From contig NZ_KB903291.1 in the NCBI RefSeq assembly GCF_000379685.1, forward strand, positions 248,001 through 312,000: a DNA stretch of 64,000 bases, written 5' to 3'. The translations under genes were made by a program, and so were the position numbers. Under the pieces are notes generated by a model. The model saw only the letters and a list, made by a program, of their open reading frames with translations. It was not told where the DNA came from and did no database searches. Below are positions 1 through 64,000 of this stretch, one piece after another. The DNA comes from Catelliglobosispora koreensis DSM 44566 (lineage in GTDB: Bacteria > Actinomycetota > Actinomycetes > Mycobacteriales > Micromonosporaceae). Each line of letters opens with the position of its first letter. Within the stretch, counting starts at the first letter, position 1.

Positions 1-213
1 TCGAGACTTCCGTTGACCTCGACCGGTTAGCTAACGTCTGTTGACACCGGTTCCACTTGCGGTGCTCAACCCGCATAACCCGAAACCTGACAAGATCGAT
101 CTCCGGGATGTCGGAGTGCGGTTCGCCGCGGCGGACGCGCTCCACCCGGGCCAGACAGAACCCCTAGTCGACTCCGATGCCCCGCCAAACGACCGACGCC
201 CCTTGCGCTGCGT
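1..213. other. Window edge, no supported gene
   Basis: Only overlapping short reading frames without recognisable protein features or ribosome binding sites are present before the SRAP gene stop. Any gene truncated by the window edge cannot be recognised. Confidence 0.4.
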
Positions 214-951
214 TCAGTCCAAGGGTCGGATGAGTTCGGGCCCATTGCTGCGGGCATGGTTGACTGCGCGGGAAACCGCGTAGATGTCCAGGGTTCCGGG
301 TTCGGGTGGGCCCATCAGAATGCGGGCGGCATTCGGGTCGAGAAGGCGAGGGTCGAGCCATTCGTCCCACTGCTCTGGCAGGACGATCATGGGCATGCGG
401 TCGTGAACCCGGCCGACGTCATCGGTGGCGTCGGTGGTGATGATGATGATGACGAAGCTGTGCAGCCACGCGTCCGGGTCGTCTTTGGGCTTGTCGGGGT
501 CGTGCCAGCGTTCCCACACCCCCGCTGCCGCCAGTATGCCGCCGTCTTTCGGTCGCAGAAAGTAGGGCTGCTTGACCGGCTTGGGCCCGCCCTGGTCTTC
601 CTCGACCCATTCGTAGAACCCATCGAGCGGGATCAGACAGCGGCGTGCGGCGAACGGGCGCCTGTATGAGGGCTTGTCGCTGATGGTCTCGGCACGGGCA
701 TTGACCATCTTCGCGCCGATCTTCAGATCCTTGGCCCACGGCGGGATCAAACCCCAGCGCAGCATCTCCAGCCGCCGCACCATCTGCGCGGCCGGGTCGT
801 CTTTGGCAAGGGTGGACAAGATCGCGGGGGCGGTCTTGGTGGGTGCCACGTTGTAGTCCTCGCGCACCCCGTCAGCGGCATAGTCGGCCGAGACGTGGAA
901 GGTCTCCGCCAGCTGCAGCTTGGTCTTGGTCGAGGCGTAGCGTCCGCACAT
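214..951 (-). CDS. SRAP-family abasic-site protein (YedK/HMCES-like)
   Basis: A 245-aa SOS-response-associated peptidase (SRAP) protein. In this family Cys2, exposed after removal of the initiator Met, forms a thiazolidine cross-link with abasic sites in single-stranded DNA and shields them during replication. The start is set at the Met of the MCGRY motif because the family requires Cys at position 2; an in-frame Met ten codons upstream has no ribosome binding site. Visible family residues are Cys2, Asn34 (YNVAPT), the RWGLIPPWA block at 65-73, NARAET at 84-89, Glu114 (GFYEW) and His183 (HDRMP). The length is normal for the family. It is transcribed in the same direction as, and downstream of, the large NTPase gene. 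SRAP genes are common on mobile elements, where single-stranded DNA arises during transfer. Confidence 0.93.
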   Translation of the reverse strand: MCGRYASTKTKLQLAETFHVSADYAADGVREDYNVAPTKTAPAILSTLAKDDPAAQMVRRLEMLRWGLIPPWAKDLKIGAKMVNARAETISDKPSYRRPFAARRCLIPLDGFYEWVEEDQGGPKPVKQPYFLRPKDGGILAAAGVWERWHDPDKPKDDPDAWLHSFVIIIITTDATDDVGRVHDRMPMIVLPEQWDEWLDPRLLDPNAARILMGPPEPGTLDIYAVSRAVNHARSNGPELIRPLD

Positions 952-1005
952 AAACTGCACTGTGCCATTGGGCTCCGACAAACTTCACCGGCTTGCCCGA
1001 TCCGG

Positions 1006-3849
1006 TTAGGGAAGGCTCCCGTCATCGGGCCACTGGGCGGTGACCCCTGTGCGGCGTACATGGTCGGCTTCCCGCTGGGTCAGCGTCCCCCTTTCCAGGA
1101 GCAGGTCGAGCAGCTTGTCCAGTGCACCGCATGCCCCGGCGTTCACCTCGACGCGCAGCTCATCGACTCGCTGGTGCTGGAAGAGGAGTTCTACCAGGCG
1201 CGAGACGGATGGGCCGTCCCCGTACATGGTGTGAGGGCGAAGCACCTCCACCGCCTCATCGAGGCGATCTTCGGCGAGCAGCAGATCTGCCAGCTGCATG
1301 GCGGCGAGGTCGGCACCGTCGCCTCGCCGCGAGCGCAGCCAAGCCATCGCCTCATCCAGGCGGCCCTGCCGCGCGAGGTGCTGTGCCCACGTGCCGGAGG
1401 CGTGCCACGGGTCCTCGGCGGCGAGGGCGCGCAGATCGTCTTCTCGTCCCGCGTCGCTGAGAAGTTCAGCCATCCGCGCCCCGCCAAGCATGTCGCCCAT
1501 TTGCGCTCTGGCCTGGGCGTACTCGATCGCGGCATCGGTCTCGCCGTCGGCGGTCATGATGTCGAGGAGCTTGAGGGTCGCGAACCAGTTGCCATCCACG
1601 CTTAGCCGGTGCAGTTCCTCAACAGCGCCGCTCGCGGCGGCAAGTTCGGCCAGGCGCACGTTGGAGCCGGGCTCTCCGGTCGCTGCGATCTCGCGCAGGC
1701 GGTCCAGTCGTCCGCAGGCCACCAGCGCGTCGAGCAGGTAGTCGTCGGTGAGGGCCACGTGCGCGTCGTCGTGGGCCTGCAGGACATCGAGCGCAAGCTG
1801 CTGGTTTCCGGCGTCGAGCAGGCCGCCAGCGATCCGGGCCGCGGTGTGCCCTCCGCGTAGGGGCTCCATCACGATCGCGTGGTCCGCGTACTCATCCCCG
1901 GCCGCTGCCCGTTTGCGCAGCTCGGCCTGGGTGGTTCCGTATCGGATCTGGAGGTCCACGAGCTGATGGCCGGCCAGCTGGTCTCCGTCCTGCTCGGCCG
2001 CCGAGAGCAGGGCGCACGCCTCAGCCAGGCTGCCTAGGCCCGCCAGGATGTCAGCCGCCCTGCCCCGGGCGATGCGATCTCCGCTGTTGGCCCGGCTGAG
2101 GAGCTGCTCGACGTGCCGTGCGTCTGCATGCTCGTCGACCAGCCATGCCTCAGCGAGCAGATCGCCGCGAGCCGCCGCTTCCTGAATGTCGCCTTCTGCG
2201 GTTTCTCCCGTGATGCCGATCCAGCGGCAGGCGGCGACAAGGTCCCCACCGTCGGCCAGCGCACGCAGCTCGGCGATGTCCCCGATACGGACATGCAGGT
2301 CGGTGACCGTCGCCGCGATGTGAGGCTGCCCGGTGAACGGGCCGAGAACGGCGATCGCCTCGCTCGGATTCCGCTGCGCGATCAATGCGGCCAGCCACCG
2401 GGCAGATTCAGCCCAGCCCAGGGCCGCGAGCTTGGCGAGGAACCGCTCGACGTATTCATATCGGCTGCGGTTGCCCGCCAGGTAGGCCAATCGGCGAAGG
2501 TCACCGGGGTCGGTGGCGTGTTCCGCGAGCGCATCCCAGGCCGTGTGTGGCAGTGCTGCTGCTCGCCGGGTGCGGTATGCGCGGTCCAGGAGGAAGTCGG
2601 CAGGCTCGAAGCCGTCCGTACGGCCCATCTCGCCACCGACCGGGATCAGGGCGGAGGCGGCTTCGCGTTGCCTGGCCACCGCGTAGGACACGCCACCGTC
2701 CAGCCAGTCCTGCGGAGCCTCGGCCCGCTCGCGGGCAGTGAGGTATCCGGGCACGGCCATCTGAAGATGCGCCTTCGAGATGGCCGTGGTCATCCCGACG
2801 CGCCACGCGTCCAGGACCGCGGTGATCACCGCGGCGCCGTACGGATCGTGCGGAGTCTCCCATCGGCGAACGAGATCCGGGGCCGCTGCCAGGATCTGTG
2901 TGAAGCCCTGATCTTCTTCAAGCGCCATTTCCAGCCGTGGATCCAGGCTGGCCAGGGTGCGGGCCGTCGCCCGCTCCCCGGTGCTGAACTCGCCCGGAAC
3001 CACGAACTGCAAGCCCAGGCGCAGCAGTTCGCCGGCGTCGTCGGGATCTGCGGCGACGGCGGAGATCTGACCTGCTGGTGAGCAGATGGAATCAAGATGA
3101 CGGGGCCAGATCGTGCCGACGACGACGCATCCCGACCGGATGAGGCGCCGGACGGTGGCCGCGCGCAGCGAGTTGTCTCCTCTCAGATAGCTCACGAGGT
3201 TGTCGAGCCAGACAACCGTGCACGCGGAGCCTGATGCAACGTCGCGGTCGATGGGGTCGCCGGGAGCTGGGTGATAAAGCCACCATTCGGGCAGCTGGGC
3301 TTTGAGGGCCTCCAGCAGCGAGCGTGTTTTGCCCGCGCAGGAGGGGCCGACCATGATCACCAGGCCGCCGTTCTCGCTGGCGCGGTCAATGGCTTGGCGA
3401 AGGTCCGGGTCGAAGTCCCGCCCTGCGTAGGAGGTCAGGAACGGGTCCTGGCCACGCAGGCGGATAGCGGCATGAACGCCGAGGGTCGACGGGTCAGCGT
3501 CGAGCACGCGTACTGCCGAGGACGGCCGGCGCAGGTCTGCTGTCCTGGCGCGTGCGAGCGCAGCAAACCATGCGGCCTGATCGGCCAGCGCGACACCGCA
3601 GACGGAAAGGAACACACCGAGGGTCACGTGCTGCGGCAGCGCGGTCTTGGTCAGGCTCTCGAAGTCGCTCACGGTGGATCTGGGCAACCGCCACGTCGGA
3701 TTCAGCTTTCGCGCCGCCTTGTCGAGCTGGTCGAGTCCCAGCCCGTTGCGGCTTTGGCGTAGAGCCCGCAGGGCTCTCGCAAGATCGTCGCGAGTCTGGA
3801 CAGTCTCCGGGCCGATGGGACCGGGCTCGGTGGATCTGGCCGGCATCAT
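1006..3849 (-). CDS. HTH + P-loop NTPase + helical repeat protein
   Basis: A 947-aa multidomain protein. Residues ~20-90 look like an XRE-type helix-turn-helix segment (LPRSTVSDFESL is the likely recognition region). Residues ~140-330 form a P-loop NTPase, with Walker A GPSCAGKT at 168-175 and a Walker B-like TVVWLDNL at 211-218. The remaining ~500 residues are Ala/Leu-rich and built from ~35-residue helical units resembling TPR/Sel1 repeats (for example LRSRRGDGADLAAMQLADLL). This HTH-NTPase-repeat layout is known from STAND-type regulators and conflict proteins of actinomycetes. No substrate or effector can be named. The start is uncertain because a G-run abuts two consecutive ATGs. The gene diverges from the parB-like region and lies upstream of the SRAP gene. 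Confidence 0.8.
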   Translation of the reverse strand: MMPARSTEPGPIGPETVQTRDDLARALRALRQSRNGLGLDQLDKAARKLNPTWRLPRSTVSDFESLTKTALPQHVTLGVFLSVCGVALADQAAWFAALARARTADLRRPSSAVRVLDADPSTLGVHAAIRLRGQDPFLTSYAGRDFDPDLRQAIDRASENGGLVIMVGPSCAGKTRSLLEALKAQLPEWWLYHPAPGDPIDRDVASGSACTVVWLDNLVSYLRGDNSLRAATVRRLIRSGCVVVGTIWPRHLDSICSPAGQISAVAADPDDAGELLRLGLQFVVPGEFSTGERATARTLASLDPRLEMALEEDQGFTQILAAAPDLVRRWETPHDPYGAAVITAVLDAWRVGMTTAISKAHLQMAVPGYLTARERAEAPQDWLDGGVSYAVARQREAASALIPVGGEMGRTDGFEPADFLLDRAYRTRRAAALPHTAWDALAEHATDPGDLRRLAYLAGNRSRYEYVERFLAKLAALGWAESARWLAALIAQRNPSEAIAVLGPFTGQPHIAATVTDLHVRIGDIAELRALADGGDLVAACRWIGITGETAEGDIQEAAARGDLLAEAWLVDEHADARHVEQLLSRANSGDRIARGRAADILAGLGSLAEACALLSAAEQDGDQLAGHQLVDLQIRYGTTQAELRKRAAAGDEYADHAIVMEPLRGGHTAARIAGGLLDAGNQQLALDVLQAHDDAHVALTDDYLLDALVACGRLDRLREIAATGEPGSNVRLAELAAASGAVEELHRLSVDGNWFATLKLLDIMTADGETDAAIEYAQARAQMGDMLGGARMAELLSDAGREDDLRALAAEDPWHASGTWAQHLARQGRLDEAMAWLRSRRGDGADLAAMQLADLLLAEDRLDEAVEVLRPHTMYGDGPSVSRLVELLFQHQRVDELRVEVNAGACGALDKLLDLLLERGTLTQREADHVRRTGVTAQWPDDGSLP

Positions 3850-4077
3850 CCCCCCTTTCCCGGATCCCGCGCTCCGGCCAGCGCGGCGCAGAGATGGCTA
3901 ACAGGATAAGTCCCGATCTGTCCGGTACGCATATCTGCAGCTCGCGGGCCGCTCCAGCACCTCTTGGCCCTCCGGGATCCTCCGACGCCCTAGCCGGAGG
4001 CCCTGAGCAGGCGGTCCTATGGGCTGGTCATCGGGTGCTCCGGCCGGACCCCACACCTTTATCCCCCAGGAGGGGTC
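3850..4077. other. Divergent intergenic region
   Basis: Lies between the NTPase gene and the short ORF leading to parB. It should hold the promoters of both. I saw no canonical parS-like 16-bp palindrome and no gene. Confidence 0.4.
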
Positions 4078-4191
4078 GTGTTCGACAGCATCAAGCAGCT
4101 CATCGCGATGGCCGGACACTTGTCCGAGGTGATCAGCGCCGTCATCACGGTGATGATCTTCGTCGACGCCTACAAGCGTCCCCGTCTCTAG
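4078..4191 (+). CDS. Possible 37-aa small hydrophobic protein
   Basis: A GTG-started frame of 37 codons preceded by an AGGAGG at 4068-4073. The product begins MFDSIKQLIAMAG, continues with a hydrophobic or amphipathic helix (ISAVITVMIFVDAY) and ends with the basic tail KRPRL. This would suit a small membrane-associated peptide, but there is no recognisable family. The strong Shine-Dalgarno sequence is the main support; the 4-base spacing to GTG is short. It sits between the divergent NTPase gene and the parB-like gene. Confidence 0.45.
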   Translation: MFDSIKQLIAMAGHLSEVISAVITVMIFVDAYKRPRL

Positions 4192-4529
4192 CCACTCAGG
4201 TTCCGACAGCTGGTGGAGGCGGCGTGGGGAACCGTCTTCACCAACACTGCGTGCTGCGACAGGGGTTTGGGCGATCTCGCTCCGCTTTACCAGCGTGTGT
4301 TGCCGAGCGGGTCGTCTGCTGCCCCGTGATCCTGGCCGCCCGCGGCTGGCCCCGCAAGCACGCCACCCCGACACCACCACCAGACGGCGCAGGGCTACCA
4401 CTGGGGTGGATGCTTGCAGGTCTGCGCCGATCGGCCGGCCGGGCGGATCGGGTCAGCAACCGCCCCGCTCTGGCAGCACACGCCACGGGTAGTGGGCGGC
4501 GTCCTCCTTTCTTCGGAAGGAACAGACCC
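4192..4529 (+). other. Long leader region upstream of parB-like gene
   Basis: About 340 bases with no supported gene. The reading frame of the downstream gene is open through it, but the translation is Arg/Pro/Gly-rich without structure. The final bases hold the tetraloop hairpin described separately. Possible untranslated leader or partition site. Confidence 0.35.
4505..4521 (+). promoter_or_regulatory. cUUCGg hairpin over the parB-like ribosome binding site
   Basis: TCCTTTC-TTCG-GAAGGA can fold into a short stem closed by the exceptionally stable C(UUCG)G tetraloop with one bulged T. The 3' arm is the GGAAGG Shine-Dalgarno sequence of the gene starting at 4530, so folding would hide it. 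Function as a translational control element is inferred. Confidence 0.4.
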
Positions 4530-6140
4530 ATGTCCGTGACTTTGCTTCCGGCCAACCCGAATGAGCTGCTGCGCTCGATGCGCCGCGCCGCCTATCTCAA
4601 TCCCGCCGAACTCCAGGACAACCCGCGCAACCTGCGCACCAGCCTGGACGATCTCGAAGACCTCAAAGCGTCGATCCAGGTGCTGGGGATCCTGTGCCCG
4701 CTAGTCGTGATCCCCGTGGACCCGGACGACGCCGACACCCCATACATGATCATTATTGGCCATCGGCGTAAGTACGCCGCCCTCGAACTCGAACACACCG
4801 AAGTGCCGTGCTGGATCGCCCAGGATGAGGGTGAAGCGCTCAAGGTCGCCGCGCAGCTGGCCGAGAACGGGCACCGGGTGGGGTTGTCCGCGACCGAGGA
4901 GGCCGAAGGTTTCCACCAGCTGATGCTGATGGACTGGTCGGTGGAGAAGATCTCTGCGGTGCGTCACCTCCCCGTGGCCGAGGTCAAGAAGACACTCAAA
5001 CTACGGGAGCTGCCCGAGCAGGCCCGTCAGGCGACCGACGCAGGGCAGATCTCGCTGGACGACGCGGCACGCATGGCCGAGTTTGCCGACGAGCCGGCCG
5101 CGCTCGCCCGCATTCTCAAGGCTTCCAACACCTGGGGTGTGCAGCACGCGATCTCCAACGAGCGAGCGAAGAAGGCCTACACCGAGGCCAAGGAGCGGCT
5201 GAAAGCGCAGCTGGTCCTGGACGGGGTCAAGGTGACCTCGAAGCCGAAAGGGTTTCCGGCAGGGCCTGAGAAGCCGGTCAAGGTGCTGGTCGACGCCGCT
5301 GGTGTCGCGGCGGATCCCGAGGTGGTCAAGGCATTGCCGGGTTTTGCGGCGTTCGTCGACAAGGAAGGCATCGCCGGCGCGCAAGCGGTGATCTATTGCA
5401 GTGACCCGGAAAAGTACGGCTATACAGTCGCGAATCCCACCCACTACGGCGGCCGCGTCTCGATCGAGGAGCAAGCGCAGCGCGCGGCGGCTGCTGAGGC
5501 GAAGGCCCGCCGGCTGGAGGGCCTGGCGCTTGCCGAGCCGGTGCGCCACGAGTTCTACAAGAGCACGTTTGGGTCGGCAAAGGCGGCCAAGCGGCTGTTC
5601 GTGGAGGCGTTGCGCAGCACCGTGATCGATGAGGATCTGGCGCTGTACAGCGAATGGGAAGACCTCTACGCCGCTTTGGGCGGCGTGGATGACGACACCG
5701 TTCTAGCCGAAGCTGGTGAGGATCGGCTGCGCCGGTGCCTGGTTGCCGGGTGGATCACCCGTCATGAGCAGAACCTGCGCCTGGCCACCCACGACAGCAC
5801 CTGGCGCATGAATGATGCTGCGGCGGCCTCGTGGCTGGACCGGTTGATCGCCGAGGGCTACACCTTGTCCGACGCCGAAGCCGAGCTGCATCAAGACATG
5901 CACGGCCACGACATGGCCGACGATCAGACGCTGGCCGGTAATCCTGCTCCGCTGTCCGGGGCTCCGTTCGCTGTCACCGACTCCATACACGGCGATGGTG
6001 ATGCAGATGGCCAGCAGGACACCGAAGCGTCACCGTCCGATCAGGATGAAACCGGTGATCTGGACTCAGGCGCCGGTGGTCTCTCCGATGTGGATGAGGC
6101 GTTGCGGGAGCTCGCCGTGCAGGAGTCCGTGACCGTCTGA
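4530..6140 (+). CDS. ParB/Spo0J-like DNA-binding partition protein
   Basis: A 536-aa ParB-superfamily protein. The N-terminal ParB/Srx-like domain spans about residues 25-115. It shows NPRNLR near 31, a helix beginning LDDLEDLKASIQ, and GHRRKYAALE at 77-86, which corresponds to the GxRR motif that binds CTP in ParB proteins. Residues ~115-175 form the HTH/KorB-type domain. The ~350-residue C-terminal half is longer than in chromosomal ParB and ends acidic and low in complexity. The start ATG has GGAAGG nine bases upstream. No ParA ATPase is adjacent, so a role in partition, transcription or methyltransferase-associated control remains open. It is followed by a DNA methyltransferase, a pairing common on actinobacterial plasmids. 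Confidence 0.8.
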   Translation: MSVTLLPANPNELLRSMRRAAYLNPAELQDNPRNLRTSLDDLEDLKASIQVLGILCPLVVIPVDPDDADTPYMIIIGHRRKYAALELEHTEVPCWIAQDEGEALKVAAQLAENGHRVGLSATEEAEGFHQLMLMDWSVEKISAVRHLPVAEVKKTLKLRELPEQARQATDAGQISLDDAARMAEFADEPAALARILKASNTWGVQHAISNERAKKAYTEAKERLKAQLVLDGVKVTSKPKGFPAGPEKPVKVLVDAAGVAADPEVVKALPGFAAFVDKEGIAGAQAVIYCSDPEKYGYTVANPTHYGGRVSIEEQAQRAAAAEAKARRLEGLALAEPVRHEFYKSTFGSAKAAKRLFVEALRSTVIDEDLALYSEWEDLYAALGGVDDDTVLAEAGEDRLRRCLVAGWITRHEQNLRLATHDSTWRMNDAAAASWLDRLIAEGYTLSDAEAELHQDMHGHDMADDQTLAGNPAPLSGAPFAVTDSIHGDGDADGQQDTEASPSDQDETGDLDSGAGGLSDVDEALRELAVQESVTV

Positions 6141-6163
6141 CCTTCTCTTTCCTGTTTGTTACT

Positions 6164-6211
6164 GGGCGGTGGCCCGGGATTCGCATGCGTGCGGGTCCTG
6201 GGCTGCCGCCC
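6164..6211 (+). terminator. GC-rich hairpin after parB-like gene
   Basis: A 16-bp stem with several G-T pairs, 6164-6179 paired with 6196-6211, with a 16-base loop. There is no real T-run, so it may be an attenuator or mRNA-stabilising stem rather than an intrinsic terminator. Confidence 0.4.
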
Positions 6212-6234
6212 TTTGCGTGTTCGGAGAACAGCAC

Positions 6235-7899
6235 ATGAGCTTGACGTTGACTGATCTTTTCTGCGGGGCTGGTGGCTCCTCATCGGGTGCGGAGCTGGTG
6301 GACGGTGTGCAGACCGTGATGGCCGCCAACCATTGGAAACGTGCCATAGACACCCACAATCACAATTTGCCGCACGCGTGGCACGACTGCGCCGACATCT
6401 CGCAGGTGGACCCACGCCGGTATCCGGCCACCGACCTGCTGTGGGTCTCGCCGGAATGCACCAACCACTCACAGGCCAAGGGCCAGAAGGAAATCGACAA
6501 GATCCCTGACGTGTTCGACGAGACCTTGCCGCCGGACGCGGCCGAGCGGTCCCGGGCGACGATGTGGGACGCCGTGCGTTTTGTGGAGGCGAAGTGGTTG
6601 CAGGGCAAGCCTTACGCCGGGTTCGTGATCGAGAACGTGGTCGAGGTCGTCAAATGGGTGCCCTACAGCGCCTGGCTCAGCGCACTTGAGGCGCACGGCT
6701 ACTGCCTGCACGTCACCTACCTCAACTCGATGTTCGCCCAGGCCGGTGGGTCCGGTGCGCCGCAGTCACGCGACCGCTGGTACTGCGTCGGTCATCTCGC
6801 CAAGACCGGCCGCTGCCCCGACCTGAAGAAGTGGACGCATCCTTACGCGACGTGTAAGCGGTGCGGACAGCATCAGCAGGCGCAGCGGTGGTGGAAGAAC
6901 AAGGACCGGCAGTGGGGCCGTTACGGGGATCACGGCCAGTACTACTGGATCTGCCCAGACCCGCGGTGTGGTGACAACCGGGTGTATCCGCAGGTTCTGC
7001 CGGCGATGGTAGCGATCAACTGGGCGTTGAAAGGCACCCGCATCGGCGATCGCCCGGAACCGTTGGCGGATAAGACGATGCAGCGCATCACCGACGGCCT
7101 GCAACGCTATGCCCGCCCGGCGCTGGTGCCGACCGGCGGGACGTGGCGCACCGGCGCGACGCCTGTGGACGCGCCGATGCCGGCCCGCACCACGCGGGAG
7201 AACGATGGCGTGAGCGTGCCGCCGTTCCTGGCTTTGCTGCGTTCCGGGCGCTCGCGCACGATCGGTATCCACGAACCCCTCGCCACGCTCGTGGCGGAAG
7301 GCTCCGGGCACGCGCTGGTCGAGCCCCAGCCCGCCGAAGGCCCGTGGGAGGTGCCGCCTCTGGTCGTCGGTTTGGAAGGCCGGGCCACCGTCGCGCACGT
7401 CCGCCCGGTCGACACCCCGTTGCGGGCGCAGACCGGCCGGCATCAGGACGCTTTGGTGGTGCCGATGCGCAACCACGGCATCGCCCGCCCCGCCGACAGC
7501 CATCCGCTGCCGACCGTGACCGCGGCCGGTAACCATCACGGGCTGCTGACCTGGCCGGAGCTGCTGCTGCCCTACTACGGCAACAGCACGGTACGCCCAG
7601 CCGACCGGCCGCTAGGCACCCTGCCCACCCGCGACCACTTCGCCCTGCTCGGCGCAGGCCAGGCGACCTCGCTCAACCCGCTGGACTGCTTCTTCCGGAT
7701 GCTGGAACCCGGCGAAATTCAGGCGGGGATGGCGTTCTCAGCAGGCTACGAAATCCTGGGCACCCGCCGGGAACGGGTCCGGCAGGCCGGCAACGCGGTC
7801 ACCCCGCCATGCGCGCGGGACCTGATCGCCGCCCTGGTCGAGACGATCACCGGGCAGGCTCCGACGTTCCGGCCCGACCGCTTCGCACTGGCGGCCTGA
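6235..7899 (+). CDS. DNA (cytosine-5) methyltransferase with zinc-ribbon insert
   Basis: A 554-aa protein with C5-cytosine methyltransferase motifs in order. Motif I is DLFCGAGG at 7-14. The catalytic Cys75 lies in SPECTNHS, where most enzymes have PCQ. ENV is at 133-135 (motif VI), QSRDR at 177-181 (motif VIII), and the C-terminal RQAGNAVTPP is motif X. Between motif VIII and the target recognition region, paired Cys residues (C207, C210, C240, C245) suggest a zinc ribbon. It would methylate cytosines in a sequence that cannot be predicted. No restriction endonuclease gene is next to it, so it may be an orphan anti-restriction or regulatory enzyme of the element. The ATG at 6235 has GGAG upstream and begins exactly at motif I; the longer frame adds unrelated residues. 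Confidence 0.9.
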   Translation: MSLTLTDLFCGAGGSSSGAELVDGVQTVMAANHWKRAIDTHNHNLPHAWHDCADISQVDPRRYPATDLLWVSPECTNHSQAKGQKEIDKIPDVFDETLPPDAAERSRATMWDAVRFVEAKWLQGKPYAGFVIENVVEVVKWVPYSAWLSALEAHGYCLHVTYLNSMFAQAGGSGAPQSRDRWYCVGHLAKTGRCPDLKKWTHPYATCKRCGQHQQAQRWWKNKDRQWGRYGDHGQYYWICPDPRCGDNRVYPQVLPAMVAINWALKGTRIGDRPEPLADKTMQRITDGLQRYARPALVPTGGTWRTGATPVDAPMPARTTRENDGVSVPPFLALLRSGRSRTIGIHEPLATLVAEGSGHALVEPQPAEGPWEVPPLVVGLEGRATVAHVRPVDTPLRAQTGRHQDALVVPMRNHGIARPADSHPLPTVTAAGNHHGLLTWPELLLPYYGNSTVRPADRPLGTLPTRDHFALLGAGQATSLNPLDCFFRMLEPGEIQAGMAFSAGYEILGTRRERVRQAGNAVTPPCARDLIAALVETITGQAPTFRPDRFALAA

Positions 7900-7900
7900 C

Positions 7901-8317
7901 ATGACCGAAGCACTGCACTCCGACACCGTGCTCGTGGACCGGCTCACAGCATGGCTCAACGAACAGACCGAGGTGTCCGGCGGCGACGCCGTCGAGGTCA
8001 TCTGCGAACTGATCGCCGAGTCCGGACGGCCGCTGCTCAACGAGACGTGGGAGGTCTGCGCCGACGTCGAGCAGGACCGCTACGGCATCAGTACCGCTGT
8101 CACCGAGGTCGGCGGCTATCAGGTCCGCGTGGGTCAGGACCCGGACGCGGCGGGCGCGGATGTGGTCGTGTCCATCGACACCCCTGACGGGGACGATTTC
8201 GGGCTGGCGATCTCCGTTAACGGCCGCCGGATCCTCGATCCGATGACCTGCACCTGGCGCAGTTCCGTCCCCGAAGACCTGCAGATCACCCCGCCTGCCC
8301 CGCCGCGTAGGCGGTGA
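7901..8317 (+). CDS. Hypothetical protein, 138 aa
   Basis: Begins one base after the methyltransferase stop codon and is probably translationally coupled to it. The product is acidic, soluble and without motifs I recognise. It has alternating β/turn patterns (for example ADVVVSIDTPDGDDFGLAISVNG) and a Pro/Arg-rich tail. It is an accessory gene of the methyltransferase operon by position only. Confidence 0.7.
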   Translation: MTEALHSDTVLVDRLTAWLNEQTEVSGGDAVEVICELIAESGRPLLNETWEVCADVEQDRYGISTAVTEVGGYQVRVGQDPDAAGADVVVSIDTPDGDDFGLAISVNGRRILDPMTCTWRSSVPEDLQITPPAPPRRR

Positions 8318-8324
8318 GCCGGAC

Positions 8325-8510
8325 ATGTTCACCGGCCTCGAACGCGGCCTGCTGGTCGCCGCCCTAGACCGGGCGGCGCATTGGACCGACGAAGACATCG
8401 ATTGCTCCGACTGCCGGGCGGGGTGCTGCATCGACCCGGATCACATCCACGACTGGGCCGATGTCATGGCCTGGCAGGAACTTTCCCGCCGCCTGAGCGG
8501 CCCGCTCTGA
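8325..8510 (+). CDS. Hypothetical small Cys-containing protein, 61 aa
   Basis: Starts seven bases after the preceding stop. It contains a compact cysteine group CSDCRAGCC at residues ~27-35, followed by DPDHIHDWADVMAW. This could bind a metal, but no family is recognised. Similar very short Cys-rich proteins are typical of actinobacterial plasmid and phage operons. A transcription-terminator-like hairpin follows immediately. Confidence 0.6.
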   Translation: MFTGLERGLLVAALDRAAHWTDEDIDCSDCRAGCCIDPDHIHDWADVMAWQELSRRLSGPL

Positions 8511-8527
8511 CCTACCCGCCTCTTTGC

Positions 8528-8556
8528 CACGCCGGATCCTCCTCGGGTCCGGCGTG
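8528..8556 (+). terminator. Hairpin terminator
   Basis: A 12-bp stem (8528-8539 with 8545-8556, one G-T pair, 5-base loop), followed by a moderately T-rich stretch around 8560-8567. Confidence 0.6.
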
Positions 8557-8593
8557 CTGATTGTTTTCCCCTGCACTGATTGGAGCTCCACCG

Positions 8594-9037
8594 ATGATGC
8601 GTTTGTATTTCCCGTTGACCGAAGTGCTCACTCTCGCCGAGCACGCCGCCGCGGCGCCTGAACACTCGCCGTCGTTCACCCAGCACGAGGACGGCAAACC
8701 CGGTGACCCGTCACTGGTCTGGGTCAAAGACGACGGCACCTACCTGATGACCAACGGCATCCCGGGCCTGCTGCATGACCCCGCCAACCCGGAGTCCAAC
8801 GTCGTGGTCTACGCCGAAGGCTGGGGCACCGGGACCGGCCCGGACCTCAACCAGATCGACGATATCGGCGGGGACGACTTCGTCGAACACATCCCGCTCG
8901 ACGAACGCTACGGCGAGTTCCCGACGTTCCTGGAAGCCTTGCGCGCCTACCTGAAGGCCGGATACGCGTGGCTGATCATCGAATCCCGCGCCGACCTCAC
9001 CTTCGACATCTCGATGGCCAAGGGCGTCCGCCGATGA
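8594..9037 (+). CDS. DUF3085-like hypothetical protein
   Basis: A 147-aa product. The N-terminus MRLYFPLTEVLTLAEHA resembles the start of DUF3085 proteins, which are plasmid- and phage-associated and of unknown function; this match is from memory and moderate. ATG at 8594 is preferred because GGAG lies eight bases upstream; a second ATG follows directly. Its stop overlaps the next start (ATGA), so the two proteins are probably made together. Confidence 0.65.
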   Translation: MMRLYFPLTEVLTLAEHAAAAPEHSPSFTQHEDGKPGDPSLVWVKDDGTYLMTNGIPGLLHDPANPESNVVVYAEGWGTGTGPDLNQIDDIGGDDFVEHIPLDERYGEFPTFLEALRAYLKAGYAWLIIESRADLTFDISMAKGVRR

Positions 9038-9993
9038 GCCGGTGCACCCAAACCCAAGCCCTGCAACGCTTCGCCGCCCTCGGCGACGCCGACGCCGGAC
9101 GGCTCACAGGACAGTGCCTCTACCACAACAGCAGCCCAATCCCGCCCGGCACACTGCGCGAGGACGCGGCGAACCTGTTGCACGCCAGCGTCTACCGCCA
9201 ACCCGGCGAGCCGGTGACCGGGGAGACGCTGGTGTATGTGGTGTCCAGTGATGGCACGCCGGTGGCGTGGCTGGACTACCAGGCCCGCGTGCACACCCCG
9301 CCCGCGCAGCTGACCTCCTATCAGCGGGCACACCAGGTTCAGGCCGTGACCGCGTTGTCGCGGCTGACCCGTGACGCGCTCGGAATGCTGGCCCGGCTGC
9401 GCGACGCCCGTGACCGCCGCGACCACACCGGGTCGCAGCCCACCGCTACCGGGCTCGACGCCCGCGTTCTGGTCGCCAACAGTGATGATCCGACGCTGAC
9501 CTACTGGACCCGCCTCAACCCGGATCCCGCCGTGACCAGGCGGCATGTCCAGACGCTCACCGGCAGTACAGAACCAATCGTGGTCGAGGTATTCGGTTAC
9601 GGCGACTACGGCCGCCATCGTGCGGTCATCGACGTGGAGATGCTGTGCGCCATCGAGGAACTCGCCGTCACCCACGGACTTACCGCAACAGCGGTGGGTG
9701 ACTGGCTGTATGCCGAAGGCGCCGCCACCGCGACAACCCTGACCCCGCAACAGGTCAAAGACGAATTCACCACAGCGTTCGCCGGGATCTTCGACTCCCG
9801 GCCTGCGTTCGCACGAGCCGAACGTGACCGGCGCGGCTGGACCCGGCTGCTCGACCAGGCCGGCATACCGCGCAACCTGTTCGACGATCAGACGTTCGCC
9901 CGGCTGCTGTTCACCAGCGACTTCCGCGACATCACCTTGCACGACTACCGCGTTGCCGTTCTCGCCCGCGCACCGCAAGGAGCAACGCGGTGA
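9034..9993 (+). CDS. Hypothetical protein with ArdA-like C-terminal segment
   Basis: A 319-aa protein starting within the stop of the previous gene (ATGA). The N-terminal half is unrecognised. Around residues 210-300 the pattern helix, then FTTAFAGIFDS, then IPRNLFDDQTFARLLF recalls the order of conserved blocks in ArdA antirestriction proteins, which mimic DNA. ArdA proteins are usually ~165-180 aa and strongly acidic, whereas this one is longer and not strikingly acidic, so the relation is tentative. It is next in the operon containing a DNA methyltransferase, a fitting context for an antirestriction function. Confidence 0.55.
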   Translation: MSRCTQTQALQRFAALGDADAGRLTGQCLYHNSSPIPPGTLREDAANLLHASVYRQPGEPVTGETLVYVVSSDGTPVAWLDYQARVHTPPAQLTSYQRAHQVQAVTALSRLTRDALGMLARLRDARDRRDHTGSQPTATGLDARVLVANSDDPTLTYWTRLNPDPAVTRRHVQTLTGSTEPIVVEVFGYGDYGRHRAVIDVEMLCAIEELAVTHGLTATAVGDWLYAEGAATATTLTPQQVKDEFTTAFAGIFDSRPAFARAERDRRGWTRLLDQAGIPRNLFDDQTFARLLFTSDFRDITLHDYRVAVLARAPQGATR

Positions 9994-10748
9994 GCATGAA
10001 GCCATCGACTCTGCGGCTGCGCTCCCGCACCGTGACCATCACCCCAGAGCACCGGCCAGGCGGCACCATGCTCTACCGCCTGGCCGGGCCCAGCGTGACC
10101 GGTGTGGTGAGCGTCGAGCCGTGGGCAACCGACACCCAGGCCGTGCCCGACCGTTGGGCAGTCAACCTCGGCACCGGCTCACCACTGGCCAACCACCGCG
10201 ACGATCTGCCGGTCATCGACACCGTGACCCTCTACGGTGGCGGCGGCCCGCTGCAGCTGTCCCACAGCGGGTTCTGGGCCCGGCTGCGCATCTACGTCAA
10301 GCAAGGCGGCGCGGCCATGCACACCTCGCCGCAGTTGCTCGACGCCAAGCGCACCCTGTTCGCTGTGCTCAAGCACATCGGGGAGATGCACTGCCAGCAC
10401 GATCCCCAGCCGCTGCTGCACGAAGCCGCCCGGCACAACATCATGCGGCGGCTGGCCCGTGCCGGGCACAACCTCCTGGCTACCTACCGCCTCTACGCCG
10501 AGACCCGCGACGAACTGGCCACGCGCACCGCTTTAGTGCGCGACCTGCAAGCACTATCGCCGCTGCGCCTCCTGCACACCCCACCGGCGAGGTGGCACGG
10601 ATGCGTCGACCCGGACGTTTACCTGCGCGCCGACGACAACGGGGACTGGCTGACCTGCCCAGCTTGCGAGCAGCCCATCACCCGGCTGGAAGGCGGCGAC
10701 CGCCTCGGCAGCCTGCTACAGGCCGTGACCGGGCACCGCTGCCCATGA
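9990..10748 (+). CDS. Hypothetical protein with C-terminal zinc-ribbon-like end
   Basis: A 252-aa protein with a GTG start overlapping the upstream stop (GTGA) and AAGGAG seven bases upstream. The N-terminal ~100 residues are β-rich. The middle contains a helical stretch (LLHEAARHNIMRRLARAGHNLLATYRLYAETRDEL). The C-terminus has CPACE and a final HRCP that could complete a zinc site. No family is recognised. It belongs to the same coupled operon as its neighbours. Confidence 0.7.
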   Translation: MSMKPSTLRLRSRTVTITPEHRPGGTMLYRLAGPSVTGVVSVEPWATDTQAVPDRWAVNLGTGSPLANHRDDLPVIDTVTLYGGGGPLQLSHSGFWARLRIYVKQGGAAMHTSPQLLDAKRTLFAVLKHIGEMHCQHDPQPLLHEAARHNIMRRLARAGHNLLATYRLYAETRDELATRTALVRDLQALSPLRLLHTPPARWHGCVDPDVYLRADDNGDWLTCPACEQPITRLEGGDRLGSLLQAVTGHRCP

Positions 10749-10788
10749 CCCTGCCGTTTCCGGCCGACCCGATGAAATGAGGCATCCC

Positions 10789-11283
10789 ATGAATCCGCTC
10801 TGGCTCGTCCCTGCCTGCGCCGCGGCGGCGCTGCTCACGCTGGTGGCCTACCGGTGGATCAGCCACCGCGGGCCACACCGCCTGCGCCGCAACAACTTGC
10901 GGCCCATCACCGTCACCGACGCGCAGTGGGAACAGGTGTGCGCCCGGCAGGACTTCACCGACTTCCAGCCGGGCGAATTCGAGGACCTGCTCGACGTCCT
11001 GCAAGCGGCTCAAAGCGCACTGTCCCGCACCACCGATGGGAAAGGCGCGGTGCTGCCGCAATTGGCCGACATCGGCCTGTGGGACACCAGCGACGGCAAC
11101 AGCTGGGACTTCGTGATGACCGTCGACGCCAACCAGACGGTGCGCGTCGCCTCGATCACCATCGGCATCCGCGCCTACACCGAACTCGGCCACGGACCTG
11201 ACGCCGCCCGCGCCGTGCTGAACGAACTCCTCGAGGAACGCAACCACCTCATCACCCGGCTGGCCAGAACCCTGCCCCGCTGA
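10789..11283 (+). CDS. Membrane-anchored hypothetical protein
   Basis: A 164-aa product with one N-terminal transmembrane segment (WLVPACAAAALLTLVAYRWI, residues ~4-23), a short basic linker and a soluble domain of about 130 residues. It is probably anchored with the domain in the cytoplasm. An in-frame ATG at 10777 is an alternative start, but GAGG sits correctly for 10789. No family is recognised. A perfect 12-bp hairpin follows the stop. Confidence 0.7.
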   Translation: MNPLWLVPACAAAALLTLVAYRWISHRGPHRLRRNNLRPITVTDAQWEQVCARQDFTDFQPGEFEDLLDVLQAAQSALSRTTDGKGAVLPQLADIGLWDTSDGNSWDFVMTVDANQTVRVASITIGIRAYTELGHGPDAARAVLNELLEERNHLITRLARTLPR

Positions 11284-11299
11284 CCCACCGCCCGCTCTG

Positions 11300-11337
11300 A
11301 AGGGGCCGCTTTGCGCACACGCGCCAAGCGGCCCCTT
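11300..11337 (+). terminator. Rho-independent terminator
   Basis: A perfect 12-bp inverted repeat, AAGGGGCCGCTT (11300-11311) with AAGCGGCCCCTT (11326-11337), followed by TTC. It separates two operon segments. Confidence 0.7.
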
Positions 11338-11368
11338 TTCGTTTCGCACCAAGGAAAAGGACCACCCT

Positions 11369-12874
11369 GTGATCACGATCTATCACGACCACGAAGACGG
11401 CACCATTCTGCTCGGCTCACACCGAGGTGACGGCGTCTACGACATCGCGCACAAACACGGCTTCCGCGCCAGCCGCCAGGTTGGCGTCTATCTGCCCGGG
11501 TCGCGTGACCGTGACGCCCGCCGTCACCGCATCGACGCCTGCGCCGAAGAGCTGCGCGCCAACGGATTCGCCGTCGATGTCACCATCGACGATCAGTGGC
11601 GGCCCGCTGCTGTCCGCGAGGCCGCCCGCGACGAACGCGCCGACGAACGCGCCGACCGGCTCGACACCGCAGCAGTCGCCTCCGCCCGACGCAGCGAGGC
11701 GGCTCGGGCGACCTCCGACCGGATCTTCGCCGCCGTCAACGGCGAGCCGCCTAAGCCCGACCACTACAACTACCGCCGGGACATGGCCACCCGCCAGAAG
11801 GGCTGGGCCGCTGACGAGCGCGCCAGCGACCAGAGCGCCCGTGCCGTGACGCTGTCGCAGCGCGCCGACGCCGTACGCGCGCACGCCAACGCTAAAGACG
11901 ATCCACGGGCGATCATGCGCCGAGTCGAGCGACTCAAGGCCGACAAGCGTGCGGCCGAGCGGGAACTGGCCGAGGCGCTGCGGGCCGGGTGCGCGCAGTC
12001 GTATCTGGATCGCTGTCAGCGCACTGTCGACCGGCTCGCCGAGGACATCGGCTGCCAGGAGGCCAAACTCGCCGAACGCGAAGCCGCCGGGGAGTTTGTG
12101 GCCTGGTCACCGGACAACCTCGCCAAGGGTGACCTGGTGCGGGTTGAGTCCTACGGTTGGTTCCGGATCGCGCGGGTCAACCGCAAGTCGGTCTCCCTCG
12201 ACCATCGTGACTACCCGACCAAGGCCACCTGGGACCAGGTGCGCGGGCGGCGCCGCGACGGCTGGCAGATCGACGCACCGAACGCGACGCCGTGGCCGGT
12301 CTCCACCGCCAAGGCCGTCACCCGCTGGCAGAGCCTGGAAACCGAGGCCACCCGCGACAGCGGCGACCCCACGATCCCTGCCCGGGTCCGCGCGGCCATC
12401 CGCCTGGTCCACGGCCTGGCCCTCGATGCGGCCGACGCAGAGGTTGCCGCGTTCCGGCCCACGGGCTCCGAACCCGAGCACGTCCAGACACGACGGCGGC
12501 TGATGGTCGCCTACACCGGCGTCTATGACCGGCTGACTGCCGGGGAATCCGCTGAGGATCTCCAGTTGTCGGTGGAGACCGATCCGGTAGAGCCGTTGTG
12601 GCGCATGCCTTCCGGCGAACCAGACGATGTCCGCTGCGACCGGGTCAAGCCCGGGGACGTCGTCAAAGGCATGTGGGACAACGAGCGCGGCGGCCGGGTG
12701 CTGCGCGACGGGTTCTGCGGACCGGTCGCCTCCGTTAGTGAGGTCCGGTCGATGGACTACCGCGAGTGGGTGACCATCACCTTGGCCGACGGCACCAGCT
12801 GCGATTTCCGCGCGGGCTGGTGGCTGGCCGTCTACCCCGCCCCCACGCCGGCTCTCGCAGGGGCGCCGACGTGA
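11369..12874 (+). CDS. DUF3560-domain protein
   Basis: A 501-aa GTG-started protein (AAGGAAAAGGA upstream). Residues 1-60 (HDHEDGTILLGSHRGDGVYD, then a segment RQVGVYLPGSRDR) match the DUF3560 pattern, a domain of unknown function common on plasmids and ICEs. Residues ~75-240 are highly charged and Ala/Arg/Glu-rich, probably a long coiled coil. Residues ~245-300 look like a small β-barrel (LAKGDLVRVESYGWFRIARV, KOW/Tudor-like). A second such segment is near the C-terminus (VKPGDVVKGMW). The function is unknown; DNA or RNA contact is only an inference from the β-barrels. Confidence 0.8.
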   Translation: MITIYHDHEDGTILLGSHRGDGVYDIAHKHGFRASRQVGVYLPGSRDRDARRHRIDACAEELRANGFAVDVTIDDQWRPAAVREAARDERADERADRLDTAAVASARRSEAARATSDRIFAAVNGEPPKPDHYNYRRDMATRQKGWAADERASDQSARAVTLSQRADAVRAHANAKDDPRAIMRRVERLKADKRAAERELAEALRAGCAQSYLDRCQRTVDRLAEDIGCQEAKLAEREAAGEFVAWSPDNLAKGDLVRVESYGWFRIARVNRKSVSLDHRDYPTKATWDQVRGRRRDGWQIDAPNATPWPVSTAKAVTRWQSLETEATRDSGDPTIPARVRAAIRLVHGLALDAADAEVAAFRPTGSEPEHVQTRRRLMVAYTGVYDRLTAGESAEDLQLSVETDPVEPLWRMPSGEPDDVRCDRVKPGDVVKGMWDNERGGRVLRDGFCGPVASVSEVRSMDYREWVTITLADGTSCDFRAGWWLAVYPAPTPALAGAPT

Positions 12875-12966
12875 CCAGGAAGCGATGCCCAGGCGGCGGC
12901 TTTCCTAAGCGGGGCATGGGGTGTTCGGTCTGGTGGTATCGATGAAGCAGGGAGGTGAGCAGTCCG

Positions 12967-13845
12967 GTGACCAGATCGCTGCAGGAGACGGCGTGCGTGT
13001 ATGCGGCGGCGGGGATCGCGGTGCTGCCGTTGCATACCCCGGCCGCGGACGGGACGTGTTCGTGTTATCTGGGGCCGGAGTGCGACTCTGCGGGCAAGCA
13101 TCCCCGGCTGGCACACGGTGTGCTGGACGCGTCGGCCGACGTGCGGCGGGTGGCCGCGTGGTGGCGGCGATGGCCGCACGCCAATATCGGCCTGGCCACT
13201 GGCGGGGTGCTGGACGTATGCGATGTGGACAGCAACGCCGGGTTGCGCCGGGTGCTCGACGTGCTCGATGTGGTGCGCCCGGCCGGGCCGGTCGTGCGCA
13301 CCGGCCACGGGTGGCATCTGTGGATGGCCGGTGGGCTGCCGTCGCGGATCGGGTTTTTGCCGGATGTGGATTGGCGTGGCGCGGGCGGCATTGTGGTCGC
13401 GCCGCCGTCTCGGCATCCGTCCGGGGCCCGGTATGAGTTCACACAGTTGTGGACACCGGATGTGCCGCTGCCGCCTTGCCCGGAAGTGTTGCGGCGGCTG
13501 GTGATCCCGGCACCGGTCATGCTGGTGCCGTTGGTGCGGGCCGAGATCGGCGATGCTGATCGTTACGCGAAGGCGGCGCTGGACGGCGAAGTGCGCCGCG
13601 TGCTCGACGCTCCTCGTCCGTTGATGCGTGGCCGCAACCGGGTGCGCGCTGGCGGCCGCAACAACGCGCTGAATGTGGCGGCGTTCCGGATGGGGCAGCT
13701 GGCCGCCGACAGCGGCGGCCTGGACGCGAACGTCGTGTGGCCGAGGTTGATGGATGCGGCCGTGTCGGCGGGGCTGCGGCCGGCCGAGGCTCAGCGCACC
13801 ATCGCCTCCGGTTGGCGCGCCGGGCTGCGGCATCCTCGCCGCTGA
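12967..13845 (+). CDS. Bifunctional primase/polymerase (prim-pol domain)
   Basis: A 292-aa protein dominated by an N-terminal prim-pol domain of the archaeo-eukaryotic primase superfamily. Visible blocks are GIAVLPLHTP, GKHPRLAHGV, WWRRWPHANIGLATG, the acidic catalytic pair in LDVCDVDSNAG, GWHLWMAGG and GIVVAPPSRHPSGARYEF. It would prime, and possibly extend, DNA for element replication or repriming. It lacks the C-terminal helicase found in larger plasmid primases, so helicase activity must come from elsewhere. A GTG twelve bases upstream overlaps the GGAGG ribosome binding site and is therefore rejected as start. The C-terminal ~90 residues contain an HTH-like helical segment seen in related plasmid primases. 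Confidence 0.85.
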   Translation: MTRSLQETACVYAAAGIAVLPLHTPAADGTCSCYLGPECDSAGKHPRLAHGVLDASADVRRVAAWWRRWPHANIGLATGGVLDVCDVDSNAGLRRVLDVLDVVRPAGPVVRTGHGWHLWMAGGLPSRIGFLPDVDWRGAGGIVVAPPSRHPSGARYEFTQLWTPDVPLPPCPEVLRRLVIPAPVMLVPLVRAEIGDADRYAKAALDGEVRRVLDAPRPLMRGRNRVRAGGRNNALNVAAFRMGQLAADSGGLDANVVWPRLMDAAVSAGLRPAEAQRTIASGWRAGLRHPRR

Positions 13846-13871
13846 CTGTTCCCGATCCCGAATTTGTTGTT

Positions 13872-13902
13872 GCCGGGCAGGCCTTCCGCAGGTTTGCCCG
13901 GC
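13872..13902 (+). terminator. Hairpin terminator after prim-pol gene
   Basis: A 12-bp stem (13872-13883 with 13891-13902, two G-T pairs, 7-base loop) followed by CTGTTTGT. Confidence 0.55.
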
Positions 13903-13957
13903 CTGTTTGTGCGCGGTGACGCCGGGTGGGCGTGACCGGGGAGGAGCTCTGCGACTG

Positions 13958-14530
13958 ATGTCTTACACCGAGGATGATTTGCTGGTCACTGATCCGCAAT
14001 GGCCGAACTGGCGCGCCAAGCTGATCTGTGACGATCAGGCCGAGCAGCCGTGGGGCGATGGTTCCTGCCCGGCGCTGCTGATCGAACGTGGTGATGCCTG
14101 GTTCGCCAAGGGGGTGTTTCAGCCCGCGTACGCCGACCGGATTCTCCAGGCACGCCGCCATTTCGGCGACGACCAGCTGCTGGAGCGGTATCTGCGCATG
14201 TTGCACGGCACCACCACCGTTGTTCACGTGACCAGCCGCGACCTGGACGTGATGTTGTTCGACACCAGCGGGTTCCGCGACTACATCGGGGTGTCCGGTC
14301 CTGCGAATCTGGCTGCCGAGCAGCAGGAGTGGAGGTTCTGGCTCGACGGCGAGGTGTTCGGGATCAGCGTCGAGCACAACCCGCTCACCATCGCCAAGCC
14401 CGCATGGGTGGAGTGGGATGCGATCTGGGGCTTCTACGGCCTGGCCTACTCCCGCGAGCGTGCCAAGGAGCTGCTCACGGAGAACATCACGGCCGCAGTA
14501 GCCAAGTGGCGGCGGGACGGTGGCCGATGA
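13958..14530 (+). CDS. Hypothetical protein, 190 aa
   Basis: ATG preceded by GGGGAGGAG. It is a soluble αβ protein rich in Trp and acidic residues, with no motif I recognise. Repeated phrases such as VVHVTSRDLDVMLFDTSGFRDYIG suggest a compact β-rich core. The stop overlaps the next start (ATGA), indicating a coupled pair. Confidence 0.65.
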   Translation: MSYTEDDLLVTDPQWPNWRAKLICDDQAEQPWGDGSCPALLIERGDAWFAKGVFQPAYADRILQARRHFGDDQLLERYLRMLHGTTTVVHVTSRDLDVMLFDTSGFRDYIGVSGPANLAAEQQEWRFWLDGEVFGISVEHNPLTIAKPAWVEWDAIWGFYGLAYSRERAKELLTENITAAVAKWRRDGGR

Positions 14531-15051
14531 CAACGACCATCGCCCAACTGATTCCGGTGTGGCACGCCAGGATCGAGCCGCAGTCGGCCTACAACCCGGC
14601 GCCGGTGTTCCGGGCTGCGCCCGCGCTGCTGGACTCTGCCAGTGACCGGCTCACCAGCAGCAGTCTGCGAACCGGTTTGGAACATCTCGACTACTTCCAG
14701 GTGCGTGCCTACATCGAGCCGTCGGAGACTGGTCCGCGGATGTGGGGGTTCGAGCACGGATACTCCGCACCGCACTTCGTGAACCTGTGGCGGGCCGAGC
14801 CGATGGTCAAAACGTTGCGCCGCATCGAGAAGGGGCTGCGGGCACATGAAACGCGGTTCGGGTCGATCGGCGTGGGTGACGGCGTGGGTTACCTGGCGGT
14901 CATCGCCAGCATCGTCAAGGTGGAGCGGTTCGTCATCGAAGGCGACCAGCCCGATGGCATGTGGATGTCCGGGGTGCGCTACCGCGACGTGGACGCCGGC
15001 ACGCTCAAATCAATCATCAGTGACCGGGTGGAGCGTCTCGACCTGCACTGA
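14527..15051 (+). CDS. Hypothetical protein, 174 aa
   Basis: Translationally coupled to the preceding gene by an ATGA overlap. It is a soluble protein without recognised motifs, with the central block GLEHLDYFQVRAYIEP and a C-terminal VGYLAVIASIVKVERFVIEGD pattern. It is the last gene before a 530-base non-coding region leading to the SSB genes. Confidence 0.65.
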   Translation: MTTTIAQLIPVWHARIEPQSAYNPAPVFRAAPALLDSASDRLTSSSLRTGLEHLDYFQVRAYIEPSETGPRMWGFEHGYSAPHFVNLWRAEPMVKTLRRIEKGLRAHETRFGSIGVGDGVGYLAVIASIVKVERFVIEGDQPDGMWMSGVRYRDVDAGTLKSIISDRVERLDLH

Positions 15052-15582
15052 CCCTTCGCGTGAACCGGCATACCCGCAGCATGCCCCGCGCACGTCGCCG
15101 CATGATGCCCTGGATGTGATCCCCTCGGCGCCCCGCTCACGCCGGATAGCAGGCGTGAAGCCCGGTTGCTGCGGCCCGCCCTCGTGCGATGGTGCGGCAG
15201 CAGGCACCCTGCCCGGCGATGAAGGCCGGGGCTTGAACAGCATCAGCGACTAGTGCATGGCCTCCGTGGTGTTGCGTGCGGCCCTGATAGGCGCCGGAGG
15301 TGTGGTTCCCGGTGATCTGCATGGCAGTCGGTGAGCCGCTCTGAGGGACCCGAAGGTCAGCCCACCTTCGGTCGGGGGCGACAAGCCCGGTCCAAAAAAG
15401 GTCTTGGCACCCGTGTCTCGCTGCGCTCGACGCCAAGATTTTTTGGCCCTGGTGGGCTTGCACCCCCGCCCTAGGCGGGCTTGGACCGGCCCCGTCAGCG
15501 CGGTACCCCGCCGCCGGAGATCACCAGATCCCGGCACCCGGCGAAAGGGCCGCACACCACACCCCTGATGGGAGCCACTGTC
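15052..15582. other. Non-coding region upstream of SSB
   Basis: About 530 bases without a supportable gene. The first half has no obvious structure. The second half holds a dense set of inverted repeats (see 15387-15489) and a small stem at 15351-15370 (CGAAGGT with ACCTTCG). It is a candidate for a structured RNA, a single-strand origin or another DNA site. Confidence 0.45.
15387..15489 (+). ncRNA. Candidate structured RNA or single-strand origin
   Basis: Nested inverted repeats. An outer stem CCGGTCCA (15387-15394) with TGGACCGG (15482-15489) encloses two hairpins. One is CCAAAAAAggTCTTGGC (15392-15408) with GCCAAGATTTTTTGG (15432-15446). The other is CCCGCC-CTA-GGCGGG (15465-15479). A-tracts and T-tracts are rare here, so the motif stands out. 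The position just upstream of ssb suits either a leader RNA or a lagging-strand origin. The type is a guess; the repeats are directly visible. Confidence 0.35.
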
Positions 15583-16002
15583 ATGCTGTTCAACCTCGTC
15601 ATCGAAGGCAACCTCGCCGACGCCCCCGAGCTGCGCTTCACCCCGGCCGGAAAAGCCGTCTGCAACTTGAGGATCGCCCACAACACCCGCCGCTTCGACG
15701 CCGCCAAGCAAGAGTGGGTCAGCGGCAAGACCACCTGGGTCGATGTCACCGCGTGGGAGACCCTGGCCGAGCGCCTTTCCGAAAGCCTCAAGAAAGGCGA
15801 CACCGTAATCGTCGAGGGCCGCGACCTGGCCGCCCGACCGTACATGGGACGCGATGAGAAAGCCGCCGCCACCCTGTCTGTCACCGCCGTCAACGTCGCC
15901 CTGTCGATGCGGTACAAGCCCGCCACCTCCGGCGAACTGGTCACCTCTGGTGCTCCCGCAGGCGAAGCGTGGGCCAACGGCGGCGACGAGCCCCCGTTTT
16001 GA
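15583..16002 (+). CDS. ssb: Single-stranded DNA-binding protein
   Basis: A 139-aa SSB with the OB-fold start FNLVIEGNLADAPELRFTPAGKAVCNLRIAHNTRR, then the conserved TTWVDVTAWETLAERLSESLKKGDTVIVEG block, and an acidic tip ending DEPPF. That tip is the peptide that recruits replication and repair partners. It would coat single-stranded DNA during conjugation and replication. ATG at 15583 has GGGAG eight bases upstream; ATG at 15568 lies too close to that site. The length is slightly short because the disordered linker is small. Confidence 0.93.
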   Translation: MLFNLVIEGNLADAPELRFTPAGKAVCNLRIAHNTRRFDAAKQEWVSGKTTWVDVTAWETLAERLSESLKKGDTVIVEGRDLAARPYMGRDEKAAATLSVTAVNVALSMRYKPATSGELVTSGAPAGEAWANGGDEPPF

Positions 16003-16011
16003 TCCCAGCCC

Positions 16012-16040
16012 GGGTCCGGGCGCACACAGCGCCCGGACCC
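16012..16040 (+). terminator. Hairpin between the two SSB genes
   Basis: A perfect 12-bp stem, 16012-16023 with 16029-16040, and a 5-base loop. There is no strong T-run after it; it could adjust the ratio of the two SSB-like products. Confidence 0.55.
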
Positions 16041-16085
16041 CTTGCCTCCCAGCACTTTCTTGGATTCTTGAACGGAGCTTTTGTC

Positions 16086-16574
16086 ATGTCGTTGTTCACC
16101 GTTGTCATCGAAGGCCGTCTGGCCGGTTCCCCGGAAACCGGAGCCACCCGCCAGGGCCGCGAATACACCCAGTTCCCCTTCGTCTACCGCGACAGCTGGC
16201 GCGACGCGGCGGGCGTCAAGCGCGAAAGGGTCATGCATTTCGAAGTCATTTGCTGGGGCGATCTGGCCACGCGTGCCTACACCCTCAAACGCGGCGACCA
16301 GATCACCGTCGAAGCCGGGCAAATGCTCGCTTACGTCGATCACGATCTGCGGCGTGGCGACCAGGGCGCCATGCACGAACGCTGCGGGCAGCCGGTCCTG
16401 AAACTGTCGGCCCGCAACATCTCCATCTCGATGCGTCACGGTGACGCGCACTCCGGCCTCCGACCCGCCGCGCAGCGCCGTGGCGACATGGTGACCACCG
16501 CGCACGGCGAGCAGGTCCCCGCCGACGCCTACCCGGAGATCACCGCCGATCTCGAACTGGTCCACCACCACTGA
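16086..16574 (+). CDS. Second SSB-like OB-fold protein
   Basis: A 162-aa paralogue-like SSB family protein. It begins MSLFTVVIEGRLAGSPETGATRQGREYTQFPFVYR and has the HFEVICWGDLATRAYTLKRGDQITVEAG block that matches the OB-fold pattern of the gene before it. It lacks the acidic DDxPF-type C-terminal tip, ending instead in a His-rich sequence (ELVHHH). It may therefore bind DNA without recruiting host partners, or act as a modulator. ATG at 16086 is preceded by GGAG. Confidence 0.82.
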   Translation: MSLFTVVIEGRLAGSPETGATRQGREYTQFPFVYRDSWRDAAGVKRERVMHFEVICWGDLATRAYTLKRGDQITVEAGQMLAYVDHDLRRGDQGAMHERCGQPVLKLSARNISISMRHGDAHSGLRPAAQRRGDMVTTAHGEQVPADAYPEITADLELVHHH

Positions 16575-16592
16575 CCCTCGCCCATCCCCTGC

Positions 16593-16628
16593 GTGGGCTG
16601 GCCGCCGCTTCCCCGGCGGCCAGCCCAC
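16593..16628 (+). terminator. Strong intrinsic terminator
   Basis: A perfect 15-bp GC-rich stem (16593-16607 with 16614-16628, 6-base loop) followed by CTTTCCTTTT. Confidence 0.75.
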
Positions 16629-16654
16629 CTTTCCTTTTATGCCAAGGAGAAAAA

Positions 16655-17179
16655 GTGATCACGTTCGACAACACCACGTCGGTGGAACGCAAACTGCTCG
16701 TCTTCACCGACACCCCCGGCCCGCGATGGTCATTGCGCCGGGTGATCGCCGCACAGCTGGCCTACCTGTTTGACGACGACCAGATCGACGGCTGGTACGG
16801 CATCGGTGACACCTTCAACGTCGAGCAGATCATGCAGCCCGGGTTCCGCTACCCCGGCGGCGCACAGCTGTGGGGCTGGCTGGACCACAACGCCCTGTGG
16901 CGCATCCCCGCCTGGCCAGCCGACGCGTCGTTGCCGCCCGTGCTGGCAGAAACCGTCGAGGGCTGGATGGAGGGCGCGTTCGGCAACATCGGCTACGACA
17001 TCTACACCCCGGCCACCGTCGTCACTGTCTCCGTCCCCGTGCCCGCGCAGCCCAGCGGGATATGCCGGTGCGGGCACGACGCCAGCGAACACAACGGTGC
17101 CTGCACCAGCCTGGTTTCCGGCAGCACGCTGGGCTGCGGCTGCCTCACCTGGCGCGCACCGAGGGTGGTGACGCCGTGA
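16655..17179 (+). CDS. Hypothetical protein with C-terminal Cys/His zinc-binding motif
   Basis: A 174-aa GTG-started protein with AAGGAG seven bases before the start. The N-terminal ~130 residues have no recognised family. The C-terminus carries CRCGHDASEHNGAC and later CGCLTW, a spacing typical of small actinobacterial zinc-binding tails. The stop overlaps the next GTG start (GTGA). Its role is unknown. Confidence 0.7.
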   Translation: MITFDNTTSVERKLLVFTDTPGPRWSLRRVIAAQLAYLFDDDQIDGWYGIGDTFNVEQIMQPGFRYPGGAQLWGWLDHNALWRIPAWPADASLPPVLAETVEGWMEGAFGNIGYDIYTPATVVTVSVPVPAQPSGICRCGHDASEHNGACTSLVSGSTLGCGCLTWRAPRVVTP

Positions 17180-17373
17180 AGGATCGGCACGAACCCGTCG
17201 CGATCATCGTCCCCTACAGCATCGCCCTCAATCTGACCGAAGGGATGCGCACCGCCTACGAGTTGTTTCGCGACGTGGGCCTGGACTGCACCTGCATCGC
17301 CGGCCGCTACGTGCGGTCGGCGATGCTGGCCGCCGAACGCGTCCACAGCCTGCGGAACCGGCGTGCGTCGTGA
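17176..17373 (+). CDS. Hypothetical small protein, 65 aa
   Basis: A GTG start inside the upstream stop codon and a stop inside the downstream start, so three genes in a row are coupled by 4-base overlaps. The product has a central helix (IALNLTEGMRTAYELFRDVGLDC) and no recognised motif. Confidence 0.6.
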   Translation: MKDRHEPVAIIVPYSIALNLTEGMRTAYELFRDVGLDCTCIAGRYVRSAMLAAERVHSLRNRRAS

Positions 17374-17588
17374 CCACCCGCCGTGCCCTGCTGAGCGTCG
17401 CCGCCGCCGCCGCGCTCATCGTGGCGGCGGTCCGGCAAACCGTCCCCGGTGAGCAGTGCTGCCAGTTCGATCACGACTTGAATATGCATGCCCTGGACTG
17501 CCCTGACTGCCTCGCCCTCACGTGCGATGACTGCAACGCGGGGCCGGGCGAAGAATGCGACTTTGGCTGCTCGTCCTACTGGCGCTAG
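17370..17588 (+). CDS. Small Cys-rich protein with N-terminal hydrophobic segment
   Basis: A 72-aa GTG-started protein. MTTRRALLSVAAAAALIVAAV is a signal-peptide or membrane-anchor-like start. It is followed by a domain with ten cysteines (CCQF, CPDC, CDDC, CDFGC). It could be exported and disulphide-linked or bind metal. No family is recognised. It is the last gene of the coupled three-gene set. Confidence 0.55.
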   Translation: MTTRRALLSVAAAAALIVAAVRQTVPGEQCCQFDHDLNMHALDCPDCLALTCDDCNAGPGEECDFGCSSYWR

Positions 17589-18081
17589 GTCACACACCCC
17601 TCCAGCACCCAGGGCACACGCGCGGGCCGCTCCCGAATCCGGATCGCAGCCCTGTGGGGCGCGGCGCCCGGCAGCTCATGCCGCTGCGATACCGGCGGCG
17701 GCCGTGGTGGCTCCGAAGTCTTTGCCCCGCCAGGAGCGTCCGTCGTCTGGGCTGCCGGTGCCGCGCCGAAGCTGACGGTCGTGGTGGTGGCGCAGTTCCT
17801 CCAGGGTCGTGGCCGCGTGGTGTGTCGGGGGCCGTGCCTGGCCCGTGGTGCACGGCTGCCAGCGCGATCGAGACAGAACCGCCCGGCTGCGGCAAGGCCG
17901 CCGTGGCGGAAAACATCTTGGCCGGCTGCGCCGGCGCTGCGCTGCCACAGATCTTTTCCTTGGCGTCCTTGACCTCATCTCGGTCGGCCCCGTCCCCGAG
18001 CGGCTGTCAGCGCGGCAACCCCGGGACCAGACCCGGCAGGCACCGCCGCACCACGCGTGACCCCGACCCTGGAGGAACACC
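17589..18081. other. Non-coding region, about 490 bases
   Basis: Open frames here give only low-complexity Arg/Pro/Ala translations without ribosome binding sites. I see no gene. GC-rich self-complementary stretches are present but no single strong stem; an RNA gene cannot be excluded. Confidence 0.4.
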
Positions 18082-18243
18082 ATGCGCCACCACAACACGC
18101 CCATCAGCTTCCGCCGCCGTGGCACCGGCATCCCCTCCGCCGGCCGCAGGTTCGTCCTGGCCGGGCAGAAAGACTTCTACGACCCCACCAACCCGGCCGA
18201 CGACGCCGAGTACCGCATCGTCATGAGCTACACCGGTCGCTAA
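18082..18243 (+). CDS. Hypothetical small protein, 53 aa
   Basis: ATG six bases after GGAGG (18071-18075). The product is basic at the N-terminus (MRHHNTPISFRRRG) and acidic later (NPADDAEYRIVMSYTGR). There is no known family. It is supported by the ideal ribosome binding site and a terminator-like hairpin directly after the stop. Confidence 0.55.
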   Translation: MRHHNTPISFRRRGTGIPSAGRRFVLAGQKDFYDPTNPADDAEYRIVMSYTGR

Positions 18244-18258
18244 ATCACGCGCGCCCGC

Positions 18259-18288
18259 AGGGCCGGACCCTTCTTCGGGTTCGGCCCT
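18259..18288 (+). terminator. Hairpin terminator
   Basis: A 12-bp stem with one G-T pair, 18259-18270 with 18277-18288, 6-base loop, followed by TT. Confidence 0.6.
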
Positions 18289-18351
18289 TTCGTGTGCCCT
18301 TCTGTTCGCCGCGTCGCCACCGGCTCGCCCACACCAAGGAGCTGAAACCCT

Positions 18352-18630
18352 GTGCCCAGCCTGCGCATGTTTCTCGACCTCGCCACCAGCCATCTACCCG
18401 AAGACGTCTTCCAGGACCTCGGTGGTATCAAGGGCGTCACTGCTCATGGCACCGCGTACGGGTGGCTGATGTGGGTACCGCCCAACCCGGACGAGCACGC
18501 CGGGGACTACCCGGCGATCCCCGGTGAGGTTCTGGTAGTCCAGCGGTACGCGCGGTCGCACGGCTGCGACTACGTGCTGTTCGACAACTCCGCCGACACC
18601 GACCCGCTACTTCCGGCCTGGGACTGGTAG
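18352..18630 (+). CDS. DUF5983-like hypothetical protein
   Basis: A 92-aa GTG-started protein with AAGGAG ten bases upstream. The start LRMFLDLATSHLPEDVFQDL and the later HGTAYGWLMWVP recall DUF5983, a small plasmid-associated family of unknown function; this is a moderate match from memory. It is the last + strand gene before a convergent gene pair. Confidence 0.65.
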   Translation: MPSLRMFLDLATSHLPEDVFQDLGGIKGVTAHGTAYGWLMWVPPNPDEHAGDYPAIPGEVLVVQRYARSHGCDYVLFDNSADTDPLLPAWDW

Positions 18631-18660
18631 TGGCTATGTGGTAGCGACCCCTGGGTGTGA

Positions 18661-18694
18661 CGAAGGCCGGAACCTTTGCAGGGTCCGGCCTTCG
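18661..18694. terminator. Bidirectional terminator between convergent genes
   Basis: Stem CGAAGGCCGG (18661-18670) with CCGGCCTTCG (18685-18694), extended by a few bases across one bulge. It lies between the stop at 18630 and the stop of the minus-strand gene at 18715. Confidence 0.65.
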
Positions 18695-18714
18695 TCTCGT
18701 GTCGTTATCGTTGC

Positions 18715-19080
18715 TCAGGTGTCCGGGGTACCGCCTGCCGCGCGGGCCAGCGCCGCCCGCACACCGGACACCGGCAGCCCGGTCATCGTCGCGATCTCCA
18801 CCACCGGCTCGCCCAAGGTTTTCAGTTTCACCAGGGCCAAGTCTGCTTCGCCTTCCAGCGCAACGGCTTCGGCTGCCGCGTCTGCCAGAATCTTCTGCGC
18901 TTTCGTTTCCGCATCGGCGCGGACCTGTTCGGCCCGGCCGGAACGGTCGAAGAAGATCCCGACCGTCGCCTCCACGTCCTTCTCGTGAGCCGCCAATCGT
19001 GCGAGCCTCGCCGCTCGCACCTCCGACGCTTTACGCGCCGCCATCCGGTTCACACCCGCGCCATTCTGTCGTTTAGTCAT
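18715..19080 (-). CDS. Putative relaxosome accessory protein
   Basis: A 121-aa charged, helical protein. It has a basic N-terminus (MTKRQNGAGVNRMAARKASEVR) and a long Ala/Glu-rich central helix likely to form a coiled coil (residues ~45-85). Its C-terminal segment EIATMTGLPVSGVRAALARAAG reads like an HTH. It is transcribed away from the MobF relaxase across an AT-rich gap. Small DNA-binding accessory proteins at exactly this position assist nicking at oriT in many mobilisation systems. The role is inferred from this layout and composition, not from sequence identity. Confidence 0.6.
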   Translation of the reverse strand: MTKRQNGAGVNRMAARKASEVRAARLARLAAHEKDVEATVGIFFDRSGRAEQVRADAETKAQKILADAAAEAVALEGEADLALVKLKTLGEPVVEIATMTGLPVSGVRAALARAAGGTPDT

Positions 19081-19393
19081 GCCACGAAAAGTAGCTATCG
19101 AAAAGCCATTCCGGCAAGGTCAAGTCCTAAATTCAAGACAGATTAAGCCAACTAAAAGCAACGCAAAACCAAACCACCAAAAACCCCGCCAGCACAGCAG
19201 TTTCAGCAGCTAAACCCACTCCCCACCCTCCCAGAAACAAATCACAGACACACCTCTTGCAGATGCTCTTGCCACCGAGAAAAGCGGGCAGGTACTGTGC
19301 CTATTCGCGCACGCGACTAAACGCATTTCCCGCCCGCCGAATTCGATGCAATTCGAGCGGGCACTATCCGGCCCGAAGGGGGTGAGCCATCCA
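19081..19393. other. AT-rich intergenic region, candidate oriT
   Basis: About 310 bases between the divergent accessory gene and the MobF relaxase. Base composition drops sharply compared with flanking DNA around 19081-19260 (runs such as AACTAAAAGCAACGCAAAAC). This is followed by a segment with interrupted inverted repeats (GCGGGC near 19287, TTCGCGCACGCGA, CCCGCCCG near 19330). MobF oriT sites usually lie beside the relaxase gene. No exact nick site can be named. Confidence 0.5.
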
Positions 19394-22300
19394 ATGATGA
19401 CCTTGAAGAAGTTGACCGTCGGAGACGGCTACACCTACCTCACCCGGCACATCGCGGGCGGCGATCAGGACTGGCAGCCCGGCCAGTCCGCCGCCGACTA
19501 CTACACGGCGAAGGGCAACCCGCCCGGCCGCTGGGCCGGCCGCGGGCTCAACGAACTTGGTCTCACCGGGAGCGTGTCCGAAGACCAGATGCGCCACCTG
19601 TTCGGCCAGGGCATGCACCCCGACGCCGACCGGATCATCGCCGACTACCTCGCCCGCCACACCAAGGCCGGGATGACCGAGGAACAACTCGAGAAGCTGT
19701 CGATCAAAGCCGTCCGCGCGGCCACGCTCGGGCGCAGGTTCCCTCAGTACCAGACCCTGGAGGCGTTCGACGCCCGCGTCGAACAGCGCCTCGCCCAGAT
19801 CACCAGCGAGACCGGCCGCGAACCTACCCAGGCCGAAACCGGCCGGATCCGCGCCGAGGAAGCGCGCCGCGCCCGCGCCGGAGTCGCTGGCTACGACCTC
19901 GTTTTCACGCCGGTCAAATCCCTTGTGCTCATTTGGGCCCTCGACGAGCGGCAGTGGGTCCGCGACGCGATCCTCAAGGCGCACGAGCAGGCCCGCGACT
20001 CCGCCCTGGCACTTCTCGAGGAGCACGCCGCCTACACCCGCGCCGGGGACACCGGGCAGGCGCAGGTCGACACCCGCGGCCTGCTCTACGCCGTGTTCGA
20101 CCACTACGACTCCCGCGACGGCGACCCCAATCTCCACAGCCATGTCGTGGTCGCCAACAAGATCCGCGCGGTCGACGGCAGCTGGAAGTCCCTGGACGGA
20201 AGTGCGCTCTACCGGCTCGGTGTCGCCGCGTCCGAGCACTACAACTCCACCATCGAGACCCTGGCCGCCGAATACACCGGCATCTCGTTCGCCGTTCGGC
20301 CGGACACCGAGCACAAGAAGCACCCCGTGCGCGAGGTGCTCGGCATGCCGGTCGACTACATCAAAGGCTTCTCCGCCCGCCGTGGTCGGATCGAGGCCCG
20401 CTACGAGCAACTGGTCGTCGATTTCCGCCGCGCCTACGGCCGCGATCCTGAGAAGCAGGCGGCGTTTTCGCTGGCGGAGCAGGCGAACCTGGACACGCGC
20501 GGCGCTAAACCCAAGCCCCGCTCACTGGCCGGACTGCGCGCAGAGTGGGCGCAGCGGCTGACCGCCGAACACGGTCGCGGTGCTCTGGCTAAGCTCCGCG
20601 CTCTGGTCACTGTCTCCGGGCCGGACGCCGTTGCGGCCCGGCTATCCACAGACTTATCCACAGCCGATATCAGCGGGCTGGCCGAGCAGGCTGTCGGCTG
20701 GGCTGAGCAGTCCCGGTCCACCTGGACGGTGTGGAATCTGCGCGCCGAAGCCGACCGTATGCTGCGCAACCCGTCGCCTGAACTATGGCCTTCCGGTTTT
20801 GTCTTCGCGACCGCCGACGAGCGCACCCGTGTGCTCGAAGCGGTGGTCGCCGAAGCTATCCAGACCGCCTGTGTTCCGGTGACGGTCGAGCCGCAGTTGC
20901 ACGAGCCGGCCATGCTGCGACGAGCCGACGGCGTGTCGGTGTTCCACGCGCACCGGTCGGCGCGCTACACCTCCAAGGAGATCCTGGACGCGGAACAGCG
21001 TCTCCTCACCGCCGCTCGCACCCCCGCGACCGCGGGGCTATCCGCCCTTTCCGTCCACGCAACCCTGGACGGCTATGAAGCCGTACACGCCAAGCAACTC
21101 GACGAAGGCCAGCGGGCGATGGTCGCCGCATTCGCCACCGACCCGCGCCTGATCACCGTCGGACTCGGCCCAGCCGGTTCGGGCAAGACCACCACGATGC
21201 ACGCCTACCAGCACGTCCTGGCCTCCCACGGCATCCGCCTGATCCCCCTCGCCACGTCGGCTGCCGCTGCCGCCGTCCTGTCCAATGACTTGGGCACGCC
21301 CGCCGAGAATGTGCACAAGTTCGTCTACGAGCACCTCACCCACGGCCAGCCACAGCACGGCCACAACGGCAAGATCGACGCGCGAAAGGCGTTCTTCCGG
21401 ATCAACCCCGGTGACGTGATCCTGGTCGACGAGGCCGGGCTGGCGGGCACCCGCAACCTGGATACCCTGCGTGCTTTGGCCGAACAGTATGGGGCGACGA
21501 TCCGGCTGCTGGGTGACTACCGGCAGCTGTCGGCCGTCGAGTCCGGTGGTGCCCTGCGGCTGATCGCCACCGAGGTCGGCGCGACCGAACTCTCCGTTCT
21601 GCACCGCTTCAGCAACCCGGACGAGGCCGCCAACACCCTGGCGTTGCGCGACGGCGACAGCAACGCGCTGGACTTCTACGCCGACCACGGCCGCATCCGC
21701 GGCGGCTCAGCCGAGGCGATGATCGAGCAGGCGTACAACGCCTGGCACGCCGACATTTCCACTGGCCGCAAGTCGCTGATGTCGTCGGCCACCACCCAGG
21801 GCGTGGCCGCCCTGGCGGCCCGCGCCCGCGCCGACCGCGTCGCCGCCGGCCAGGTCGAGCATGATGGCGTCGCGCTGCACGACGGCAACCGGGCAGGGGT
21901 CGGGGACTGGATCGTCACCCGCGACAACGACCGCACCCTGACCTGCCACCGCGGCAAAGACTGGGTCCGCAACGGCGAATCCTGGACCGTCACCGCCCGC
22001 AACCAAGACGGCAGCCTGCGCGTGCAGCACATGGGCCACGGTGGCACCCTCACCCTGCCCGCCGACTACGTGGCCACCCGCGTCGAGCTGCTCTACGCCA
22101 CCACCACCCACCGCGCCCAAGGCGCCACCGTGGACACCGCCCACGCCCTGATCACTGACGACATGACCCGAGAAAACCTTTACGTCGCCGCCACCCGGGC
22201 CAAGCACTGCACCACCCTCTACGCCGTCACCCACCGCATCCTGCCCCTGGATGAGGACGACCGGCTCGACCGCACCGTCTACGACCGCCACGGCCGCGCC

Positions 22301-23911
22301 GCCCGCGAAATCCTCGAGACCGTCCTGGCCAACGAAGGCACCGAAGCCTCCGCAACCGAAGCCATTGCCCAAGCCCAGGACAAGGCCCGCTCACTCGCGA
22401 CGTTGCTGCCGCGGCTGCGCTACTCCGCCGAACTGGTCGACGTACAGCGCCTGGCCGACCTGGTCACCCGGGTGCTGCCAGACGACGCGTGCACCGTGCT
22501 GGCCGACCCGTCCTGGCCCACGACCATGCGGGCCCTGCGCGCGGTCGAAGCCCAAGGCTGGGACCTCCAGCAGGTCCTCGCCGGCACCGCCCGCCGCGGT
22601 CCGCTGTCCGGCACCAACGACCCTGCCGAGCTGCTCGCCTGGCGCGCCCGCGACTTCATCGACGGCCGCCTGCCCACCCCAGCTCTCGCCCAGCCCACCG
22701 CAGCCGACGCAGCACGGTACGCCGCGCTCGTGGAGGCGCACTTGCCCGCCACAACTACACCGTTCACCGCCGACGAAGGAGTCAGAACACCGCGCGCCCT
22801 GCACACCGACCCCGCCACCGGACGCCTGGACTACGCCAAGATCCTCGGCATGGTCGTCGGCGGGCACGACGCCGCCCGCGCCACCACCGAGCTCGCGTGG
22901 CCGTCGCTGGTCGCCGCCGTCCGGCGCGCCGAGAACGCCGGACATGACCCGATCACCGTCATCGCCCAGGCCGCTGTTCAGCGTCCCCTTCATGACGCAC
23001 GGTCGGTATCCGAAACCCTCACCTGGCGCATCAACCGCCAGGCCACCAACCAGCCGATCCCCGCTACCGAGCAGCCCGCCGACGCGTGGCGCGCGCTGGC
23101 GTGGACGCTCAAAGCAGCAGAGAACAACGGCGTCGCGGCCGACGATCTGCTGCGCACCGCACCCACCGGATCAGACCTGCACGCGCTGCGCTCACACGTC
23201 CAGCGCCTCACCGCACCCGCCCCACAGCACGGTGTCCTGCCCTGGGAAACCCCACTCCCGGCAGCAATCCCGACCGCGTTCTCCGAACACATCAGCACCA
23301 CCACGGCCCTGGTCGACGACCGCGTCCACGAGCTGACCACCCGAGCCCTCACCGAGCAACCAGCCTGGCTGGCCGGACTCGGCACCCTGCCCACCGACCC
23401 CGCCCACGCAGAACAGTGGGTGCAAGCTGTCGGGATCGTCGCCGCCTACCGCGACCAGCACCACATCACCATCGACCGCGCCGACCAGCCCCTCGGCACC
23501 TACATCCCAGAGACCTCCGCCGCCCACGACGCCTACCTGCACGCCGCCAATGCACTCCTTACCGCCCGCCACCCCGGCACCGATCCGGCCGATCCGCTGG
23601 TCGCCCTGGTCACCGCCGACGTCTACCACGCCCTGCCCACCGAACAGCGCGACCAGGTGGCCCAAGCCGTCGCAGCCGGCCTCGGCGGCGACTGGCTAGG
23701 ACCCCGCCACGGCAACGCCGACACCCTCCTGGCGGCACCCGTCTACACCACCCATCTACATGCCGAGATGGTCCGCCGCGGCCTGCTCACCGAGACACCA
23801 ACCCTTGCGGCAAAACCGGAAACCGCAGCAGCAACTCCCGCCACCCAGGTGCTGATGGAAGCACCGATGGAATACCACCAGGCCCAGCCCGACGTCACCA
23901 TCACCTACTGA
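19394..23911 (+). CDS. MobF-family conjugative relaxase-helicase
   Basis: A 1505-aa TrwC/TraI/TraA-type relaxase. The N-terminal ~300 residues form the relaxase domain. Candidate catalytic Tyr13 or Tyr15 lies in GDGYTYLTRHI, AADYYTAKGNPPGRWAGRG is near 35-50, and the metal-binding histidine motif is in DHYDSRDGDPNLHSHVVV near 240-252. It nicks oriT, binds the 5' end and pilots the strand. A RecD-like superfamily 1 helicase follows, with Walker A GPAGSGKTTT near 592-600, VILVDEAG near 676 and GDYRQL near 710, and a C-terminal motif TTHRAQGATVDTAHA near 905. The last ~500 residues are Ala/Thr/Pro-rich and unrecognised. ATG at 19394 is chosen because AAGGGGGTGAG precedes it and the family starts right before the Tyr motif. 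Confidence 0.95.
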   Translation: MMTLKKLTVGDGYTYLTRHIAGGDQDWQPGQSAADYYTAKGNPPGRWAGRGLNELGLTGSVSEDQMRHLFGQGMHPDADRIIADYLARHTKAGMTEEQLEKLSIKAVRAATLGRRFPQYQTLEAFDARVEQRLAQITSETGREPTQAETGRIRAEEARRARAGVAGYDLVFTPVKSLVLIWALDERQWVRDAILKAHEQARDSALALLEEHAAYTRAGDTGQAQVDTRGLLYAVFDHYDSRDGDPNLHSHVVVANKIRAVDGSWKSLDGSALYRLGVAASEHYNSTIETLAAEYTGISFAVRPDTEHKKHPVREVLGMPVDYIKGFSARRGRIEARYEQLVVDFRRAYGRDPEKQAAFSLAEQANLDTRGAKPKPRSLAGLRAEWAQRLTAEHGRGALAKLRALVTVSGPDAVAARLSTDLSTADISGLAEQAVGWAEQSRSTWTVWNLRAEADRMLRNPSPELWPSGFVFATADERTRVLEAVVAEAIQTACVPVTVEPQLHEPAMLRRADGVSVFHAHRSARYTSKEILDAEQRLLTAARTPATAGLSALSVHATLDGYEAVHAKQLDEGQRAMVAAFATDPRLITVGLGPAGSGKTTTMHAYQHVLASHGIRLIPLATSAAAAAVLSNDLGTPAENVHKFVYEHLTHGQPQHGHNGKIDARKAFFRINPGDVILVDEAGLAGTRNLDTLRALAEQYGATIRLLGDYRQLSAVESGGALRLIATEVGATELSVLHRFSNPDEAANTLALRDGDSNALDFYADHGRIRGGSAEAMIEQAYNAWHADISTGRKSLMSSATTQGVAALAARARADRVAAGQVEHDGVALHDGNRAGVGDWIVTRDNDRTLTCHRGKDWVRNGESWTVTARNQDGSLRVQHMGHGGTLTLPADYVATRVELLYATTTHRAQGATVDTAHALITDDMTRENLYVAATRAKHCTTLYAVTHRILPLDEDDRLDRTVYDRHGRAAREILETVLANEGTEASATEAIAQAQDKARSLATLLPRLRYSAELVDVQRLADLVTRVLPDDACTVLADPSWPTTMRALRAVEAQGWDLQQVLAGTARRGPLSGTNDPAELLAWRARDFIDGRLPTPALAQPTAADAARYAALVEAHLPATTTPFTADEGVRTPRALHTDPATGRLDYAKILGMVVGGHDAARATTELAWPSLVAAVRRAENAGHDPITVIAQAAVQRPLHDARSVSETLTWRINRQATNQPIPATEQPADAWRALAWTLKAAENNGVAADDLLRTAPTGSDLHALRSHVQRLTAPAPQHGVLPWETPLPAAIPTAFSEHISTTTALVDDRVHELTTRALTEQPAWLAGLGTLPTDPAHAEQWVQAVGIVAAYRDQHHITIDRADQPLGTYIPETSAAHDAYLHAANALLTARHPGTDPADPLVALVTADVYHALPTEQRDQVAQAVAAGLGGDWLGPRHGNADTLLAAPVYTTHLHAEMVRRGLLTETPTLAAKPETAAATPATQVLMEAPMEYHQAQPDVTITY
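20642..20662 (+). repeat. Two DnaA-box-like 9-mers inside the relaxase gene
   Basis: CTATCCACA (20642-20650) and the consensus DnaA box TTATCCACA (20654-20662) lie 12 bases apart in the same orientation. They encode part of ARLSTDLSTADIS, so chance is possible. Confidence 0.3.
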
Positions 23912-23958
23912 CCCAAACCGCCTTGCGCATAGTGCAGGGCACCAGACCTGCCCACGTC

Positions 23959-23987
23959 GAAGGCCGCGCGAATCCCGCGCGGCCTTC
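23959..23987 (+). terminator. Terminator-like hairpin after the relaxase gene
   Basis: A perfect 12-bp stem GAAGGCCGCGCG (23959-23970) with CGCGCGGCCTTC (23976-23987), 5-base loop. Confidence 0.6.
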
Positions 23988-24018
23988 ACCTATATCCGCA
24001 GCGATCAAGGAGCCGATC

Positions 24019-24372
24019 ATGGACACACCCTGGGGCACCGCCCAATCCGTCCGAGTCATCGCCGAAGGCATCGTCGAGGTCACCACCGCCTCCCACGGCG
24101 GCATCCGCTTGCACCCCGCCCGCAACGCCTCGGTCCCCGCACCGTTCCGCGACCGCGACGGCTGGTACGAGGAAGACGCCGAATGGGCGTTCGTCGCCCT
24201 GACCTTCGCCGAGTTCTTCGACCCCGATCACGTCCAGTACGCCCACCTGCTCGCCGCCCGTTACTACGCCGAGAAATACATCGAGGTCTACGGGGCCGAT
24301 CAGCAGCAACAGATCATGCGCGACGAAGAAGCCATCCGCGCCCGCCTAGCGGTGCCACGGGAACTCCGATGA
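24019..24372 (+). CDS. DUF7007-like hypothetical protein
   Basis: A 117-aa protein with AAGGAG five bases before ATG. The block TPWGTAQSVRVIAEGIVEVTTASHGGIRLHPARN, followed by GWYEEDAEWAFVALTFAEFF, matches the pattern I associate with DUF7007, a domain of unknown function in plasmid proteins. The C-terminal ~45 residues form an acidic helix. Its stop overlaps the next start (ATGA). Confidence 0.65.
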   Translation: MDTPWGTAQSVRVIAEGIVEVTTASHGGIRLHPARNASVPAPFRDRDGWYEEDAEWAFVALTFAEFFDPDHVQYAHLLAARYYAEKYIEVYGADQQQQIMRDEEAIRARLAVPRELR

Positions 24373-25084
24373 CCACGCACATCGTGCAATACAGCGGCGG
24401 AATAGGCAGCTGGGCCACCGCCATGCGCGTTGCCCAGCAGCACGGCACCGACAACATGATCCTCCTGATAGCCGACTCGCGCGCCGAAGACGCCGACCTC
24501 TGGCGATTTGTCGCCGACAGCTCCGCGCATCTGGGCCTGGAACCGGTAATCGTCGCCGACGGCCGCACACCCTGGCAGGTGTTCGCCGACCAGCGCTACC
24601 TCGGCAATGCCTGGATAGCGCCGTGCACCTACCACCTCAAACAGAAACCCTGCCGCCGCTGGCTGGAAGCAAACCACGACCCCAGCAACACGATCCTTTA
24701 CGTCGGCATCGACGCCTCCGAGCAACGCCGCACCCACGCGATCACTAAGGCATGGCAGCCGTGGAAGGTGGAGTTCCCGATGTGCGAACCACCGTATTTG
24801 AGCAAGGAACAGATGCTCGACTGGGGGCCCGCGCCGAAGGCCTCCGACCACCACGTATGTACGCCGAAGGCTTCTCCCACAACAATTGCGCCGGTATGTG
24901 TGTAAGAGCGGGCCAGCGGCAGTGGCTACACCTCCTGAAGGTTCATCCGCCGCGATTCGCATACGCCGAAGCGATGGAGAACCGACTACGTACGCAACTT
25001 GGCGATGTCGCGATCCTGAAAAGGAAGCTCAAGGGCGTTGCCTCGCCGCTGACACTTGCCCAGCTTCGTCAGTCGGCACCGTAA
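24369..25084 (+). pseudogene. PAPS-reductase-like (PP-loop) gene with a frameshift
   Basis: The first frame (24369-24905) encodes the N-terminal part of an adenine-nucleotide α-hydrolase of the PAPS reductase fold: PP-loop QYSGGIGSWA near residue 7, then LLIADSRAEDADLWRF, PCTYHLKQKPCRRW and LYVGIDASEQRR. After MLDWG the family continues in the next frame with LRPPRMYAEGFSHNNCAGMC and QWLHLLKVHPPRFAYAEAMENRL, ending at 25084. Restoring one G to the GGGGG run near 24827 would join both parts. It is thus a single-base deletion or a homopolymer sequencing error. The intact protein would be ~235 aa and would activate or transfer sulphur or handle an adenylated substrate; the substrate is unknown. 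ATGA overlap with the gene before. Confidence 0.75.
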
Positions 25085-25095
25085 GGTCTGGCCAC

Positions 25096-25386
25096 CTAGT
25101 CTCCGAGATCAACCGGTCCACCTTCGCCGTTCTTCGGTTTGAGGACGAGGCTCACGCGGTGTGCCGACTCGACAGTTCGGCCTAGTGACCCTCCGGCCTC
25201 GACCACCCAAACCTTCAATGCCGCTTCAGCGGAACGCTCCCTCGAAACAGTGACGCTGAATTCCAGTTCGACCGGGCCGAGTTCGAACGGCATTTCAGAT
25301 CCTTGGCCGCGACGCTGAGCCGTAAGCAGTTCTCGCCGGATCGCATCGATGGCTTCCGCCAGCTCGAGTCCGTCTTTCTCACTCAT
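25096..25386 (-). CDS. Trypco2-type trypsin co-occurring protein
   Basis: A 96-aa protein beginning MSEKDGLELAEAIDAIRREL, followed by a β-rich domain (FELGPVELEFSVTVSRERSAEAALKVWVVEAGG). This is the layout of the trypsin-co-occurring domain 2 (trypco2) family, small partners of trypsin-like protease/NTPase proteins in predicted prokaryotic conflict systems. Its ATG overlaps the stop of the protease/NTPase gene (ATGA), so the two are made together. A Met five codons upstream is also in frame but lies inside the preceding gene. A partner or regulator role is inferred from the family. Confidence 0.75.
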   Translation of the reverse strand: MSEKDGLELAEAIDAIRRELLTAQRRGQGSEMPFELGPVELEFSVTVSRERSAEAALKVWVVEAGGSLGRTVESAHRVSLVLKPKNGEGGPVDLGD

Positions 25387-27872
25387 AGCTCTAGCTCCCA
25401 TTCCATTTTCAGCTCCGTCTGCCGGAGTTGCTTTTGCTGTTCTTCGACTTCTCGGACCATTTGCTTCAGGGGATCCATCGCTGTGGTGATGTTGTGAATC
25501 TGCTCGTCACCGGCCCGGTTTAACCTCATCGCCAGATCTTCCAATCCTTCTCTGGCAGAGAAGGTTTCTAACGTCTGCATGGCACCGCGCATGTCTGCGA
25601 CCTCGTATTCCGGCAAGGAACGCAGGGCATCATTCAGGTTCCAGACTGCCTTCTTGACCTCGTCGTGGAGATTGGACAAGATACCGCCTAATTCCTGTAG
25701 CTGGCCCGGGACCTGCCTTACGGTTGAGTCGAAGGTTCGTACAGCTGCTTTGACCTTGTTGATGATTTGGTCGAACTCTGCTCTGCTCTTGTTGAGCAGC
25801 AACATCTCTGCGGCGATTAACTCCGACTGGGTCTGCTGGCTTCGGGCAAGTTCGACCGCCTGGAGATTCGGCAGAGCGAAAACGCGCACATAGGCTGGCC
25901 ACAACCAGGTCGGGGCTGATTGTCTGGCGTTGCCTGGGTCGCTCGCGGCGGCGATCAGCCGTTCTATGTCAGGCCCCCGTTCCCGGTATGCGGGTCCGAG
26001 TACCTGCTCCAGCGTCCCAGCATCTGTCGTCATTGCACCGATGGCTGCTGCATCCTCAAAAGGAATACGAACGTTCTCTTGCAAATGGGCCGCCACCAGC
26101 TCGGCGATCTCAGCGTGCTCGCCGGCAAGCCTGAACAGTAATGCCAACGCTCGTGTCTGCTCTTCAGGGCTCATCAGCGGGAAGAGATCGAGTAAGGCTG
26201 TCGGGCTCCGTAGGAGTGTGTGCGCCAGCAAGCGGCCGGCCAGTACCCGTATTGGCATCGGATCGATGTCACAGCCGTTACCCGGGTACAGTTCGGCGAT
26301 CGCCCTGACGATGGATCTCGGTAACCCACTGCGGCGAGACATAATCTCATGTAGGCGTTCAGCGCTGGAGAGGGTTCTTACCCCGAAAAACAGAAGCGCA
26401 GCTAGGAACTCAGCCACCTCTTCGAGCATAGGCATGGTCGCGCCAAAGGCGCGGGCATAGCTGGCTAGGCGCCGGATCTCAACATTGATCAGCTGGTCCA
26501 GCGGTTCTGTCATGTCACCGTGCCCATGTAATCTGAGCGCCCATCCCAGCGCGAGTGCATGCACGCTGAGGACGCCTGGATGATCCTCCTGAGCCGTAAG
26601 CACATTCGGGTCAAGCAATCCGGCTTGCGATGCATCCTCGAAGGTGGCGCGGCTCATTGAGGTTAGGATCCGATTGAACGTCTTCGCGGCACGAGCCAGC
26701 TCGGTAATTTCGTCTACGGCGGGGCTTTCTCCATCGAGTTCGAATCGCGCGAATGCCTCGTCGCCAAGCTCCGCAGTGCATGCCATACGGAGCGTCTCCC
26801 ACCACAGGCCGGTTCCGCGGGCGCACAGCAGGACCTTTACCGGCGTTAACTTGTTGTAGGCGAGGTGAGCGGCAAGGTCTGCGATCTCGTGGACACGCGT
26901 TTCTGGGTCGTCGACGATAAGCAGAGTTGGAACCGCGAGTCGATGCAGACGGCGTAGATCAGCGGCCTCCAATCGCGCTGACATTCCGTCTACCAGGCGT
27001 TCGACAGCCCATCCATCTCGGGCCAAGTCTTGGCCAAGCACACAGGCGACGCGACTCTTGCCACTTCCCACAGGGCCTGAAAGGACTCCAATCTCGAAAC
27101 CCGGACGCTTACACCACTGACTGAGCTGTGATCGGGTGGATCTTCTTCCCTTAAAGGCGATGGCCTGCCGGTACGGCTCCAGCAGCACACTTGGCGTATC
27201 ACGATTGATCGGATACTCGTGTTTGTATTTCAAGCTGCGCGGGAGCTTGCCGAACTCGACCGCACGTATCGCGGGAAGCCCTCCTCCGCCAGCCGCGATG
27301 AGGAGCTTTCTTGCGTCCTTGTCGTTCCAGATCGGTGTTACCGCGGCAACTTCAAGCCGATCAAAGGGCGGGCTCTTCCGCCCTGCCTTAACCACTCCGA
27401 TAAGCAGATCATTGCTAAGGACTGGGCCGCCTGAGATTCCGCCCCAGGGCGTCTTGCCTTCAGCGAGAGTGCTTGCCTCCCAATATCCACTTTGTACAGT
27501 GAAATGCAGTCGTTGCTGAACACCCGACGCCGGGTTGATAGTTCCAGTGACTTGCTCGATATTTCGGATCTCCCCTTTGCGTTGTGACAAAGGAAATCCA
27601 AGAGCCTCAGCCGCCAAGTCAGGCGAGTCCGAACACACCATGCCCAGACAGAGTGGCGATACGGGGAATGCCCGATCGCAGTGCATCAAAGCTAGATCAT
27701 TTTCCGGGTCACACCACGCAATTTCCAACGCGGACGACTGGCTCCCGTTGTAGGCCTCACCTGCGGACTCCGCCACATGCCAAGCGGTCAACAGCAACCC
27801 CGGTTGAATGACCGCACCCGAGCCGCGCGGACCCTTCCCTCTTGGCTCGACTGCTATCACTTGTGAACGCAC
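25383..27872 (-). CDS. Trypsin-like serine protease fused to P-loop NTPase
   Basis: An 829-aa protein. Residues 1-~200 form a trypsin-like protease domain with the triad His32 (LLTAWHV), Asp59 (ENDLALMH) and Ser147 (GGISGGPVL). Residues ~225-400 are a P-loop NTPase with Walker A GPVGSGKS at 266-273 and Walker B LLIVDD at 317-322. The middle is helical and STAND-like. The last ~200 residues are heptad-rich coiled coil (AEMLLLNKSRAEFDQIINKVK, EVEEQQKQLRQTELKME). Such protease-NTPase proteins are predicted conflict effectors in which NTPase sensing unleashes proteolysis. The GTG start is chosen because GGAGG lies nine bases upstream and the protease domain follows directly; an upstream in-frame ATG adds an odd sequence. 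It is coupled to the trypco2 gene. Confidence 0.85.
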   Translation of the reverse strand: MRSQVIAVEPRGKGPRGSGAVIQPGLLLTAWHVAESAGEAYNGSQSSALEIAWCDPENDLALMHCDRAFPVSPLCLGMVCSDSPDLAAEALGFPLSQRKGEIRNIEQVTGTINPASGVQQRLHFTVQSGYWEASTLAEGKTPWGGISGGPVLSNDLLIGVVKAGRKSPPFDRLEVAAVTPIWNDKDARKLLIAAGGGGLPAIRAVEFGKLPRSLKYKHEYPINRDTPSVLLEPYRQAIAFKGRRSTRSQLSQWCKRPGFEIGVLSGPVGSGKSRVACVLGQDLARDGWAVERLVDGMSARLEAADLRRLHRLAVPTLLIVDDPETRVHEIADLAAHLAYNKLTPVKVLLCARGTGLWWETLRMACTAELGDEAFARFELDGESPAVDEITELARAAKTFNRILTSMSRATFEDASQAGLLDPNVLTAQEDHPGVLSVHALALGWALRLHGHGDMTEPLDQLINVEIRRLASYARAFGATMPMLEEVAEFLAALLFFGVRTLSSAERLHEIMSRRSGLPRSIVRAIAELYPGNGCDIDPMPIRVLAGRLLAHTLLRSPTALLDLFPLMSPEEQTRALALLFRLAGEHAEIAELVAAHLQENVRIPFEDAAAIGAMTTDAGTLEQVLGPAYRERGPDIERLIAAASDPGNARQSAPTWLWPAYVRVFALPNLQAVELARSQQTQSELIAAEMLLLNKSRAEFDQIINKVKAAVRTFDSTVRQVPGQLQELGGILSNLHDEVKKAVWNLNDALRSLPEYEVADMRGAMQTLETFSAREGLEDLAMRLNRAGDEQIHNITTAMDPLKQMVREVEEQQKQLRQTELKMEWELEL

Positions 27873-27995
27873 GCTTGGGATCCTCCATCGCCAAACCTTC
27901 AGCATCGACCATGATCGATGCATCGTAGTTGGAGAGTCCGACATTCGACCGACCGGAGAAAGTACACAGCGTCTCTTGCTGCCGTTGGGAGGCAA

Positions 27996-28625
27996 TCATC
28001 CAGTGAGACTGCGGGCGGAGTCCCGTTCTTTCACCTCGGCCGAAACTCCGGGTGAAAACAGTCCAGACAGCTGGCCAATCAGGTTCACGGTCTGTTCCTG
28101 GGTCGAGGACTCACCGATGACCCGCTCGCCCGGCACCCCCAGGATGTCGTAGGGGTTGTACCAATCGGCCATCTGCTCGACGGTGAAGCCGGCCATCGGC
28201 CGAGTGGTGTGCCGCCGGGTGGTTTCTTCGAAGGACACGTCGAGGTAGAAGACGCTGCTGCACCCTTCGTGGCTGTCCAGCAGCCGCAGCAGCATCGGAC
28301 GGTATTTGCCGGTCCAGAGGATTCCCTCGAGGATGACGTCCCGGCCGCGATCGACAAGCCACCGGACGTTGTCCTCGAGATAGTCGGCGATCAGGCCACC
28401 GGTTTTGTCTTGCTCCCACAGCACAATCCGGCGGAAATGGTCCTGTCCGATCAAAGCGCAGTTCCGGCCTGCCCGCTCACGGACCAGCTGCGCCACCGTC
28501 GATTTCCCCGAGCCGGAGTTACCTCTGATGATCACGAGCCGGGTGGACGAATCACCGCAGGGGCTTAGTTCGGCCGGCATCGGCACATGATGGCACCGGG
28601 CGGCAGCCCTGGCATCATCCGACAC
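27996..28625 (-). CDS. Zeta-toxin/AAA-type P-loop kinase-like protein
   Basis: A 209-aa small P-loop protein with Walker A GNSGSGKS at 35-42, DHFRR in the position of the substrate-binding DxxR segment, and DVILEGILWTGKYRPML resembling the zeta-toxin/kinase Walker B-side loop. A lid-like stretch is rich in Arg (TRRHTTRP). Relatives phosphorylate nucleotides, sugars or antibiotics. No antitoxin-like gene is evident, although the 77-aa gene just upstream could be a partner. An alternative start is Met16 (28580), which would place the P-loop at residue 20. It lies in the same direction between the Ntn-hydrolase pair and the protease/NTPase gene. Confidence 0.75.
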   Translation of the reverse strand: MSDDARAAARCHHVPMPAELSPCGDSSTRLVIIRGNSGSGKSTVAQLVRERAGRNCALIGQDHFRRIVLWEQDKTGGLIADYLEDNVRWLVDRGRDVILEGILWTGKYRPMLLRLLDSHEGCSSVFYLDVSFEETTRRHTTRPMAGFTVEQMADWYNPYDILGVPGERVIGESSTQEQTVNLIGQLSGLFSPGVSAEVKERDSARSLTG

Positions 28626-28704
28626 GGCTGCACCGGCGGCAACCTCAGTTAGCCGGGCGGGCTAACTTAGTGGCCTGTTCAAGCATCCAAGGCCAGTGTG
28701 CGCC

Positions 28705-28938
28705 TTACTCGCAGCCGCCTTCGCAGACCGCTGTCTCCAACACGTGTAAGCCAAGATCGGTCAGCAATCTGAGGTTTCGCTTCAGCACCGGGCTGCCCGC
28801 GAGCTGGTTGTCGACGTGCGCCCATAAATAGACGGGCACAATGCCGATCGCATGATGGATGGCCTGTAAGTGCGTCTCTGTCGTTGAGGCCGTCGGCTGC
28901 TGCAACCCGATTAGCCCGCGCACATCAGCGCCGCTCAC
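28705..28938 (-). CDS. Small protein coupled to the Ntn hydrolase, 77 aa
   Basis: The GTG start overlaps the stop of the upstream gene (GTGA), which is the main evidence for this start. The product (GLIGLQQPTASTTETHLQAIHHAIGIVPVYLWAHVDNQLAG and a Cys-containing end CEGGCE) has no known family. Such a tightly coupled small protein could be a partner, substrate or inhibitor of the hydrolase. Confidence 0.6.
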   Translation of the reverse strand: MSGADVRGLIGLQQPTASTTETHLQAIHHAIGIVPVYLWAHVDNQLAGSPVLKRNLRLLTDLGLHVLETAVCEGGCE

Positions 28939-29933
28939 CCTTCGGCCGAAAAGATTCCGGGTTCCATCGGCGCGAAGAACCCGACCGTGTAATTGGGCTG
29001 TGGCAGCCAATGCAGAACTTGGCCGTGCTCGATCAACACGCGTTTGGCCATGTCTTCGGCGGAGTCGATATCGGTGTAGGTGCACATATCCCAGGGCTGT
29101 CCATCTGGATAGAACACTCCGTTTCTTGCTTGTGGGATGCAGAACCCGATAGCGCGACGGTTCTGCGGGCCGCCGATGAGCGTGTAGCGGAGATCCTGAA
29201 CTGGATCATCAGTGCGTGCTACGAGTCGCACTTTCCCATCCGGCAGGAGCTGGCTCTGATAGCGCAGCCAGTCGGGCAATGTCTGCTGGGTGTGCTCGGC
29301 ATATCGGAAGCCCGACGGCGTGGTCATCACCTCTGTCAGATAGCCGCCGATCGTCCTGTCGAATCGAGCCTGGTCATTGCCGGTCAACTGCCGCAGACGC
29401 TCGCGATCGTTCGCAGTGCGCACGGGCTGACCATTGTCGATATTGATCCACCACTGGACGGCCATGCGTAACGACTGGGCCTCGTCGACTTCGGTGCTGT
29501 CGGGGTGCATAGATTCCTTTTGCCATTTGAGGTAGAGCTCGTGCGACTCATGGTCGCCGATTTCCAGTCTCCCGGGTGCGGTGACCGGGACTGCGGCGCC
29601 GTTTCGGATCCGCCACAGTGTCGGGCGCGGCACAAGGGCAGCGACGATAAATGTCTCGCCACCGCTGCCGCTACGGGCGCGCAGAGCATCCACCGTCTTA
29701 GAGATGTCGTCCGGGGCTGTGTAGATCGTCCGGTACAAAGTTTCCTGGTGGAAGGCTAAAGGGCCGGCGAACCCCACAGCCACAGTGGGAGAGACGACGA
29801 GCAGCTTCAGCAGCGGGCGGCGCAGTAGCTGATGCCGCGTCTTCGTATCGTCGACGGGATTGTCGTACGTCACCTGAGTATCAGCAACGAGGCTAATCCG
29901 ACCATCGTGAATAGAGCCGATCACCAACGTCAC
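28935..29933 (-). CDS. Proteasome/HslV-like Ntn hydrolase
   Basis: A 332-aa GTG-started protein. After Met removal the N-terminal residue is Thr. The start TLVIGSIHDGRISLVADTQVTYDN aligns with proteasome β-type and HslV subunits: Thr1, Asp17 in LVAD, and a later Lys in LLKLLVVSPTVAVGFAG corresponding to the catalytic Lys33 region before the conserved GFAG turn. Family members are threonine peptidases assembled into rings. This protein has about 150 extra C-terminal residues and no adjacent ATPase ring gene such as hslU. It could be a stand-alone peptidase or amidohydrolase. Its placement at the head of a co-directional run with a P-loop kinase and a protease/NTPase suggests a joint role, but this is inference. 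Confidence 0.7.
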   Translation of the reverse strand: MTLVIGSIHDGRISLVADTQVTYDNPVDDTKTRHQLLRRPLLKLLVVSPTVAVGFAGPLAFHQETLYRTIYTAPDDISKTVDALRARSGSGGETFIVAALVPRPTLWRIRNGAAVPVTAPGRLEIGDHESHELYLKWQKESMHPDSTEVDEAQSLRMAVQWWINIDNGQPVRTANDRERLRQLTGNDQARFDRTIGGYLTEVMTTPSGFRYAEHTQQTLPDWLRYQSQLLPDGKVRLVARTDDPVQDLRYTLIGGPQNRRAIGFCIPQARNGVFYPDGQPWDMCTYTDIDSAEDMAKRVLIEHGQVLHWLPQPNYTVGFFAPMEPGIFSAEG

Positions 29934-30280
29934 AGCAACTCCCGTCTGGCCCCGTTCCCATCGATGGTAGAGGCGCAGCCCGCCACCCTCAGTGGCCGGA
30001 CTCGGTCGGACTCAGCGCGCCGCAGATGCCTGCATCACCAACGCTTCGATCACCGGTCCCGCGAGGTCCTCACTCTGTCGGCCTCCACGAAATGCTTGAC
30101 GTGCAATTCAAATGGGCCAGAGGAAAAAACTACGTCGGCAGGCTTCTGCGGGAGTGACTTCGTTCAAAGTCAGCGACACCGAGAAGAGCGTCCCTGAAGG
30201 TTACTCGCGGCTTCGTGAAAGGTCTGCGGTCCAAAACGATAACCGAGTGGATACCATGATTCGATTCGTCAGCTCTGCCC
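29934..30280. other. Intergenic region, no gene seen
   Basis: About 350 bases between two minus-strand genes. Expected to hold the promoter of the Ntn-hydrolase operon and the end of the DUF5919 regulator transcript. It is less GC-rich than its neighbours. No gene or clear hairpin was found. Confidence 0.4.
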
Positions 30281-31048
30281 CTATTCTTTGAACTGACTGA
30301 TGACATCGTCGATGTTGTTGACTGCGGTGGCGTTCGCCCAGACGCGATCGAAGCTTCTGAGATAATGATCGAATACTCGACCGCCAGGTAGCTGCCGAAG
30401 CTGTAGTACGGGGTTCTGTGCTGCTGCGGCTCCGTAGGTGTGGGCGTTCACCAGCATCATCTCGTCGCCGCGGTATATCGATGCGTAGAGCGTACGGTCG
30501 TGCAGCCTGAGTTCTATGTTTCCTGAGTCCAGGATAGGTGCGTAGTAACGCATCGTGAGGACGACCCTGTGAGCTACGCCTAGCCCAACGCCCTCTTCTT
30601 CGCCGCGTTCGCGTACTGCCGTGCCATTGGGATCGCCAAGTAGCAGGCGGACCCTGCATCCTTCCGCCGCGCGTTTGGCGATTCGGTAGACGTCGTGAAT
30701 CTCAGGCAGAAACTGGCCAGCAAACGCAAGAACATCGATGCTTGTCTCTGCCGAATCGATCAATGACCGCCACAGCTCCGGGGGTACTGCGGAACGCGAG
30801 GCAAAGAAGTCCACGAGTTCAGCGCGACTTGACGCTGCCGCGCGGGTGTCATCTGCCACGGAAGGCCAAAGATAGGTCTCGTCGACACCGAGCAGCTTCG
30901 CGGTGGCCTCGCGGTGCGACCGGTGAGGGACGCGATTAGCCGTGATCCATCGTTCCACGGTCTTGTAATCCACTCCCACCAGCTCCGCGCACCTGGCGAT
31001 CGATATCCCACGCGACGACAGTGCGCCACGGAGCCGTTCGTTAGGCAC
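30281..31048 (-). CDS. XRE-type regulator with DUF5919/PLD-like C-terminal domain
   Basis: A 255-aa protein. Residues ~1-70 are an XRE helix-turn-helix (ARCAELVGVDYKTVERWITANRVPHRSHREATAKLLGV). Residues ~90-250 match the DUF5919 pattern of actinomycete regulators: IDVLAFAGQFLPE, CRVRLLLGDPNG, IELRLHDRTLYASIYRGDEMMLVNAHTYG and FDHYLRSFDRVW. This domain has the fold layout of phospholipase D-like proteins. GTG at 31048 has AAGGGAG seven bases upstream. The protein is a paralogue of the regulator at 34679-35428, and a broken third copy lies at 33755-33935. It probably represses or activates nearby genes in response to a small ligand; the ligand is unknown. Confidence 0.85.
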   Translation of the reverse strand: MPNERLRGALSSRGISIARCAELVGVDYKTVERWITANRVPHRSHREATAKLLGVDETYLWPSVADDTRAAASSRAELVDFFASRSAVPPELWRSLIDSAETSIDVLAFAGQFLPEIHDVYRIAKRAAEGCRVRLLLGDPNGTAVRERGEEEGVGLGVAHRVVLTMRYYAPILDSGNIELRLHDRTLYASIYRGDEMMLVNAHTYGAAAAQNPVLQLRQLPGGRVFDHYLRSFDRVWANATAVNNIDDVISQFKE

Positions 31049-31052
31049 GGAC

Positions 31053-31172
31053 CTACTCCCTTCCGATCGAGCCACTCGGACGATCAATCATCTGCCACCT
31101 CAGCGCGAGCCACCAGCCCACCCCAACACCCAGTGCTCCTATCCATAGCGGCGCGACGCGTAGCTTCTTCAT
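31053..31172 (-). CDS. Possible 39-aa single-pass membrane peptide
   Basis: A short frame with CAAGGA five bases before ATG. The product is MKKLRVAP, then the hydrophobic stretch LWIGALGVGVGWWLALRW, then a polar tail. Its stop lies four bases before the start of the DUF5919 regulator, so the two could be co-translated. A longer form from 31199 is possible. Part of the same sequence is conserved at the deleted copy near 33909-33935. Confidence 0.45.
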   Translation of the reverse strand: MKKLRVAPLWIGALGVGVGWWLALRWQMIDRPSGSIGRE

Positions 31173-31470
31173 AAAATCCTTGCGTCCCGGGTATTGCATT
31201 GTCGCTCGCTACCGAAGCGGCGTCGTGTAGTCGTAGTCGCGCACGTAGACCTGCATCCCTTTTCACCCCCTTCTTGGTTCGGTGTAGGTGACGGGCCGCG
31301 CCCCGTTACGGCAGCGGCCCGCCCCCGTTTCCTTGGTGAGTGACCTGTGGCGGACACTCACGGGCCTATTCCACTGGACTAAGAGTCATCGATCGGCGAC
31401 GATCACAATAGGAGGCAGCTGTCTCCTACGTGCTCCCACTTGCCCCCGACCGGGAAGGTCCACTAGCGCC
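31173..31470. other. Divergent regulatory region
   Basis: About 300 bases between the minus-strand membrane peptide/regulator pair and the plus-strand XRE gene. A 15-codon frame (31209-31256, minus) could be a leader peptide, but support is weak. Confidence 0.35.
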
Positions 31471-32277
31471 ATGAGCGAGATGGGTGGTTCACTGCGGGCG
31501 GCACGTGAGGCAGCCGGACTATCCCTATCCGGACTGGCTCGGCGCACCGGCTACAGCCGGTCCTATCTGGGCAACATCGAGACAGGAACCAAGCAGCCCA
31601 CACCGGATGTGCTGCGCGCCTACGAGCGAGCATTAGGGGATGACGTGCACCGACGCGATCTTTTCTCGGGATTGGCCGGTGTCGTGGCCGGCACGATGGC
31701 AGACGGCGACATCGCCGCTGACATCGTCCGCGGCATTACCGCCGAGCGTTCCCGGTTGCTTGCCACGGCTCAAACGAGCCACGCCACCGACAAGGCGATC
31801 GGGATTGTCGTTTCGCGCCAGACCCCATGTGTTGCCTCCCTGGCGAAATGGATGCGCTCCGGGAACCCGACTCTGCGTGTCAACGCCGCCGGCATCCTGG
31901 CCAAAAGCGGGCTACAAGACGCGGCAAATGCCGTCGCCGCGCATCTACGTGCCGACGCCGAGGCACGGCAGCTCTATTTGACGGCTGTCGTCTCCCGGGT
32001 GCTCAGCGCCCCTTGGGACGACGCCGGACAACTCGCCAGAACTGCGGCATTCGACGAGGATCAGATTGGCGCCGTGGCCGCCGAAGTGGCCAACGTCTAT
32101 GACGCAGGTGCCCGATGGTGTGCCATTTACCTTGTCGGACAGGCGAAACCGCACTATCCGGGTATCGCTGACGTCACCTTGCACCGAGCGCTCTCGCGTG
32201 AACCATCACGCGAACTGTTGCGCCACATAGGTTTCACCCTCGCCGGGGTCAACCCCGTCATCCACAAAGGAGCATGA
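31471..32277 (+). CDS. XRE-family transcriptional regulator
   Basis: A 268-aa protein. The N-terminal HTH (LRAAREAAGLSLSGLARRTGYSRSYLGNIETGTKQPTPDVLRAYERAL, residues ~7-58) is a clear Cro/C1-type domain. The C-terminal ~200 residues are helical and unrecognised, with repeated Ala-rich helices. The next gene starts three bases after the stop, so the regulator is probably co-transcribed with the PPC-domain protein. The ATG lies after GGGAAGG at a long spacing; ATG at 31480 is an alternative. Confidence 0.85.
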   Translation: MSEMGGSLRAAREAAGLSLSGLARRTGYSRSYLGNIETGTKQPTPDVLRAYERALGDDVHRRDLFSGLAGVVAGTMADGDIAADIVRGITAERSRLLATAQTSHATDKAIGIVVSRQTPCVASLAKWMRSGNPTLRVNAAGILAKSGLQDAANAVAAHLRADAEARQLYLTAVVSRVLSAPWDDAGQLARTAAFDEDQIGAVAAEVANVYDAGARWCAIYLVGQAKPHYPGIADVTLHRALSREPSRELLRHIGFTLAGVNPVIHKGA

Positions 32278-32280
32278 AAC

Positions 32281-32613
32281 GTGTTCGTGATAGAAGTTCC
32301 ATCGGGTGCGGAAGTCCTTGAAACCGTCGCAGCCGAAGCCAAGCAACGCGGGGTCACGGACGCCGCGATCGTGTCTCTCATCGGCGCTGTCGAGGGATGC
32401 GCCGTATCCACGATGGCGCTTGACGATCCGCTTAAAGACACCATCACCGAATACAAACAGCCCCTTGAACTTTCCGGCACCGGGGAAATCCGCGACGGCA
32501 ACGTCCACATCCACGTGGTCCTTGGCTCGGAAGGAAACCAGACAATCTCCGGGCACCTCCACTCAGCGCACGTCAAGACATTCTTTGTCCGCGCCTACTG
32601 CGTCTCGCTTTAA
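32281..32613 (+). CDS. PPC (DUF296)-domain protein
   Basis: A 110-aa GTG-started protein with the PPC/DUF296 fold pattern: GAEVLETVAAEAKQRGVTDAAIVSLIGAVEGCAV, GTGEIRDGNVHIHVVLG with metal-type histidines, and ISGHLHSAHVKTFFVRAY. In plants this domain is coupled to AT-hooks. In bacteria it occurs alone, forms trimers and has an undefined role. Three bases separate it from the XRE regulator gene, suggesting a two-gene operon. Confidence 0.85.
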   Translation: MFVIEVPSGAEVLETVAAEAKQRGVTDAAIVSLIGAVEGCAVSTMALDDPLKDTITEYKQPLELSGTGEIRDGNVHIHVVLGSEGNQTISGHLHSAHVKTFFVRAYCVSL

Positions 32614-32638
32614 TAGCAGTTCCCTCATCAATGACACG

Positions 32639-33196
32639 TTACTGATTCACAACGCGTACGGTTTGTTCAACAAGAGCTGGCCGCGCACGACTGATCGCTC
32701 GATAAACAGAACTATGTTCGGGATAGCGGTTGAGAATCTCGTCGATGCGGTCCTGCACTGTGATGGGCATTCCGTCGGGGCTCGTGGTTAGATCAGCAGC
32801 GGCTAAAGCGTCGGCAACTGCGCTCTCTTCCCTCGGAAACCGATCCAATTCCTTGATTAGACCGCGCTCTGCCGCTTCGTAGCGGGCACCCGTGTGATGG
32901 GCGACAAGGGCGACTATCCGTTCTGGATAGTCGAGATCCTTTAAGTACAGCGCTCCATCTATGGAATGCATCCCCGTCTTGATGAGATCCGGCGCATAGC
33001 CAATGTCATGAAGCCAAGCCGCAGCGACCAGAACAGGTCGGTCTGGTTCATCAACTGTCCCGCTCAGCTCGTTTGCTCGTCGCGCGACACCTTGCACATG
33101 CAGCCAGCGCCGGCTCAACTCCGACGTGTCCAGGTGCAACTTCGCAAGCCTGGCGGCCGACTCCACTAGATCCTTCACGGCTTCGACGCTAGTCAC
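32639..33196 (-). CDS. HD-domain phosphohydrolase-like protein
   Basis: A 185-aa protein with an HD fold: a first His near residue 33 (WLHVQGVA), the HD pair at 63-64 (AAAWLHDIGYA), and a later HH pair in IVALVAHHTG. Relatives hydrolyse nucleotides or phosphomonoesters with a divalent metal. The start is GTG. An inverted repeat of TGGGACGTTT lies directly upstream and is likely part of its control region. It converges on the PPC gene. Confidence 0.8.
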   Translation of the reverse strand: MTSVEAVKDLVESAARLAKLHLDTSELSRRWLHVQGVARRANELSGTVDEPDRPVLVAAAWLHDIGYAPDLIKTGMHSIDGALYLKDLDYPERIVALVAHHTGARYEAAERGLIKELDRFPREESAVADALAAADLTTSPDGMPITVQDRIDEILNRYPEHSSVYRAISRARPALVEQTVRVVNQ

Positions 33197-33225
33197 GGTT
33201 CCGAGCCACTGGCTACGGACCTCTA

Positions 33226-33266
33226 TGGGACGTTTGGAGACGTCCGAGGTCCCCTAAAACGTCCCA
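33226..33266. promoter_or_regulatory. Perfect 10-bp inverted repeat, putative operator
   Basis: TGGGACGTTT (33226-33235) and AAACGTCCCA (33257-33266), centres 31 bases apart, lie in the 80-base gap upstream of the HD gene. The same GGGACGT core recurs in the promoter region at 35455-35519. Binding by an HTH regulator of this region is inferred. Confidence 0.5.
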
Positions 33267-33276
33267 TCATGTGCCT

Positions 33277-33747
33277 CTAGCCGATGTACGGCTTATCGAG
33301 GTTGCTCAGACCATGATCGATTCTCAGGCGCATAGACGGATGTATGTTAAGGTCGTCCAGCTTGTCCGGTTCAAGCCATATAACCTCGCTGGACTCGCTG
33401 GACGGCCTTACGGCGCCACCTGTTGGATGCGCCCTAAAGCAGATGGAGAACTGCTGGCGAACCTCGCCGTCGTCGTATGCCATGACGTGATTGGGATTCG
33501 TGTAGATTCCGATGATCTCGGTGACGACCACGTCTATCCCGGTCTCTTCGCTTACCTCTCGTACGACTGTCTGCGCTATCGATTCACCAGCATCGTGACC
33601 GCCGCCAGGGAGCGCCCAGAGATCGTTGTCAGTCCGGTGGATGAGCAGAATGCGCCCGCGTTCGTCCTGAACGAACCCAACAACTGATGGGACGACGCTG
33701 TTTGCGGCCGGTGCGTCTGGATCATTGAAGAAGTCTCTGCGTGCCAA
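33277..33747 (-). CDS. NUDIX hydrolase
   Basis: A 156-aa protein with a textbook Nudix box at ~49-71 (GGHDAGESIAQTVVREVSEETGI fits Gx5Ex7REVxEExGI). It would hydrolyse a nucleoside diphosphate linked to another moiety, with Mg; the substrate is not predictable. The start is TTG with a GGGCGGGA stretch upstream. The start abuts the broken DUF5919 copy, so its native promoter may have been replaced by the rearrangement. Confidence 0.85.
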   Translation of the reverse strand: MARRDFFNDPDAPAANSVVPSVVGFVQDERGRILLIHRTDNDLWALPGGGHDAGESIAQTVVREVSEETGIDVVVTEIIGIYTNPNHVMAYDDGEVRQQFSICFRAHPTGGAVRPSSESSEVIWLEPDKLDDLNIHPSMRLRIDHGLSNLDKPYIG

Positions 33748-33754
33748 TGGTCCC

Positions 33755-33935
33755 GCCCCTATTCTTTGAACTGGCTGGTGACATCGTCGGTGCTGGTGAA
33801 CGTGGTGCTGTTCGCCCAGACGCGATCAAAGCTTATGAGGTGATGACCAACAAACTGGCTGCCAGGTAGCTACCGAAGCTCCCTCGATGGGGCACATTGG
33901 AACCGTAGATCATCTGCCACCTCAGCATGAGCCAC
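33755..33935 (-). pseudogene. Internally deleted copy of the DUF5919 regulator locus
   Basis: Bases 33755-33880 match 30277-30402 (the 3' end of the DUF5919 regulator gene) over 126 bases without gaps and with high identity. Bases 33909-33935 match 31087-31113 (upstream of that gene, inside the membrane-peptide frame). The intervening ~656 bases are missing. It is the footprint of a duplication followed by deletion. Confidence 0.75.
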
Positions 33936-33989
33936 GAGACGTGCCCCTCGCCGGGGCACGCTTTACCTATAGCAGGCTATCGTTGTCGC

Positions 33990-34682
33990 GTGATTCTGGT
34001 TCTCTGGGATGTCGACGGCACCTTGATCAACAATGGCGGGGTCAGCAAAGAGATGTACGCTGCCGCATTCGAGATTCTTTCAGGTCAGCCGGCGCGGGTT
34101 AAGGCTAGGACCGATGGCCGCACCGACCCAGAGATCATGCGCGACCTAATCGAGCAGCACGGTCTTGAGCAGACCTCAGAGCACGTCGCGCAGCTTCACT
34201 CCGCTCTCGCCGCCGCCATGCGGGCCAAGGCCGACGTCCTGCGTAAGCGGGGCTATGCCCAGCCAGGGGGCCGCGAGGCGATCGACGCCTTGATGCAGCG
34301 CAGTGACATAGTTCAGTCAGTTCTTAGTGGCAATATCCGCGACAACGCGTACATCAAGCTCTCCACCTTCGACCTGCACGAAGGTCTCGACTGGGAGGTG
34401 GGTGCGTTTGGCTCGGACGCCAATCACCGCCCTAGCCTTGTGAAGATCGCTCAGGAACGTGCCTCGGCCAGTTACGGCGCAGAGTTTGGGCCGGTGAACA
34501 CTGTCTTGATCGGAGACACCCTGCGGGACGTACGTGCCGGGGTCGAGGGCGGCGCACGCGTCATCGCAGTGACGACCGGTGTCGACAGCGCCGAGGACCT
34601 GACACGCGAAGGCGCCCAGATCGTGTTTCGCGATCTCACCAATACGGTCGCACTGCTGGATGCGGTGCTTCAGGTCAGTTAG
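33990..34682 (+). CDS. HAD-superfamily hydrolase (phosphatase-like)
   Basis: A 230-aa HAD protein. The nucleophile motif is LWDVDGTLI (Asp7/Asp9), the cap is helical, motif II is LSGNI, and motif III/IV is VLIGDTLRDVRAGVEGGARVIAV. It is similar in plan to phosphoglycolate phosphatases. GTG at 33990 places the motif at the N-terminus as usual; a longer frame from ATG 33927 adds 21 residues that arise partly from the rearranged repeat. Its stop overlaps the stop of the convergent regulator gene. Confidence 0.85.
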   Translation: MILVLWDVDGTLINNGGVSKEMYAAAFEILSGQPARVKARTDGRTDPEIMRDLIEQHGLEQTSEHVAQLHSALAAAMRAKADVLRKRGYAQPGGREAIDALMQRSDIVQSVLSGNIRDNAYIKLSTFDLHEGLDWEVGAFGSDANHRPSLVKIAQERASASYGAEFGPVNTVLIGDTLRDVRAGVEGGARVIAVTTGVDSAEDLTREGAQIVFRDLTNTVALLDAVLQVS

Positions 34683-35428
34683 TCCGTGGCCTGGTACGAC
34701 TGATAGGGATAGGACTCATCCCACACGCGCCGAAAGCTCCTGGCGTAGGTGTCGAAAAGGTCGGCGCCATCTACGCGCCGTAGGTGCAGAATGGGTGCGA
34801 TATAGCCGTACGCACCGTATATATGCTGGTTGACCAGCATCTGATCGTCAAACACGAAGATGCTGTTGTAAAGAGTGGTCCGATGTAGATGGAACTCGAT
34901 CCCCGGCCAATCCACCAGCGGCTGATAGTAGGCCAGGGCCATTCTCACCCGCGCCGGGATCGCATCGAACAGTTGTTCTTCCCTGCCGCGCAGCTCGACC
35001 TCCGGGCTATCTGGGTCACCCAGCAGGATCTGCACCCGCGTTCCTCCGGCGGCCTTCGCCTTAAGGATCTCGATTGCCTCGGGATTCTCTTCGGGCAGGA
35101 AGAGGCTTGCGTAGGCAAGCAGGCCGATGTGGTCGTTCGCCCCGCGGAGCAGCTCTAGCCAGTGCCGCTTGGGTACCGCCGCCCGATGCGGATAGAACGC
35201 TTGGACCTCTGCCACGTCCTGGCTCCTGGCCGGCTGAAACTGCGGCCACAACCAGGTGAGCTCCACTTGCAGCCGCAAGGCGGCCTGCGCAGCGATCCGC
35301 CGGTGCGGCAACCGGTCTTTGGTGATCCAGCGCTGCACGGTCTTCGGATCGACACCAACCAGGTCACCCAGATCCGTCTCGCTGAGATTCGCCTTCATGA
35401 GCGCCTCACGTAGCCGCTCGTTCGCCAT
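34679..35428 (-). CDS. Second XRE + DUF5919-type regulator
   Basis: A 249-aa protein with the same layout as the regulator at 30281-31048. The HTH is at ~1-65 (LSETDLGDLVGVDPKTVQRWITKDRLPHRRIAAQAALRLQV). The DUF5919/PLD-like domain has IGLLAYASLFLPE, TRVQILLGDPDSP, IEFHLHRTTLYNSIFVFDDQMLVNQHIYG and FDTYARSFRRVW. It diverges from the eleven-gene biosynthetic operon and is therefore the natural candidate for its regulator. GGGACGT-type inverted repeats lie in the shared promoter region. Confidence 0.87.
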   Translation of the reverse strand: MANERLREALMKANLSETDLGDLVGVDPKTVQRWITKDRLPHRRIAAQAALRLQVELTWLWPQFQPARSQDVAEVQAFYPHRAAVPKRHWLELLRGANDHIGLLAYASLFLPEENPEAIEILKAKAAGGTRVQILLGDPDSPEVELRGREEQLFDAIPARVRMALAYYQPLVDWPGIEFHLHRTTLYNSIFVFDDQMLVNQHIYGAYGYIAPILHLRRVDGADLFDTYARSFRRVWDESYPYQSYQATD

Positions 35429-35454
35429 TCGCCGCCCCTCCCGTTAGGACGCTT

Positions 35455-35519
35455 CGGGACGTTACAGCAATCCATATAAGTCCCGCTATCCGTCCCAGCA
35501 ACGCGGTGTTGACGTCCCG
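35455..35519. promoter_or_regulatory. GGGACGT inverted repeat in the biosynthetic promoter region
   Basis: CGGGACGT (35455-35462) and ACGTCCCG (35512-35519) form an 8-bp inverted repeat, centres 57 bases apart. GTCCC occurs twice more in between. It lies between the divergent regulator and the flavoprotein gene and shares its core with the repeat at 33226-33266. Confidence 0.45.
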
Positions 35520-35624
35520 CTACCGATGGTGTGCTTCCTCCTGCACAGATTGATCGACGGCGAACTCCACACCGGAATCTCGCCTGACGGACGCCATAAC
35601 TGACTGGCGGGGAGGGACATACAG

Positions 35625-36776
35625 ATGGCGGCGATTCTTCAAGATCGCAGAGAGTCCGGCAAGAGTGTGACGGGCGACCGTACAGCGGTCGTGATTGGTG
35701 CCGGGCTGGCCGGCGCTGCTGCTGCTTGGCAGCTGGCGGAGTGCGGCTACACCGTGCGGGTGTACGAGCGTTCCGATGTGGTGGGCGGTCACGTGCGGAC
35801 CGAGTGGGTGGGCAACATTCCCTACGAACCGCACGGAGCTCACATCTTCCACACCGGCGACGAGCAGGTGTGGCGCCTGGTCAACAAATTGGCCGATTTT
35901 GCCCCCTACCGCCACCGGGTGGCGATCCGCATGCGCCACCGCCTCATTGCCTGGCCAGTACAGATCGCGGAGCTGATGACCCTCGCTGACGCGGAGGAGA
36001 TCTCACGCCAGCTCCAGGCCCGGCCGCCGCAGCCGGACGAGACGAACTTCGAGACCTACTGCGTCTCGCTCCTCGGACAGACGGTCTACGACGAGTGCGT
36101 CAGGGACTACACCCGCAAGCAATGGGCGTGTGATCCATCGTCGCTATCGGCGTCTGTCGCGAAGGGACGAGTCGAGATCCGCGACGACGGCTACCTGGAT
36201 CTGTTCAGAGACCCTTACCAAGGCTGGCCGCGCAAGGGCTACGCCGCACTGGTTGAGGAGCTGCTCGCTGAGGCACATGTCCACCTCGGCTCGCAAGTCA
36301 CCGTCGATGACATCCCCTCCATTGCCCAGCCGGGTGAGCCCGTGATCGTCACCTCTGCCCTGGACGACTTCTTCGCAGAGCCGGGCGCCCTTCCCTGGCG
36401 GGGAGTGCGGCTCGAATGCACCCGCATCCCGGATGTCACCCTCGCGCAACCGGCGATGGTGGTCAACGAACCGTCCGCCGACGTCCCTTGGACACGAACC
36501 ATCGAAACCAAATGGGCGCTTGACGAACTGCACACCGTCCCAGGAACCATCGTCATGCGCGAGTTCCCCGGAGCGGACGCCAAGCACTACCCAGTGCTCG
36601 ACGCCGCCGACGCCAACAAGGCGGCGCAACGTCAATTCCTCCAGCGCCTGGCTGCCTTCACCCGTAACCGCCTTATCCCCGCAGGACGCCTGGCGACCTA
36701 CAGCTACATCAACATGGACGTGGCAATTCGCCAGGGGCTGGACGCTGCCAGAAGCGTTACGGAGTGCCAGCCATGA
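35625..36776 (+). CDS. UDP-galactopyranose mutase-like flavoprotein
   Basis: A 383-aa flavoprotein of the Glf type. The FAD dinucleotide motif is VVIGAGLAGAAAAWQLAE near 22-39, then VYERSDVVGGHVRT. The mutase hallmarks are PHGAHIFHT (family: YGPHIFHT), RHRLIAWPVQ and YTRKQWACDP (family: YTEKQWG). Glf converts UDP-galactopyranose to the furanose form through reduced FAD. A related ring contraction on another NDP-sugar is possible here. ATG has GGGGAGGG eight bases upstream. It is the first gene of the cluster and overlaps the next by ATGA. Confidence 0.87.
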   Translation: MAAILQDRRESGKSVTGDRTAVVIGAGLAGAAAAWQLAECGYTVRVYERSDVVGGHVRTEWVGNIPYEPHGAHIFHTGDEQVWRLVNKLADFAPYRHRVAIRMRHRLIAWPVQIAELMTLADAEEISRQLQARPPQPDETNFETYCVSLLGQTVYDECVRDYTRKQWACDPSSLSASVAKGRVEIRDDGYLDLFRDPYQGWPRKGYAALVEELLAEAHVHLGSQVTVDDIPSIAQPGEPVIVTSALDDFFAEPGALPWRGVRLECTRIPDVTLAQPAMVVNEPSADVPWTRTIETKWALDELHTVPGTIVMREFPGADAKHYPVLDAADANKAAQRQFLQRLAAFTRNRLIPAGRLATYSYINMDVAIRQGLDAARSVTECQP

Positions 36777-37726
36777 CCAAATCTCTTGATTTCCAGCGTG
36801 TCTGGCACGTCCCCGCGGCCAGTTCGGTGTCGCAGCTCGCGGTCATTGTTCCGGTCGGCCCTAACCATGACCCAGCTGACTCCGTCGCGCGCAGCGATGA
36901 CGCGGCCCAGGGCACCGGGACATCCTTGATGCACATCGTTGTCGTCAACGGCGAGAACGCCGATCGGCGCGCAGCCGACCTCATTCCCAAGCTCCATAGC
37001 CGCCTCGACCGGGTGGTACTGGTGTCCAACAACGACACCATCGGCTATGTGCGTGCCGTCCAGTCGGGAATGACGCTTGCAGTTTCGCTCGGGCTTCGCA
37101 CGGACCGGGTTGGTTTCCTCGACGCTGACGCTCAGCTACGTTCGCCCCAGCACTGGCAGGTTCTCGGCGCTGAGCTGGATAGCCAGCCCGAACTCGACGC
37201 CATCAGCGGTCTTGTTATCCACGAGCAATGCCAGATCTGGGAGACACTTTCCTCCGCGACGTTCATAGCCGCCCTGGAACTCGCTACAGGCCAGCCTGTC
37301 ACCAAGCCGTACCTTCAGGGCGGGGCCGGCGGTACCCTCGCGCGCTGGCAGCCGTTTGCCAACGCCGTCCAGGATGCCTTGCGGCTCAACACTCTGATCG
37401 GCCCGACGCTGTCTGCCACATCGATCGCCTCGGGCAGACGGGTCGCCGCCACCAGCACCCTCCCATGTGGACACACACCACGGCGGACCATGAAGGAATG
37501 GGCGGATTCGGTCACTGCCTACGAGCACGCATGGCGAGGACTCATCGACCTTCTTGGCAGCGACATTGAAAAGCCGTGGCGCGAGTTCCTTGTCGCAGCT
37601 GAGCATGCCTTGCGAGATCGCCACAAACTTCTGGTCGACATCCGCTACAACGGCGCACTGCGCCAGCAAATCGTCATGCGCGTCACAGCGGAGCGTCTCA
37701 TGCTCCAGGCAGGAGCAGCCCGATGA
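36773..37726 (+). CDS. GT2-like glycosyltransferase
   Basis: A 317-aa GT-A type protein. The N-terminal Rossmann-like strands begin QLAVIVPVG, followed by MHIVVVNGEN. The metal/nucleotide-sugar site is the DAD motif at 117-119 in RVGFLDADAQL. The acceptor region is less clear. It would transfer a sugar from an NDP donor, possibly the product of the mutase-like enzyme encoded just upstream. ATGA overlaps on both sides show tight coupling. Confidence 0.78.
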   Translation: MTKSLDFQRVWHVPAASSVSQLAVIVPVGPNHDPADSVARSDDAAQGTGTSLMHIVVVNGENADRRAADLIPKLHSRLDRVVLVSNNDTIGYVRAVQSGMTLAVSLGLRTDRVGFLDADAQLRSPQHWQVLGAELDSQPELDAISGLVIHEQCQIWETLSSATFIAALELATGQPVTKPYLQGGAGGTLARWQPFANAVQDALRLNTLIGPTLSATSIASGRRVAATSTLPCGHTPRRTMKEWADSVTAYEHAWRGLIDLLGSDIEKPWREFLVAAEHALRDRHKLLVDIRYNGALRQQIVMRVTAERLMLQAGAAR

Positions 37727-38826
37727 CTATCCCATTCCACTCAAACAGCAGGCAGAACAACAACATTGCCGCATCGCTTTCGGCCGCGCTCAGCCAGCAT
37801 GACTACTGTGACGACGCGTCCTTCGGGCGCAGCATCGAGCAGTTTGAACGTGAACTCGCCTCCTACTGCGGAGCCCGCTTCGCGGTAGGTGTTGGCAGCG
37901 GAACAGACGCCTTGACCATCGCGCTGACGGCTCTGAAGCTTCCTCCGCACAGCGAAGTCATCACTTGCGGATTCGGCTTCTACGCCACCGCGGCAGCGAT
38001 CCTGCGAGCCGGACTGACACCCGTATTCGTTGATGCAGAACCGGACAGCTATCTCATCAGTCCAGAGGCCGTACTCGCGGCGATCACAGAGCAGACCTCA
38101 GCGATCCTGCCCGTGCACATGTTCGGGGAACCGGCGTCCATTCGCGAGCTGTCCCAGATCGCGATCGACCACGAGCTCGCACTCATCGAAGACTGCGCGC
38201 AGGCCGTGGGTGCGCGCCACGGCGACTACACTGCAGGGACCTTCGGCGACTCCGCCGCATTTAGTTTCAACTGGTCCAAACACCTATCCTGCACCTCCAA
38301 CGGTGGCGCCATCGTCACCAACGACGAGCACCAGGTGGAGACGCTTCGTGCGCTACGGGCCTACGGGTCGGCCGGCGGATTCTGGCATCCAGAGTTCGGC
38401 ATCAACTCCAAGCTCAATCCCTTCGAGGCACGTGTCCTGTCGGCCAAACTGCCACACCTCGACGGGTGGATCTCGCGGCGCCGGGACATCGCGGATCGAT
38501 ACCGGAAGAATCTCGGCAGCTGTGCACTGCTCCAGCTGCCATCACCGTCCGAGTCAGGCCACGTCTATCACAAGCTCACCATCCGCCATTCCCGGCGCGA
38601 CGAGCTGCGCGAATACCTGAAACAGCATGGCATCGGCTCAATGGTCTGCTACCCCCACTTGCTCGGCGAACACACACCAGTCGCCAGCCGGTCGCGAAGC
38701 CGAGACCTGACCAACGCGAAAGCGGCTGCTGACACCGCGCTGTCCATTCCTATCTGGCCGGAACTCACCGACGTTGAGGTCGACACCATCTCGGAGCACA
38801 TCACGGCCTTCTGCGAGACGCCATGA
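37723..38826 (+). CDS. DegT/DnrJ/EryC1/StrS aminotransferase
   Basis: A 367-aa PLP-dependent sugar aminotransferase. It has GSGTDALTIAL for the cofactor phosphate, EDCAQAVGA (Asp157, which pairs with the PLP pyridine nitrogen), and the Schiff-base Lys186 in FSFNWSKHLSCTSNGGAIVT. Family members aminate keto-sugars or cyclitols, usually using Glu or Gln. It is one of two DegT-family proteins in the cluster and points to an aminosugar or aminocyclitol product. It is coupled by ATGA overlaps on both sides. Confidence 0.92.
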   Translation: MTIPFHSNSRQNNNIAASLSAALSQHDYCDDASFGRSIEQFERELASYCGARFAVGVGSGTDALTIALTALKLPPHSEVITCGFGFYATAAAILRAGLTPVFVDAEPDSYLISPEAVLAAITEQTSAILPVHMFGEPASIRELSQIAIDHELALIEDCAQAVGARHGDYTAGTFGDSAAFSFNWSKHLSCTSNGGAIVTNDEHQVETLRALRAYGSAGGFWHPEFGINSKLNPFEARVLSAKLPHLDGWISRRRDIADRYRKNLGSCALLQLPSPSESGHVYHKLTIRHSRRDELREYLKQHGIGSMVCYPHLLGEHTPVASRSRSRDLTNAKAAADTALSIPIWPELTDVEVDTISEHITAFCETP

Positions 38827-39851
38827 TCACCGCGTCGCTGGTCCCCGCATTCGACAGCGCCAAGCTGATCCGCACGTTGTACCGCTTCGACTTCCGCCGC
38901 CTAGCCACGCTAACGGGGCTCACCCCCGCCGCATCTGTTACCGATCTTCAGCAATATCCCGGTGCCGTCAACGGACTGACTCCGCTGGCAAACAACGGCT
39001 TTCACCGCGTAGCCGAACCCGGGTCGATCGTCGTGGGCGGCGGTTGTCTCGGATACAGCAACGCAGACCTTGCCCAGCTGCGCGTGGACTACCTGACCGA
39101 CACGATGCTCGCTTTGGCGTTCGCAGCATGGGCACGCTTGCCGTGCCTGATCTATCTTCCCATCGGCGAAGAAATGATCACCGCCGAGCCAGGCCAGCAT
39201 GCCTCCTGGAGCCAGTTCGGTGACCGCATCGAGCTGGTGGTGCGCGGACTTGCTGCCCAGTTCGATACGGGCCAGCACATCCACATTCTGCGCACCGACA
39301 CCTCCCATGTGCGTGCGCTACTTGACGAGCGCGGATCTCAGCTTGCCGAAGCGCTGCCAGCCTCGGCCATAGGTTCGCTGTATGCACTGCGACCGTCGGG
39401 CAAGGCCGTGAGCCCCAGCGAGGCACGCCTTACGCAGTACCGCTCTACCATCGCCACTTATCTGCCCGACGTCATCAGACAACTGCTCGGGCAGCAGACG
39501 ATCAGGCGGGTGATAGCGGCCGAGAACCTGCATCAGGTCAAAGCAATCGCCCAGGCACGCCAGCTCGCCGGCGCCAGCGGCGACAGCATTGATCACCTTG
39601 CGCACGTCCCCGCGCCGTCACTAGGTGGCACGACCCGGATGGCCACCGCCGCAGCAGACAACGTCATTCTCGCCTGCGCTGATCCGGCAACCAGCGCGGC
39701 CGCCGTCCATCGTGCCAATCAGACCGTCCAAACCTATTGGCACGCCGTGTGGTCCACCCATCGCAGCCTTACCACGGCGGATCACTCGCCAACGCTCACC
39801 AATTTCTTCGCGAGCTATCGCTCACTGCTCAGCCAGGAAGGCACACTATGA
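38823..39851 (+). CDS. Unrecognised 342-aa biosynthetic protein
   Basis: I do not recognise this family. The N-terminal half reads like an αβ fold: a strand, a glycine turn in SIVVGGGCLGYSNADLAQL, then a helix and the strand ARLPCLIYLPIGEEM. The second half has long helices (LTQYRSTIATYLPDVIRQLL). It is tightly coupled (ATGA on both sides) between the aminotransferase and the dehydrogenase fusion, so it is probably a pathway enzyme. A nucleotide- or tRNA-binding role is possible but unsupported. Confidence 0.7.
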   Translation: MITASLVPAFDSAKLIRTLYRFDFRRLATLTGLTPAASVTDLQQYPGAVNGLTPLANNGFHRVAEPGSIVVGGGCLGYSNADLAQLRVDYLTDTMLALAFAAWARLPCLIYLPIGEEMITAEPGQHASWSQFGDRIELVVRGLAAQFDTGQHIHILRTDTSHVRALLDERGSQLAEALPASAIGSLYALRPSGKAVSPSEARLTQYRSTIATYLPDVIRQLLGQQTIRRVIAAENLHQVKAIAQARQLAGASGDSIDHLAHVPAPSLGGTTRMATAAADNVILACADPATSAAAVHRANQTVQTYWHAVWSTHRSLTTADHSPTLTNFFASYRSLLSQEGTL

Positions 39852-41125
39852 GGGATCAACGTGTTGGCGTTATCGGCCTGGGCGAAATGGGCGGCACGAT
39901 CGCCAAGCGCCTGCATTCCCTTAGCGTCCCGCTTTTGGTGTATGACACCAACACTGCATTGGCAGATGCGTGGCCCGCGCCATTTTGGGCCAGCACAAGC
40001 GCCGAGGTTGCCGAGCATTCCGAAGTCCTGCTGCTCATTGTCGCCACCGAATCGCAGCTGCACGAGGTCTGTGAATCCATTGCGCCTTACCTGCCCGCGC
40101 AATCCATCGTCGTAGTCCACGCCACCGTCAGCCCTGCGGCGATATCCCATGCCGGGGAACTGATCAAACAGTCTGGCGCCGCACTCATCGACGCCGGCAT
40201 GAGCCGCGGAGCAGGACGGATGAGCGAAGGCAGTCTCACGCTCTTCATCGGTGGAGATGCCGACACGATCGAGCGAGCCAGACCCGTCCTCGATCTCTAC
40301 AGCGACAACGTGACTCACGCCGGCCCGGTAGGCAGCGGCATGGTCGTCAAGCTATGCAACAACCTTGCCCTGCACGGCAACCGGATGATCCTGCTGGAGG
40401 CGGCAAGGATCGCGCAGGCCAACGGCGTCGATCCACACACGATGGTGAGCTCCATCAGGACAAGCACCGGGTCCAGCTGGGTATCAGACCACTGGGGCAA
40501 CACCGACCGTCTAGCACTCGGTTCCGGTGCCGGACAGACGCCTATGGTCGAGCGCACCAAACGCGAACTGGACACGCTGCTGCGTCTGGCCAATGCCGTC
40601 CAGGTAGAAGTTCCCACGGCGGCTCTGGTAACCAAACGCCTGCCGAGCGTCCTCCAATCCGGGATGACAGCCACGGACCGCGCCCACCTGCTGGAGCACA
40701 AACAGAGCAGGGTCAGCGAGTGGCGCGACGCCCGCGACCGCGCAGGGGCCGCGTTCTGGTCACCGCTGCTGGTCCTCACCACCACAGGAGCCAAGACCGG
40801 CCGGCCACGTGAGTGCGTTCTGGAGTTCATGCCCCACGGCGACACCATTGTTGTCTTCGGATCGAATGGCGGGCAGCGCCGGGACCCACATTGGATCGTC
40901 AACCTTCGCACTCATCCACGAGCGACTGTCGAGATTGGACCTCACGCCCTGACCGCTACCGCAGTCTTTTTGGACACAGCGGAGGCGTCGGAGGTCTACG
41001 CCCAGCGGGCCTCCACCAGTCCCGCGTTCGTCCGGTACGCCGCGGAGTCCGCTGGGCGGCCGATTCCCGTGGTACGCCTCGACTTCGACACCACCGTTCA
41101 GCTTCCGATCTCCGAACCGAAGTAG
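39848..41125 (+). CDS. β-hydroxyacid dehydrogenase fused to DDN-type (F420) domain
   Basis: A 425-aa two-domain protein. Residues 1-~285 are a 3-hydroxyisobutyrate-dehydrogenase-like enzyme: the NAD(P) site GVIGLGEMGG at 7-16, the substrate-binding DAGMSRGAG, and catalytic Lys168 with Asn172 in GMVVKLCNNL. Residues ~300-425 match the DDN/deazaflavin-dependent nitroreductase family: LTTTGAKTGRPRECVLEF, VVFGSNGGQRRDPHWIVNLRTHPRATVEI. DDN proteins bind coenzyme F420 or related flavins. A single polypeptide joining NAD(P) and F420-type modules suggests two consecutive redox steps or cofactor coupling. No stop or frame change separates the parts. It starts by ATGA overlap. Confidence 0.85.
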   Translation: MRDQRVGVIGLGEMGGTIAKRLHSLSVPLLVYDTNTALADAWPAPFWASTSAEVAEHSEVLLLIVATESQLHEVCESIAPYLPAQSIVVVHATVSPAAISHAGELIKQSGAALIDAGMSRGAGRMSEGSLTLFIGGDADTIERARPVLDLYSDNVTHAGPVGSGMVVKLCNNLALHGNRMILLEAARIAQANGVDPHTMVSSIRTSTGSSWVSDHWGNTDRLALGSGAGQTPMVERTKRELDTLLRLANAVQVEVPTAALVTKRLPSVLQSGMTATDRAHLLEHKQSRVSEWRDARDRAGAAFWSPLLVLTTTGAKTGRPRECVLEFMPHGDTIVVFGSNGGQRRDPHWIVNLRTHPRATVEIGPHALTATAVFLDTAEASEVYAQRASTSPAFVRYAAESAGRPIPVVRLDFDTTVQLPISEPK

Positions 41126-41134
41126 GAACAGCGA

Positions 41135-42274
41135 ATGCTCTACATTGACTTTGGTGTGTCGTTCGCGGACGGAGTGAATGGCGTCGGGCTCCGGGCGCTG
41201 GAAACCGCTGCGGCCCTAGCGGACTACTGTCCCGTTACCGTGGTCGCGCCAGAACACCGCCACCGCGACATCACCACCGTGTGGCCGCAGCTGAAACACG
41301 CCCAGCCTAGCGAGGTGACGCCCGGAGAAGGCGACGTTTACTGGTACGGATTTGCCACCCCTGTCAAGGGCATCGCAGCGGCACGGTCAGGCGGAGCAAT
41401 ATGCGTGTTCGACGCCATCATCTGGCCGCTGGAATTCCTTACCTACGAAGCTGTTCGGACCTCACCGAAGCCGTCTCATGCCTACCAGGAGAAGCTGGGC
41501 ATCTACCTCCAGCAACTCAAGTACGCCAGTAAATACGTTGTGGCGTCAGAACGCGAACGGCATGTGGTCACCGGGATGCTGTCCACCGCGTTCTGGTCAC
41601 CTCTGCACCGCATGTCGCCCGACCTCGATACGCATTTCTTCGAGTTGCCCGTCGGATTCTCGCGCCGCAACGAGGCCCGGATGGAAGCTGTCTCGCCGGC
41701 GTCTGAAGGCGATGGGATCACCCTGGTCTGGAACGGCGGCACCTGGAACCACTACGACCCGACAACGGCGGTCAAGGCCGTGCGCGCGCTTCGCGACGAA
41801 GGTCTGCAGGTCAGTCTGCGCTTTCTGTATCCCCAACGGGGAACGGAGACCCAGTCCCTGCGGCAAGCACGCCAGGCCGCAGCAGACAGCACTGCCATCC
41901 ACTTTGCTGAAACGGGCCTTGGCCTGCTTGAGCGGATTGGGGAACTTAGCGTTGCGACCGCGGCCATCTGCACCTACCAGCCGCACGCTCTATGGGATCT
42001 CTGCCCGCCCATGCGGCTACGGGAAACACTGATCTATCAGTTGCCTATACTGGCTCCCCGGCGCGGTGCGTTGGGTGACCTCATTGAGCAGCATGCGTTT
42101 GGTGCCACGGCCGCCACCAACGCCCTGCCAGACTGGCGAAAGACCATCCTAACCCTCGCGGAGCCCGCAGATCGGCAGGCGATGCGCCGCGCAACTGTCA
42201 CCACGGCGGAGGCGTTCGCCTACGAGACCACTGCAGGCGCCCTGTGGACGTGGATGAACGAGGCCCGGCCATGA
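41135..42274 (+). CDS. GT-B (GT4-like) glycosyltransferase
   Basis: A 379-aa protein with two Rossmann-like halves. Residues ~1-180 include the glycine-rich acceptor loop FADGVNGVGLRALETAAAL. Residues ~190-379 contain ITLVWNGGTWNHYDPTTAVKAVRAL and a donor-site region CPPMRLRETLIYQLPILAP typical of GT4-like enzymes. A second glycosyltransferase in this cluster implies an oligosaccharide or a decorated core. It starts nine bases after the fusion gene with AGGAA upstream, and overlaps the next gene by ATGA. Confidence 0.8.
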   Translation: MLYIDFGVSFADGVNGVGLRALETAAALADYCPVTVVAPEHRHRDITTVWPQLKHAQPSEVTPGEGDVYWYGFATPVKGIAAARSGGAICVFDAIIWPLEFLTYEAVRTSPKPSHAYQEKLGIYLQQLKYASKYVVASERERHVVTGMLSTAFWSPLHRMSPDLDTHFFELPVGFSRRNEARMEAVSPASEGDGITLVWNGGTWNHYDPTTAVKAVRALRDEGLQVSLRFLYPQRGTETQSLRQARQAAADSTAIHFAETGLGLLERIGELSVATAAICTYQPHALWDLCPPMRLRETLIYQLPILAPRRGALGDLIEQHAFGATAATNALPDWRKTILTLAEPADRQAMRRATVTTAEAFAYETTAGALWTWMNEARP

Positions 42275-43083
42275 GCAGGTCGCTAACCGTGGTCCTATGT
42301 GATCTCGATGAAACACTCATCGACGAGTCACCAAATGTCAGGGCCGGATACCGCGCCGCCGCCCACTATGCGGCCGACTGCTTCCCATCTATTGACACAG
42401 ACCAGTTCATCGACCTCGCTCCCGTCGCGGTAAGGGAGATCTGGTGGCAGCCCGACTGGCTCGGGCCGATCACCGAGCGGTACGGGCTCTCCGCATGGGA
42501 CGGCCTGAGCGAGGAATTTCGAGGGCCGCACCGTGAACTTGATCAGCTCAGAGACTGGCTGCCTGACTACCGACTTGCCGCTTGGCGCAACGTCTTTAGC
42601 CGCTTAGATATCACTGCGCCGAGGCACGTGCTGGACGAAACCGCTCGCGCGTTCTCATGGGGGCGGCACAAGGGGCGCGTGCGTCTCGCGCGAGGCGTGG
42701 CACAGATGCTGCCAGCACTCGGCGATCGCGCCATTGGGGTGGTGACGAACGGTCCTGCCGATGGCCAGGAGGAGAAGATCCACCGTGCCGGTCTCGGCCG
42801 GCTGCTGAAGGCCGTGGTGGCGTCGACTGCTGCTGGCGCGGGTAAGCCAGATCCGGCTCTCGTGGCAATGTGCCTTGAGGCTATGGGGAATCGCCGCATG
42901 GATGAAGTTGTCATCGTTGGCGACAGTCTTGAACGCGACATCCAGCTGGCCCAGAACGCAGGAGTTCCAGCGGTCTGGATCACACCGTCACCGCCGCCCG
43001 CGGCTAACCTTCCGCCGACGGTCGTCGCCGTCGCAAGCGCCACTAACGTTGCACACGCCATTGCCCGCTTGGAACAGCGATGA
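42271..43083 (+). CDS. HAD-superfamily phosphatase
   Basis: A 270-aa HAD hydrolase with nucleophile motif DLDETLID (Asp11/Asp13), motif II GVVTNGPADGQ, motif III Lys in GAGKPDPALV and motif IV VVIVGDSLERDIQLAQNAG. The larger helical cap suggests a small-molecule sugar or cyclitol phosphate as substrate. It is probably the dephosphorylation step of the pathway. Coupled by ATGA overlaps on both sides. Confidence 0.87.
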   Translation: MSRSLTVVLCDLDETLIDESPNVRAGYRAAAHYAADCFPSIDTDQFIDLAPVAVREIWWQPDWLGPITERYGLSAWDGLSEEFRGPHRELDQLRDWLPDYRLAAWRNVFSRLDITAPRHVLDETARAFSWGRHKGRVRLARGVAQMLPALGDRAIGVVTNGPADGQEEKIHRAGLGRLLKAVVASTAAGAGKPDPALVAMCLEAMGNRRMDEVVIVGDSLERDIQLAQNAGVPAVWITPSPPPAANLPPTVVAVASATNVAHAIARLEQR

Positions 43084-44066
43084 GCCAGCGAACATCCTCG
43101 CTGGAGTGGCTCCAGGGTTACACCCATCGGGCTTACGGACTGTTCACGTCCAACGGGACCGCTGCTCTCGAACTGGCCATGATCGTTTCTGGGGCTGGGC
43201 CAGGTCAGGAAGTCATCATTCCCGAGGAGTGCTGTACAGCGGTCCTCTCGGCCGTACTGAGAACCGGGGCCCAGCCGCGGCTCGCAGCTGTAGGCGCTGA
43301 TTGCCTTGTCACCGCAGCGGGCATCGCTGCGCAGCTCACGGACCGCACACGTGCTGTGATCGCCATTCACCAGTGGGGCCGGCGGCTCGACGCCATCCGT
43401 TTGAAATCAGCGCTACCCAGCAGCGTCGCGTTCATTGAGGACGCCGCGTCCTATTGGGACCCGGCCAGGCCCTTCCAAGCTGCGGACCATCTGCTCGTGC
43501 TCAGCTTCAGTGACGAGAAACCGTTGTCTATGGGAGGTGGCGGCTATCTGGGCAGCGGCACAGACCACGCCCTGGTCGCCACAGGTCTCGCGGGCCAACC
43601 ACTATTCGAACGGGCCACCACCTTCGTGCCTTACGCGTGCCTTCCGCCATCGCTAGAACAACTGCTTGCCGCCAACAGGCTCGCTACACGACTGTTAGCC
43701 GACCGGCGCCAACTTGCGGCCCATATCGAGCTACGACTTCAGGACGCGGGCGGCGGCATGCTCGGCGGCATCTCAGCCGACCACTGCTGGTACCCCTTTC
43801 CCATCGTGGTCGATACACCGCAGACGGCAGCCCATCTCGCAGCCACAGCACATCGCTTTGGCTTGATCGCCCGCACCCTACGTAGCAGGCCGTTACCTCT
43901 TACCCCGCTTGGCCGGGCGCACAGCCTAGCGGCCCCACCTGGGTCGGACTTCCAGGACATTAGTGACCGCCTCGTCATCATGCAGCCGCCCGCCGGGCCA
44001 CGGGCGGACCGACGGATCGCCCAATGGCTGCGGCACCCCACTCCAGCCGATATCGATGGAGCGTGA
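43080..44066 (+). CDS. Second DegT-family PLP protein
   Basis: A 328-aa DegT/DnrJ-type protein, somewhat shorter than the first. It has FTSNGTAALELAMIV, IEDAASYWD (Asp121) and a Schiff-base lysine candidate Lys147 in SFSDEKPLSMGGGGYL. The family motif after Lys is present (GGGG), so it is probably active. It would be a second amination or a PLP-dependent dehydration in the same pathway. The start overlaps the HAD stop by ATGA, and one base separates its stop from the next ATG. Confidence 0.85.
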   Translation: MSQRTSSLEWLQGYTHRAYGLFTSNGTAALELAMIVSGAGPGQEVIIPEECCTAVLSAVLRTGAQPRLAAVGADCLVTAAGIAAQLTDRTRAVIAIHQWGRRLDAIRLKSALPSSVAFIEDAASYWDPARPFQAADHLLVLSFSDEKPLSMGGGGYLGSGTDHALVATGLAGQPLFERATTFVPYACLPPSLEQLLAANRLATRLLADRRQLAAHIELRLQDAGGGMLGGISADHCWYPFPIVVDTPQTAAHLAATAHRFGLIARTLRSRPLPLTPLGRAHSLAAPPGSDFQDISDRLVIMQPPAGPRADRRIAQWLRHPTPADIDGA

Positions 44067-44067
44067 C

Positions 44068-45108
44068 ATGGACGTCGAGATTCTCCCCGTTGAGCTGAGC
44101 TCTTCCGCGACAACGCGGTTATACGCCGAGGTGATCGCTGATGTCACCGCGGCAGACAACCCAGGCGTGCCACCGACAACCGAGCCGATGGTCCAGGCCC
44201 GGCTTCGAGTGCCAACACCCGGCCACATCACCGAGCTCTACATCGCCGTCGACAGCCAAGGGCAAGCCGTCGGCAGAGCAGAGCTGGCGGTGGCAGAAGG
44301 ATCAGCTCACCGAAACGCTGCCATCAAATTGCAGATATCACCAGAACACCGGCGACGCGGGCATGGCACCACCCTCTACTCGATGCTGCGGACCAGAGCA
44401 AAGGTGTTGGGCTGCGAAACGCTTACCGCGCGAACGTCCTGGGAGCTTCCAGATTTGCCAGCGTTCGACGGCGGAGCAGGTCCCGCGTTCGCCAAGGCGG
44501 CGGGTCTTGAAGTCGCTAATCTGCCGGAGGTCATGCGTCGGCTGAGCCTGCCGTTGCGAAACAACGGACTGACCCTCGGCCGGATCGCGGCATCGCTGCG
44601 GCAGGCTGCTCACGGCTACGAGATCACCGAATGGCGGGAGACCACGCCCACCGCGTATGCCCAAGGGGTGGCTTGGCTGGAGTCCCGCCTCGCCCACGAC
44701 GCACCCACCGGAACGCTCCCCACAGACGAGTCCTCATTCGATACGGGCTGGCTCCTGGAATCGGAGGCCTGCTTGGCGGCCCGCGGCCAGCTTTCATTTC
44801 AGGCCGGGGCCATACAGCGGTCATCCGGGCAGCTCGTAGCCCACACCAAGATTACGGCTGACCCTTCCCAGCCCGCGCATGCTTGGCAGCAAATCACCAT
44901 CGTCGATCCCGACCATCGCGGCCACCGGCTCGGGTTTCTCGTCAAAGCCGCCAACATCCGTGCCATTCAGGGAGCACTCCCGTCAGTGATCGCCATCGAC
45001 ACCTTCAACGCCGCCGCCAACGATCACATGATCAAAATCAATGACCTTCTTGGCATGGCACCACTTCACGGCTTCCAGCACTGGTATCAGCGGCTTACTA
45101 CCGAATAG
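44068..45108 (+). CDS. Tandem GNAT acetyltransferase
   Basis: A 346-aa protein with two GNAT folds. The first contains AAIKLQISPEHRRRGHGTTLYSMLRTRAKVLG near 95-125, with the acetyl-CoA pyrophosphate loop RRRGHGT. The second contains QQITIVDPDHRGHRLGFLVKAANIRAI near 275-300. It would N-acylate an amino group formed by the aminotransferases. Because a leucyl-tRNA synthetase is close by, an aminoacyl rather than acetyl donor cannot be excluded, but nothing in the sequence shows it. ATG at 44068 has GGAG six bases upstream. Confidence 0.85.
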   Translation: MDVEILPVELSSSATTRLYAEVIADVTAADNPGVPPTTEPMVQARLRVPTPGHITELYIAVDSQGQAVGRAELAVAEGSAHRNAAIKLQISPEHRRRGHGTTLYSMLRTRAKVLGCETLTARTSWELPDLPAFDGGAGPAFAKAAGLEVANLPEVMRRLSLPLRNNGLTLGRIAASLRQAAHGYEITEWRETTPTAYAQGVAWLESRLAHDAPTGTLPTDESSFDTGWLLESEACLAARGQLSFQAGAIQRSSGQLVAHTKITADPSQPAHAWQQITIVDPDHRGHRLGFLVKAANIRAIQGALPSVIAIDTFNAAANDHMIKINDLLGMAPLHGFQHWYQRLTTE

Positions 45109-45124
45109 GAGAGGACCTTCCTCA

Positions 45125-45883
45125 ATGGACATGACAACATCGCTACAAGAACTCGGAGTGCCGATTGGTGGGCTACGAGCCTACCAGCGCCACCTTCTCG
45201 ACACGGACGGGTTGGTCATCCTGCCTGGCCTGCTGGACCTGCCCACCGTCGAAAAGATGCGCCGGCGGCTGGCCGAACTACATGAGCTCGAAGGCGACAG
45301 CGCAGGCACCGAGGTCAACCGCGAACCTGGCGCAGACCGGCTCTCCAATCTCCTCAACAAAGACTCCATCTTCGATGTCTGCTTTACTCATCCCACTGTT
45401 CTCGCGGCAGCTCAGCACATCCTGGCCGATTTCAAACTATCGTCGGTGTGCAGCAGAGACCCGCTGCCAGGAACCGGAGCCCAGGCGCTACATGCCGACT
45501 GGACAGAGGCTCAGCCGAATCCCGGTGATTTTCAAGTATGTAACTCGATATGGCTACTGGACGACTTCACCGCCGACAACGGCGCCACACGGTTCGTTCC
45601 AGGCAGCCATCGCTCCGGAGCAGCACCCGAAACAGCGCTAGCCGATCCCGAGGCCCCGCACCCCGAACAGCAGTTACTGACCGGCCCGGCTGGCACTGTC
45701 GCTGTCTTCAACGGGCACCTCTGGCACGGAGGTACGCTCAACGCGACGAATGGCTCACGCCGCTCGCTCATGGCGTTCTACACCCGGCGCCACAACCCGC
45801 AGCAGGTCAGCCAGCGGGCGTTGGCAACACCGGAAACCGTTGCCCGCCTGGGGAATGCGGCGAAGTTCGTCCTTGACATATGA
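45125..45883 (+). CDS. PhyH-type Fe(II)/2-oxoglutarate dioxygenase
   Basis: A 252-aa phytanoyl-CoA dioxygenase superfamily protein. The iron triad is His123 and Asp125 (ALHADW) and His201 (HLWHGG), with the 2-oxoglutarate-binding Arg nearby (SRRSLMAF). It would hydroxylate or desaturate the pathway intermediate. The start has AGGAGAGG upstream. Its stop overlaps the aldo-keto reductase start (ATGA). Confidence 0.88.
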   Translation: MDMTTSLQELGVPIGGLRAYQRHLLDTDGLVILPGLLDLPTVEKMRRRLAELHELEGDSAGTEVNREPGADRLSNLLNKDSIFDVCFTHPTVLAAAQHILADFKLSSVCSRDPLPGTGAQALHADWTEAQPNPGDFQVCNSIWLLDDFTADNGATRFVPGSHRSGAAPETALADPEAPHPEQQLLTGPAGTVAVFNGHLWHGGTLNATNGSRRSLMAFYTRRHNPQQVSQRALATPETVARLGNAAKFVLDI

Positions 45884-46722
45884 GCAGCGGCGAGGGCATA
45901 CCCACAACCGTGCTGAACAGCGGCACCGCAATGCCGCGACTCGGGCATGGCACCTGGCCGATGAGCGATGATGACGTTCAAACCGTTGCGGCACAAGCTA
46001 TGGACGTCGGCTACCGGATGTTCGACACCGCCGAGGTGTACGGCAACGAGGTGGGCCTAGGCCGCGCGCTCCGGCACACCGACGTGCCGCGTGAAGATCT
46101 GTTTGTGATATCCAAGCTACGCGGTCGACATCACGCTTATGACCTGGCAATCCGAGCCTTCCACGCCACTCTCAGCCGACTGGGTTTGCAGTATCTCGAT
46201 CTCTACCTGATCCACTGGCCCGTCCCTGATCAGGGCCTTTACGTGGATGCGTGGCGCGCGCTGGTAAAGCTACGCGACGACGGCTTGGTGCGCGCGATCG
46301 GCGTGTCGAACTTCGCTCCAAGTCACATCAGCAGGCTGGCAGCTGAGACCGGAATTGTCCCAGCGGTGAACCAGGTTCAGTTGCATCCGGGGATCGCGCG
46401 TCCTGATTGGAGAGCCGACAATCAGTCCCGCGGCATCGCTATTCAGTGCTGGTCACCACTTGGCCGGGCCCGCAAACTCATTGAACACCAGCAGGTTCAG
46501 ACCATCGCTGATCGAGTCGGGTGTACCCCCGCGCAAGTCATCCTGCGGTGGCATATCGATCTGGGGCTGTCGCCCATCGTGCGATCGGCCAACGTCGGCC
46601 GCCTGAGACAAAACAGCGAGATCTTCGACATCGCACTTGAAGCCGAAGATCTCGCCGCATTGTCGGCATTAGACCGAACCGAATCGGCCGGTGCAGATCC
46701 TCAGCGGCTACAACCCTTGTAG
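45880..46722 (+). CDS. Aldo/keto reductase
   Basis: A 280-aa AKR with the full catalytic tetrad Asp49, Tyr54, Lys79 and His112 (FDTAEVYGNE, VISKLR, LIHWP). The TIM-barrel pattern IGVSNFAPSHI and AVNQVQLHPG follows, with an NADPH-binding end (PIVRSANVGRLRQN). It reduces a carbonyl in the pathway. It is the last gene of the operon and ends 57 bases from the convergent leucyl-tRNA synthetase gene. Confidence 0.92.
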   Translation: MSSGEGIPTTVLNSGTAMPRLGHGTWPMSDDDVQTVAAQAMDVGYRMFDTAEVYGNEVGLGRALRHTDVPREDLFVISKLRGRHHAYDLAIRAFHATLSRLGLQYLDLYLIHWPVPDQGLYVDAWRALVKLRDDGLVRAIGVSNFAPSHISRLAAETGIVPAVNQVQLHPGIARPDWRADNQSRGIAIQCWSPLGRARKLIEHQQVQTIADRVGCTPAQVILRWHIDLGLSPIVRSANVGRLRQNSEIFDIALEAEDLAALSALDRTESAGADPQRLQPL

Positions 46723-46779
46723 CGGCTGCCCTGGCGGCTCGAAGCCAAGAGAGGGCAGCCCGCGCGGCAACAGTTCCCG

Positions 46780-49257
<2,478 letters not shown>

Positions 49258-49360
49258 CTAAGGCTCACTCACGGGTCGGCAAGTATCCGGTCAGTCTGGC
49301 ACAGGGGTATGGCAACAGGGCCAGCCCGTTACCACGATCCGGGCACGTCGGTCTTTTTGA

Positions 49361-49588
49361 TCACAATGTCGGGGTTAACGCCCTTGCCCGCAGCTCGTCG
49401 GCGAATACCGGGTCAGGAGACTCGATGATCGTTAGATCCGGCACCTGCCTTATGGCATGCATGGCATGTTCTATGCACGCCCAGCGCTCACCCAAGAGCT
49501 CATGTCCCCACCTAATGAGGTATGGACTGCCTTGGCAAGCTGTCGATGGATACCACAGGTGCGTAGGGCAGCGCTCCGCGGTCACCAT
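49361..49588 (-). CDS. Possible 75-aa hypothetical protein
   Basis: A frame beginning MVTAERCPTHLWYPSTACQGSPYLIRWGHELLG with AAAGGGCGGA upstream. The Trp/Cys/His-rich composition looks protein-like rather than like a shadow frame. No family is recognised. It lies in the gap between the leuS start and the HIT gene, on the same strand as leuS. Confidence 0.4.
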   Translation of the reverse strand: MVTAERCPTHLWYPSTACQGSPYLIRWGHELLGERWACIEHAMHAIRQVPDLTIIESPDPVFADELRARALTPTL

Positions 49589-49687
49589 GAGTCCGCCCTT
49601 TCTGCCACCACGTGTGGATCTTGAAACCCGACTGGCTTCCCTGACCCCTCTAGTTTGGACGACGCCCAATTCCTTACCATCACCGGC

Positions 49688-50119
49688 ATGGGCTGCGTCT
49701 TCTGCGAGATCGTCATCAATCCGCAACTCGCGAGCATTATTCATGCTGACGATATCGCAGTCGCTTTCCTCGACCGTCGACCCGTCTTCAAGGGACACGT
49801 TCTGGTCGTCCCCACTACGCACGCCCCCACCCTCATTGAAATCGCCGATCCAGGGGCATACTTCCAGCGAGTTCAGCTTCTAATTCAAGCCATCGAACAG
49901 GGTCTTGGGACGGACGGTGTCTTCGTAGCAATTAACCATCGAGTCAGCCAGAGTGTGCAGCACTTGCACACACACCTGATTCCTCGGCGCAAGGGCGACG
50001 GGCTTAGGGGCTTCTTCTGGCCTCGAACCCGCTACGAAGATCAGGACGAGGCAATACAGTTCGCCGAATCAATCCGGCACGCGATCCCAATTGAGACCGA
50101 CGCAACGGCGTTCAATTGA
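49688..50119 (+). CDS. HIT-family nucleotide hydrolase
   Basis: A 143-aa histidine-triad protein. The start MGCVFCEIV is typical, and the catalytic HxHxH motif is at 92-96 in QHLHTHLIPRRKGD. HIT enzymes cleave nucleoside-5'-phosphoramidates, aminoacyl-AMP and related adenylates. A HIT-type phosphoramidase detoxifies the aminoacyl-tRNA-synthetase inhibitor microcin C in another system, which makes its position next to leuS and a biosynthetic cluster suggestive. Chance neighbourhood is also possible. A TTG eleven codons upstream is in frame but unlikely. Confidence 0.88.
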   Translation: MGCVFCEIVINPQLASIIHADDIAVAFLDRRPVFKGHVLVVPTTHAPTLIEIADPGAYFQRVQLLIQAIEQGLGTDGVFVAINHRVSQSVQHLHTHLIPRRKGDGLRGFFWPRTRYEDQDEAIQFAESIRHAIPIETDATAFN

Positions 50120-50389
50120 GAATCTCGTAACTACTCACGGGCCTAACACGGAGCGACCCAAGTGCCATTAGAATAGGGTGCTCCTTTTATTGGTCACTCT
50201 CCACTAACTCGGTTGAACAACTCGAAGATGAATTCGGCATTCCGCCTTCGTCAACCAGCCTGGCAATTGCACAAAAGTCGTCTGCCGCCGTCACTACCCT
50301 TGCGACGCAACATAACGATCTCAGTCAAGTCCGTGTTCGTATCTGACTCGTCGGCTCCCGCTCGAACACATCCCGTTTTGCATGTTGGT
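50120..50389. other. Boundary region, no gene seen
   Basis: About 270 bases of lower GC content between the HIT gene and the last gene of the conjugation operon. It probably marks the junction between accessory cargo and element backbone. No gene, direct repeat or attachment site could be identified by eye. Confidence 0.4.
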
Positions 50390-50653
50390 TCAGACCCAGA
50401 GCGGTCCTTCGGTGAGGCGTCGTCGCCATGTGTCGAGTTTGCGGATCTCTTCGGGTCCTGAGATTTCGACATAGCCGTCGGGACTGCGGACCCACCAGGA
50501 GGGTCCGTAGCGCACGAAGATGCAGTGCCGGGGTTGAGGGCTGAGCAGGATGGCCTTACCTGCGTCGACGTGGCGTTGCATGGCGTCGAGGTCGATGCGC
50601 CGCGGGATCGGGATACGACGAGGAGGCGCGGTATCGATGTTGGTGTCAGTCAT
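50390..50653 (-). CDS. Hypothetical protein, 87 aa
   Basis: ATG with GGGAGG seven bases upstream. Basic N-terminal half (APPRRIPIPRRIDLDAMQRHVDAGKAILLSPQ) and Trp-rich C-terminal part (YGPSWWVRSPDGYVEISG). No family is recognised. It is the last gene of the minus-strand conjugation operon. Confidence 0.65.
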   Translation of the reverse strand: MTDTNIDTAPPRRIPIPRRIDLDAMQRHVDAGKAILLSPQPRHCIFVRYGPSWWVRSPDGYVEISGPEEIRKLDTWRRRLTEGPLWV

Positions 50654-50667
50654 CTCAAGTCCTCCCG

Positions 50668-51654
50668 TCACAGCTCGATACGGCGGTCGGTGACCGGGTT
50701 TATGGCGGACGATTCCAACGGTGCTTGCGTAGTGGCGGCGGGCTGCTGCCGGGCGGCCGATGCTTGGCGTTCGTGCGCTGCGGCGGCGCTGACGGCCAGG
50801 CCAGCCGAGACATGTTCGCTGAGCAGTTCGTGGCCGATGACGACTGCTGTTCCCGTGGCCACGGCGGTGGCGCCGAGCCTGGTCAGGTAGCGGTAGTCCG
50901 GTTCCCGCTCCGGGTCGGCGGGTCCTGGTTCGCGCTGGTAGTAGGCGTTGATTTCGCGGCCGCGTTCGATCTCCCACGCGACGATCACGGGGTCGACGGG
51001 GTCGCCGTGGTAGGCATGGGAGACGGTGATCTCGAACGCCATTCGCCGTTGTTCGGTGGTGAACACCTCCGGGTCGAGCCATGCGGCGACTTTGCCTGCC
51101 TGGTCGGGGTGCTGGAGCAGGTCGGCGAGTACCTGTTCCTCCCGGGTGAGGTCTACTTCCACCACGACGGACGTGCTGACGACGGAGGTGTCGGGGGCGA
51201 TGATGCTCGAGGCGGCGAAAATCGCGGCTTGGGCTTCGAGCGCCGCCCCGGTGTGCTGAAGGGCTGCGCGGGCTTCGAGGTCGTTTTCGAGTTCGGCGGC
51301 GGCCAGGTATGGATCGGCGAAATCCAGCATGTCCCGGTCGAATGCTGCGTTGAGGACGATTTTGACGTAGGCGCGCACGTGCGGGTCGTCGGGGGCGTCG
51401 GCGGCGAGCTGGGTGAGCCATGCGGTGTCGACGTCGCCGCGGTCGACCGCTGCGCCGACCGCGGTGATGAGTTCGACCTGGGTATAGTCGCCGAGCCGCA
51501 GGTCCGCCAGCGCCGTGTAGATGGCCTGGTGGGCGGGGTGGCCGAACATGTCGGCGTCCAGGCTGGTGTAGACGAGGGCGTGTTCGTCGGGGTCGCGGGC
51601 GGAGAGCAGTGCGCCGAGGACGCCTTGCTCGGCTCGCATGATCAAGTCGGTCAT
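50668..51654 (-). CDS. Protein with two DnaB N-terminal-like domains
   Basis: A 328-aa protein. Residues ~1-120 (AEQGVLGALLSARDPDEHALVYTSLDADMFGHPAHQAIYTALADL) and again ~170-290 (REEQVLADLLQHPDQAGKVAAWLDPEVFTTEQRRMAFEITVSHAYHGDPVDPVIVAWE) match the helical N-terminal domain of replicative helicase DnaB. That domain normally binds primase and the helicase collar. There is no helicase domain: no Walker motifs, and a low-complexity Ala/Gln tail. It may recruit or block the host replisome or primase for the element. It sits at the end of the conjugation operon. Confidence 0.75.
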   Translation of the reverse strand: MTDLIMRAEQGVLGALLSARDPDEHALVYTSLDADMFGHPAHQAIYTALADLRLGDYTQVELITAVGAAVDRGDVDTAWLTQLAADAPDDPHVRAYVKIVLNAAFDRDMLDFADPYLAAAELENDLEARAALQHTGAALEAQAAIFAASSIIAPDTSVVSTSVVVEVDLTREEQVLADLLQHPDQAGKVAAWLDPEVFTTEQRRMAFEITVSHAYHGDPVDPVIVAWEIERGREINAYYQREPGPADPEREPDYRYLTRLGATAVATGTAVVIGHELLSEHVSAGLAVSAAAAHERQASAARQQPAATTQAPLESSAINPVTDRRIEL

Positions 51655-51666
51655 GGTGGTCCTCTC

Positions 51667-52368
51667 TTACTCGGGGCGCAGTTCGTCTAGTTGGGTGTCG
51701 GCGGCGCGCATGGCGGCGGCGGTGCTGTCGAGGTGTGCTTGGTGTTGGGGGTCGGTGCACGGCAGCCAGGTGTCGTCTGGGGTGCGGGTCCACCAGGTGC
51801 CGTCGAGTTGGGCGTAGATCGGCAGGCTGCTGCTGTGCACGACGGCGCGACCGGCCTCAAGCGCGGCGGCCATTGCCGACGCGCTCATCCCAAGTCCGCC
51901 TTCGGCCGTGGCCGAAGGAGCTGTGGTCGGTGCGGGTGCGGATGCCATGAGCGGTGGTCCGGTTTCCAGCCAGGCGCGGGGGTGTTCGCCGGGGAGGTCT
52001 GTCAGCAGCGCGGCGTCGGTGTGACCCGAGCGGCACGAGGGGGCCCAGAAGCCAGCGCAGGCGGCGATGGTCTGGCGGAGTTCGCCGTGCCAGGAGCGCG
52101 CGGTGTGCCCGGCCGTGGCGTTCTCGGGTGCGGTGTAGATGACCTGCCGCCACGCCTTGAGCGCCCGCAACTCCTCCACAAGGCCGGGGTGGTTGGGCCA
52201 GCACAGCGGTAGCCGTTCTTCACGGGACAGCTCGTATAGGTCGTGGATCCAGATGACCCATTCCACGAGGGCCTGCCATTCGGTGGCCTGCTCGTCGCGG
52301 GTCATCGCATGCCATTCGCGGATCAGCGGCGGCGGTGCCTGTGCTGGGATGGCCGCGTTGGTGCTCAT
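51667..52368 (-). CDS. DUF4913-like protein
   Basis: A 233-aa protein. Residues ~25-110 (ALVEWVIWIHDLYELSREERLPLCWPNHPGLVEELRALKAWRQVIY ... ARSWHGELR) match DUF4913, a domain of unknown function on actinobacterial conjugative elements. The rest is Ala/Pro-rich with a Trp-containing C-terminal part resembling the 87-aa protein downstream (IYAQLDGTWWTRTPDDTW versus FVRYGPSWWVRSPDG). Its start overlaps the stop of the coupling protein gene (ATGA) and has GGGAGG upstream. Confidence 0.75.
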   Translation of the reverse strand: MSTNAAIPAQAPPPLIREWHAMTRDEQATEWQALVEWVIWIHDLYELSREERLPLCWPNHPGLVEELRALKAWRQVIYTAPENATAGHTARSWHGELRQTIAACAGFWAPSCRSGHTDAALLTDLPGEHPRAWLETGPPLMASAPAPTTAPSATAEGGLGMSASAMAAALEAGRAVVHSSSLPIYAQLDGTWWTRTPDDTWLPCTDPQHQAHLDSTAAAMRAADTQLDELRPE

Positions 52369-54137
52369 CGTGGTCCTCCCATATGTTCTCGCGCCTGCTG
52401 GGCAGCGGCGGCGTATTGCTTGGCGTGTCGGCTTTCGAAGTGGCGGGTCATGCGGGTGGTCACTGCTGGGGTGGTCGCGTGGATGACTAGTGCTTGGCGC
52501 GCGGTTTCGTCGAGCGTGCGGATCGCTTCGGGTGACATGGTTTTGCGGTCGACGACGGTGGCTTGCTGGCTGATGCCGTCGCGGTTGCGTTGGGCGACCA
52601 GCAGCGTCTCGCGATAGGTGCCGGACAGTTGCGAGAACTCCTCGAGGTCGTCGCCGGACAGCCCACCCAAAGCGATCTTGATGGTGGAGTTGCTCCACAT
52701 CTGGTCGCGGCCGACTCTTCCCCAGCGTTCTTCCAGGGCAGCGAGGTTTTGTGCCACGGCGGTGATGAAGATGCCGAAGCCTGCACTGGTGGACATGTAT
52801 TTCGGCAGGTCGGGCAGGGGGACGACGTTGGTGACCTCGTCGAGGATCAGCCCTAGCGGCGGGTCCAGGCGCCCGTTGGGTGAGGCGGTGGCGTGGCGGA
52901 CCGCGGTGCGCAGCAGTTCGCGGACGAACGAGGTCACCAGCGGGGCCAGTCCGGTGACTTCGTTCTCGTCGACGAGCAGGTAGATGGTGCCTTCCCCTGC
53001 GGTGACGAATGTGTCGAGGTCGAAGCTGTCGGAAGGAAGTCCGCAGAACACCTGCTGGGCGGCTTTGCCGAACAGGGCGGTGGTGGAGGTCTGCACGGTG
53101 GTGAACAGGTTGGCGCGGGTGGTGCCGGGCTGGCGGTAGAGCTTGTCGAGCATTTTCAGGACGCCGGGTTCGGCGCCGTGTGCGTCGCGTAGGAGACGCA
53201 CCGGGGTGTCGTCGGTTTCGTCGACTGACCAGTCGAGGACGTCGCGCATCGTCCGGCCAGTGAGGGCGGCGGTGTGCAGCCAGCCGGCCATGATGTTGGT
53301 CGCGGTCATGGCGAAGAACCCGGAGTTGCTGGAGTCGCTGCCCTGTTTGCCGACTTGGATCATCGTGTCGGCGCGGCGGCGGGCGGTCTCGAACTGTTCA
53401 CAGCCGGCGATCGGTGACCAGCGCAGTTTGTGCGGCCAGGACAGGTCGCCGGTCAGGTCCATCACCCATGCGGTGCCCGGCCGCAGCATGGCGGTGGCTT
53501 CCAGCACGTCGTGACGAACCGAGGTCACCAGGGCAGCGCCGGGGAAGGTCCGCAGCCACGGGATGATCACCTGCGACGTCTTGCCCTGCCGTGGCGCGGA
53601 CAGGACCAGCACTGAGGTTTCCAGGCTCGCATACAGGGCGGTGTTGCCCGCGTGGCCGAGATCGACCGCGACGTCTTCCACCCGCAGCTTGCCAGTGAGG
53701 TTCGGGCGCAGCCGCTTGGCTTTCGCCAGCACCGCAGAGGCGGTCATGGTCTTGGCCAGCTGCTGCCGGGAAGCCATACCCCGCCGCTGTCCACCGGTGC
53801 CGAACCGGCGGTAGCCGACCACCGCTGCGGCGACGAATAGAGCCAAGATTAGGAGCATGGCGATGTAGAACCCTGCCGGGCCGGGCAGGTCGCTGCGGGC
53901 GGCGGCCGGCCAGGCCATCTTCGGGTCGGCCAGATGCTGTGGGAGGGCGAACGCGATGGTGAACGCGTCGCCGAACCCGGTGTCCGGCCAGCTAGCGCGG
54001 AACAGCAGTCCGGCGAGCTGCCCGGACAGCCAGGTGCCGATCGACAGGAAACCGGCCAGGCCGATGATGGCGATCAGCAGCGCGTCCGAGCCGGTGGCGA
54101 TTGTTCCGCCACCGACGCGGGTGGTGTTGGCGCTCAT
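52365..54137 (-). CDS. Type IV coupling protein (TraD/TraG/VirD4-like)
   Basis: A 590-aa membrane ATPase that links the relaxosome to the secretion channel. Two N-terminal membrane segments (~20-48 and ~88-108) are followed by a P-loop domain: Walker A APRQGKTS at 181-188, then a Walker B-like GLILDEVTNV near 415-425 and a C-terminal helicase-like arginine segment. The conserved NSTIKIALGGLSGDD region is typical of actinobacterial VirD4 proteins. ATG at 54137 has GGAAGG upstream. It follows the VirB4-type gene by 44 bases. Confidence 0.92.
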   Translation of the reverse strand: MSANTTRVGGGTIATGSDALLIAIIGLAGFLSIGTWLSGQLAGLLFRASWPDTGFGDAFTIAFALPQHLADPKMAWPAAARSDLPGPAGFYIAMLLILALFVAAAVVGYRRFGTGGQRRGMASRQQLAKTMTASAVLAKAKRLRPNLTGKLRVEDVAVDLGHAGNTALYASLETSVLVLSAPRQGKTSQVIIPWLRTFPGAALVTSVRHDVLEATAMLRPGTAWVMDLTGDLSWPHKLRWSPIAGCEQFETARRRADTMIQVGKQGSDSSNSGFFAMTATNIMAGWLHTAALTGRTMRDVLDWSVDETDDTPVRLLRDAHGAEPGVLKMLDKLYRQPGTTRANLFTTVQTSTTALFGKAAQQVFCGLPSDSFDLDTFVTAGEGTIYLLVDENEVTGLAPLVTSFVRELLRTAVRHATASPNGRLDPPLGLILDEVTNVVPLPDLPKYMSTSAGFGIFITAVAQNLAALEERWGRVGRDQMWSNSTIKIALGGLSGDDLEEFSQLSGTYRETLLVAQRNRDGISQQATVVDRKTMSPEAIRTLDETARQALVIHATTPAVTTRMTRHFESRHAKQYAAAAQQAREHMGGPR

Positions 54138-54181
54138 CGGTATCCTTCCTGATTCCACATCGGACACAAGAACGTGGTGTG

Positions 54182-55678
54182 TTAGACCGCCATGCGTTCG
54201 TTGGTGTAGAACAGCTGCTTCTCCAGCGGCGACAGGATCGACTGCACGATCTGGGACGGCTGGCGGCCGACCTTCCACAGCGCACGGCCGACGTGCTCAC
54301 CTGACCAAGACTCGATGTGCCGGCATTCGGTGTCGGTCAGCCCGATCGCATCGCGGGTCATCGCCAGCGGCGCGGTGTCCTGGCGCAGGCAGACCCGGAT
54401 GTCACACGACGCGATCAAGTTCGATGCGATCTTGACTTCTTCCGAGCCCGCCGGGCCGACGGCCTCGAAGTCGGCCAGGCGGTGGGTGGACATCACCTGG
54501 ATGGTTCCCTGCGCCCGGGACAGCCGAAGATCGCTGTCGACTTTGCGAATCATCGCCGGGACGCGCATCGCCCGCCACAGCTCGTCGCGGATGACCAGGC
54601 GGACCGGGCCGCCGGGTTCGTCGATCGCCGCCTGCCCCCAAGAGGACACGCAGGCTAGCGTCATCGCGACGGTCTCGTCACCGCGCCCGTCGATCCTGGA
54701 CAGGTCAACGGTCTGGATAGGTGCGTCGAAGTCGAGGCGCACGGTGGTCGCCGCGTCGAACAAGCCGCTCAGCGAGCCGTTGACCATGTTCCCGAGGGCG
54801 TCGGCGACCGGGCGGATCATCTCTCGCAGCTCGGCGGTGTCCTCGCCGCGCACCCGCAGCTCGCGGGCCATATCGTCGAGAGGGTCGCGCAGCAGCGCCC
54901 ACACCTGCGGGATGGTCGGATCCACCAGATCGGTGGCACCGTCGGCTTCCCCGGAGGCGTGCTTGATGGCCAGTGACAGCGCGGCTTCCTCGGTCGGGGT
55001 CAGCGCCCGGCCCAGCCGCATCACCAGCAGGCTCGAGAGGAGGGTGATGCGGCGGCGGTGAATCTCGTCGAGGCGCTGGCGCAGCCGCTCGGCGTCGGCA
55101 GGCAGGTTGCGGCCCAGCGGACCCGAATCGAGGGGGTTGAGCCGGTTGCCGAGGCCCGGTCCGAGCTCCACCGGCTCCACCCCCAGGTATCGGGCCAGGC
55201 CGGCATATTCGTTCTTGATGTCCCCCAAGACAAAGCTGCGCACGCCGTAGGCCATCAGTCGCAACGCGAGGAGCTTGATCGTTGCGGACTTCCCGGACCC
55301 GGGAACGCCGGTGATCAGCATGTTCGGGTTGGTGATCAGCCCACGGCGCAGCCACTCGATCGGATGGCAGGAGAACGAGCCGCCCGATTGGGTGTCCACG
55401 CCGATGTAGGTGCCGGCAGGGGGCATGGTCTGCCCGTACAGCCACGGATACAGGCCCTGCATCTGCCCGGTCGAACCACGGAACACTGGGATGTCCGGCA
55501 ACCTGGATGCGCGGCCGGCGAAAGGCCTCGCCCAGCCGCGGCGCGGAGGGACCGGCTCGGTGGGTTGCCGTTCCTTCTTCTGGCGCACCTTGCTGTTCTT
55601 GGTGGGCTTGGCCATCGGGCCGAGCACGTCGGTGATGTCGACCACCGGCAGCTCGTTGCCGCGTTTGCGGGTCAGCAT
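54182..55678 (-). CDS. VirB4/TraC-type conjugation ATPase
   Basis: A 498-aa cytoplasmic ATPase that powers pilus or channel assembly. Residues 1-~100 are basic and disordered followed by a β-rich segment. Walker A GVPGSGKS is at 124-131, FVLGDIKNEYAGL follows, and the Walker B/DEL block LVIRDELWRAM is near 345-355, then RLSRAQGTIQVMSTHRLADF. It is shorter than Gram-negative VirB4 because the N-terminal half is encoded separately by the SCO6880-type gene, as usual in actinomycetes. The start has GGAAAGGG upstream; a 26-residue N-terminal extension is possible. Confidence 0.9.
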   Translation of the reverse strand: MLTRKRGNELPVVDITDVLGPMAKPTKNSKVRQKKERQPTEPVPPRRGWARPFAGRASRLPDIPVFRGSTGQMQGLYPWLYGQTMPPAGTYIGVDTQSGGSFSCHPIEWLRRGLITNPNMLITGVPGSGKSATIKLLALRLMAYGVRSFVLGDIKNEYAGLARYLGVEPVELGPGLGNRLNPLDSGPLGRNLPADAERLRQRLDEIHRRRITLLSSLLVMRLGRALTPTEEAALSLAIKHASGEADGATDLVDPTIPQVWALLRDPLDDMARELRVRGEDTAELREMIRPVADALGNMVNGSLSGLFDAATTVRLDFDAPIQTVDLSRIDGRGDETVAMTLACVSSWGQAAIDEPGGPVRLVIRDELWRAMRVPAMIRKVDSDLRLSRAQGTIQVMSTHRLADFEAVGPAGSEEVKIASNLIASCDIRVCLRQDTAPLAMTRDAIGLTDTECRHIESWSGEHVGRALWKVGRQPSQIVQSILSPLEKQLFYTNERMAV

Positions 55679-55815
55679 CAGTTTTCCCTTTCCGAACAGT
55701 TGCGCGGCAACGGAATCCGGCCGACCGCGCCGCCATGCTTTCGGCCGCACAGCCACACCCCTGGGGCGCGGCGGGTTCCCCGGCGCAGATTGAGCAGGCA
55801 GACAGGACTGGTCAT
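55678..55815 (-). CDS. Possible 45-aa coupled small protein
   Basis: A short ORF between the SCO6880-type and VirB4-type genes. Its ATG lies five bases after the upstream stop. Its TGA overlaps the next ATG (TGATG), so ribosomes could pass through all three. The product is basic with three Cys residues and has no family. It may be only a coupling ORF, or the VirB4-type gene may start earlier in another frame. Confidence 0.4.
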   Translation of the reverse strand: MTSPVCLLNLRRGTRRAPGVWLCGRKHGGAVGRIPLPRNCSEREN

Positions 55816-55820
55816 AGTCG

Positions 55821-57356
55821 TCACCAGCGCTTGCGGGGCAGGCCGTAGCCGAGCGGGAGAGCGCCCATCGCGAACCCAGCGTCGTGGGCGTACCACATGC
55901 GCCGGATCTCGATACGGGCTGCGGCGGCGTCGGCTTCCAGGGCCATGCACGCGTCTTCGAGCTGGTCGGCGTCGGTGACGGTGATCGTCACGTAGCCGGT
56001 GTAGCGGACCAGGCCGTGACCCTGCGCGAGTTCGGCGTCCTGGGCCTCGGCGCGTGCTAGGGCCTGCTTCTCGTGTTCGGGAACGATTTGCTTTGTGCGG
56101 TGGCGCATCCCGACCGCGATGGAGCGTTTGGTGCGCTCGCCCATTACCTTGCGCGACGCCTCCCGCGGCCCGAGCGGCTCGACGTGCATGCTGAACGACC
56201 GACGGTGTGAGCCTTCGCCCAGCAGCGGGGCCAGGACGGTGGCGTAGACGTGGTTGCGCGGCCAGTCGTGCACCCAGTATGTCACCGAGTGGGCACCGTC
56301 GTGGGCATAGGCATGGGGCATGCTTTCCGCTGCGGCCGGACCGGCGACCGCCGGGTCCACACCGGCGGGAAGTCCTTGCGCGCCAAGGCCGCTGGCGTTG
56401 GCGCGCCGCTCGGCCAGAGGGCGTCCGGAGTGCGGGTCGAATGCGGTGCGGATCACCTCACCGAGATCGCGTGCGCTGAGCCACGATTCGATCTGCAGGT
56501 CAGCTCCGGCGATCGAGGCGCCCAGCGCCCGAAGGTGACGGGACAGGACCTCGGCGGCGGCGACCGATCCGCCGCCCGCGCTTTTGATCGCGGCACGCGC
56601 CCGGGATTCGTCCATTGTGAACGCCAGGTACGCCTCGCGCTGACTCGTAGCCAGAGTTGCGGTGGCCAGCAGGCCTTCGGTCACCGCGACCGACACCTCC
56701 GGTGCGGCCGGGGAGACATGGTCGTGGTGCCAGCGGCGCAACGCCGCACCCGACTCCGGCACAATCCGTTGCAGCGCTTGGACTCTGGTGATGACATTGC
56801 CTTCGGTGCACAGCCCGGCCAGCAACGCGCCCCACCCGGACACCCGCTGCTCACGCCGCGAGGAGTCCACCAGCGAGATCCCGGAGTAGCGCACCTTCGC
56901 CACGGCGGTGTAGGTGCGATCCAGCCGGTGGTACGCCACCGCTAGGGGCGCTCCGTGCGGCCCGTTGCCCTCCATGATCTTCAAGGGGGCCAGGACGCCG
57001 GGCAGGTCCATCGGCTTGGGACCGGCCTTGTCCTGCACCGATTCCGGGGCGAACGCAGCCGATAGGAACTTGGTCCTCGTGCGGGACTTGTTGAGGTGGA
57101 AGGAGACGAAGGCCAACGCCCACTCGTCAAGGGTCCGGCCGCCCAAGCGCACGAACACGATCGCGATCAGCGCGATGCTGATCGGCCACAGCACCAGCCC
57201 CGACTGCAAGCGCGACGACGCCAGGGGCCAGATCGCGGTCAGCACGGCGGCGGCGAGCATCGCGACACGCTGCGCGCTCATCCCGAAAAGGAACGCGACC
57301 TTTTCGTGCTGCCAACCGAAGTAGGTCCGCACGGCAGGCTCCTGGTTGGCGCTCAT
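55821..57356 (-). CDS. SCO6880/PrgI-family conjugation protein
   Basis: A 511-aa protein with two N-terminal membrane helices (~28-45 and ~52-70), preceded by the FGWQHEKVAFLFGMSAQRV segment of the family. A large soluble domain follows that corresponds to the N-terminal half of VirB4-like proteins. The SCO6880 family partners the VirB4-type ATPase in actinobacterial type IV secretion. Its start overlaps the stop of the VirB6-like gene (ATGA), as expected for a coupled operon. Confidence 0.88.
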   Translation of the reverse strand: MSANQEPAVRTYFGWQHEKVAFLFGMSAQRVAMLAAAVLTAIWPLASSRLQSGLVLWPISIALIAIVFVRLGGRTLDEWALAFVSFHLNKSRTRTKFLSAAFAPESVQDKAGPKPMDLPGVLAPLKIMEGNGPHGAPLAVAYHRLDRTYTAVAKVRYSGISLVDSSRREQRVSGWGALLAGLCTEGNVITRVQALQRIVPESGAALRRWHHDHVSPAAPEVSVAVTEGLLATATLATSQREAYLAFTMDESRARAAIKSAGGGSVAAAEVLSRHLRALGASIAGADLQIESWLSARDLGEVIRTAFDPHSGRPLAERRANASGLGAQGLPAGVDPAVAGPAAAESMPHAYAHDGAHSVTYWVHDWPRNHVYATVLAPLLGEGSHRRSFSMHVEPLGPREASRKVMGERTKRSIAVGMRHRTKQIVPEHEKQALARAEAQDAELAQGHGLVRYTGYVTITVTDADQLEDACMALEADAAAARIEIRRMWYAHDAGFAMGALPLGYGLPRKRW

Positions 57357-58870
57357 CGGCCGACCTCCTCAATCACGCTGTGGGGCTGGGCTTGCACCGG
57401 GATCACCGGCGACACAGGGGGTGGTGGATCGACCGCCACCGTGTGGTCAGCGGCGCGGGTTTCGGGCATTCCACCGGCCGAAACCGGCATCGTGGCGACC
57501 TGGCCGCTGCGGTCCAGCTCTGCCTGCGGCGCAGCCTGCCCGCCGCCGGGACTACTCCAGGAGCCGCCGAACTGAGCGTGGCCAGCCGGGCGAGCGTGCG
57601 GGTGGGCGCCGTGAATACCGGCGTGCCCGGCCATCTGCTCCATCCGCCCCGCCAGCGCGTTGACTCCGCGCTGGGCGATGTCGATACCCGCCGCAGCGAC
57701 CGCGAGCGGGGCGGCGACCGCGCCGAGCGCACCCGCGCCTGCCATCGCACCGCCAGAGGCAGCGCCGCCAGAAGCCGCAGCACCGCCGCCGGTTGCGCTC
57801 AACGCCCCGGTCGCCGAGCCTGCGCCCATCACCGACGACGATTCCGCCGCTCCGGCCGAGGCCATCGTGCGGGCCTCGGTCATCTGGGAGAACTCGCTCG
57901 GGTTCACCCCGACAGGACCGCCGCTACCGGCGTTAGCGCGGCCCGCGGCGAAGCCAAGCATGCCCGCCATCCCACCACCGGCGAAGCTGACCTGGGCGAA
58001 GGTGAAGAACCGCGCGATCACCGGCCACGCCACCACTGCCAGGAGAAGGATCAGCATCCCGGACAGGATCCGCGCGACGTCGTTCTTGTCGGTCACGTCG
58101 CCGGGTTTGGAGGCGATCCCGAACCCGATCGCGAAGATCAGGGTAATGATCGGCTTCAAGATGATCAGCTGAATGGTGGCCGAGCACAGCTTGGTCCACC
58201 AGGACCGCGTGGACTCTGCCAGCTGGCCCGCGGCGGCGATCGGCGCGGTCGCGACCAGGATCAGGATGGCCGCGTTGCGCAGCAGCATCTCGAACCAGAG
58301 GATCAACGTCAGCACGGCGCCGACCAAAGCCAGGATCAGCACGAGCGACGCCGGAGCAACCAGCTTCGCTTGCCCGGGTGCGGCGCCCGCCTGCGAGAAC
58401 GCGAACAACCCGGTCAGTGACTTCTTTAAACCATCCGAGCCGCCCAGCGAACGATCGACGATGCCCTTGGAGATCTCGTCGGAAGCCGCCATCGCTGCGG
58501 TGGCGATCGTCAGCGTCGCAATGATCGCCAGCAGCAGCTTCCCTGCACCGACCAGGCCCTGCGCGATCGCCGACCCGTCGTTAGTCACCGCAGTGCGGAT
58601 CACCTGACCGAGCAGTAGAAGCACGGCGATGCCGCTGGCGATCCACATCGAGATCGCGTACGGGCCGTTCGGCTGCGCCACCGCGGTCAAGTCCGCGTTG
58701 GGGAAGTTGACAAACAAGTTCGCGAACTCGCCCAACAGAGCGACCGCGCCATCGGCGAAGCTCTTGCACACCGACTCCCAGGCGTTGGACGCAGCACCGC
58801 TGACGATCCCGCCGGCGACATCTCCCAGGCATCCGGTGGGGTTCTCCAGCAAATCGCATTCGTTCATCAC
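57353..58870 (-). CDS. VirB6/TrbL-like inner-membrane channel protein
   Basis: A 505-aa protein with at least six hydrophobic segments between ~residues 70 and 310 (for example MWIASGIAVLLLLGQVI, LLLAIIATLTIATAAM, LILALVGAVLTLILWFEMLL, IILKPIITLIFAIGFGI, GMLILLLAVVAWPVIARFF). They are followed by a ~190-residue Gly/Ala/Pro-rich cytoplasmic or extracellular tail (GGAAASGGAASGGAMAG). VirB6/TrbL proteins form part of the substrate channel. It overlaps the neighbouring genes by ATGA on both sides. Confidence 0.87.
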   Translation of the reverse strand: MMNECDLLENPTGCLGDVAGGIVSGAASNAWESVCKSFADGAVALLGEFANLFVNFPNADLTAVAQPNGPYAISMWIASGIAVLLLLGQVIRTAVTNDGSAIAQGLVGAGKLLLAIIATLTIATAAMAASDEISKGIVDRSLGGSDGLKKSLTGLFAFSQAGAAPGQAKLVAPASLVLILALVGAVLTLILWFEMLLRNAAILILVATAPIAAAGQLAESTRSWWTKLCSATIQLIILKPIITLIFAIGFGIASKPGDVTDKNDVARILSGMLILLLAVVAWPVIARFFTFAQVSFAGGGMAGMLGFAAGRANAGSGGPVGVNPSEFSQMTEARTMASAGAAESSSVMGAGSATGALSATGGGAAASGGAASGGAMAGAGALGAVAAPLAVAAAGIDIAQRGVNALAGRMEQMAGHAGIHGAHPHARPAGHAQFGGSWSSPGGGQAAPQAELDRSGQVATMPVSAGGMPETRAADHTVAVDPPPPVSPVIPVQAQPHSVIEEVGR

Positions 58871-59580
58871 GGCTGGATCACCTGCCAGCCCTTCGCCGTT
58901 GCGTCGGCGGTTCCCGGTTGGGCCAACAGAGAGCTGTAGTCGCTATCCGTGCTCGGCGGCGCTGCTAGTTTCCAATCGCTGCCGTCCCAGTGCATCTCGG
59001 CCGGCATGATGATGTGGCGGGGTGTGATGGTCCCATTGACATCCGACGTGGTCAGGTAGGACAGCAGCAAAACCGTCATACTGTCTGGCGTGACCGACCT
59101 CAATTGATAGGCGGCTGGCGCGAGGATCATCGAGACACCGGTCGGCACCGGACCTGATTCAGGCACCCCGAGGGTCTTTCGGCTGCTGAGACGTCCGGCG
59201 ACTGCCTTCTCGACCGCGTTGGTGTAGCTGGCGTCGGCGATCAGCTGCGCGATGGCCCGCGCCCGATCTGGATCGAGGGTTGAACCCATCACCGCTGCGT
59301 ATTCGGCGGCTGCGGACACTGCGCCTGCAGTTGTATGCGGGTAGCCGACCGAGACGCCGTCGATGGTGCTCTTGCCCTTGATCTGCGTGAGCGGTCCGGT
59401 GGGGACGTTCACGGTGGTGTCGGGCTTGGGTGTGGTGTTTGCCGTGTCGGCCTTTGTGCCGCGGCCTGCGAGCACGAGGGCTGCGATGGCGGCGATCAGG
59501 GCGAGGGCCGACACGGCGACGATGAGGATCACCGCCGCCCGACGGCCGCGCCCCGCGCCGTTCAGGAAGCTGTTGGACAT
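58867..59580 (-). CDS. VirB8/TcpC-like conjugation protein
   Basis: A 237-aa bitopic membrane protein. A short basic cytoplasmic segment is followed by one transmembrane helix (AAVILIVAVSALALIAAIAALVLA, ~15-38), a Thr/Pro linker and a soluble domain of ~170 residues with the NTF2-like pattern expected of VirB8/TcpC (HTTAGAVSAAAEYAAVMGS, then a β-rich SVTPDSMTVLLLSYLTT ... MHWDGSDWKLA). It is a scaffold of the secretion channel. It overlaps the VirB6-like gene by ATGA. Confidence 0.78.
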   Translation of the reverse strand: MSNSFLNGAGRGRRAAVILIVAVSALALIAAIAALVLAGRGTKADTANTTPKPDTTVNVPTGPLTQIKGKSTIDGVSVGYPHTTAGAVSAAAEYAAVMGSTLDPDRARAIAQLIADASYTNAVEKAVAGRLSSRKTLGVPESGPVPTGVSMILAPAAYQLRSVTPDSMTVLLLSYLTTSDVNGTITPRHIIMPAEMHWDGSDWKLAAPPSTDSDYSSLLAQPGTADATAKGWQVIQP

Positions 59581-59590
59581 GTTCGGCCGC

Positions 59591-59908
59591 TTAGCTCGCC
59601 GCGCCGAACACGGTGTTGACCAAGGGGATGGCGATGGCGGTGGCGATGACGCCGCCCAGCGACCAGATGAAGGCGCTCTTGCCCTTCTCCGCGGTGTCGG
59701 GCCTGTTGCTGAGCTTGCCGATGGCCATCATGCCGCCGGAGATCGCGGCGGCGAGTGCACACGCGATCAGCGCGCCCCATTTGGCGTAGGAGATGAGAAG
59801 CGAAACGCCCTGAGATCCGCCTGTCGGATCTGCGGGTGCCGGGTTGGGCACCACGTCAGATAGGACATCCAGCGCAATTTGGGCATAGTGCTGCGCATTG
59901 ACTGACAT
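59591..59908 (-). CDS. VirB2-like pilin or small membrane component
   Basis: A 105-aa protein with two hydrophobic helices (LLISYAKWGALIACALAAAISGGMMAI and SLGGVIATAIAIPLVNTVFG) separated by a short charged loop (NRPDTAEKGKS). This is the size and topology of VirB2/TrbC-type pilins and of the small conserved membrane proteins that begin actinobacterial conjugation operons. It is the first gene of the minus-strand operon, about 100 bases downstream of a putative promoter. Confidence 0.75.
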   Translation of the reverse strand: MSVNAQHYAQIALDVLSDVVPNPAPADPTGGSQGVSLLISYAKWGALIACALAAAISGGMMAIGKLSNRPDTAEKGKSAFIWSLGGVIATAIAIPLVNTVFGAAS

Positions 59909-60022
59909 AGCTGTACTCCGAGGGGGAACAGTGACAGAGGGTTATCACGTCCCGCACGGAACCGCAGGTCAGGGCCAAGTTCCTAGCTGCCGGTCACGTT
60001 GCGTGATCGTGTTGGCGGCCAC

Positions 60023-60051
60023 ATTAGCTAGATCGGAAGGGGCGTTGTCAA
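60023..60051 (-). promoter_or_regulatory. Putative promoter of the conjugation operon
   Basis: Read on the minus strand: −35 TTGACA (60046-60051), 17-base spacer, −10 GCTAAT (60023-60028). The −35 lies inside the first operator-like repeat. Confidence 0.5.
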
Positions 60052-60061
60052 ACGATTGTTG
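60045..60061. promoter_or_regulatory. Operator-like repeat 1
   Basis: TTGTCAAACGATTGTTG, partly self-complementary. It matches the second copy at 60099-60115 in 14 of 17 positions and overlaps the −35 of the conjugation promoter. Confidence 0.55.
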
Positions 60062-60098
60062 AGGAAAGTTCAAAATTTCTCCGGGTTTGCCTAGAGGC

Positions 60099-60115
60099 TT
60101 GTCAAACACGTGTTG
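60099..60115. promoter_or_regulatory. Operator-like repeat 2
   Basis: TTGTCAAACACGTGTTG, with the perfect palindrome AACACGTGTT at its core. It lies 54 bases (about five helical turns) from repeat 1, just upstream of the HTH gene, so one repressor could bind both. Confidence 0.55.
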
Positions 60116-60161
60116 GGCAGGCATGATCTGACGAATCATCACCGCGACACAGGAGACCCCC

Positions 60162-60656
60162 GTGGCCCCTGGCACCCCCGCCAGCCCCGGACGACTCGCT
60201 GAGCGGCTCGACTTCCTCTTCCGCAGCGTGCTGTTCGTCCCGGCCGTTCCCGAGCCCAACGGGAACACCTCGCCGCGCGAGTACACCTACGTCGAGGTGG
60301 CTGCCGCGATCAACGACGCCGCCGGGCACCCGCTCGTCACCGGCCAGAACCTCAGCTATCTGCGCCGGGGTCTGCGCGGCCAGACCGGCCGCACCAACCA
60401 CCGCTTGATCCGCGCCATCGAGACGTTCTTCGGCGTGGCCCCTGGCTATCTCGACGACGACCAGATCGCCGCCGAGGTCAACGACCACCTCGACGTCATC
60501 GCCGCCCTGCGCGACGCCGACGTCCGAGCAGTCGTCGCCCAGATTCAGGGCCTGCCCCCGGGCATGCTCCACGCACTCCTTCGCGTCGCGATCGAGACCC
60601 GCGCCCTGGCCGGCCTGCCGCCCGCCCGCATCACAGACGCAACGGAAACAGCCTGA
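60162..60656 (+). CDS. HTH repressor-like regulator of the element
   Basis: A 164-aa GTG-started protein with an XRE-type N-terminal domain of the actinobacterial EspR-like layout: LAERLDFLFRSV, EYTYVEVAAAINDAAGHPLVTGQNLSYLRRGLRGQTGRTNHRLIRAIETFFGVAPGYL. It diverges from the conjugation operon and faces two operator-like repeats. With the HEXXH-protein gene downstream it mirrors the ImmR/ImmA and similar repressor/antirepressor switches of conjugative elements. It would hold transfer genes off until inactivated. Confidence 0.85.
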   Translation: MAPGTPASPGRLAERLDFLFRSVLFVPAVPEPNGNTSPREYTYVEVAAAINDAAGHPLVTGQNLSYLRRGLRGQTGRTNHRLIRAIETFFGVAPGYLDDDQIAAEVNDHLDVIAALRDADVRAVVAQIQGLPPGMLHALLRVAIETRALAGLPPARITDATETA

Positions 60657-60734
60657 TCACAGCTCCCTCACCTCAGCCAGCCCTTAAACTGGAAACACCC
60701 GAAAACGGGTGAAACAGCAGCCGAGGGGGCGTAG

Positions 60735-61115
60735 GTGGTCAACGACAACCTCCTCCTGCAGGCCGCCCGCGCCAAAGCCGCCGCCATCCGCCTGGACGAC
60801 GCCTGCCTGGAGCACTTGCGCAGCGTCATCGCCACTCAACACCAGGCCAAGGTGATCGTGGTCGACGACCTGACCGGGCACGGCATCTGGTTGCAAACTT
60901 CGCCGGGCGGCACCATCGTGTTCACCGGCCCCACCCGCCAGCAGCAACTCCACGAACTGGCTCACCTCGCTCTCGGCCACCAACCGCAGCCAGCCAGTTC
61001 CAGCGACGTCGTGCACGGCCGGGCGACCAACGGAGCGATTGACGTGTTCAGCGCCGAGCAGGAAGTCGAGGCCCGCGCCATGAGCCAAGCACTCGCCGAG
61101 CGGCTCCAGCCCTAA
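60735..61115 (+). CDS. ImmA/IrrE-like HEXXH metalloprotease-type protein
   Basis: A 126-aa GTG-started protein with a zinc motif HELAH at 73-77 and a further His at 82 (LALGHQP), preceded by a β-rich stretch (KVIVVDDLTGHGIWLQTSPGGTIVF). This is the compact layout of ImmA/IrrE proteins, which cleave or inactivate a cognate XRE repressor. It follows the HTH gene by 78 bases in the same direction. Proteolysis of that repressor is inferred from known pairs. Confidence 0.8.
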   Translation: MVNDNLLLQAARAKAAAIRLDDACLEHLRSVIATQHQAKVIVVDDLTGHGIWLQTSPGGTIVFTGPTRQQQLHELAHLALGHQPQPASSSDVVHGRATNGAIDVFSAEQEVEARAMSQALAERLQP

Positions 61116-61418
61116 CCTCCCGCGCACCCGGTCTACCTCCGAGGCTGTGGCCTGCCGATTTATGCGAAACCTCACTTGACATCGCGCCTTTACGGTCGCG
61201 TACATTCGCTGCACATCGCGTGGCACGGACCGCTGCACAGCAGCTGACCGACGCCAAGTAGTCGCGCGCTGCCCCCTCAGCCACACCCTCCCTAGCTGTT
61301 TCCGCGACCCCACCATGCGCGGACCCCTAGCCGGGTGCGTGGCTGCCCATCGGCAGAACGGACGCGACCCCCTCATGCCCCCACCGTTGCTTCGCCCTGC
61401 CCACCCTCGGGTGCGGCG
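61116..61418 (+). other. Leader region of the cell-wall hydrolase gene
   Basis: About 300 bases with no gene. Contains the promoter-like element at 61176-61206. Confidence 0.4.
61176..61206 (+). promoter_or_regulatory. Putative promoter
   Basis: TTGACA (61176-61181) and TACATT (61201-61206) with a 19-base spacer, longer than ideal. It would drive the cell-wall hydrolase gene. Confidence 0.4.
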
Positions 61419-62504
61419 ATGAACGTCAAACTGCTCGGCTTCGGCGCTCTGACCCCGGTCCTGCTCGCGTTCGGTGTCGCGGTCGCCGCCACCGGCAGCG
61501 GTGCGCTCGACCCGGTCGCCAGCAGCATCGGCTGCGTCGCCGCCATCGACCCGTCCGCTCCGGTCAACCAGACCATCAAGGACCTCAACGCCACCCAACT
61601 TGGCCACGCCAAGACCGTCTACGACGTGTCGGTCGAGATGAAACTCCCGCCCCGGGCCGCGGTGGTCGCGCTCGCGACCGTGGCGCAGGAGAGCTACTTC
61701 AAGAACATGGCCAACCCGACGGTGCCGAAGAGCATGACCCTGCCGCACGAAGGCCAAGGCGCCGACCACGACTCGGTCGGCCTGTTCCAACAGCGGCCGT
61801 TGCCGCCAGACGGCGAAGGCGGCTGGGGCACCGTCGAAGAACTCATGACGCCGAAAATCTCGGCGATGAAGTTCTACAGCGCCCTCAAGCGCATCGACGG
61901 CTGGGAAACCCTCCCCATCACCGTCGCCGCCCAGAAGGTGCAGATCTCGGCGTTCCCCGACGCCTACGCCAAGCACGAGCCGCTCGCGACCGCGCTAGTC
62001 GCGCTCATCGGTGGCGGCGCGGTCACCTGCCAGAACGGTGCAGTAGGCGCTGGCGGCTGGGCCAAGCCTGTCCCCGGCGGCATCAACAGCTACTTCCGCG
62101 AGCCCGGCCGCGAGGACCACTACGGTGTCGACCTCGGCGGCACGCGCGGAACCCCCATCCACGCCGCCAGCTCCGGCATAGTCCTTATCGCCGAATGCAA
62201 CGGGGGCAGCAACTGCGACGAAGACGGATCGATGTCCACACCCGGCTACGGCTGGAAGGTCGACATCCTCCACCCCGATCGCACCGTGACCCGATACGGA
62301 CACATGTGGCGCCAGCCCTTCGTACGCACCGGCCAGACCGTTCAAGCCGGCCAAGTCATCGGCCTGATGGGCACGAGCGGCAACTCGTCCGGCGTCCACC
62401 TGCACTTCGAGACTCATACGGGTGCGCCAGCCAACAACGCCAACGCCGTTGATCCCTTGCCCTTCATGGCCGCCCGAGGCGTCACTCTCGGCAAGAGCGG
62501 ATAG
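61419..62504 (+). CDS. VirB1-type lytic transglycosylase fused to M23 peptidase
   Basis: A 361-aa secreted or anchored cell-wall hydrolase. Residues ~3-25 are a signal peptide or membrane anchor. Residues ~50-190 form a lysozyme-like domain with the catalytic Glu91 candidate (TVAQESYF) and GLFQQRP at 121-127. Residues ~215-345 are an M23 peptidase with zinc ligands His234 and Asp238 (HYGVDLGG) and His329 in VHLHFE (327-329). It opens peptidoglycan for the secretion channel in Gram-positive conjugation. The ATG lies in a GTGCGGCGATG context with a weak ribosome binding site. It diverges from the conjugation operon but belongs functionally to it. Confidence 0.9.
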   Translation: MNVKLLGFGALTPVLLAFGVAVAATGSGALDPVASSIGCVAAIDPSAPVNQTIKDLNATQLGHAKTVYDVSVEMKLPPRAAVVALATVAQESYFKNMANPTVPKSMTLPHEGQGADHDSVGLFQQRPLPPDGEGGWGTVEELMTPKISAMKFYSALKRIDGWETLPITVAAQKVQISAFPDAYAKHEPLATALVALIGGGAVTCQNGAVGAGGWAKPVPGGINSYFREPGREDHYGVDLGGTRGTPIHAASSGIVLIAECNGGSNCDEDGSMSTPGYGWKVDILHPDRTVTRYGHMWRQPFVRTGQTVQAGQVIGLMGTSGNSSGVHLHFETHTGAPANNANAVDPLPFMAARGVTLGKSG

Positions 62505-62511
62505 GTGTAGG

Positions 62512-62582
62512 ATCTCATCATTAGTGGCGAATTCTCATTTGAATTGACGTACATCTGGCGAATTCGCCAAGTCGATGAGAAT
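62512..62582. repeat. Left cluster of 20-bp repeats
   Basis: Three related copies of a TTCTCATCGAyTTGGCGAAwT-like unit: 62512-62534 (+), 62532-62549 (+, degenerate) and 62561-62582 (−). A perfect 14-bp palindrome TGGCGAATTCGCCA lies at 62556-62569. Confidence 0.6.
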
Positions 62583-62593
62583 CCCTAGGACCC

Positions 62594-62974
62594 TCAGTGT
62601 TTTCGCGGCGGCCTGCTCAGCAGCGCAAGCACTAAAGCACCGAGATCCTCACTGTCGGCCAGCATCTCAACCACGCCGGTCGCCTCTAACGTCCGCTGCG
62701 CCTGTCCCCGGGCATTGACGACGCGATAAGCACTGCCGCATTCGACGGCTGCGACATAGCCGCACACCAGTGCCAGAACACCAGCACCGTCCAAATAGGT
62801 CACCGCGTCGAGATCGACATGCAACTCATCGGCCCAGCCAGCCACGATCGCCTCAAGAATCATCGGTGTCAGTTGCTCAGCCGCCACACCCCGGACGTCT
62901 CCAGCCAACTCCAACCGGACACTTGACCCGCCGACACAACGTTTGTTGACCGAAAACGACCTCATCGTCATCAC
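62594..62974 (-). CDS. STAS-domain protein (anti-sigma-antagonist-like)
   Basis: A 126-aa protein with the STAS fold pattern: SSVRLELAGDVRGVAAEQLTPMILEAI, then ELHVDLDAVTYLDGAGVLALVCGY, which places the usual phosphorylatable Ser/Thr region at YLDGAG (Asp-Gly instead of DSSG). The lack of Ser there suggests loss of the classical phospho-switch. No anti-sigma kinase gene is adjacent. It lies alone between two clusters of the same 20-bp repeat. Confidence 0.8.
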   Translation of the reverse strand: MMTMRSFSVNKRCVGGSSVRLELAGDVRGVAAEQLTPMILEAIVAGWADELHVDLDAVTYLDGAGVLALVCGYVAAVECGSAYRVVNARGQAQRTLEATGVVEMLADSEDLGALVLALLSRPPRKH

Positions 62975-63381
62975 CCCACTGCCAGAGGAGACGCGCAGAC
63001 CTCCAGCCAGCGCGCTTCGTGATCTCCCAGCAGGGTCCAGACTGACGATCGACCCTCACCTTATCGGCGATCACCAGCAAAATCACGCAGCAAACGACGC
63101 TAGATCATGAGGATTTCGCCAGATCGGTGAGAACGCACCGCCGACAAATCGATGAGAAACCCGGCCTTAGCACGGGCGAATGACGTTGGCTCCGCCATCT
63201 ACAACGCGAACCTACAATAGGCCGGGTATTTCCGTGCTGCCGCTGCAGGATCCGCCCCGCGCCGCGAACACCCCACGGCATAGGCTGGCGCTCAACGACA
63301 GCGCAGTTGTTGATCGCACCTTTGTGAACCAGCGCCTAACGTGTTCCGGCTCTTGGAAATATCGTCCGTTGTGGACATAGC
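62975..63381. other. Intergenic region with repeats, no gene supported
   Basis: About 400 bases. Its middle holds the right repeat cluster (63112-63158). The short + frame at 63180-63380 has no ribosome binding site or motif and is not accepted. Confidence 0.45.
63112..63158 (-). repeat. Right cluster of 20-bp repeats
   Basis: Two copies read on the minus strand: TTTCTCATCGATTTGTCG (63158-63141) and TTCTCACCGATCTGGCGAAA (63133-63114). Same family as the cluster at 62512-62582. Confidence 0.6.
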
Positions 63382-63897
63382 TCATCCAGCGCCGAGCGCG
63401 TACTTGCAAATGTCGTCGAGATTCGGCTGGTAGCCGTCGGTCGTGTCGACCGTCAGCTTCGCCATGCTCAGCCCGACCCATTCCTTTCGCGGGTCGGGGT
63501 AGACGTGAGCGCGTGCATGTACGGCGTTGCTCTTGTACCGATCGGCCCTTCGCGTAGTCATGTTGGCAGGATCGGTTCGGCATTCGATGATTCGTAGGTC
63601 TGCGTTGAGCCGTTCTAGGCCTTTGCGCCAGACGTGGTCTTGGAAGGCAGCCTCGCCGACTACCGTGACTCCGGCCTCGAGCAGAAGTGCAAGGGTGTCG
63701 AAGAAGATGTCGAACGTCCGTGTGGTGAGGGGGTCGCCTGGGGTGGCTTCGAAGCCTGGGGTGTTGACGACCATGCCTTCTTTGATCTCGTCACGGCTGA
63801 TCACTGGGCATCCGATCGTGCGGCCGAGCCTGTGTGCCAGGGTCGTCTTACCGGCTCCGGAGGCGCCCGTGACCAGAATCAGCCGGGGTGCGTTCAC
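63382..63897 (-). CDS. Small P-loop kinase-like protein
   Basis: A 171-aa AAA/kinase-type protein with Walker A GASGAGKT at 11-18, SRDEIKEG as the substrate loop, and a short lid with Arg (MTTRRADRYKSN). It is similar in plan to the kinase-like protein at 27996-28625 but clearly divergent. Relatives phosphorylate small molecules. It is not in an obvious operon. Confidence 0.75.
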   Translation of the reverse strand: MNAPRLILVTGASGAGKTTLAHRLGRTIGCPVISRDEIKEGMVVNTPGFEATPGDPLTTRTFDIFFDTLALLLEAGVTVVGEAAFQDHVWRKGLERLNADLRIIECRTDPANMTTRRADRYKSNAVHARAHVYPDPRKEWVGLSMAKLTVDTTDGYQPNLDDICKYALGAG

Positions 63898-64000
63898 TGC
63901 GGCATTCTACGCGGGCGATGCCGATCTTCCGGCGCAGCAAATCGATAGACGAGCCTACGGTGCGGCAATTCGCGTGACCGTGAGCATGCCATCGGCTACT

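Follow-up and report, generated by a model that had tools for sequence, protein, structure and literature searches.

Proteasome homologs that work outside the barrel are almost uncharacterized. Fuchs, Alva and Lupas described 22 new proteasome homologs in 2021 (PMC8665760). The Distant Actinobacterial proteasome Homolog (DAH) of that study, represented by 77 sequences at nr90 from Actinobacteria and some others, is remote from the proteasome and has an extra C-terminal domain without a known match, and connectase is a monomeric ligase with the proteasome fold (PMC8665760). For the homologs the study reported neither AAA+ partners nor an informative gene context, and it suggested quality-control-type roles for those without unfoldases, as for BPH (PMC8665760).

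The window analyzed here is a stretch of 64,000 nucleotides from Catelliglobosispora koreensis DSM 44566 (contig NZ_KB903291.1). It holds a 332-codon ORF that is a real gene for a proteasome-like Ntn hydrolase of a rare actinobacterial kind (Table 1). An initial annotation had proposed a stand-alone proteasome/HslV-like Ntn hydrolase coupled to a 77-residue protein that might be its inhibitor, adaptor or substrate. The Ntn fold, the N-terminal Thr, the equivalents of Asp17 and Lys33 and the lack of an unfoldase stand; the HslV label is not supported, and a small-protein partner is unlikely.

Table 1. Features at and around the Ntn hydrolase gene, with positions in the window
Feature	Positions	Strand	Basis or remark
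Proteasome-like Ntn hydrolase, 332 aa	28935-29933	minus	ORF, SD, fold match, conservation in nine members
C-terminal extension (residues 213-332, ~110 aa), specific to the family	28938-29297	minus	Lies past the last proteasome strands
77-aa ORF	28705-28938	minus	GTGA overlap; probably a remnant, related to the C-terminal part of actinobacterial flavoproteins (PF02441)
PRK06762-type P-loop kinase (zeta-toxin/AAA_33-like)	27996-28625	minus	Neighbor of the 332-aa gene
Trypsin-like peptidase fused to STAND NTPase (nSTAND_NTPase5-like)	25383-27995	minus	Trypsin 2e-6; nSTAND_NTPase5 1.2e-7, just below the curated cut-off; RT-Protease_XI 3.6e-7
HTH + DUF5919 regulator	30281-31087	minus	Upstream, same strand as the 332-aa gene

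Results

The ORF Carries a Conserved Threonine-Peptidase Motif

The ORF, for which a length of about 330 residues had been claimed correctly, opens with GTG-ACG (Met-Thr), and because an SD-like GGGAG stands 5 nt upstream of the GTG, this is likely to be the N-terminus. With the Thr at codon 2 numbered as mature Thr1, Asp17 corresponds with exact spacing to D18, and the equivalent of Lys33 is K43, ahead of a GFAG turn at residues 54-57. The "GD" of the Ser129 region falls at residues 126-127 and the "GG" of the 170-171 region at 196-197. The stretch from Asp17 to Lys33 contains 25 residues in this family compared with 16 in the proteasome, i.e., the loop is nine residues longer.

In an alignment of nine members, in which the relatives are 23-47% identical to the window protein overall, all proteins start with Met-Thr or Met-Ser (Thr at position 2 in eight, Ser in one), with no beta-type propeptide before the nucleophile. 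Met1, D18, T19, T22, K43, A56 and G57 are invariant. Because the Thr or Ser at position 2 and D18, T19, T22, K43, A56 and G57 are kept in all nine, the motif noted originally (Thr1, Asp17 and a Lys before GFAG) is not due to chance, and its retention at such low identity indicates that the threonine-peptidase site is under strong selection. Fuchs et al. (2021) define such a site by Thr1 or Ser1, Asp17, Lys33 and a Gly turn for the oxyanion, and each of these can be assigned from the alignment. The equivalent of Gly47 is Ala in one relative (L004). At the Ser129 position eight members have Asp and one has His; the Asp166 position is variable, and Ile or Val stands at the Ser169 position, so that the full accessory network of a 20S beta subunit is not retained. 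Since these three equivalents are unconserved, activity of the protein is not assured.

The Predicted Fold Is That of a Proteasome Beta Subunit

An AlphaFold2 model built from seven family sequences was of moderate confidence (pLDDT 69, pTM 0.72), and as far as about residue 211 its elements follow the order seen in a proteasome beta subunit (S1-S2, S3-S4, H1-H2, S5-S8, H3-H4, S9-S10). With Foldseek the model matched 1pma at E = 5.5e-8 and 783 PDB chains at <1e-3, and with VIA-align it matched 6bdf_1 with Z = 16.6 and an rmsd of 3.5 over 173 aligned residues; the top structural matches were archaeal 20S beta subunits. Because model residues 2..220 map to residues 1..200 of 6bdf_1, Thr2 starts where Thr1 starts, and the predicted N-terminal nucleophile falls on the catalytic Thr1. 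The initial annotation had staked its proposal on an Ntn fold; the two sheets and the helix pairs H1-H4 that define the proteasome beta fold (Fuchs et al., 2021) are all present in the model, and the fold, as modeled, is of this type.

Most VIA-align rows stop near model residue 214-228, leaving the C-terminal extension beyond them. Modeled alone, the extension gave a weak mixed alpha/beta model (pLDDT 60.6) with no match in the PDB. HslV- and Anbu-type chains were absent from the VIA list, an absence that excludes nothing.

The Protein Belongs to Neither HslV nor the 20S Proteasome

The 332-residue protein had no match in Pfam, NCBIfam or PADLOC, and PHROGs gave only weak, chance-level matches. 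Searches of PDB sequences with phmmer and with a profile returned nothing significant (HslV, E = 0.84), and a profile-profile comparison of the family with 20S/HslV sequences was not significant (E = 0.22), with D18 and K43 paired with residues 17 and 33. The best fold matches being archaeal 20S beta subunits and the HslV sequence match very weak, the HslV label falls away: there is neither a PF00227 or NCBIfam match nor an hslU beside the gene. Membership of the 20S proteasome fares likewise, with no PF00227 match and no alpha/beta pair for the 332-residue gene; PF00227 is found in this genome only in a canonical prcB-prcA pair on another contig.

The absence of an unfoldase partner such as hslU was noted at the outset and holds. 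The neighbors are the trypsin-STAND protein, the kinase and the DUF5919 regulator, none of them like HslU, ClpX or Mpa; among the neighbors read there is no unfoldase-like AAA+ gene, and neither the window gene nor the relatives have a neighbor like HslU.

The trypsin-STAND protein resembles predicted conflict systems of multicellular bacteria. A second HTH regulator of the cargo region (34679-35428) is like the DUF5919 regulator by sequence only. Positions 1-24905 and 46780-62504 look, judged from ORF translations, like a conjugative or integrative element, with genes for ParB-like, C5 methyltransferase, SSB, large helicase and transfer-like membrane/ATPase proteins; a 1505-residue RecD-like protein also has a library match.

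The Family Is Rare and Sporadic

Whole-genome searches of the order recovered relatives at L002, L003-L005, L032, L033, L034/L035 and L075/L077. The first is 48% identical to the window protein over the aligned part and has Ser at position 2; L003-L005 share one genus, two of these loci being from Mycolicibacterium (records L009 and L010), and L075/L077 belong to the window's own family. A plasmid search gave one relative, a copy on a Rhodococcus plasmid (L007). No relative was found in IMG/VR, and tblastn against phages returned nothing for the window protein, L005 or L032 and only chance-level matches for L033. The gene occurs in 5/397 genomes of the order, in 1/198 of one genus and 5/301 of that genus's family, and in 3/171 of the window's family, one of these being a remnant only. 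The distribution is rare and sporadic. A further weak match, L037, was dropped as a relative once its ORF had been read.

A broken copy in G1171 is split over contigs or frames (L034/L035), and L078 (G1389:C1:856621-856797) is a remnant comprising a C-terminal fragment only. Such remains fit rapid turnover of the gene.

The 77-Residue ORF Is Most Likely a Flavoprotein Fragment

The small ORF exists as described, its GTG overlapping the TGA of the 332-residue gene (GTGA). Its codon-position GC is 0.65/0.43/0.77 and is coding-like only from the GTG onward, so that it is a small protein or else a remnant of recent origin. Pfam gave no match at its cut-off, and the PF02441 domain is incomplete. 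Among the weak matches from 150 genomes, flavoproteins recurred as a class (L012, L025, L030; all PF02441). A profile of these three scored the 77-residue protein at 23.2 bits, whereas the highest-scoring of 2000 shuffles reached 11.1, with some selection bias because the three had been found with the 77-residue query itself. When two PF02441 loci of the window's genome were added the protein still scored best (20.0 versus 13.9), a weaker test with one locus in the wrong frame. The alignment is confined to residues 31-68, which correspond to the C-terminal third of the flavoproteins; the protein lacks the remainder of the domain.

Beside the relatives of the 332-residue gene there is no counterpart of the 77-residue protein. 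Because it resembles a C-terminal piece of a flavoprotein and lacks such a counterpart, it is unlikely to serve as a partner, whether inhibitor, adaptor or substrate, and the idea of a conserved inhibitor or adaptor is rejected. The idea of a coupled pair is corrected accordingly: judged by sequence likeness, the ORF is most likely a leftover flavoprotein fragment and not a regulator of its neighbor.

Relatives Often Lie near Anti-Phage Genes

The relatives sit in variable islands. At L045, Avs2 (PADLOC, E = 5e-300) lies directly upstream on the same strand, and AAA and Avs4-like genes lie downstream. L077, which was found after the idea of a link with defense had formed, has a Lamassu set 2-7 kb downstream (LmuA, 2.8e-173; LmuB, 8.9e-170; LmuC, 3.8e-75). 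An AbiGi-like gene precedes the family gene by 45 bp, and the locus also has a resolvase-like gene and an endonuclease VII gene. At L043 an ApeA-type HEPN protein adjoins divergently, followed by an Mrr nuclease. At L010 the nearest upstream gene, 35 bp away, codes for an AAA-like protein and is followed by that of a large type IIG-like helicase-nuclease, while a trypsin-like gene lies downstream; L042 has a PDC-M36A candidate (PADLOC) and transposase-like genes. In the window the neighbor that counts as conflict-related is the trypsin-STAND protein. No clear known defense system lies within 7 kb of the gene at L044, L046 or L009. No defense partner is common to all loci, and the small neighbors differ at every locus.

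Scored by hand, anti-phage genes lay near five to six of ten family loci compared with one of 16 control regions, which were chosen arbitrarily from four of the same genomes and were unmatched for island location. In this small and partly post hoc comparison, Fisher's p was 0.018 with five loci, 0.005 when the window was included and 0.14 when the count was restricted to Avs2, Lamassu and ApeA. The nearness of family genes to anti-phage genes, which is new relative to the 2021 study, is suggestive only, but we regard it as a good lead. In the literature searched we found no report tying proteasome-like proteins to defense islands.

The one positive control region held a type IV CRISPR. This set (Csf-type Cas5/7/8) was assigned to L056 (G222:C5:200000-214000) from a pooled tally; the region probably shares a contig with the M. 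wolinskyi family member, which is ~110 kb away. At two mycobacterial-type loci (L009:8516-10945, L044:7112-12596) a dnaB-like gene adjoins the family gene or lies no more than about 3 kb from it, and the site may be an insertion hotspot.

Discussion

Our preferred reading, to which we give a probability of about 0.6, is that the gene encodes a stand-alone proteasome-like Ntn hydrolase of a rare actinobacterial subfamily, carried as island cargo and most likely acting as a protease in islands where anti-phage systems are frequent, with the 77-residue ORF being a flavoprotein fragment and not its regulator. It draws on the fold, the catalytic residues, the Met-Thr/Ser start, the distribution and the identity of the neighbors, as read from sequence and model; Met removal, peptidase activity, the oligomeric state and a role in defense are what we infer.

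Methionine aminopeptidase removes a Met that precedes Thr or Ser. In the present protein this would free Thr1 (Ser1 in one relative), which the equivalents of Asp17 and Lys33 would activate, with the GxAG turn forming the oxyanion hole. Through an acyl-enzyme at Thr1 a specific protein would be cleaved, or possibly ligated, without an ATP-driven unfoldase, at folded or flexible sites. The C-terminal extension probably recognizes the substrate or a partner, and specificity may come from it together with the longer S2-S4 loop. Carried as cargo in mobile or variable islands, many of them with anti-phage systems, the protease would act during phage infection or element conflict. A wider and more tentative proposal is that single-gene proteasome-like Thr/Ser hydrolases could be dedicated anti-phage or element-conflict effectors in actinobacteria, working without an unfoldase.

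The protein might be an ordinary stand-alone quality-control peptidase, uncapped and clearing unfolded proteins as proposed for BPH, that is found in islands simply because accessory genes gather there. We consider this possible: there is no conserved partner gene, all sorts of unrelated genes collect in islands, the genome encodes a separate prcBA proteasome, and roles of this kind are suggested for unfoldase-free homologs by Fuchs et al. (PMC8665760); however, the very sporadic distribution is unlike that of a housekeeping function, and several loci adjoin known anti-phage systems.

A connectase-like activity as protein ligase or transpeptidase, in which the acyl-enzyme formed by Thr/Ser, Asp and Lys is transferred to an amine, is improbable. 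Connectase, a monomeric ligase, shares the fold (PMC8665760), and the longer Asp17-Lys33 stretch lies near the site of its insertion, but here the insert is short and no two-helix structure is predicted for it, the model contains the H1-H2 pair missing from connectase (H63-72 and H77-91), and no recognition-tag substrate is known. Also improbable is a catalytically dead scaffold, as the loss of the accessory Ser129, Asp166 and Ser169 might suggest, given that Met-Thr/Ser, D17 and K33 are invariant across deep divergence and the change of nucleophile from Thr to Ser is conservative. Least likely of all is a toxin-like effector protease controlled by a small neighbor, as the GTGA overlap in the window or the AbiGi-like gene 45 bp upstream in L077 might hint, because small neighbors differ in every locus and the 77-residue protein appears to be a flavoprotein fragment found nowhere else beside the family.

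For the reading as an island-borne protease, the repeated siting beside Avs2, Lamassu, ApeA and restriction-type genes offers a first testable function for the subfamily. If phage protection proved true, a proteasome-type protease would join prokaryotic immunity.

The family shares with 20S beta subunits (1pma and 6bdf of T. acidophilum; 1q5q of Rhodococcus) the fold and the positions of Thr1, Asp17, Lys33 and the GxxG turn, but differs from them in having no propeptide, alpha subunit gene, ATPase partner gene or PF00227 match, in the added C-terminal extension, and in the unconserved Ser129, Asp166 and Ser169. HslV is likewise bacterial and proteasome-like, with the same Thr1-Asp17-Lys33 and GFAG turn, and BPH and Anbu are bacterial, proteasome-like and without a known unfoldase; however, all three are shorter, and HslV is encoded with hslU and has no significant sequence match to the family. 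Connectase resembles it as a proteasome-like fold working outside the barrel, but is archaeal, lacks H1-H2 and has a two-helix S3/S4 insertion.

Gene 30 of Gordonia phage Nymphadora (289 residues, AMS03189), fold-matched in BFVD, also has a Met-Thr start, Asp at mature position 17 and a Lys before a GFTG turn. It is only ~18% identical, represents a different subfamily, and was not recovered by tblastn with family members. The gene (L073:23671-24537; record 27670-28536) is unannotated, lies, in temperate Gordonia phages, in the region that separates the tail genes from the integrase, and is identical or nearly so in nine records.

Closest by description is DAH, which, like the present family, is actinobacterial, rare and distant from the proteasome, with an extra C-terminal domain and no unfoldase. 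Set beside DAH in this way, the family is probably of the DAH type; whereas no informative context was described for DAH (PMC8665760), the family analyzed here has defense genes among its neighbors.
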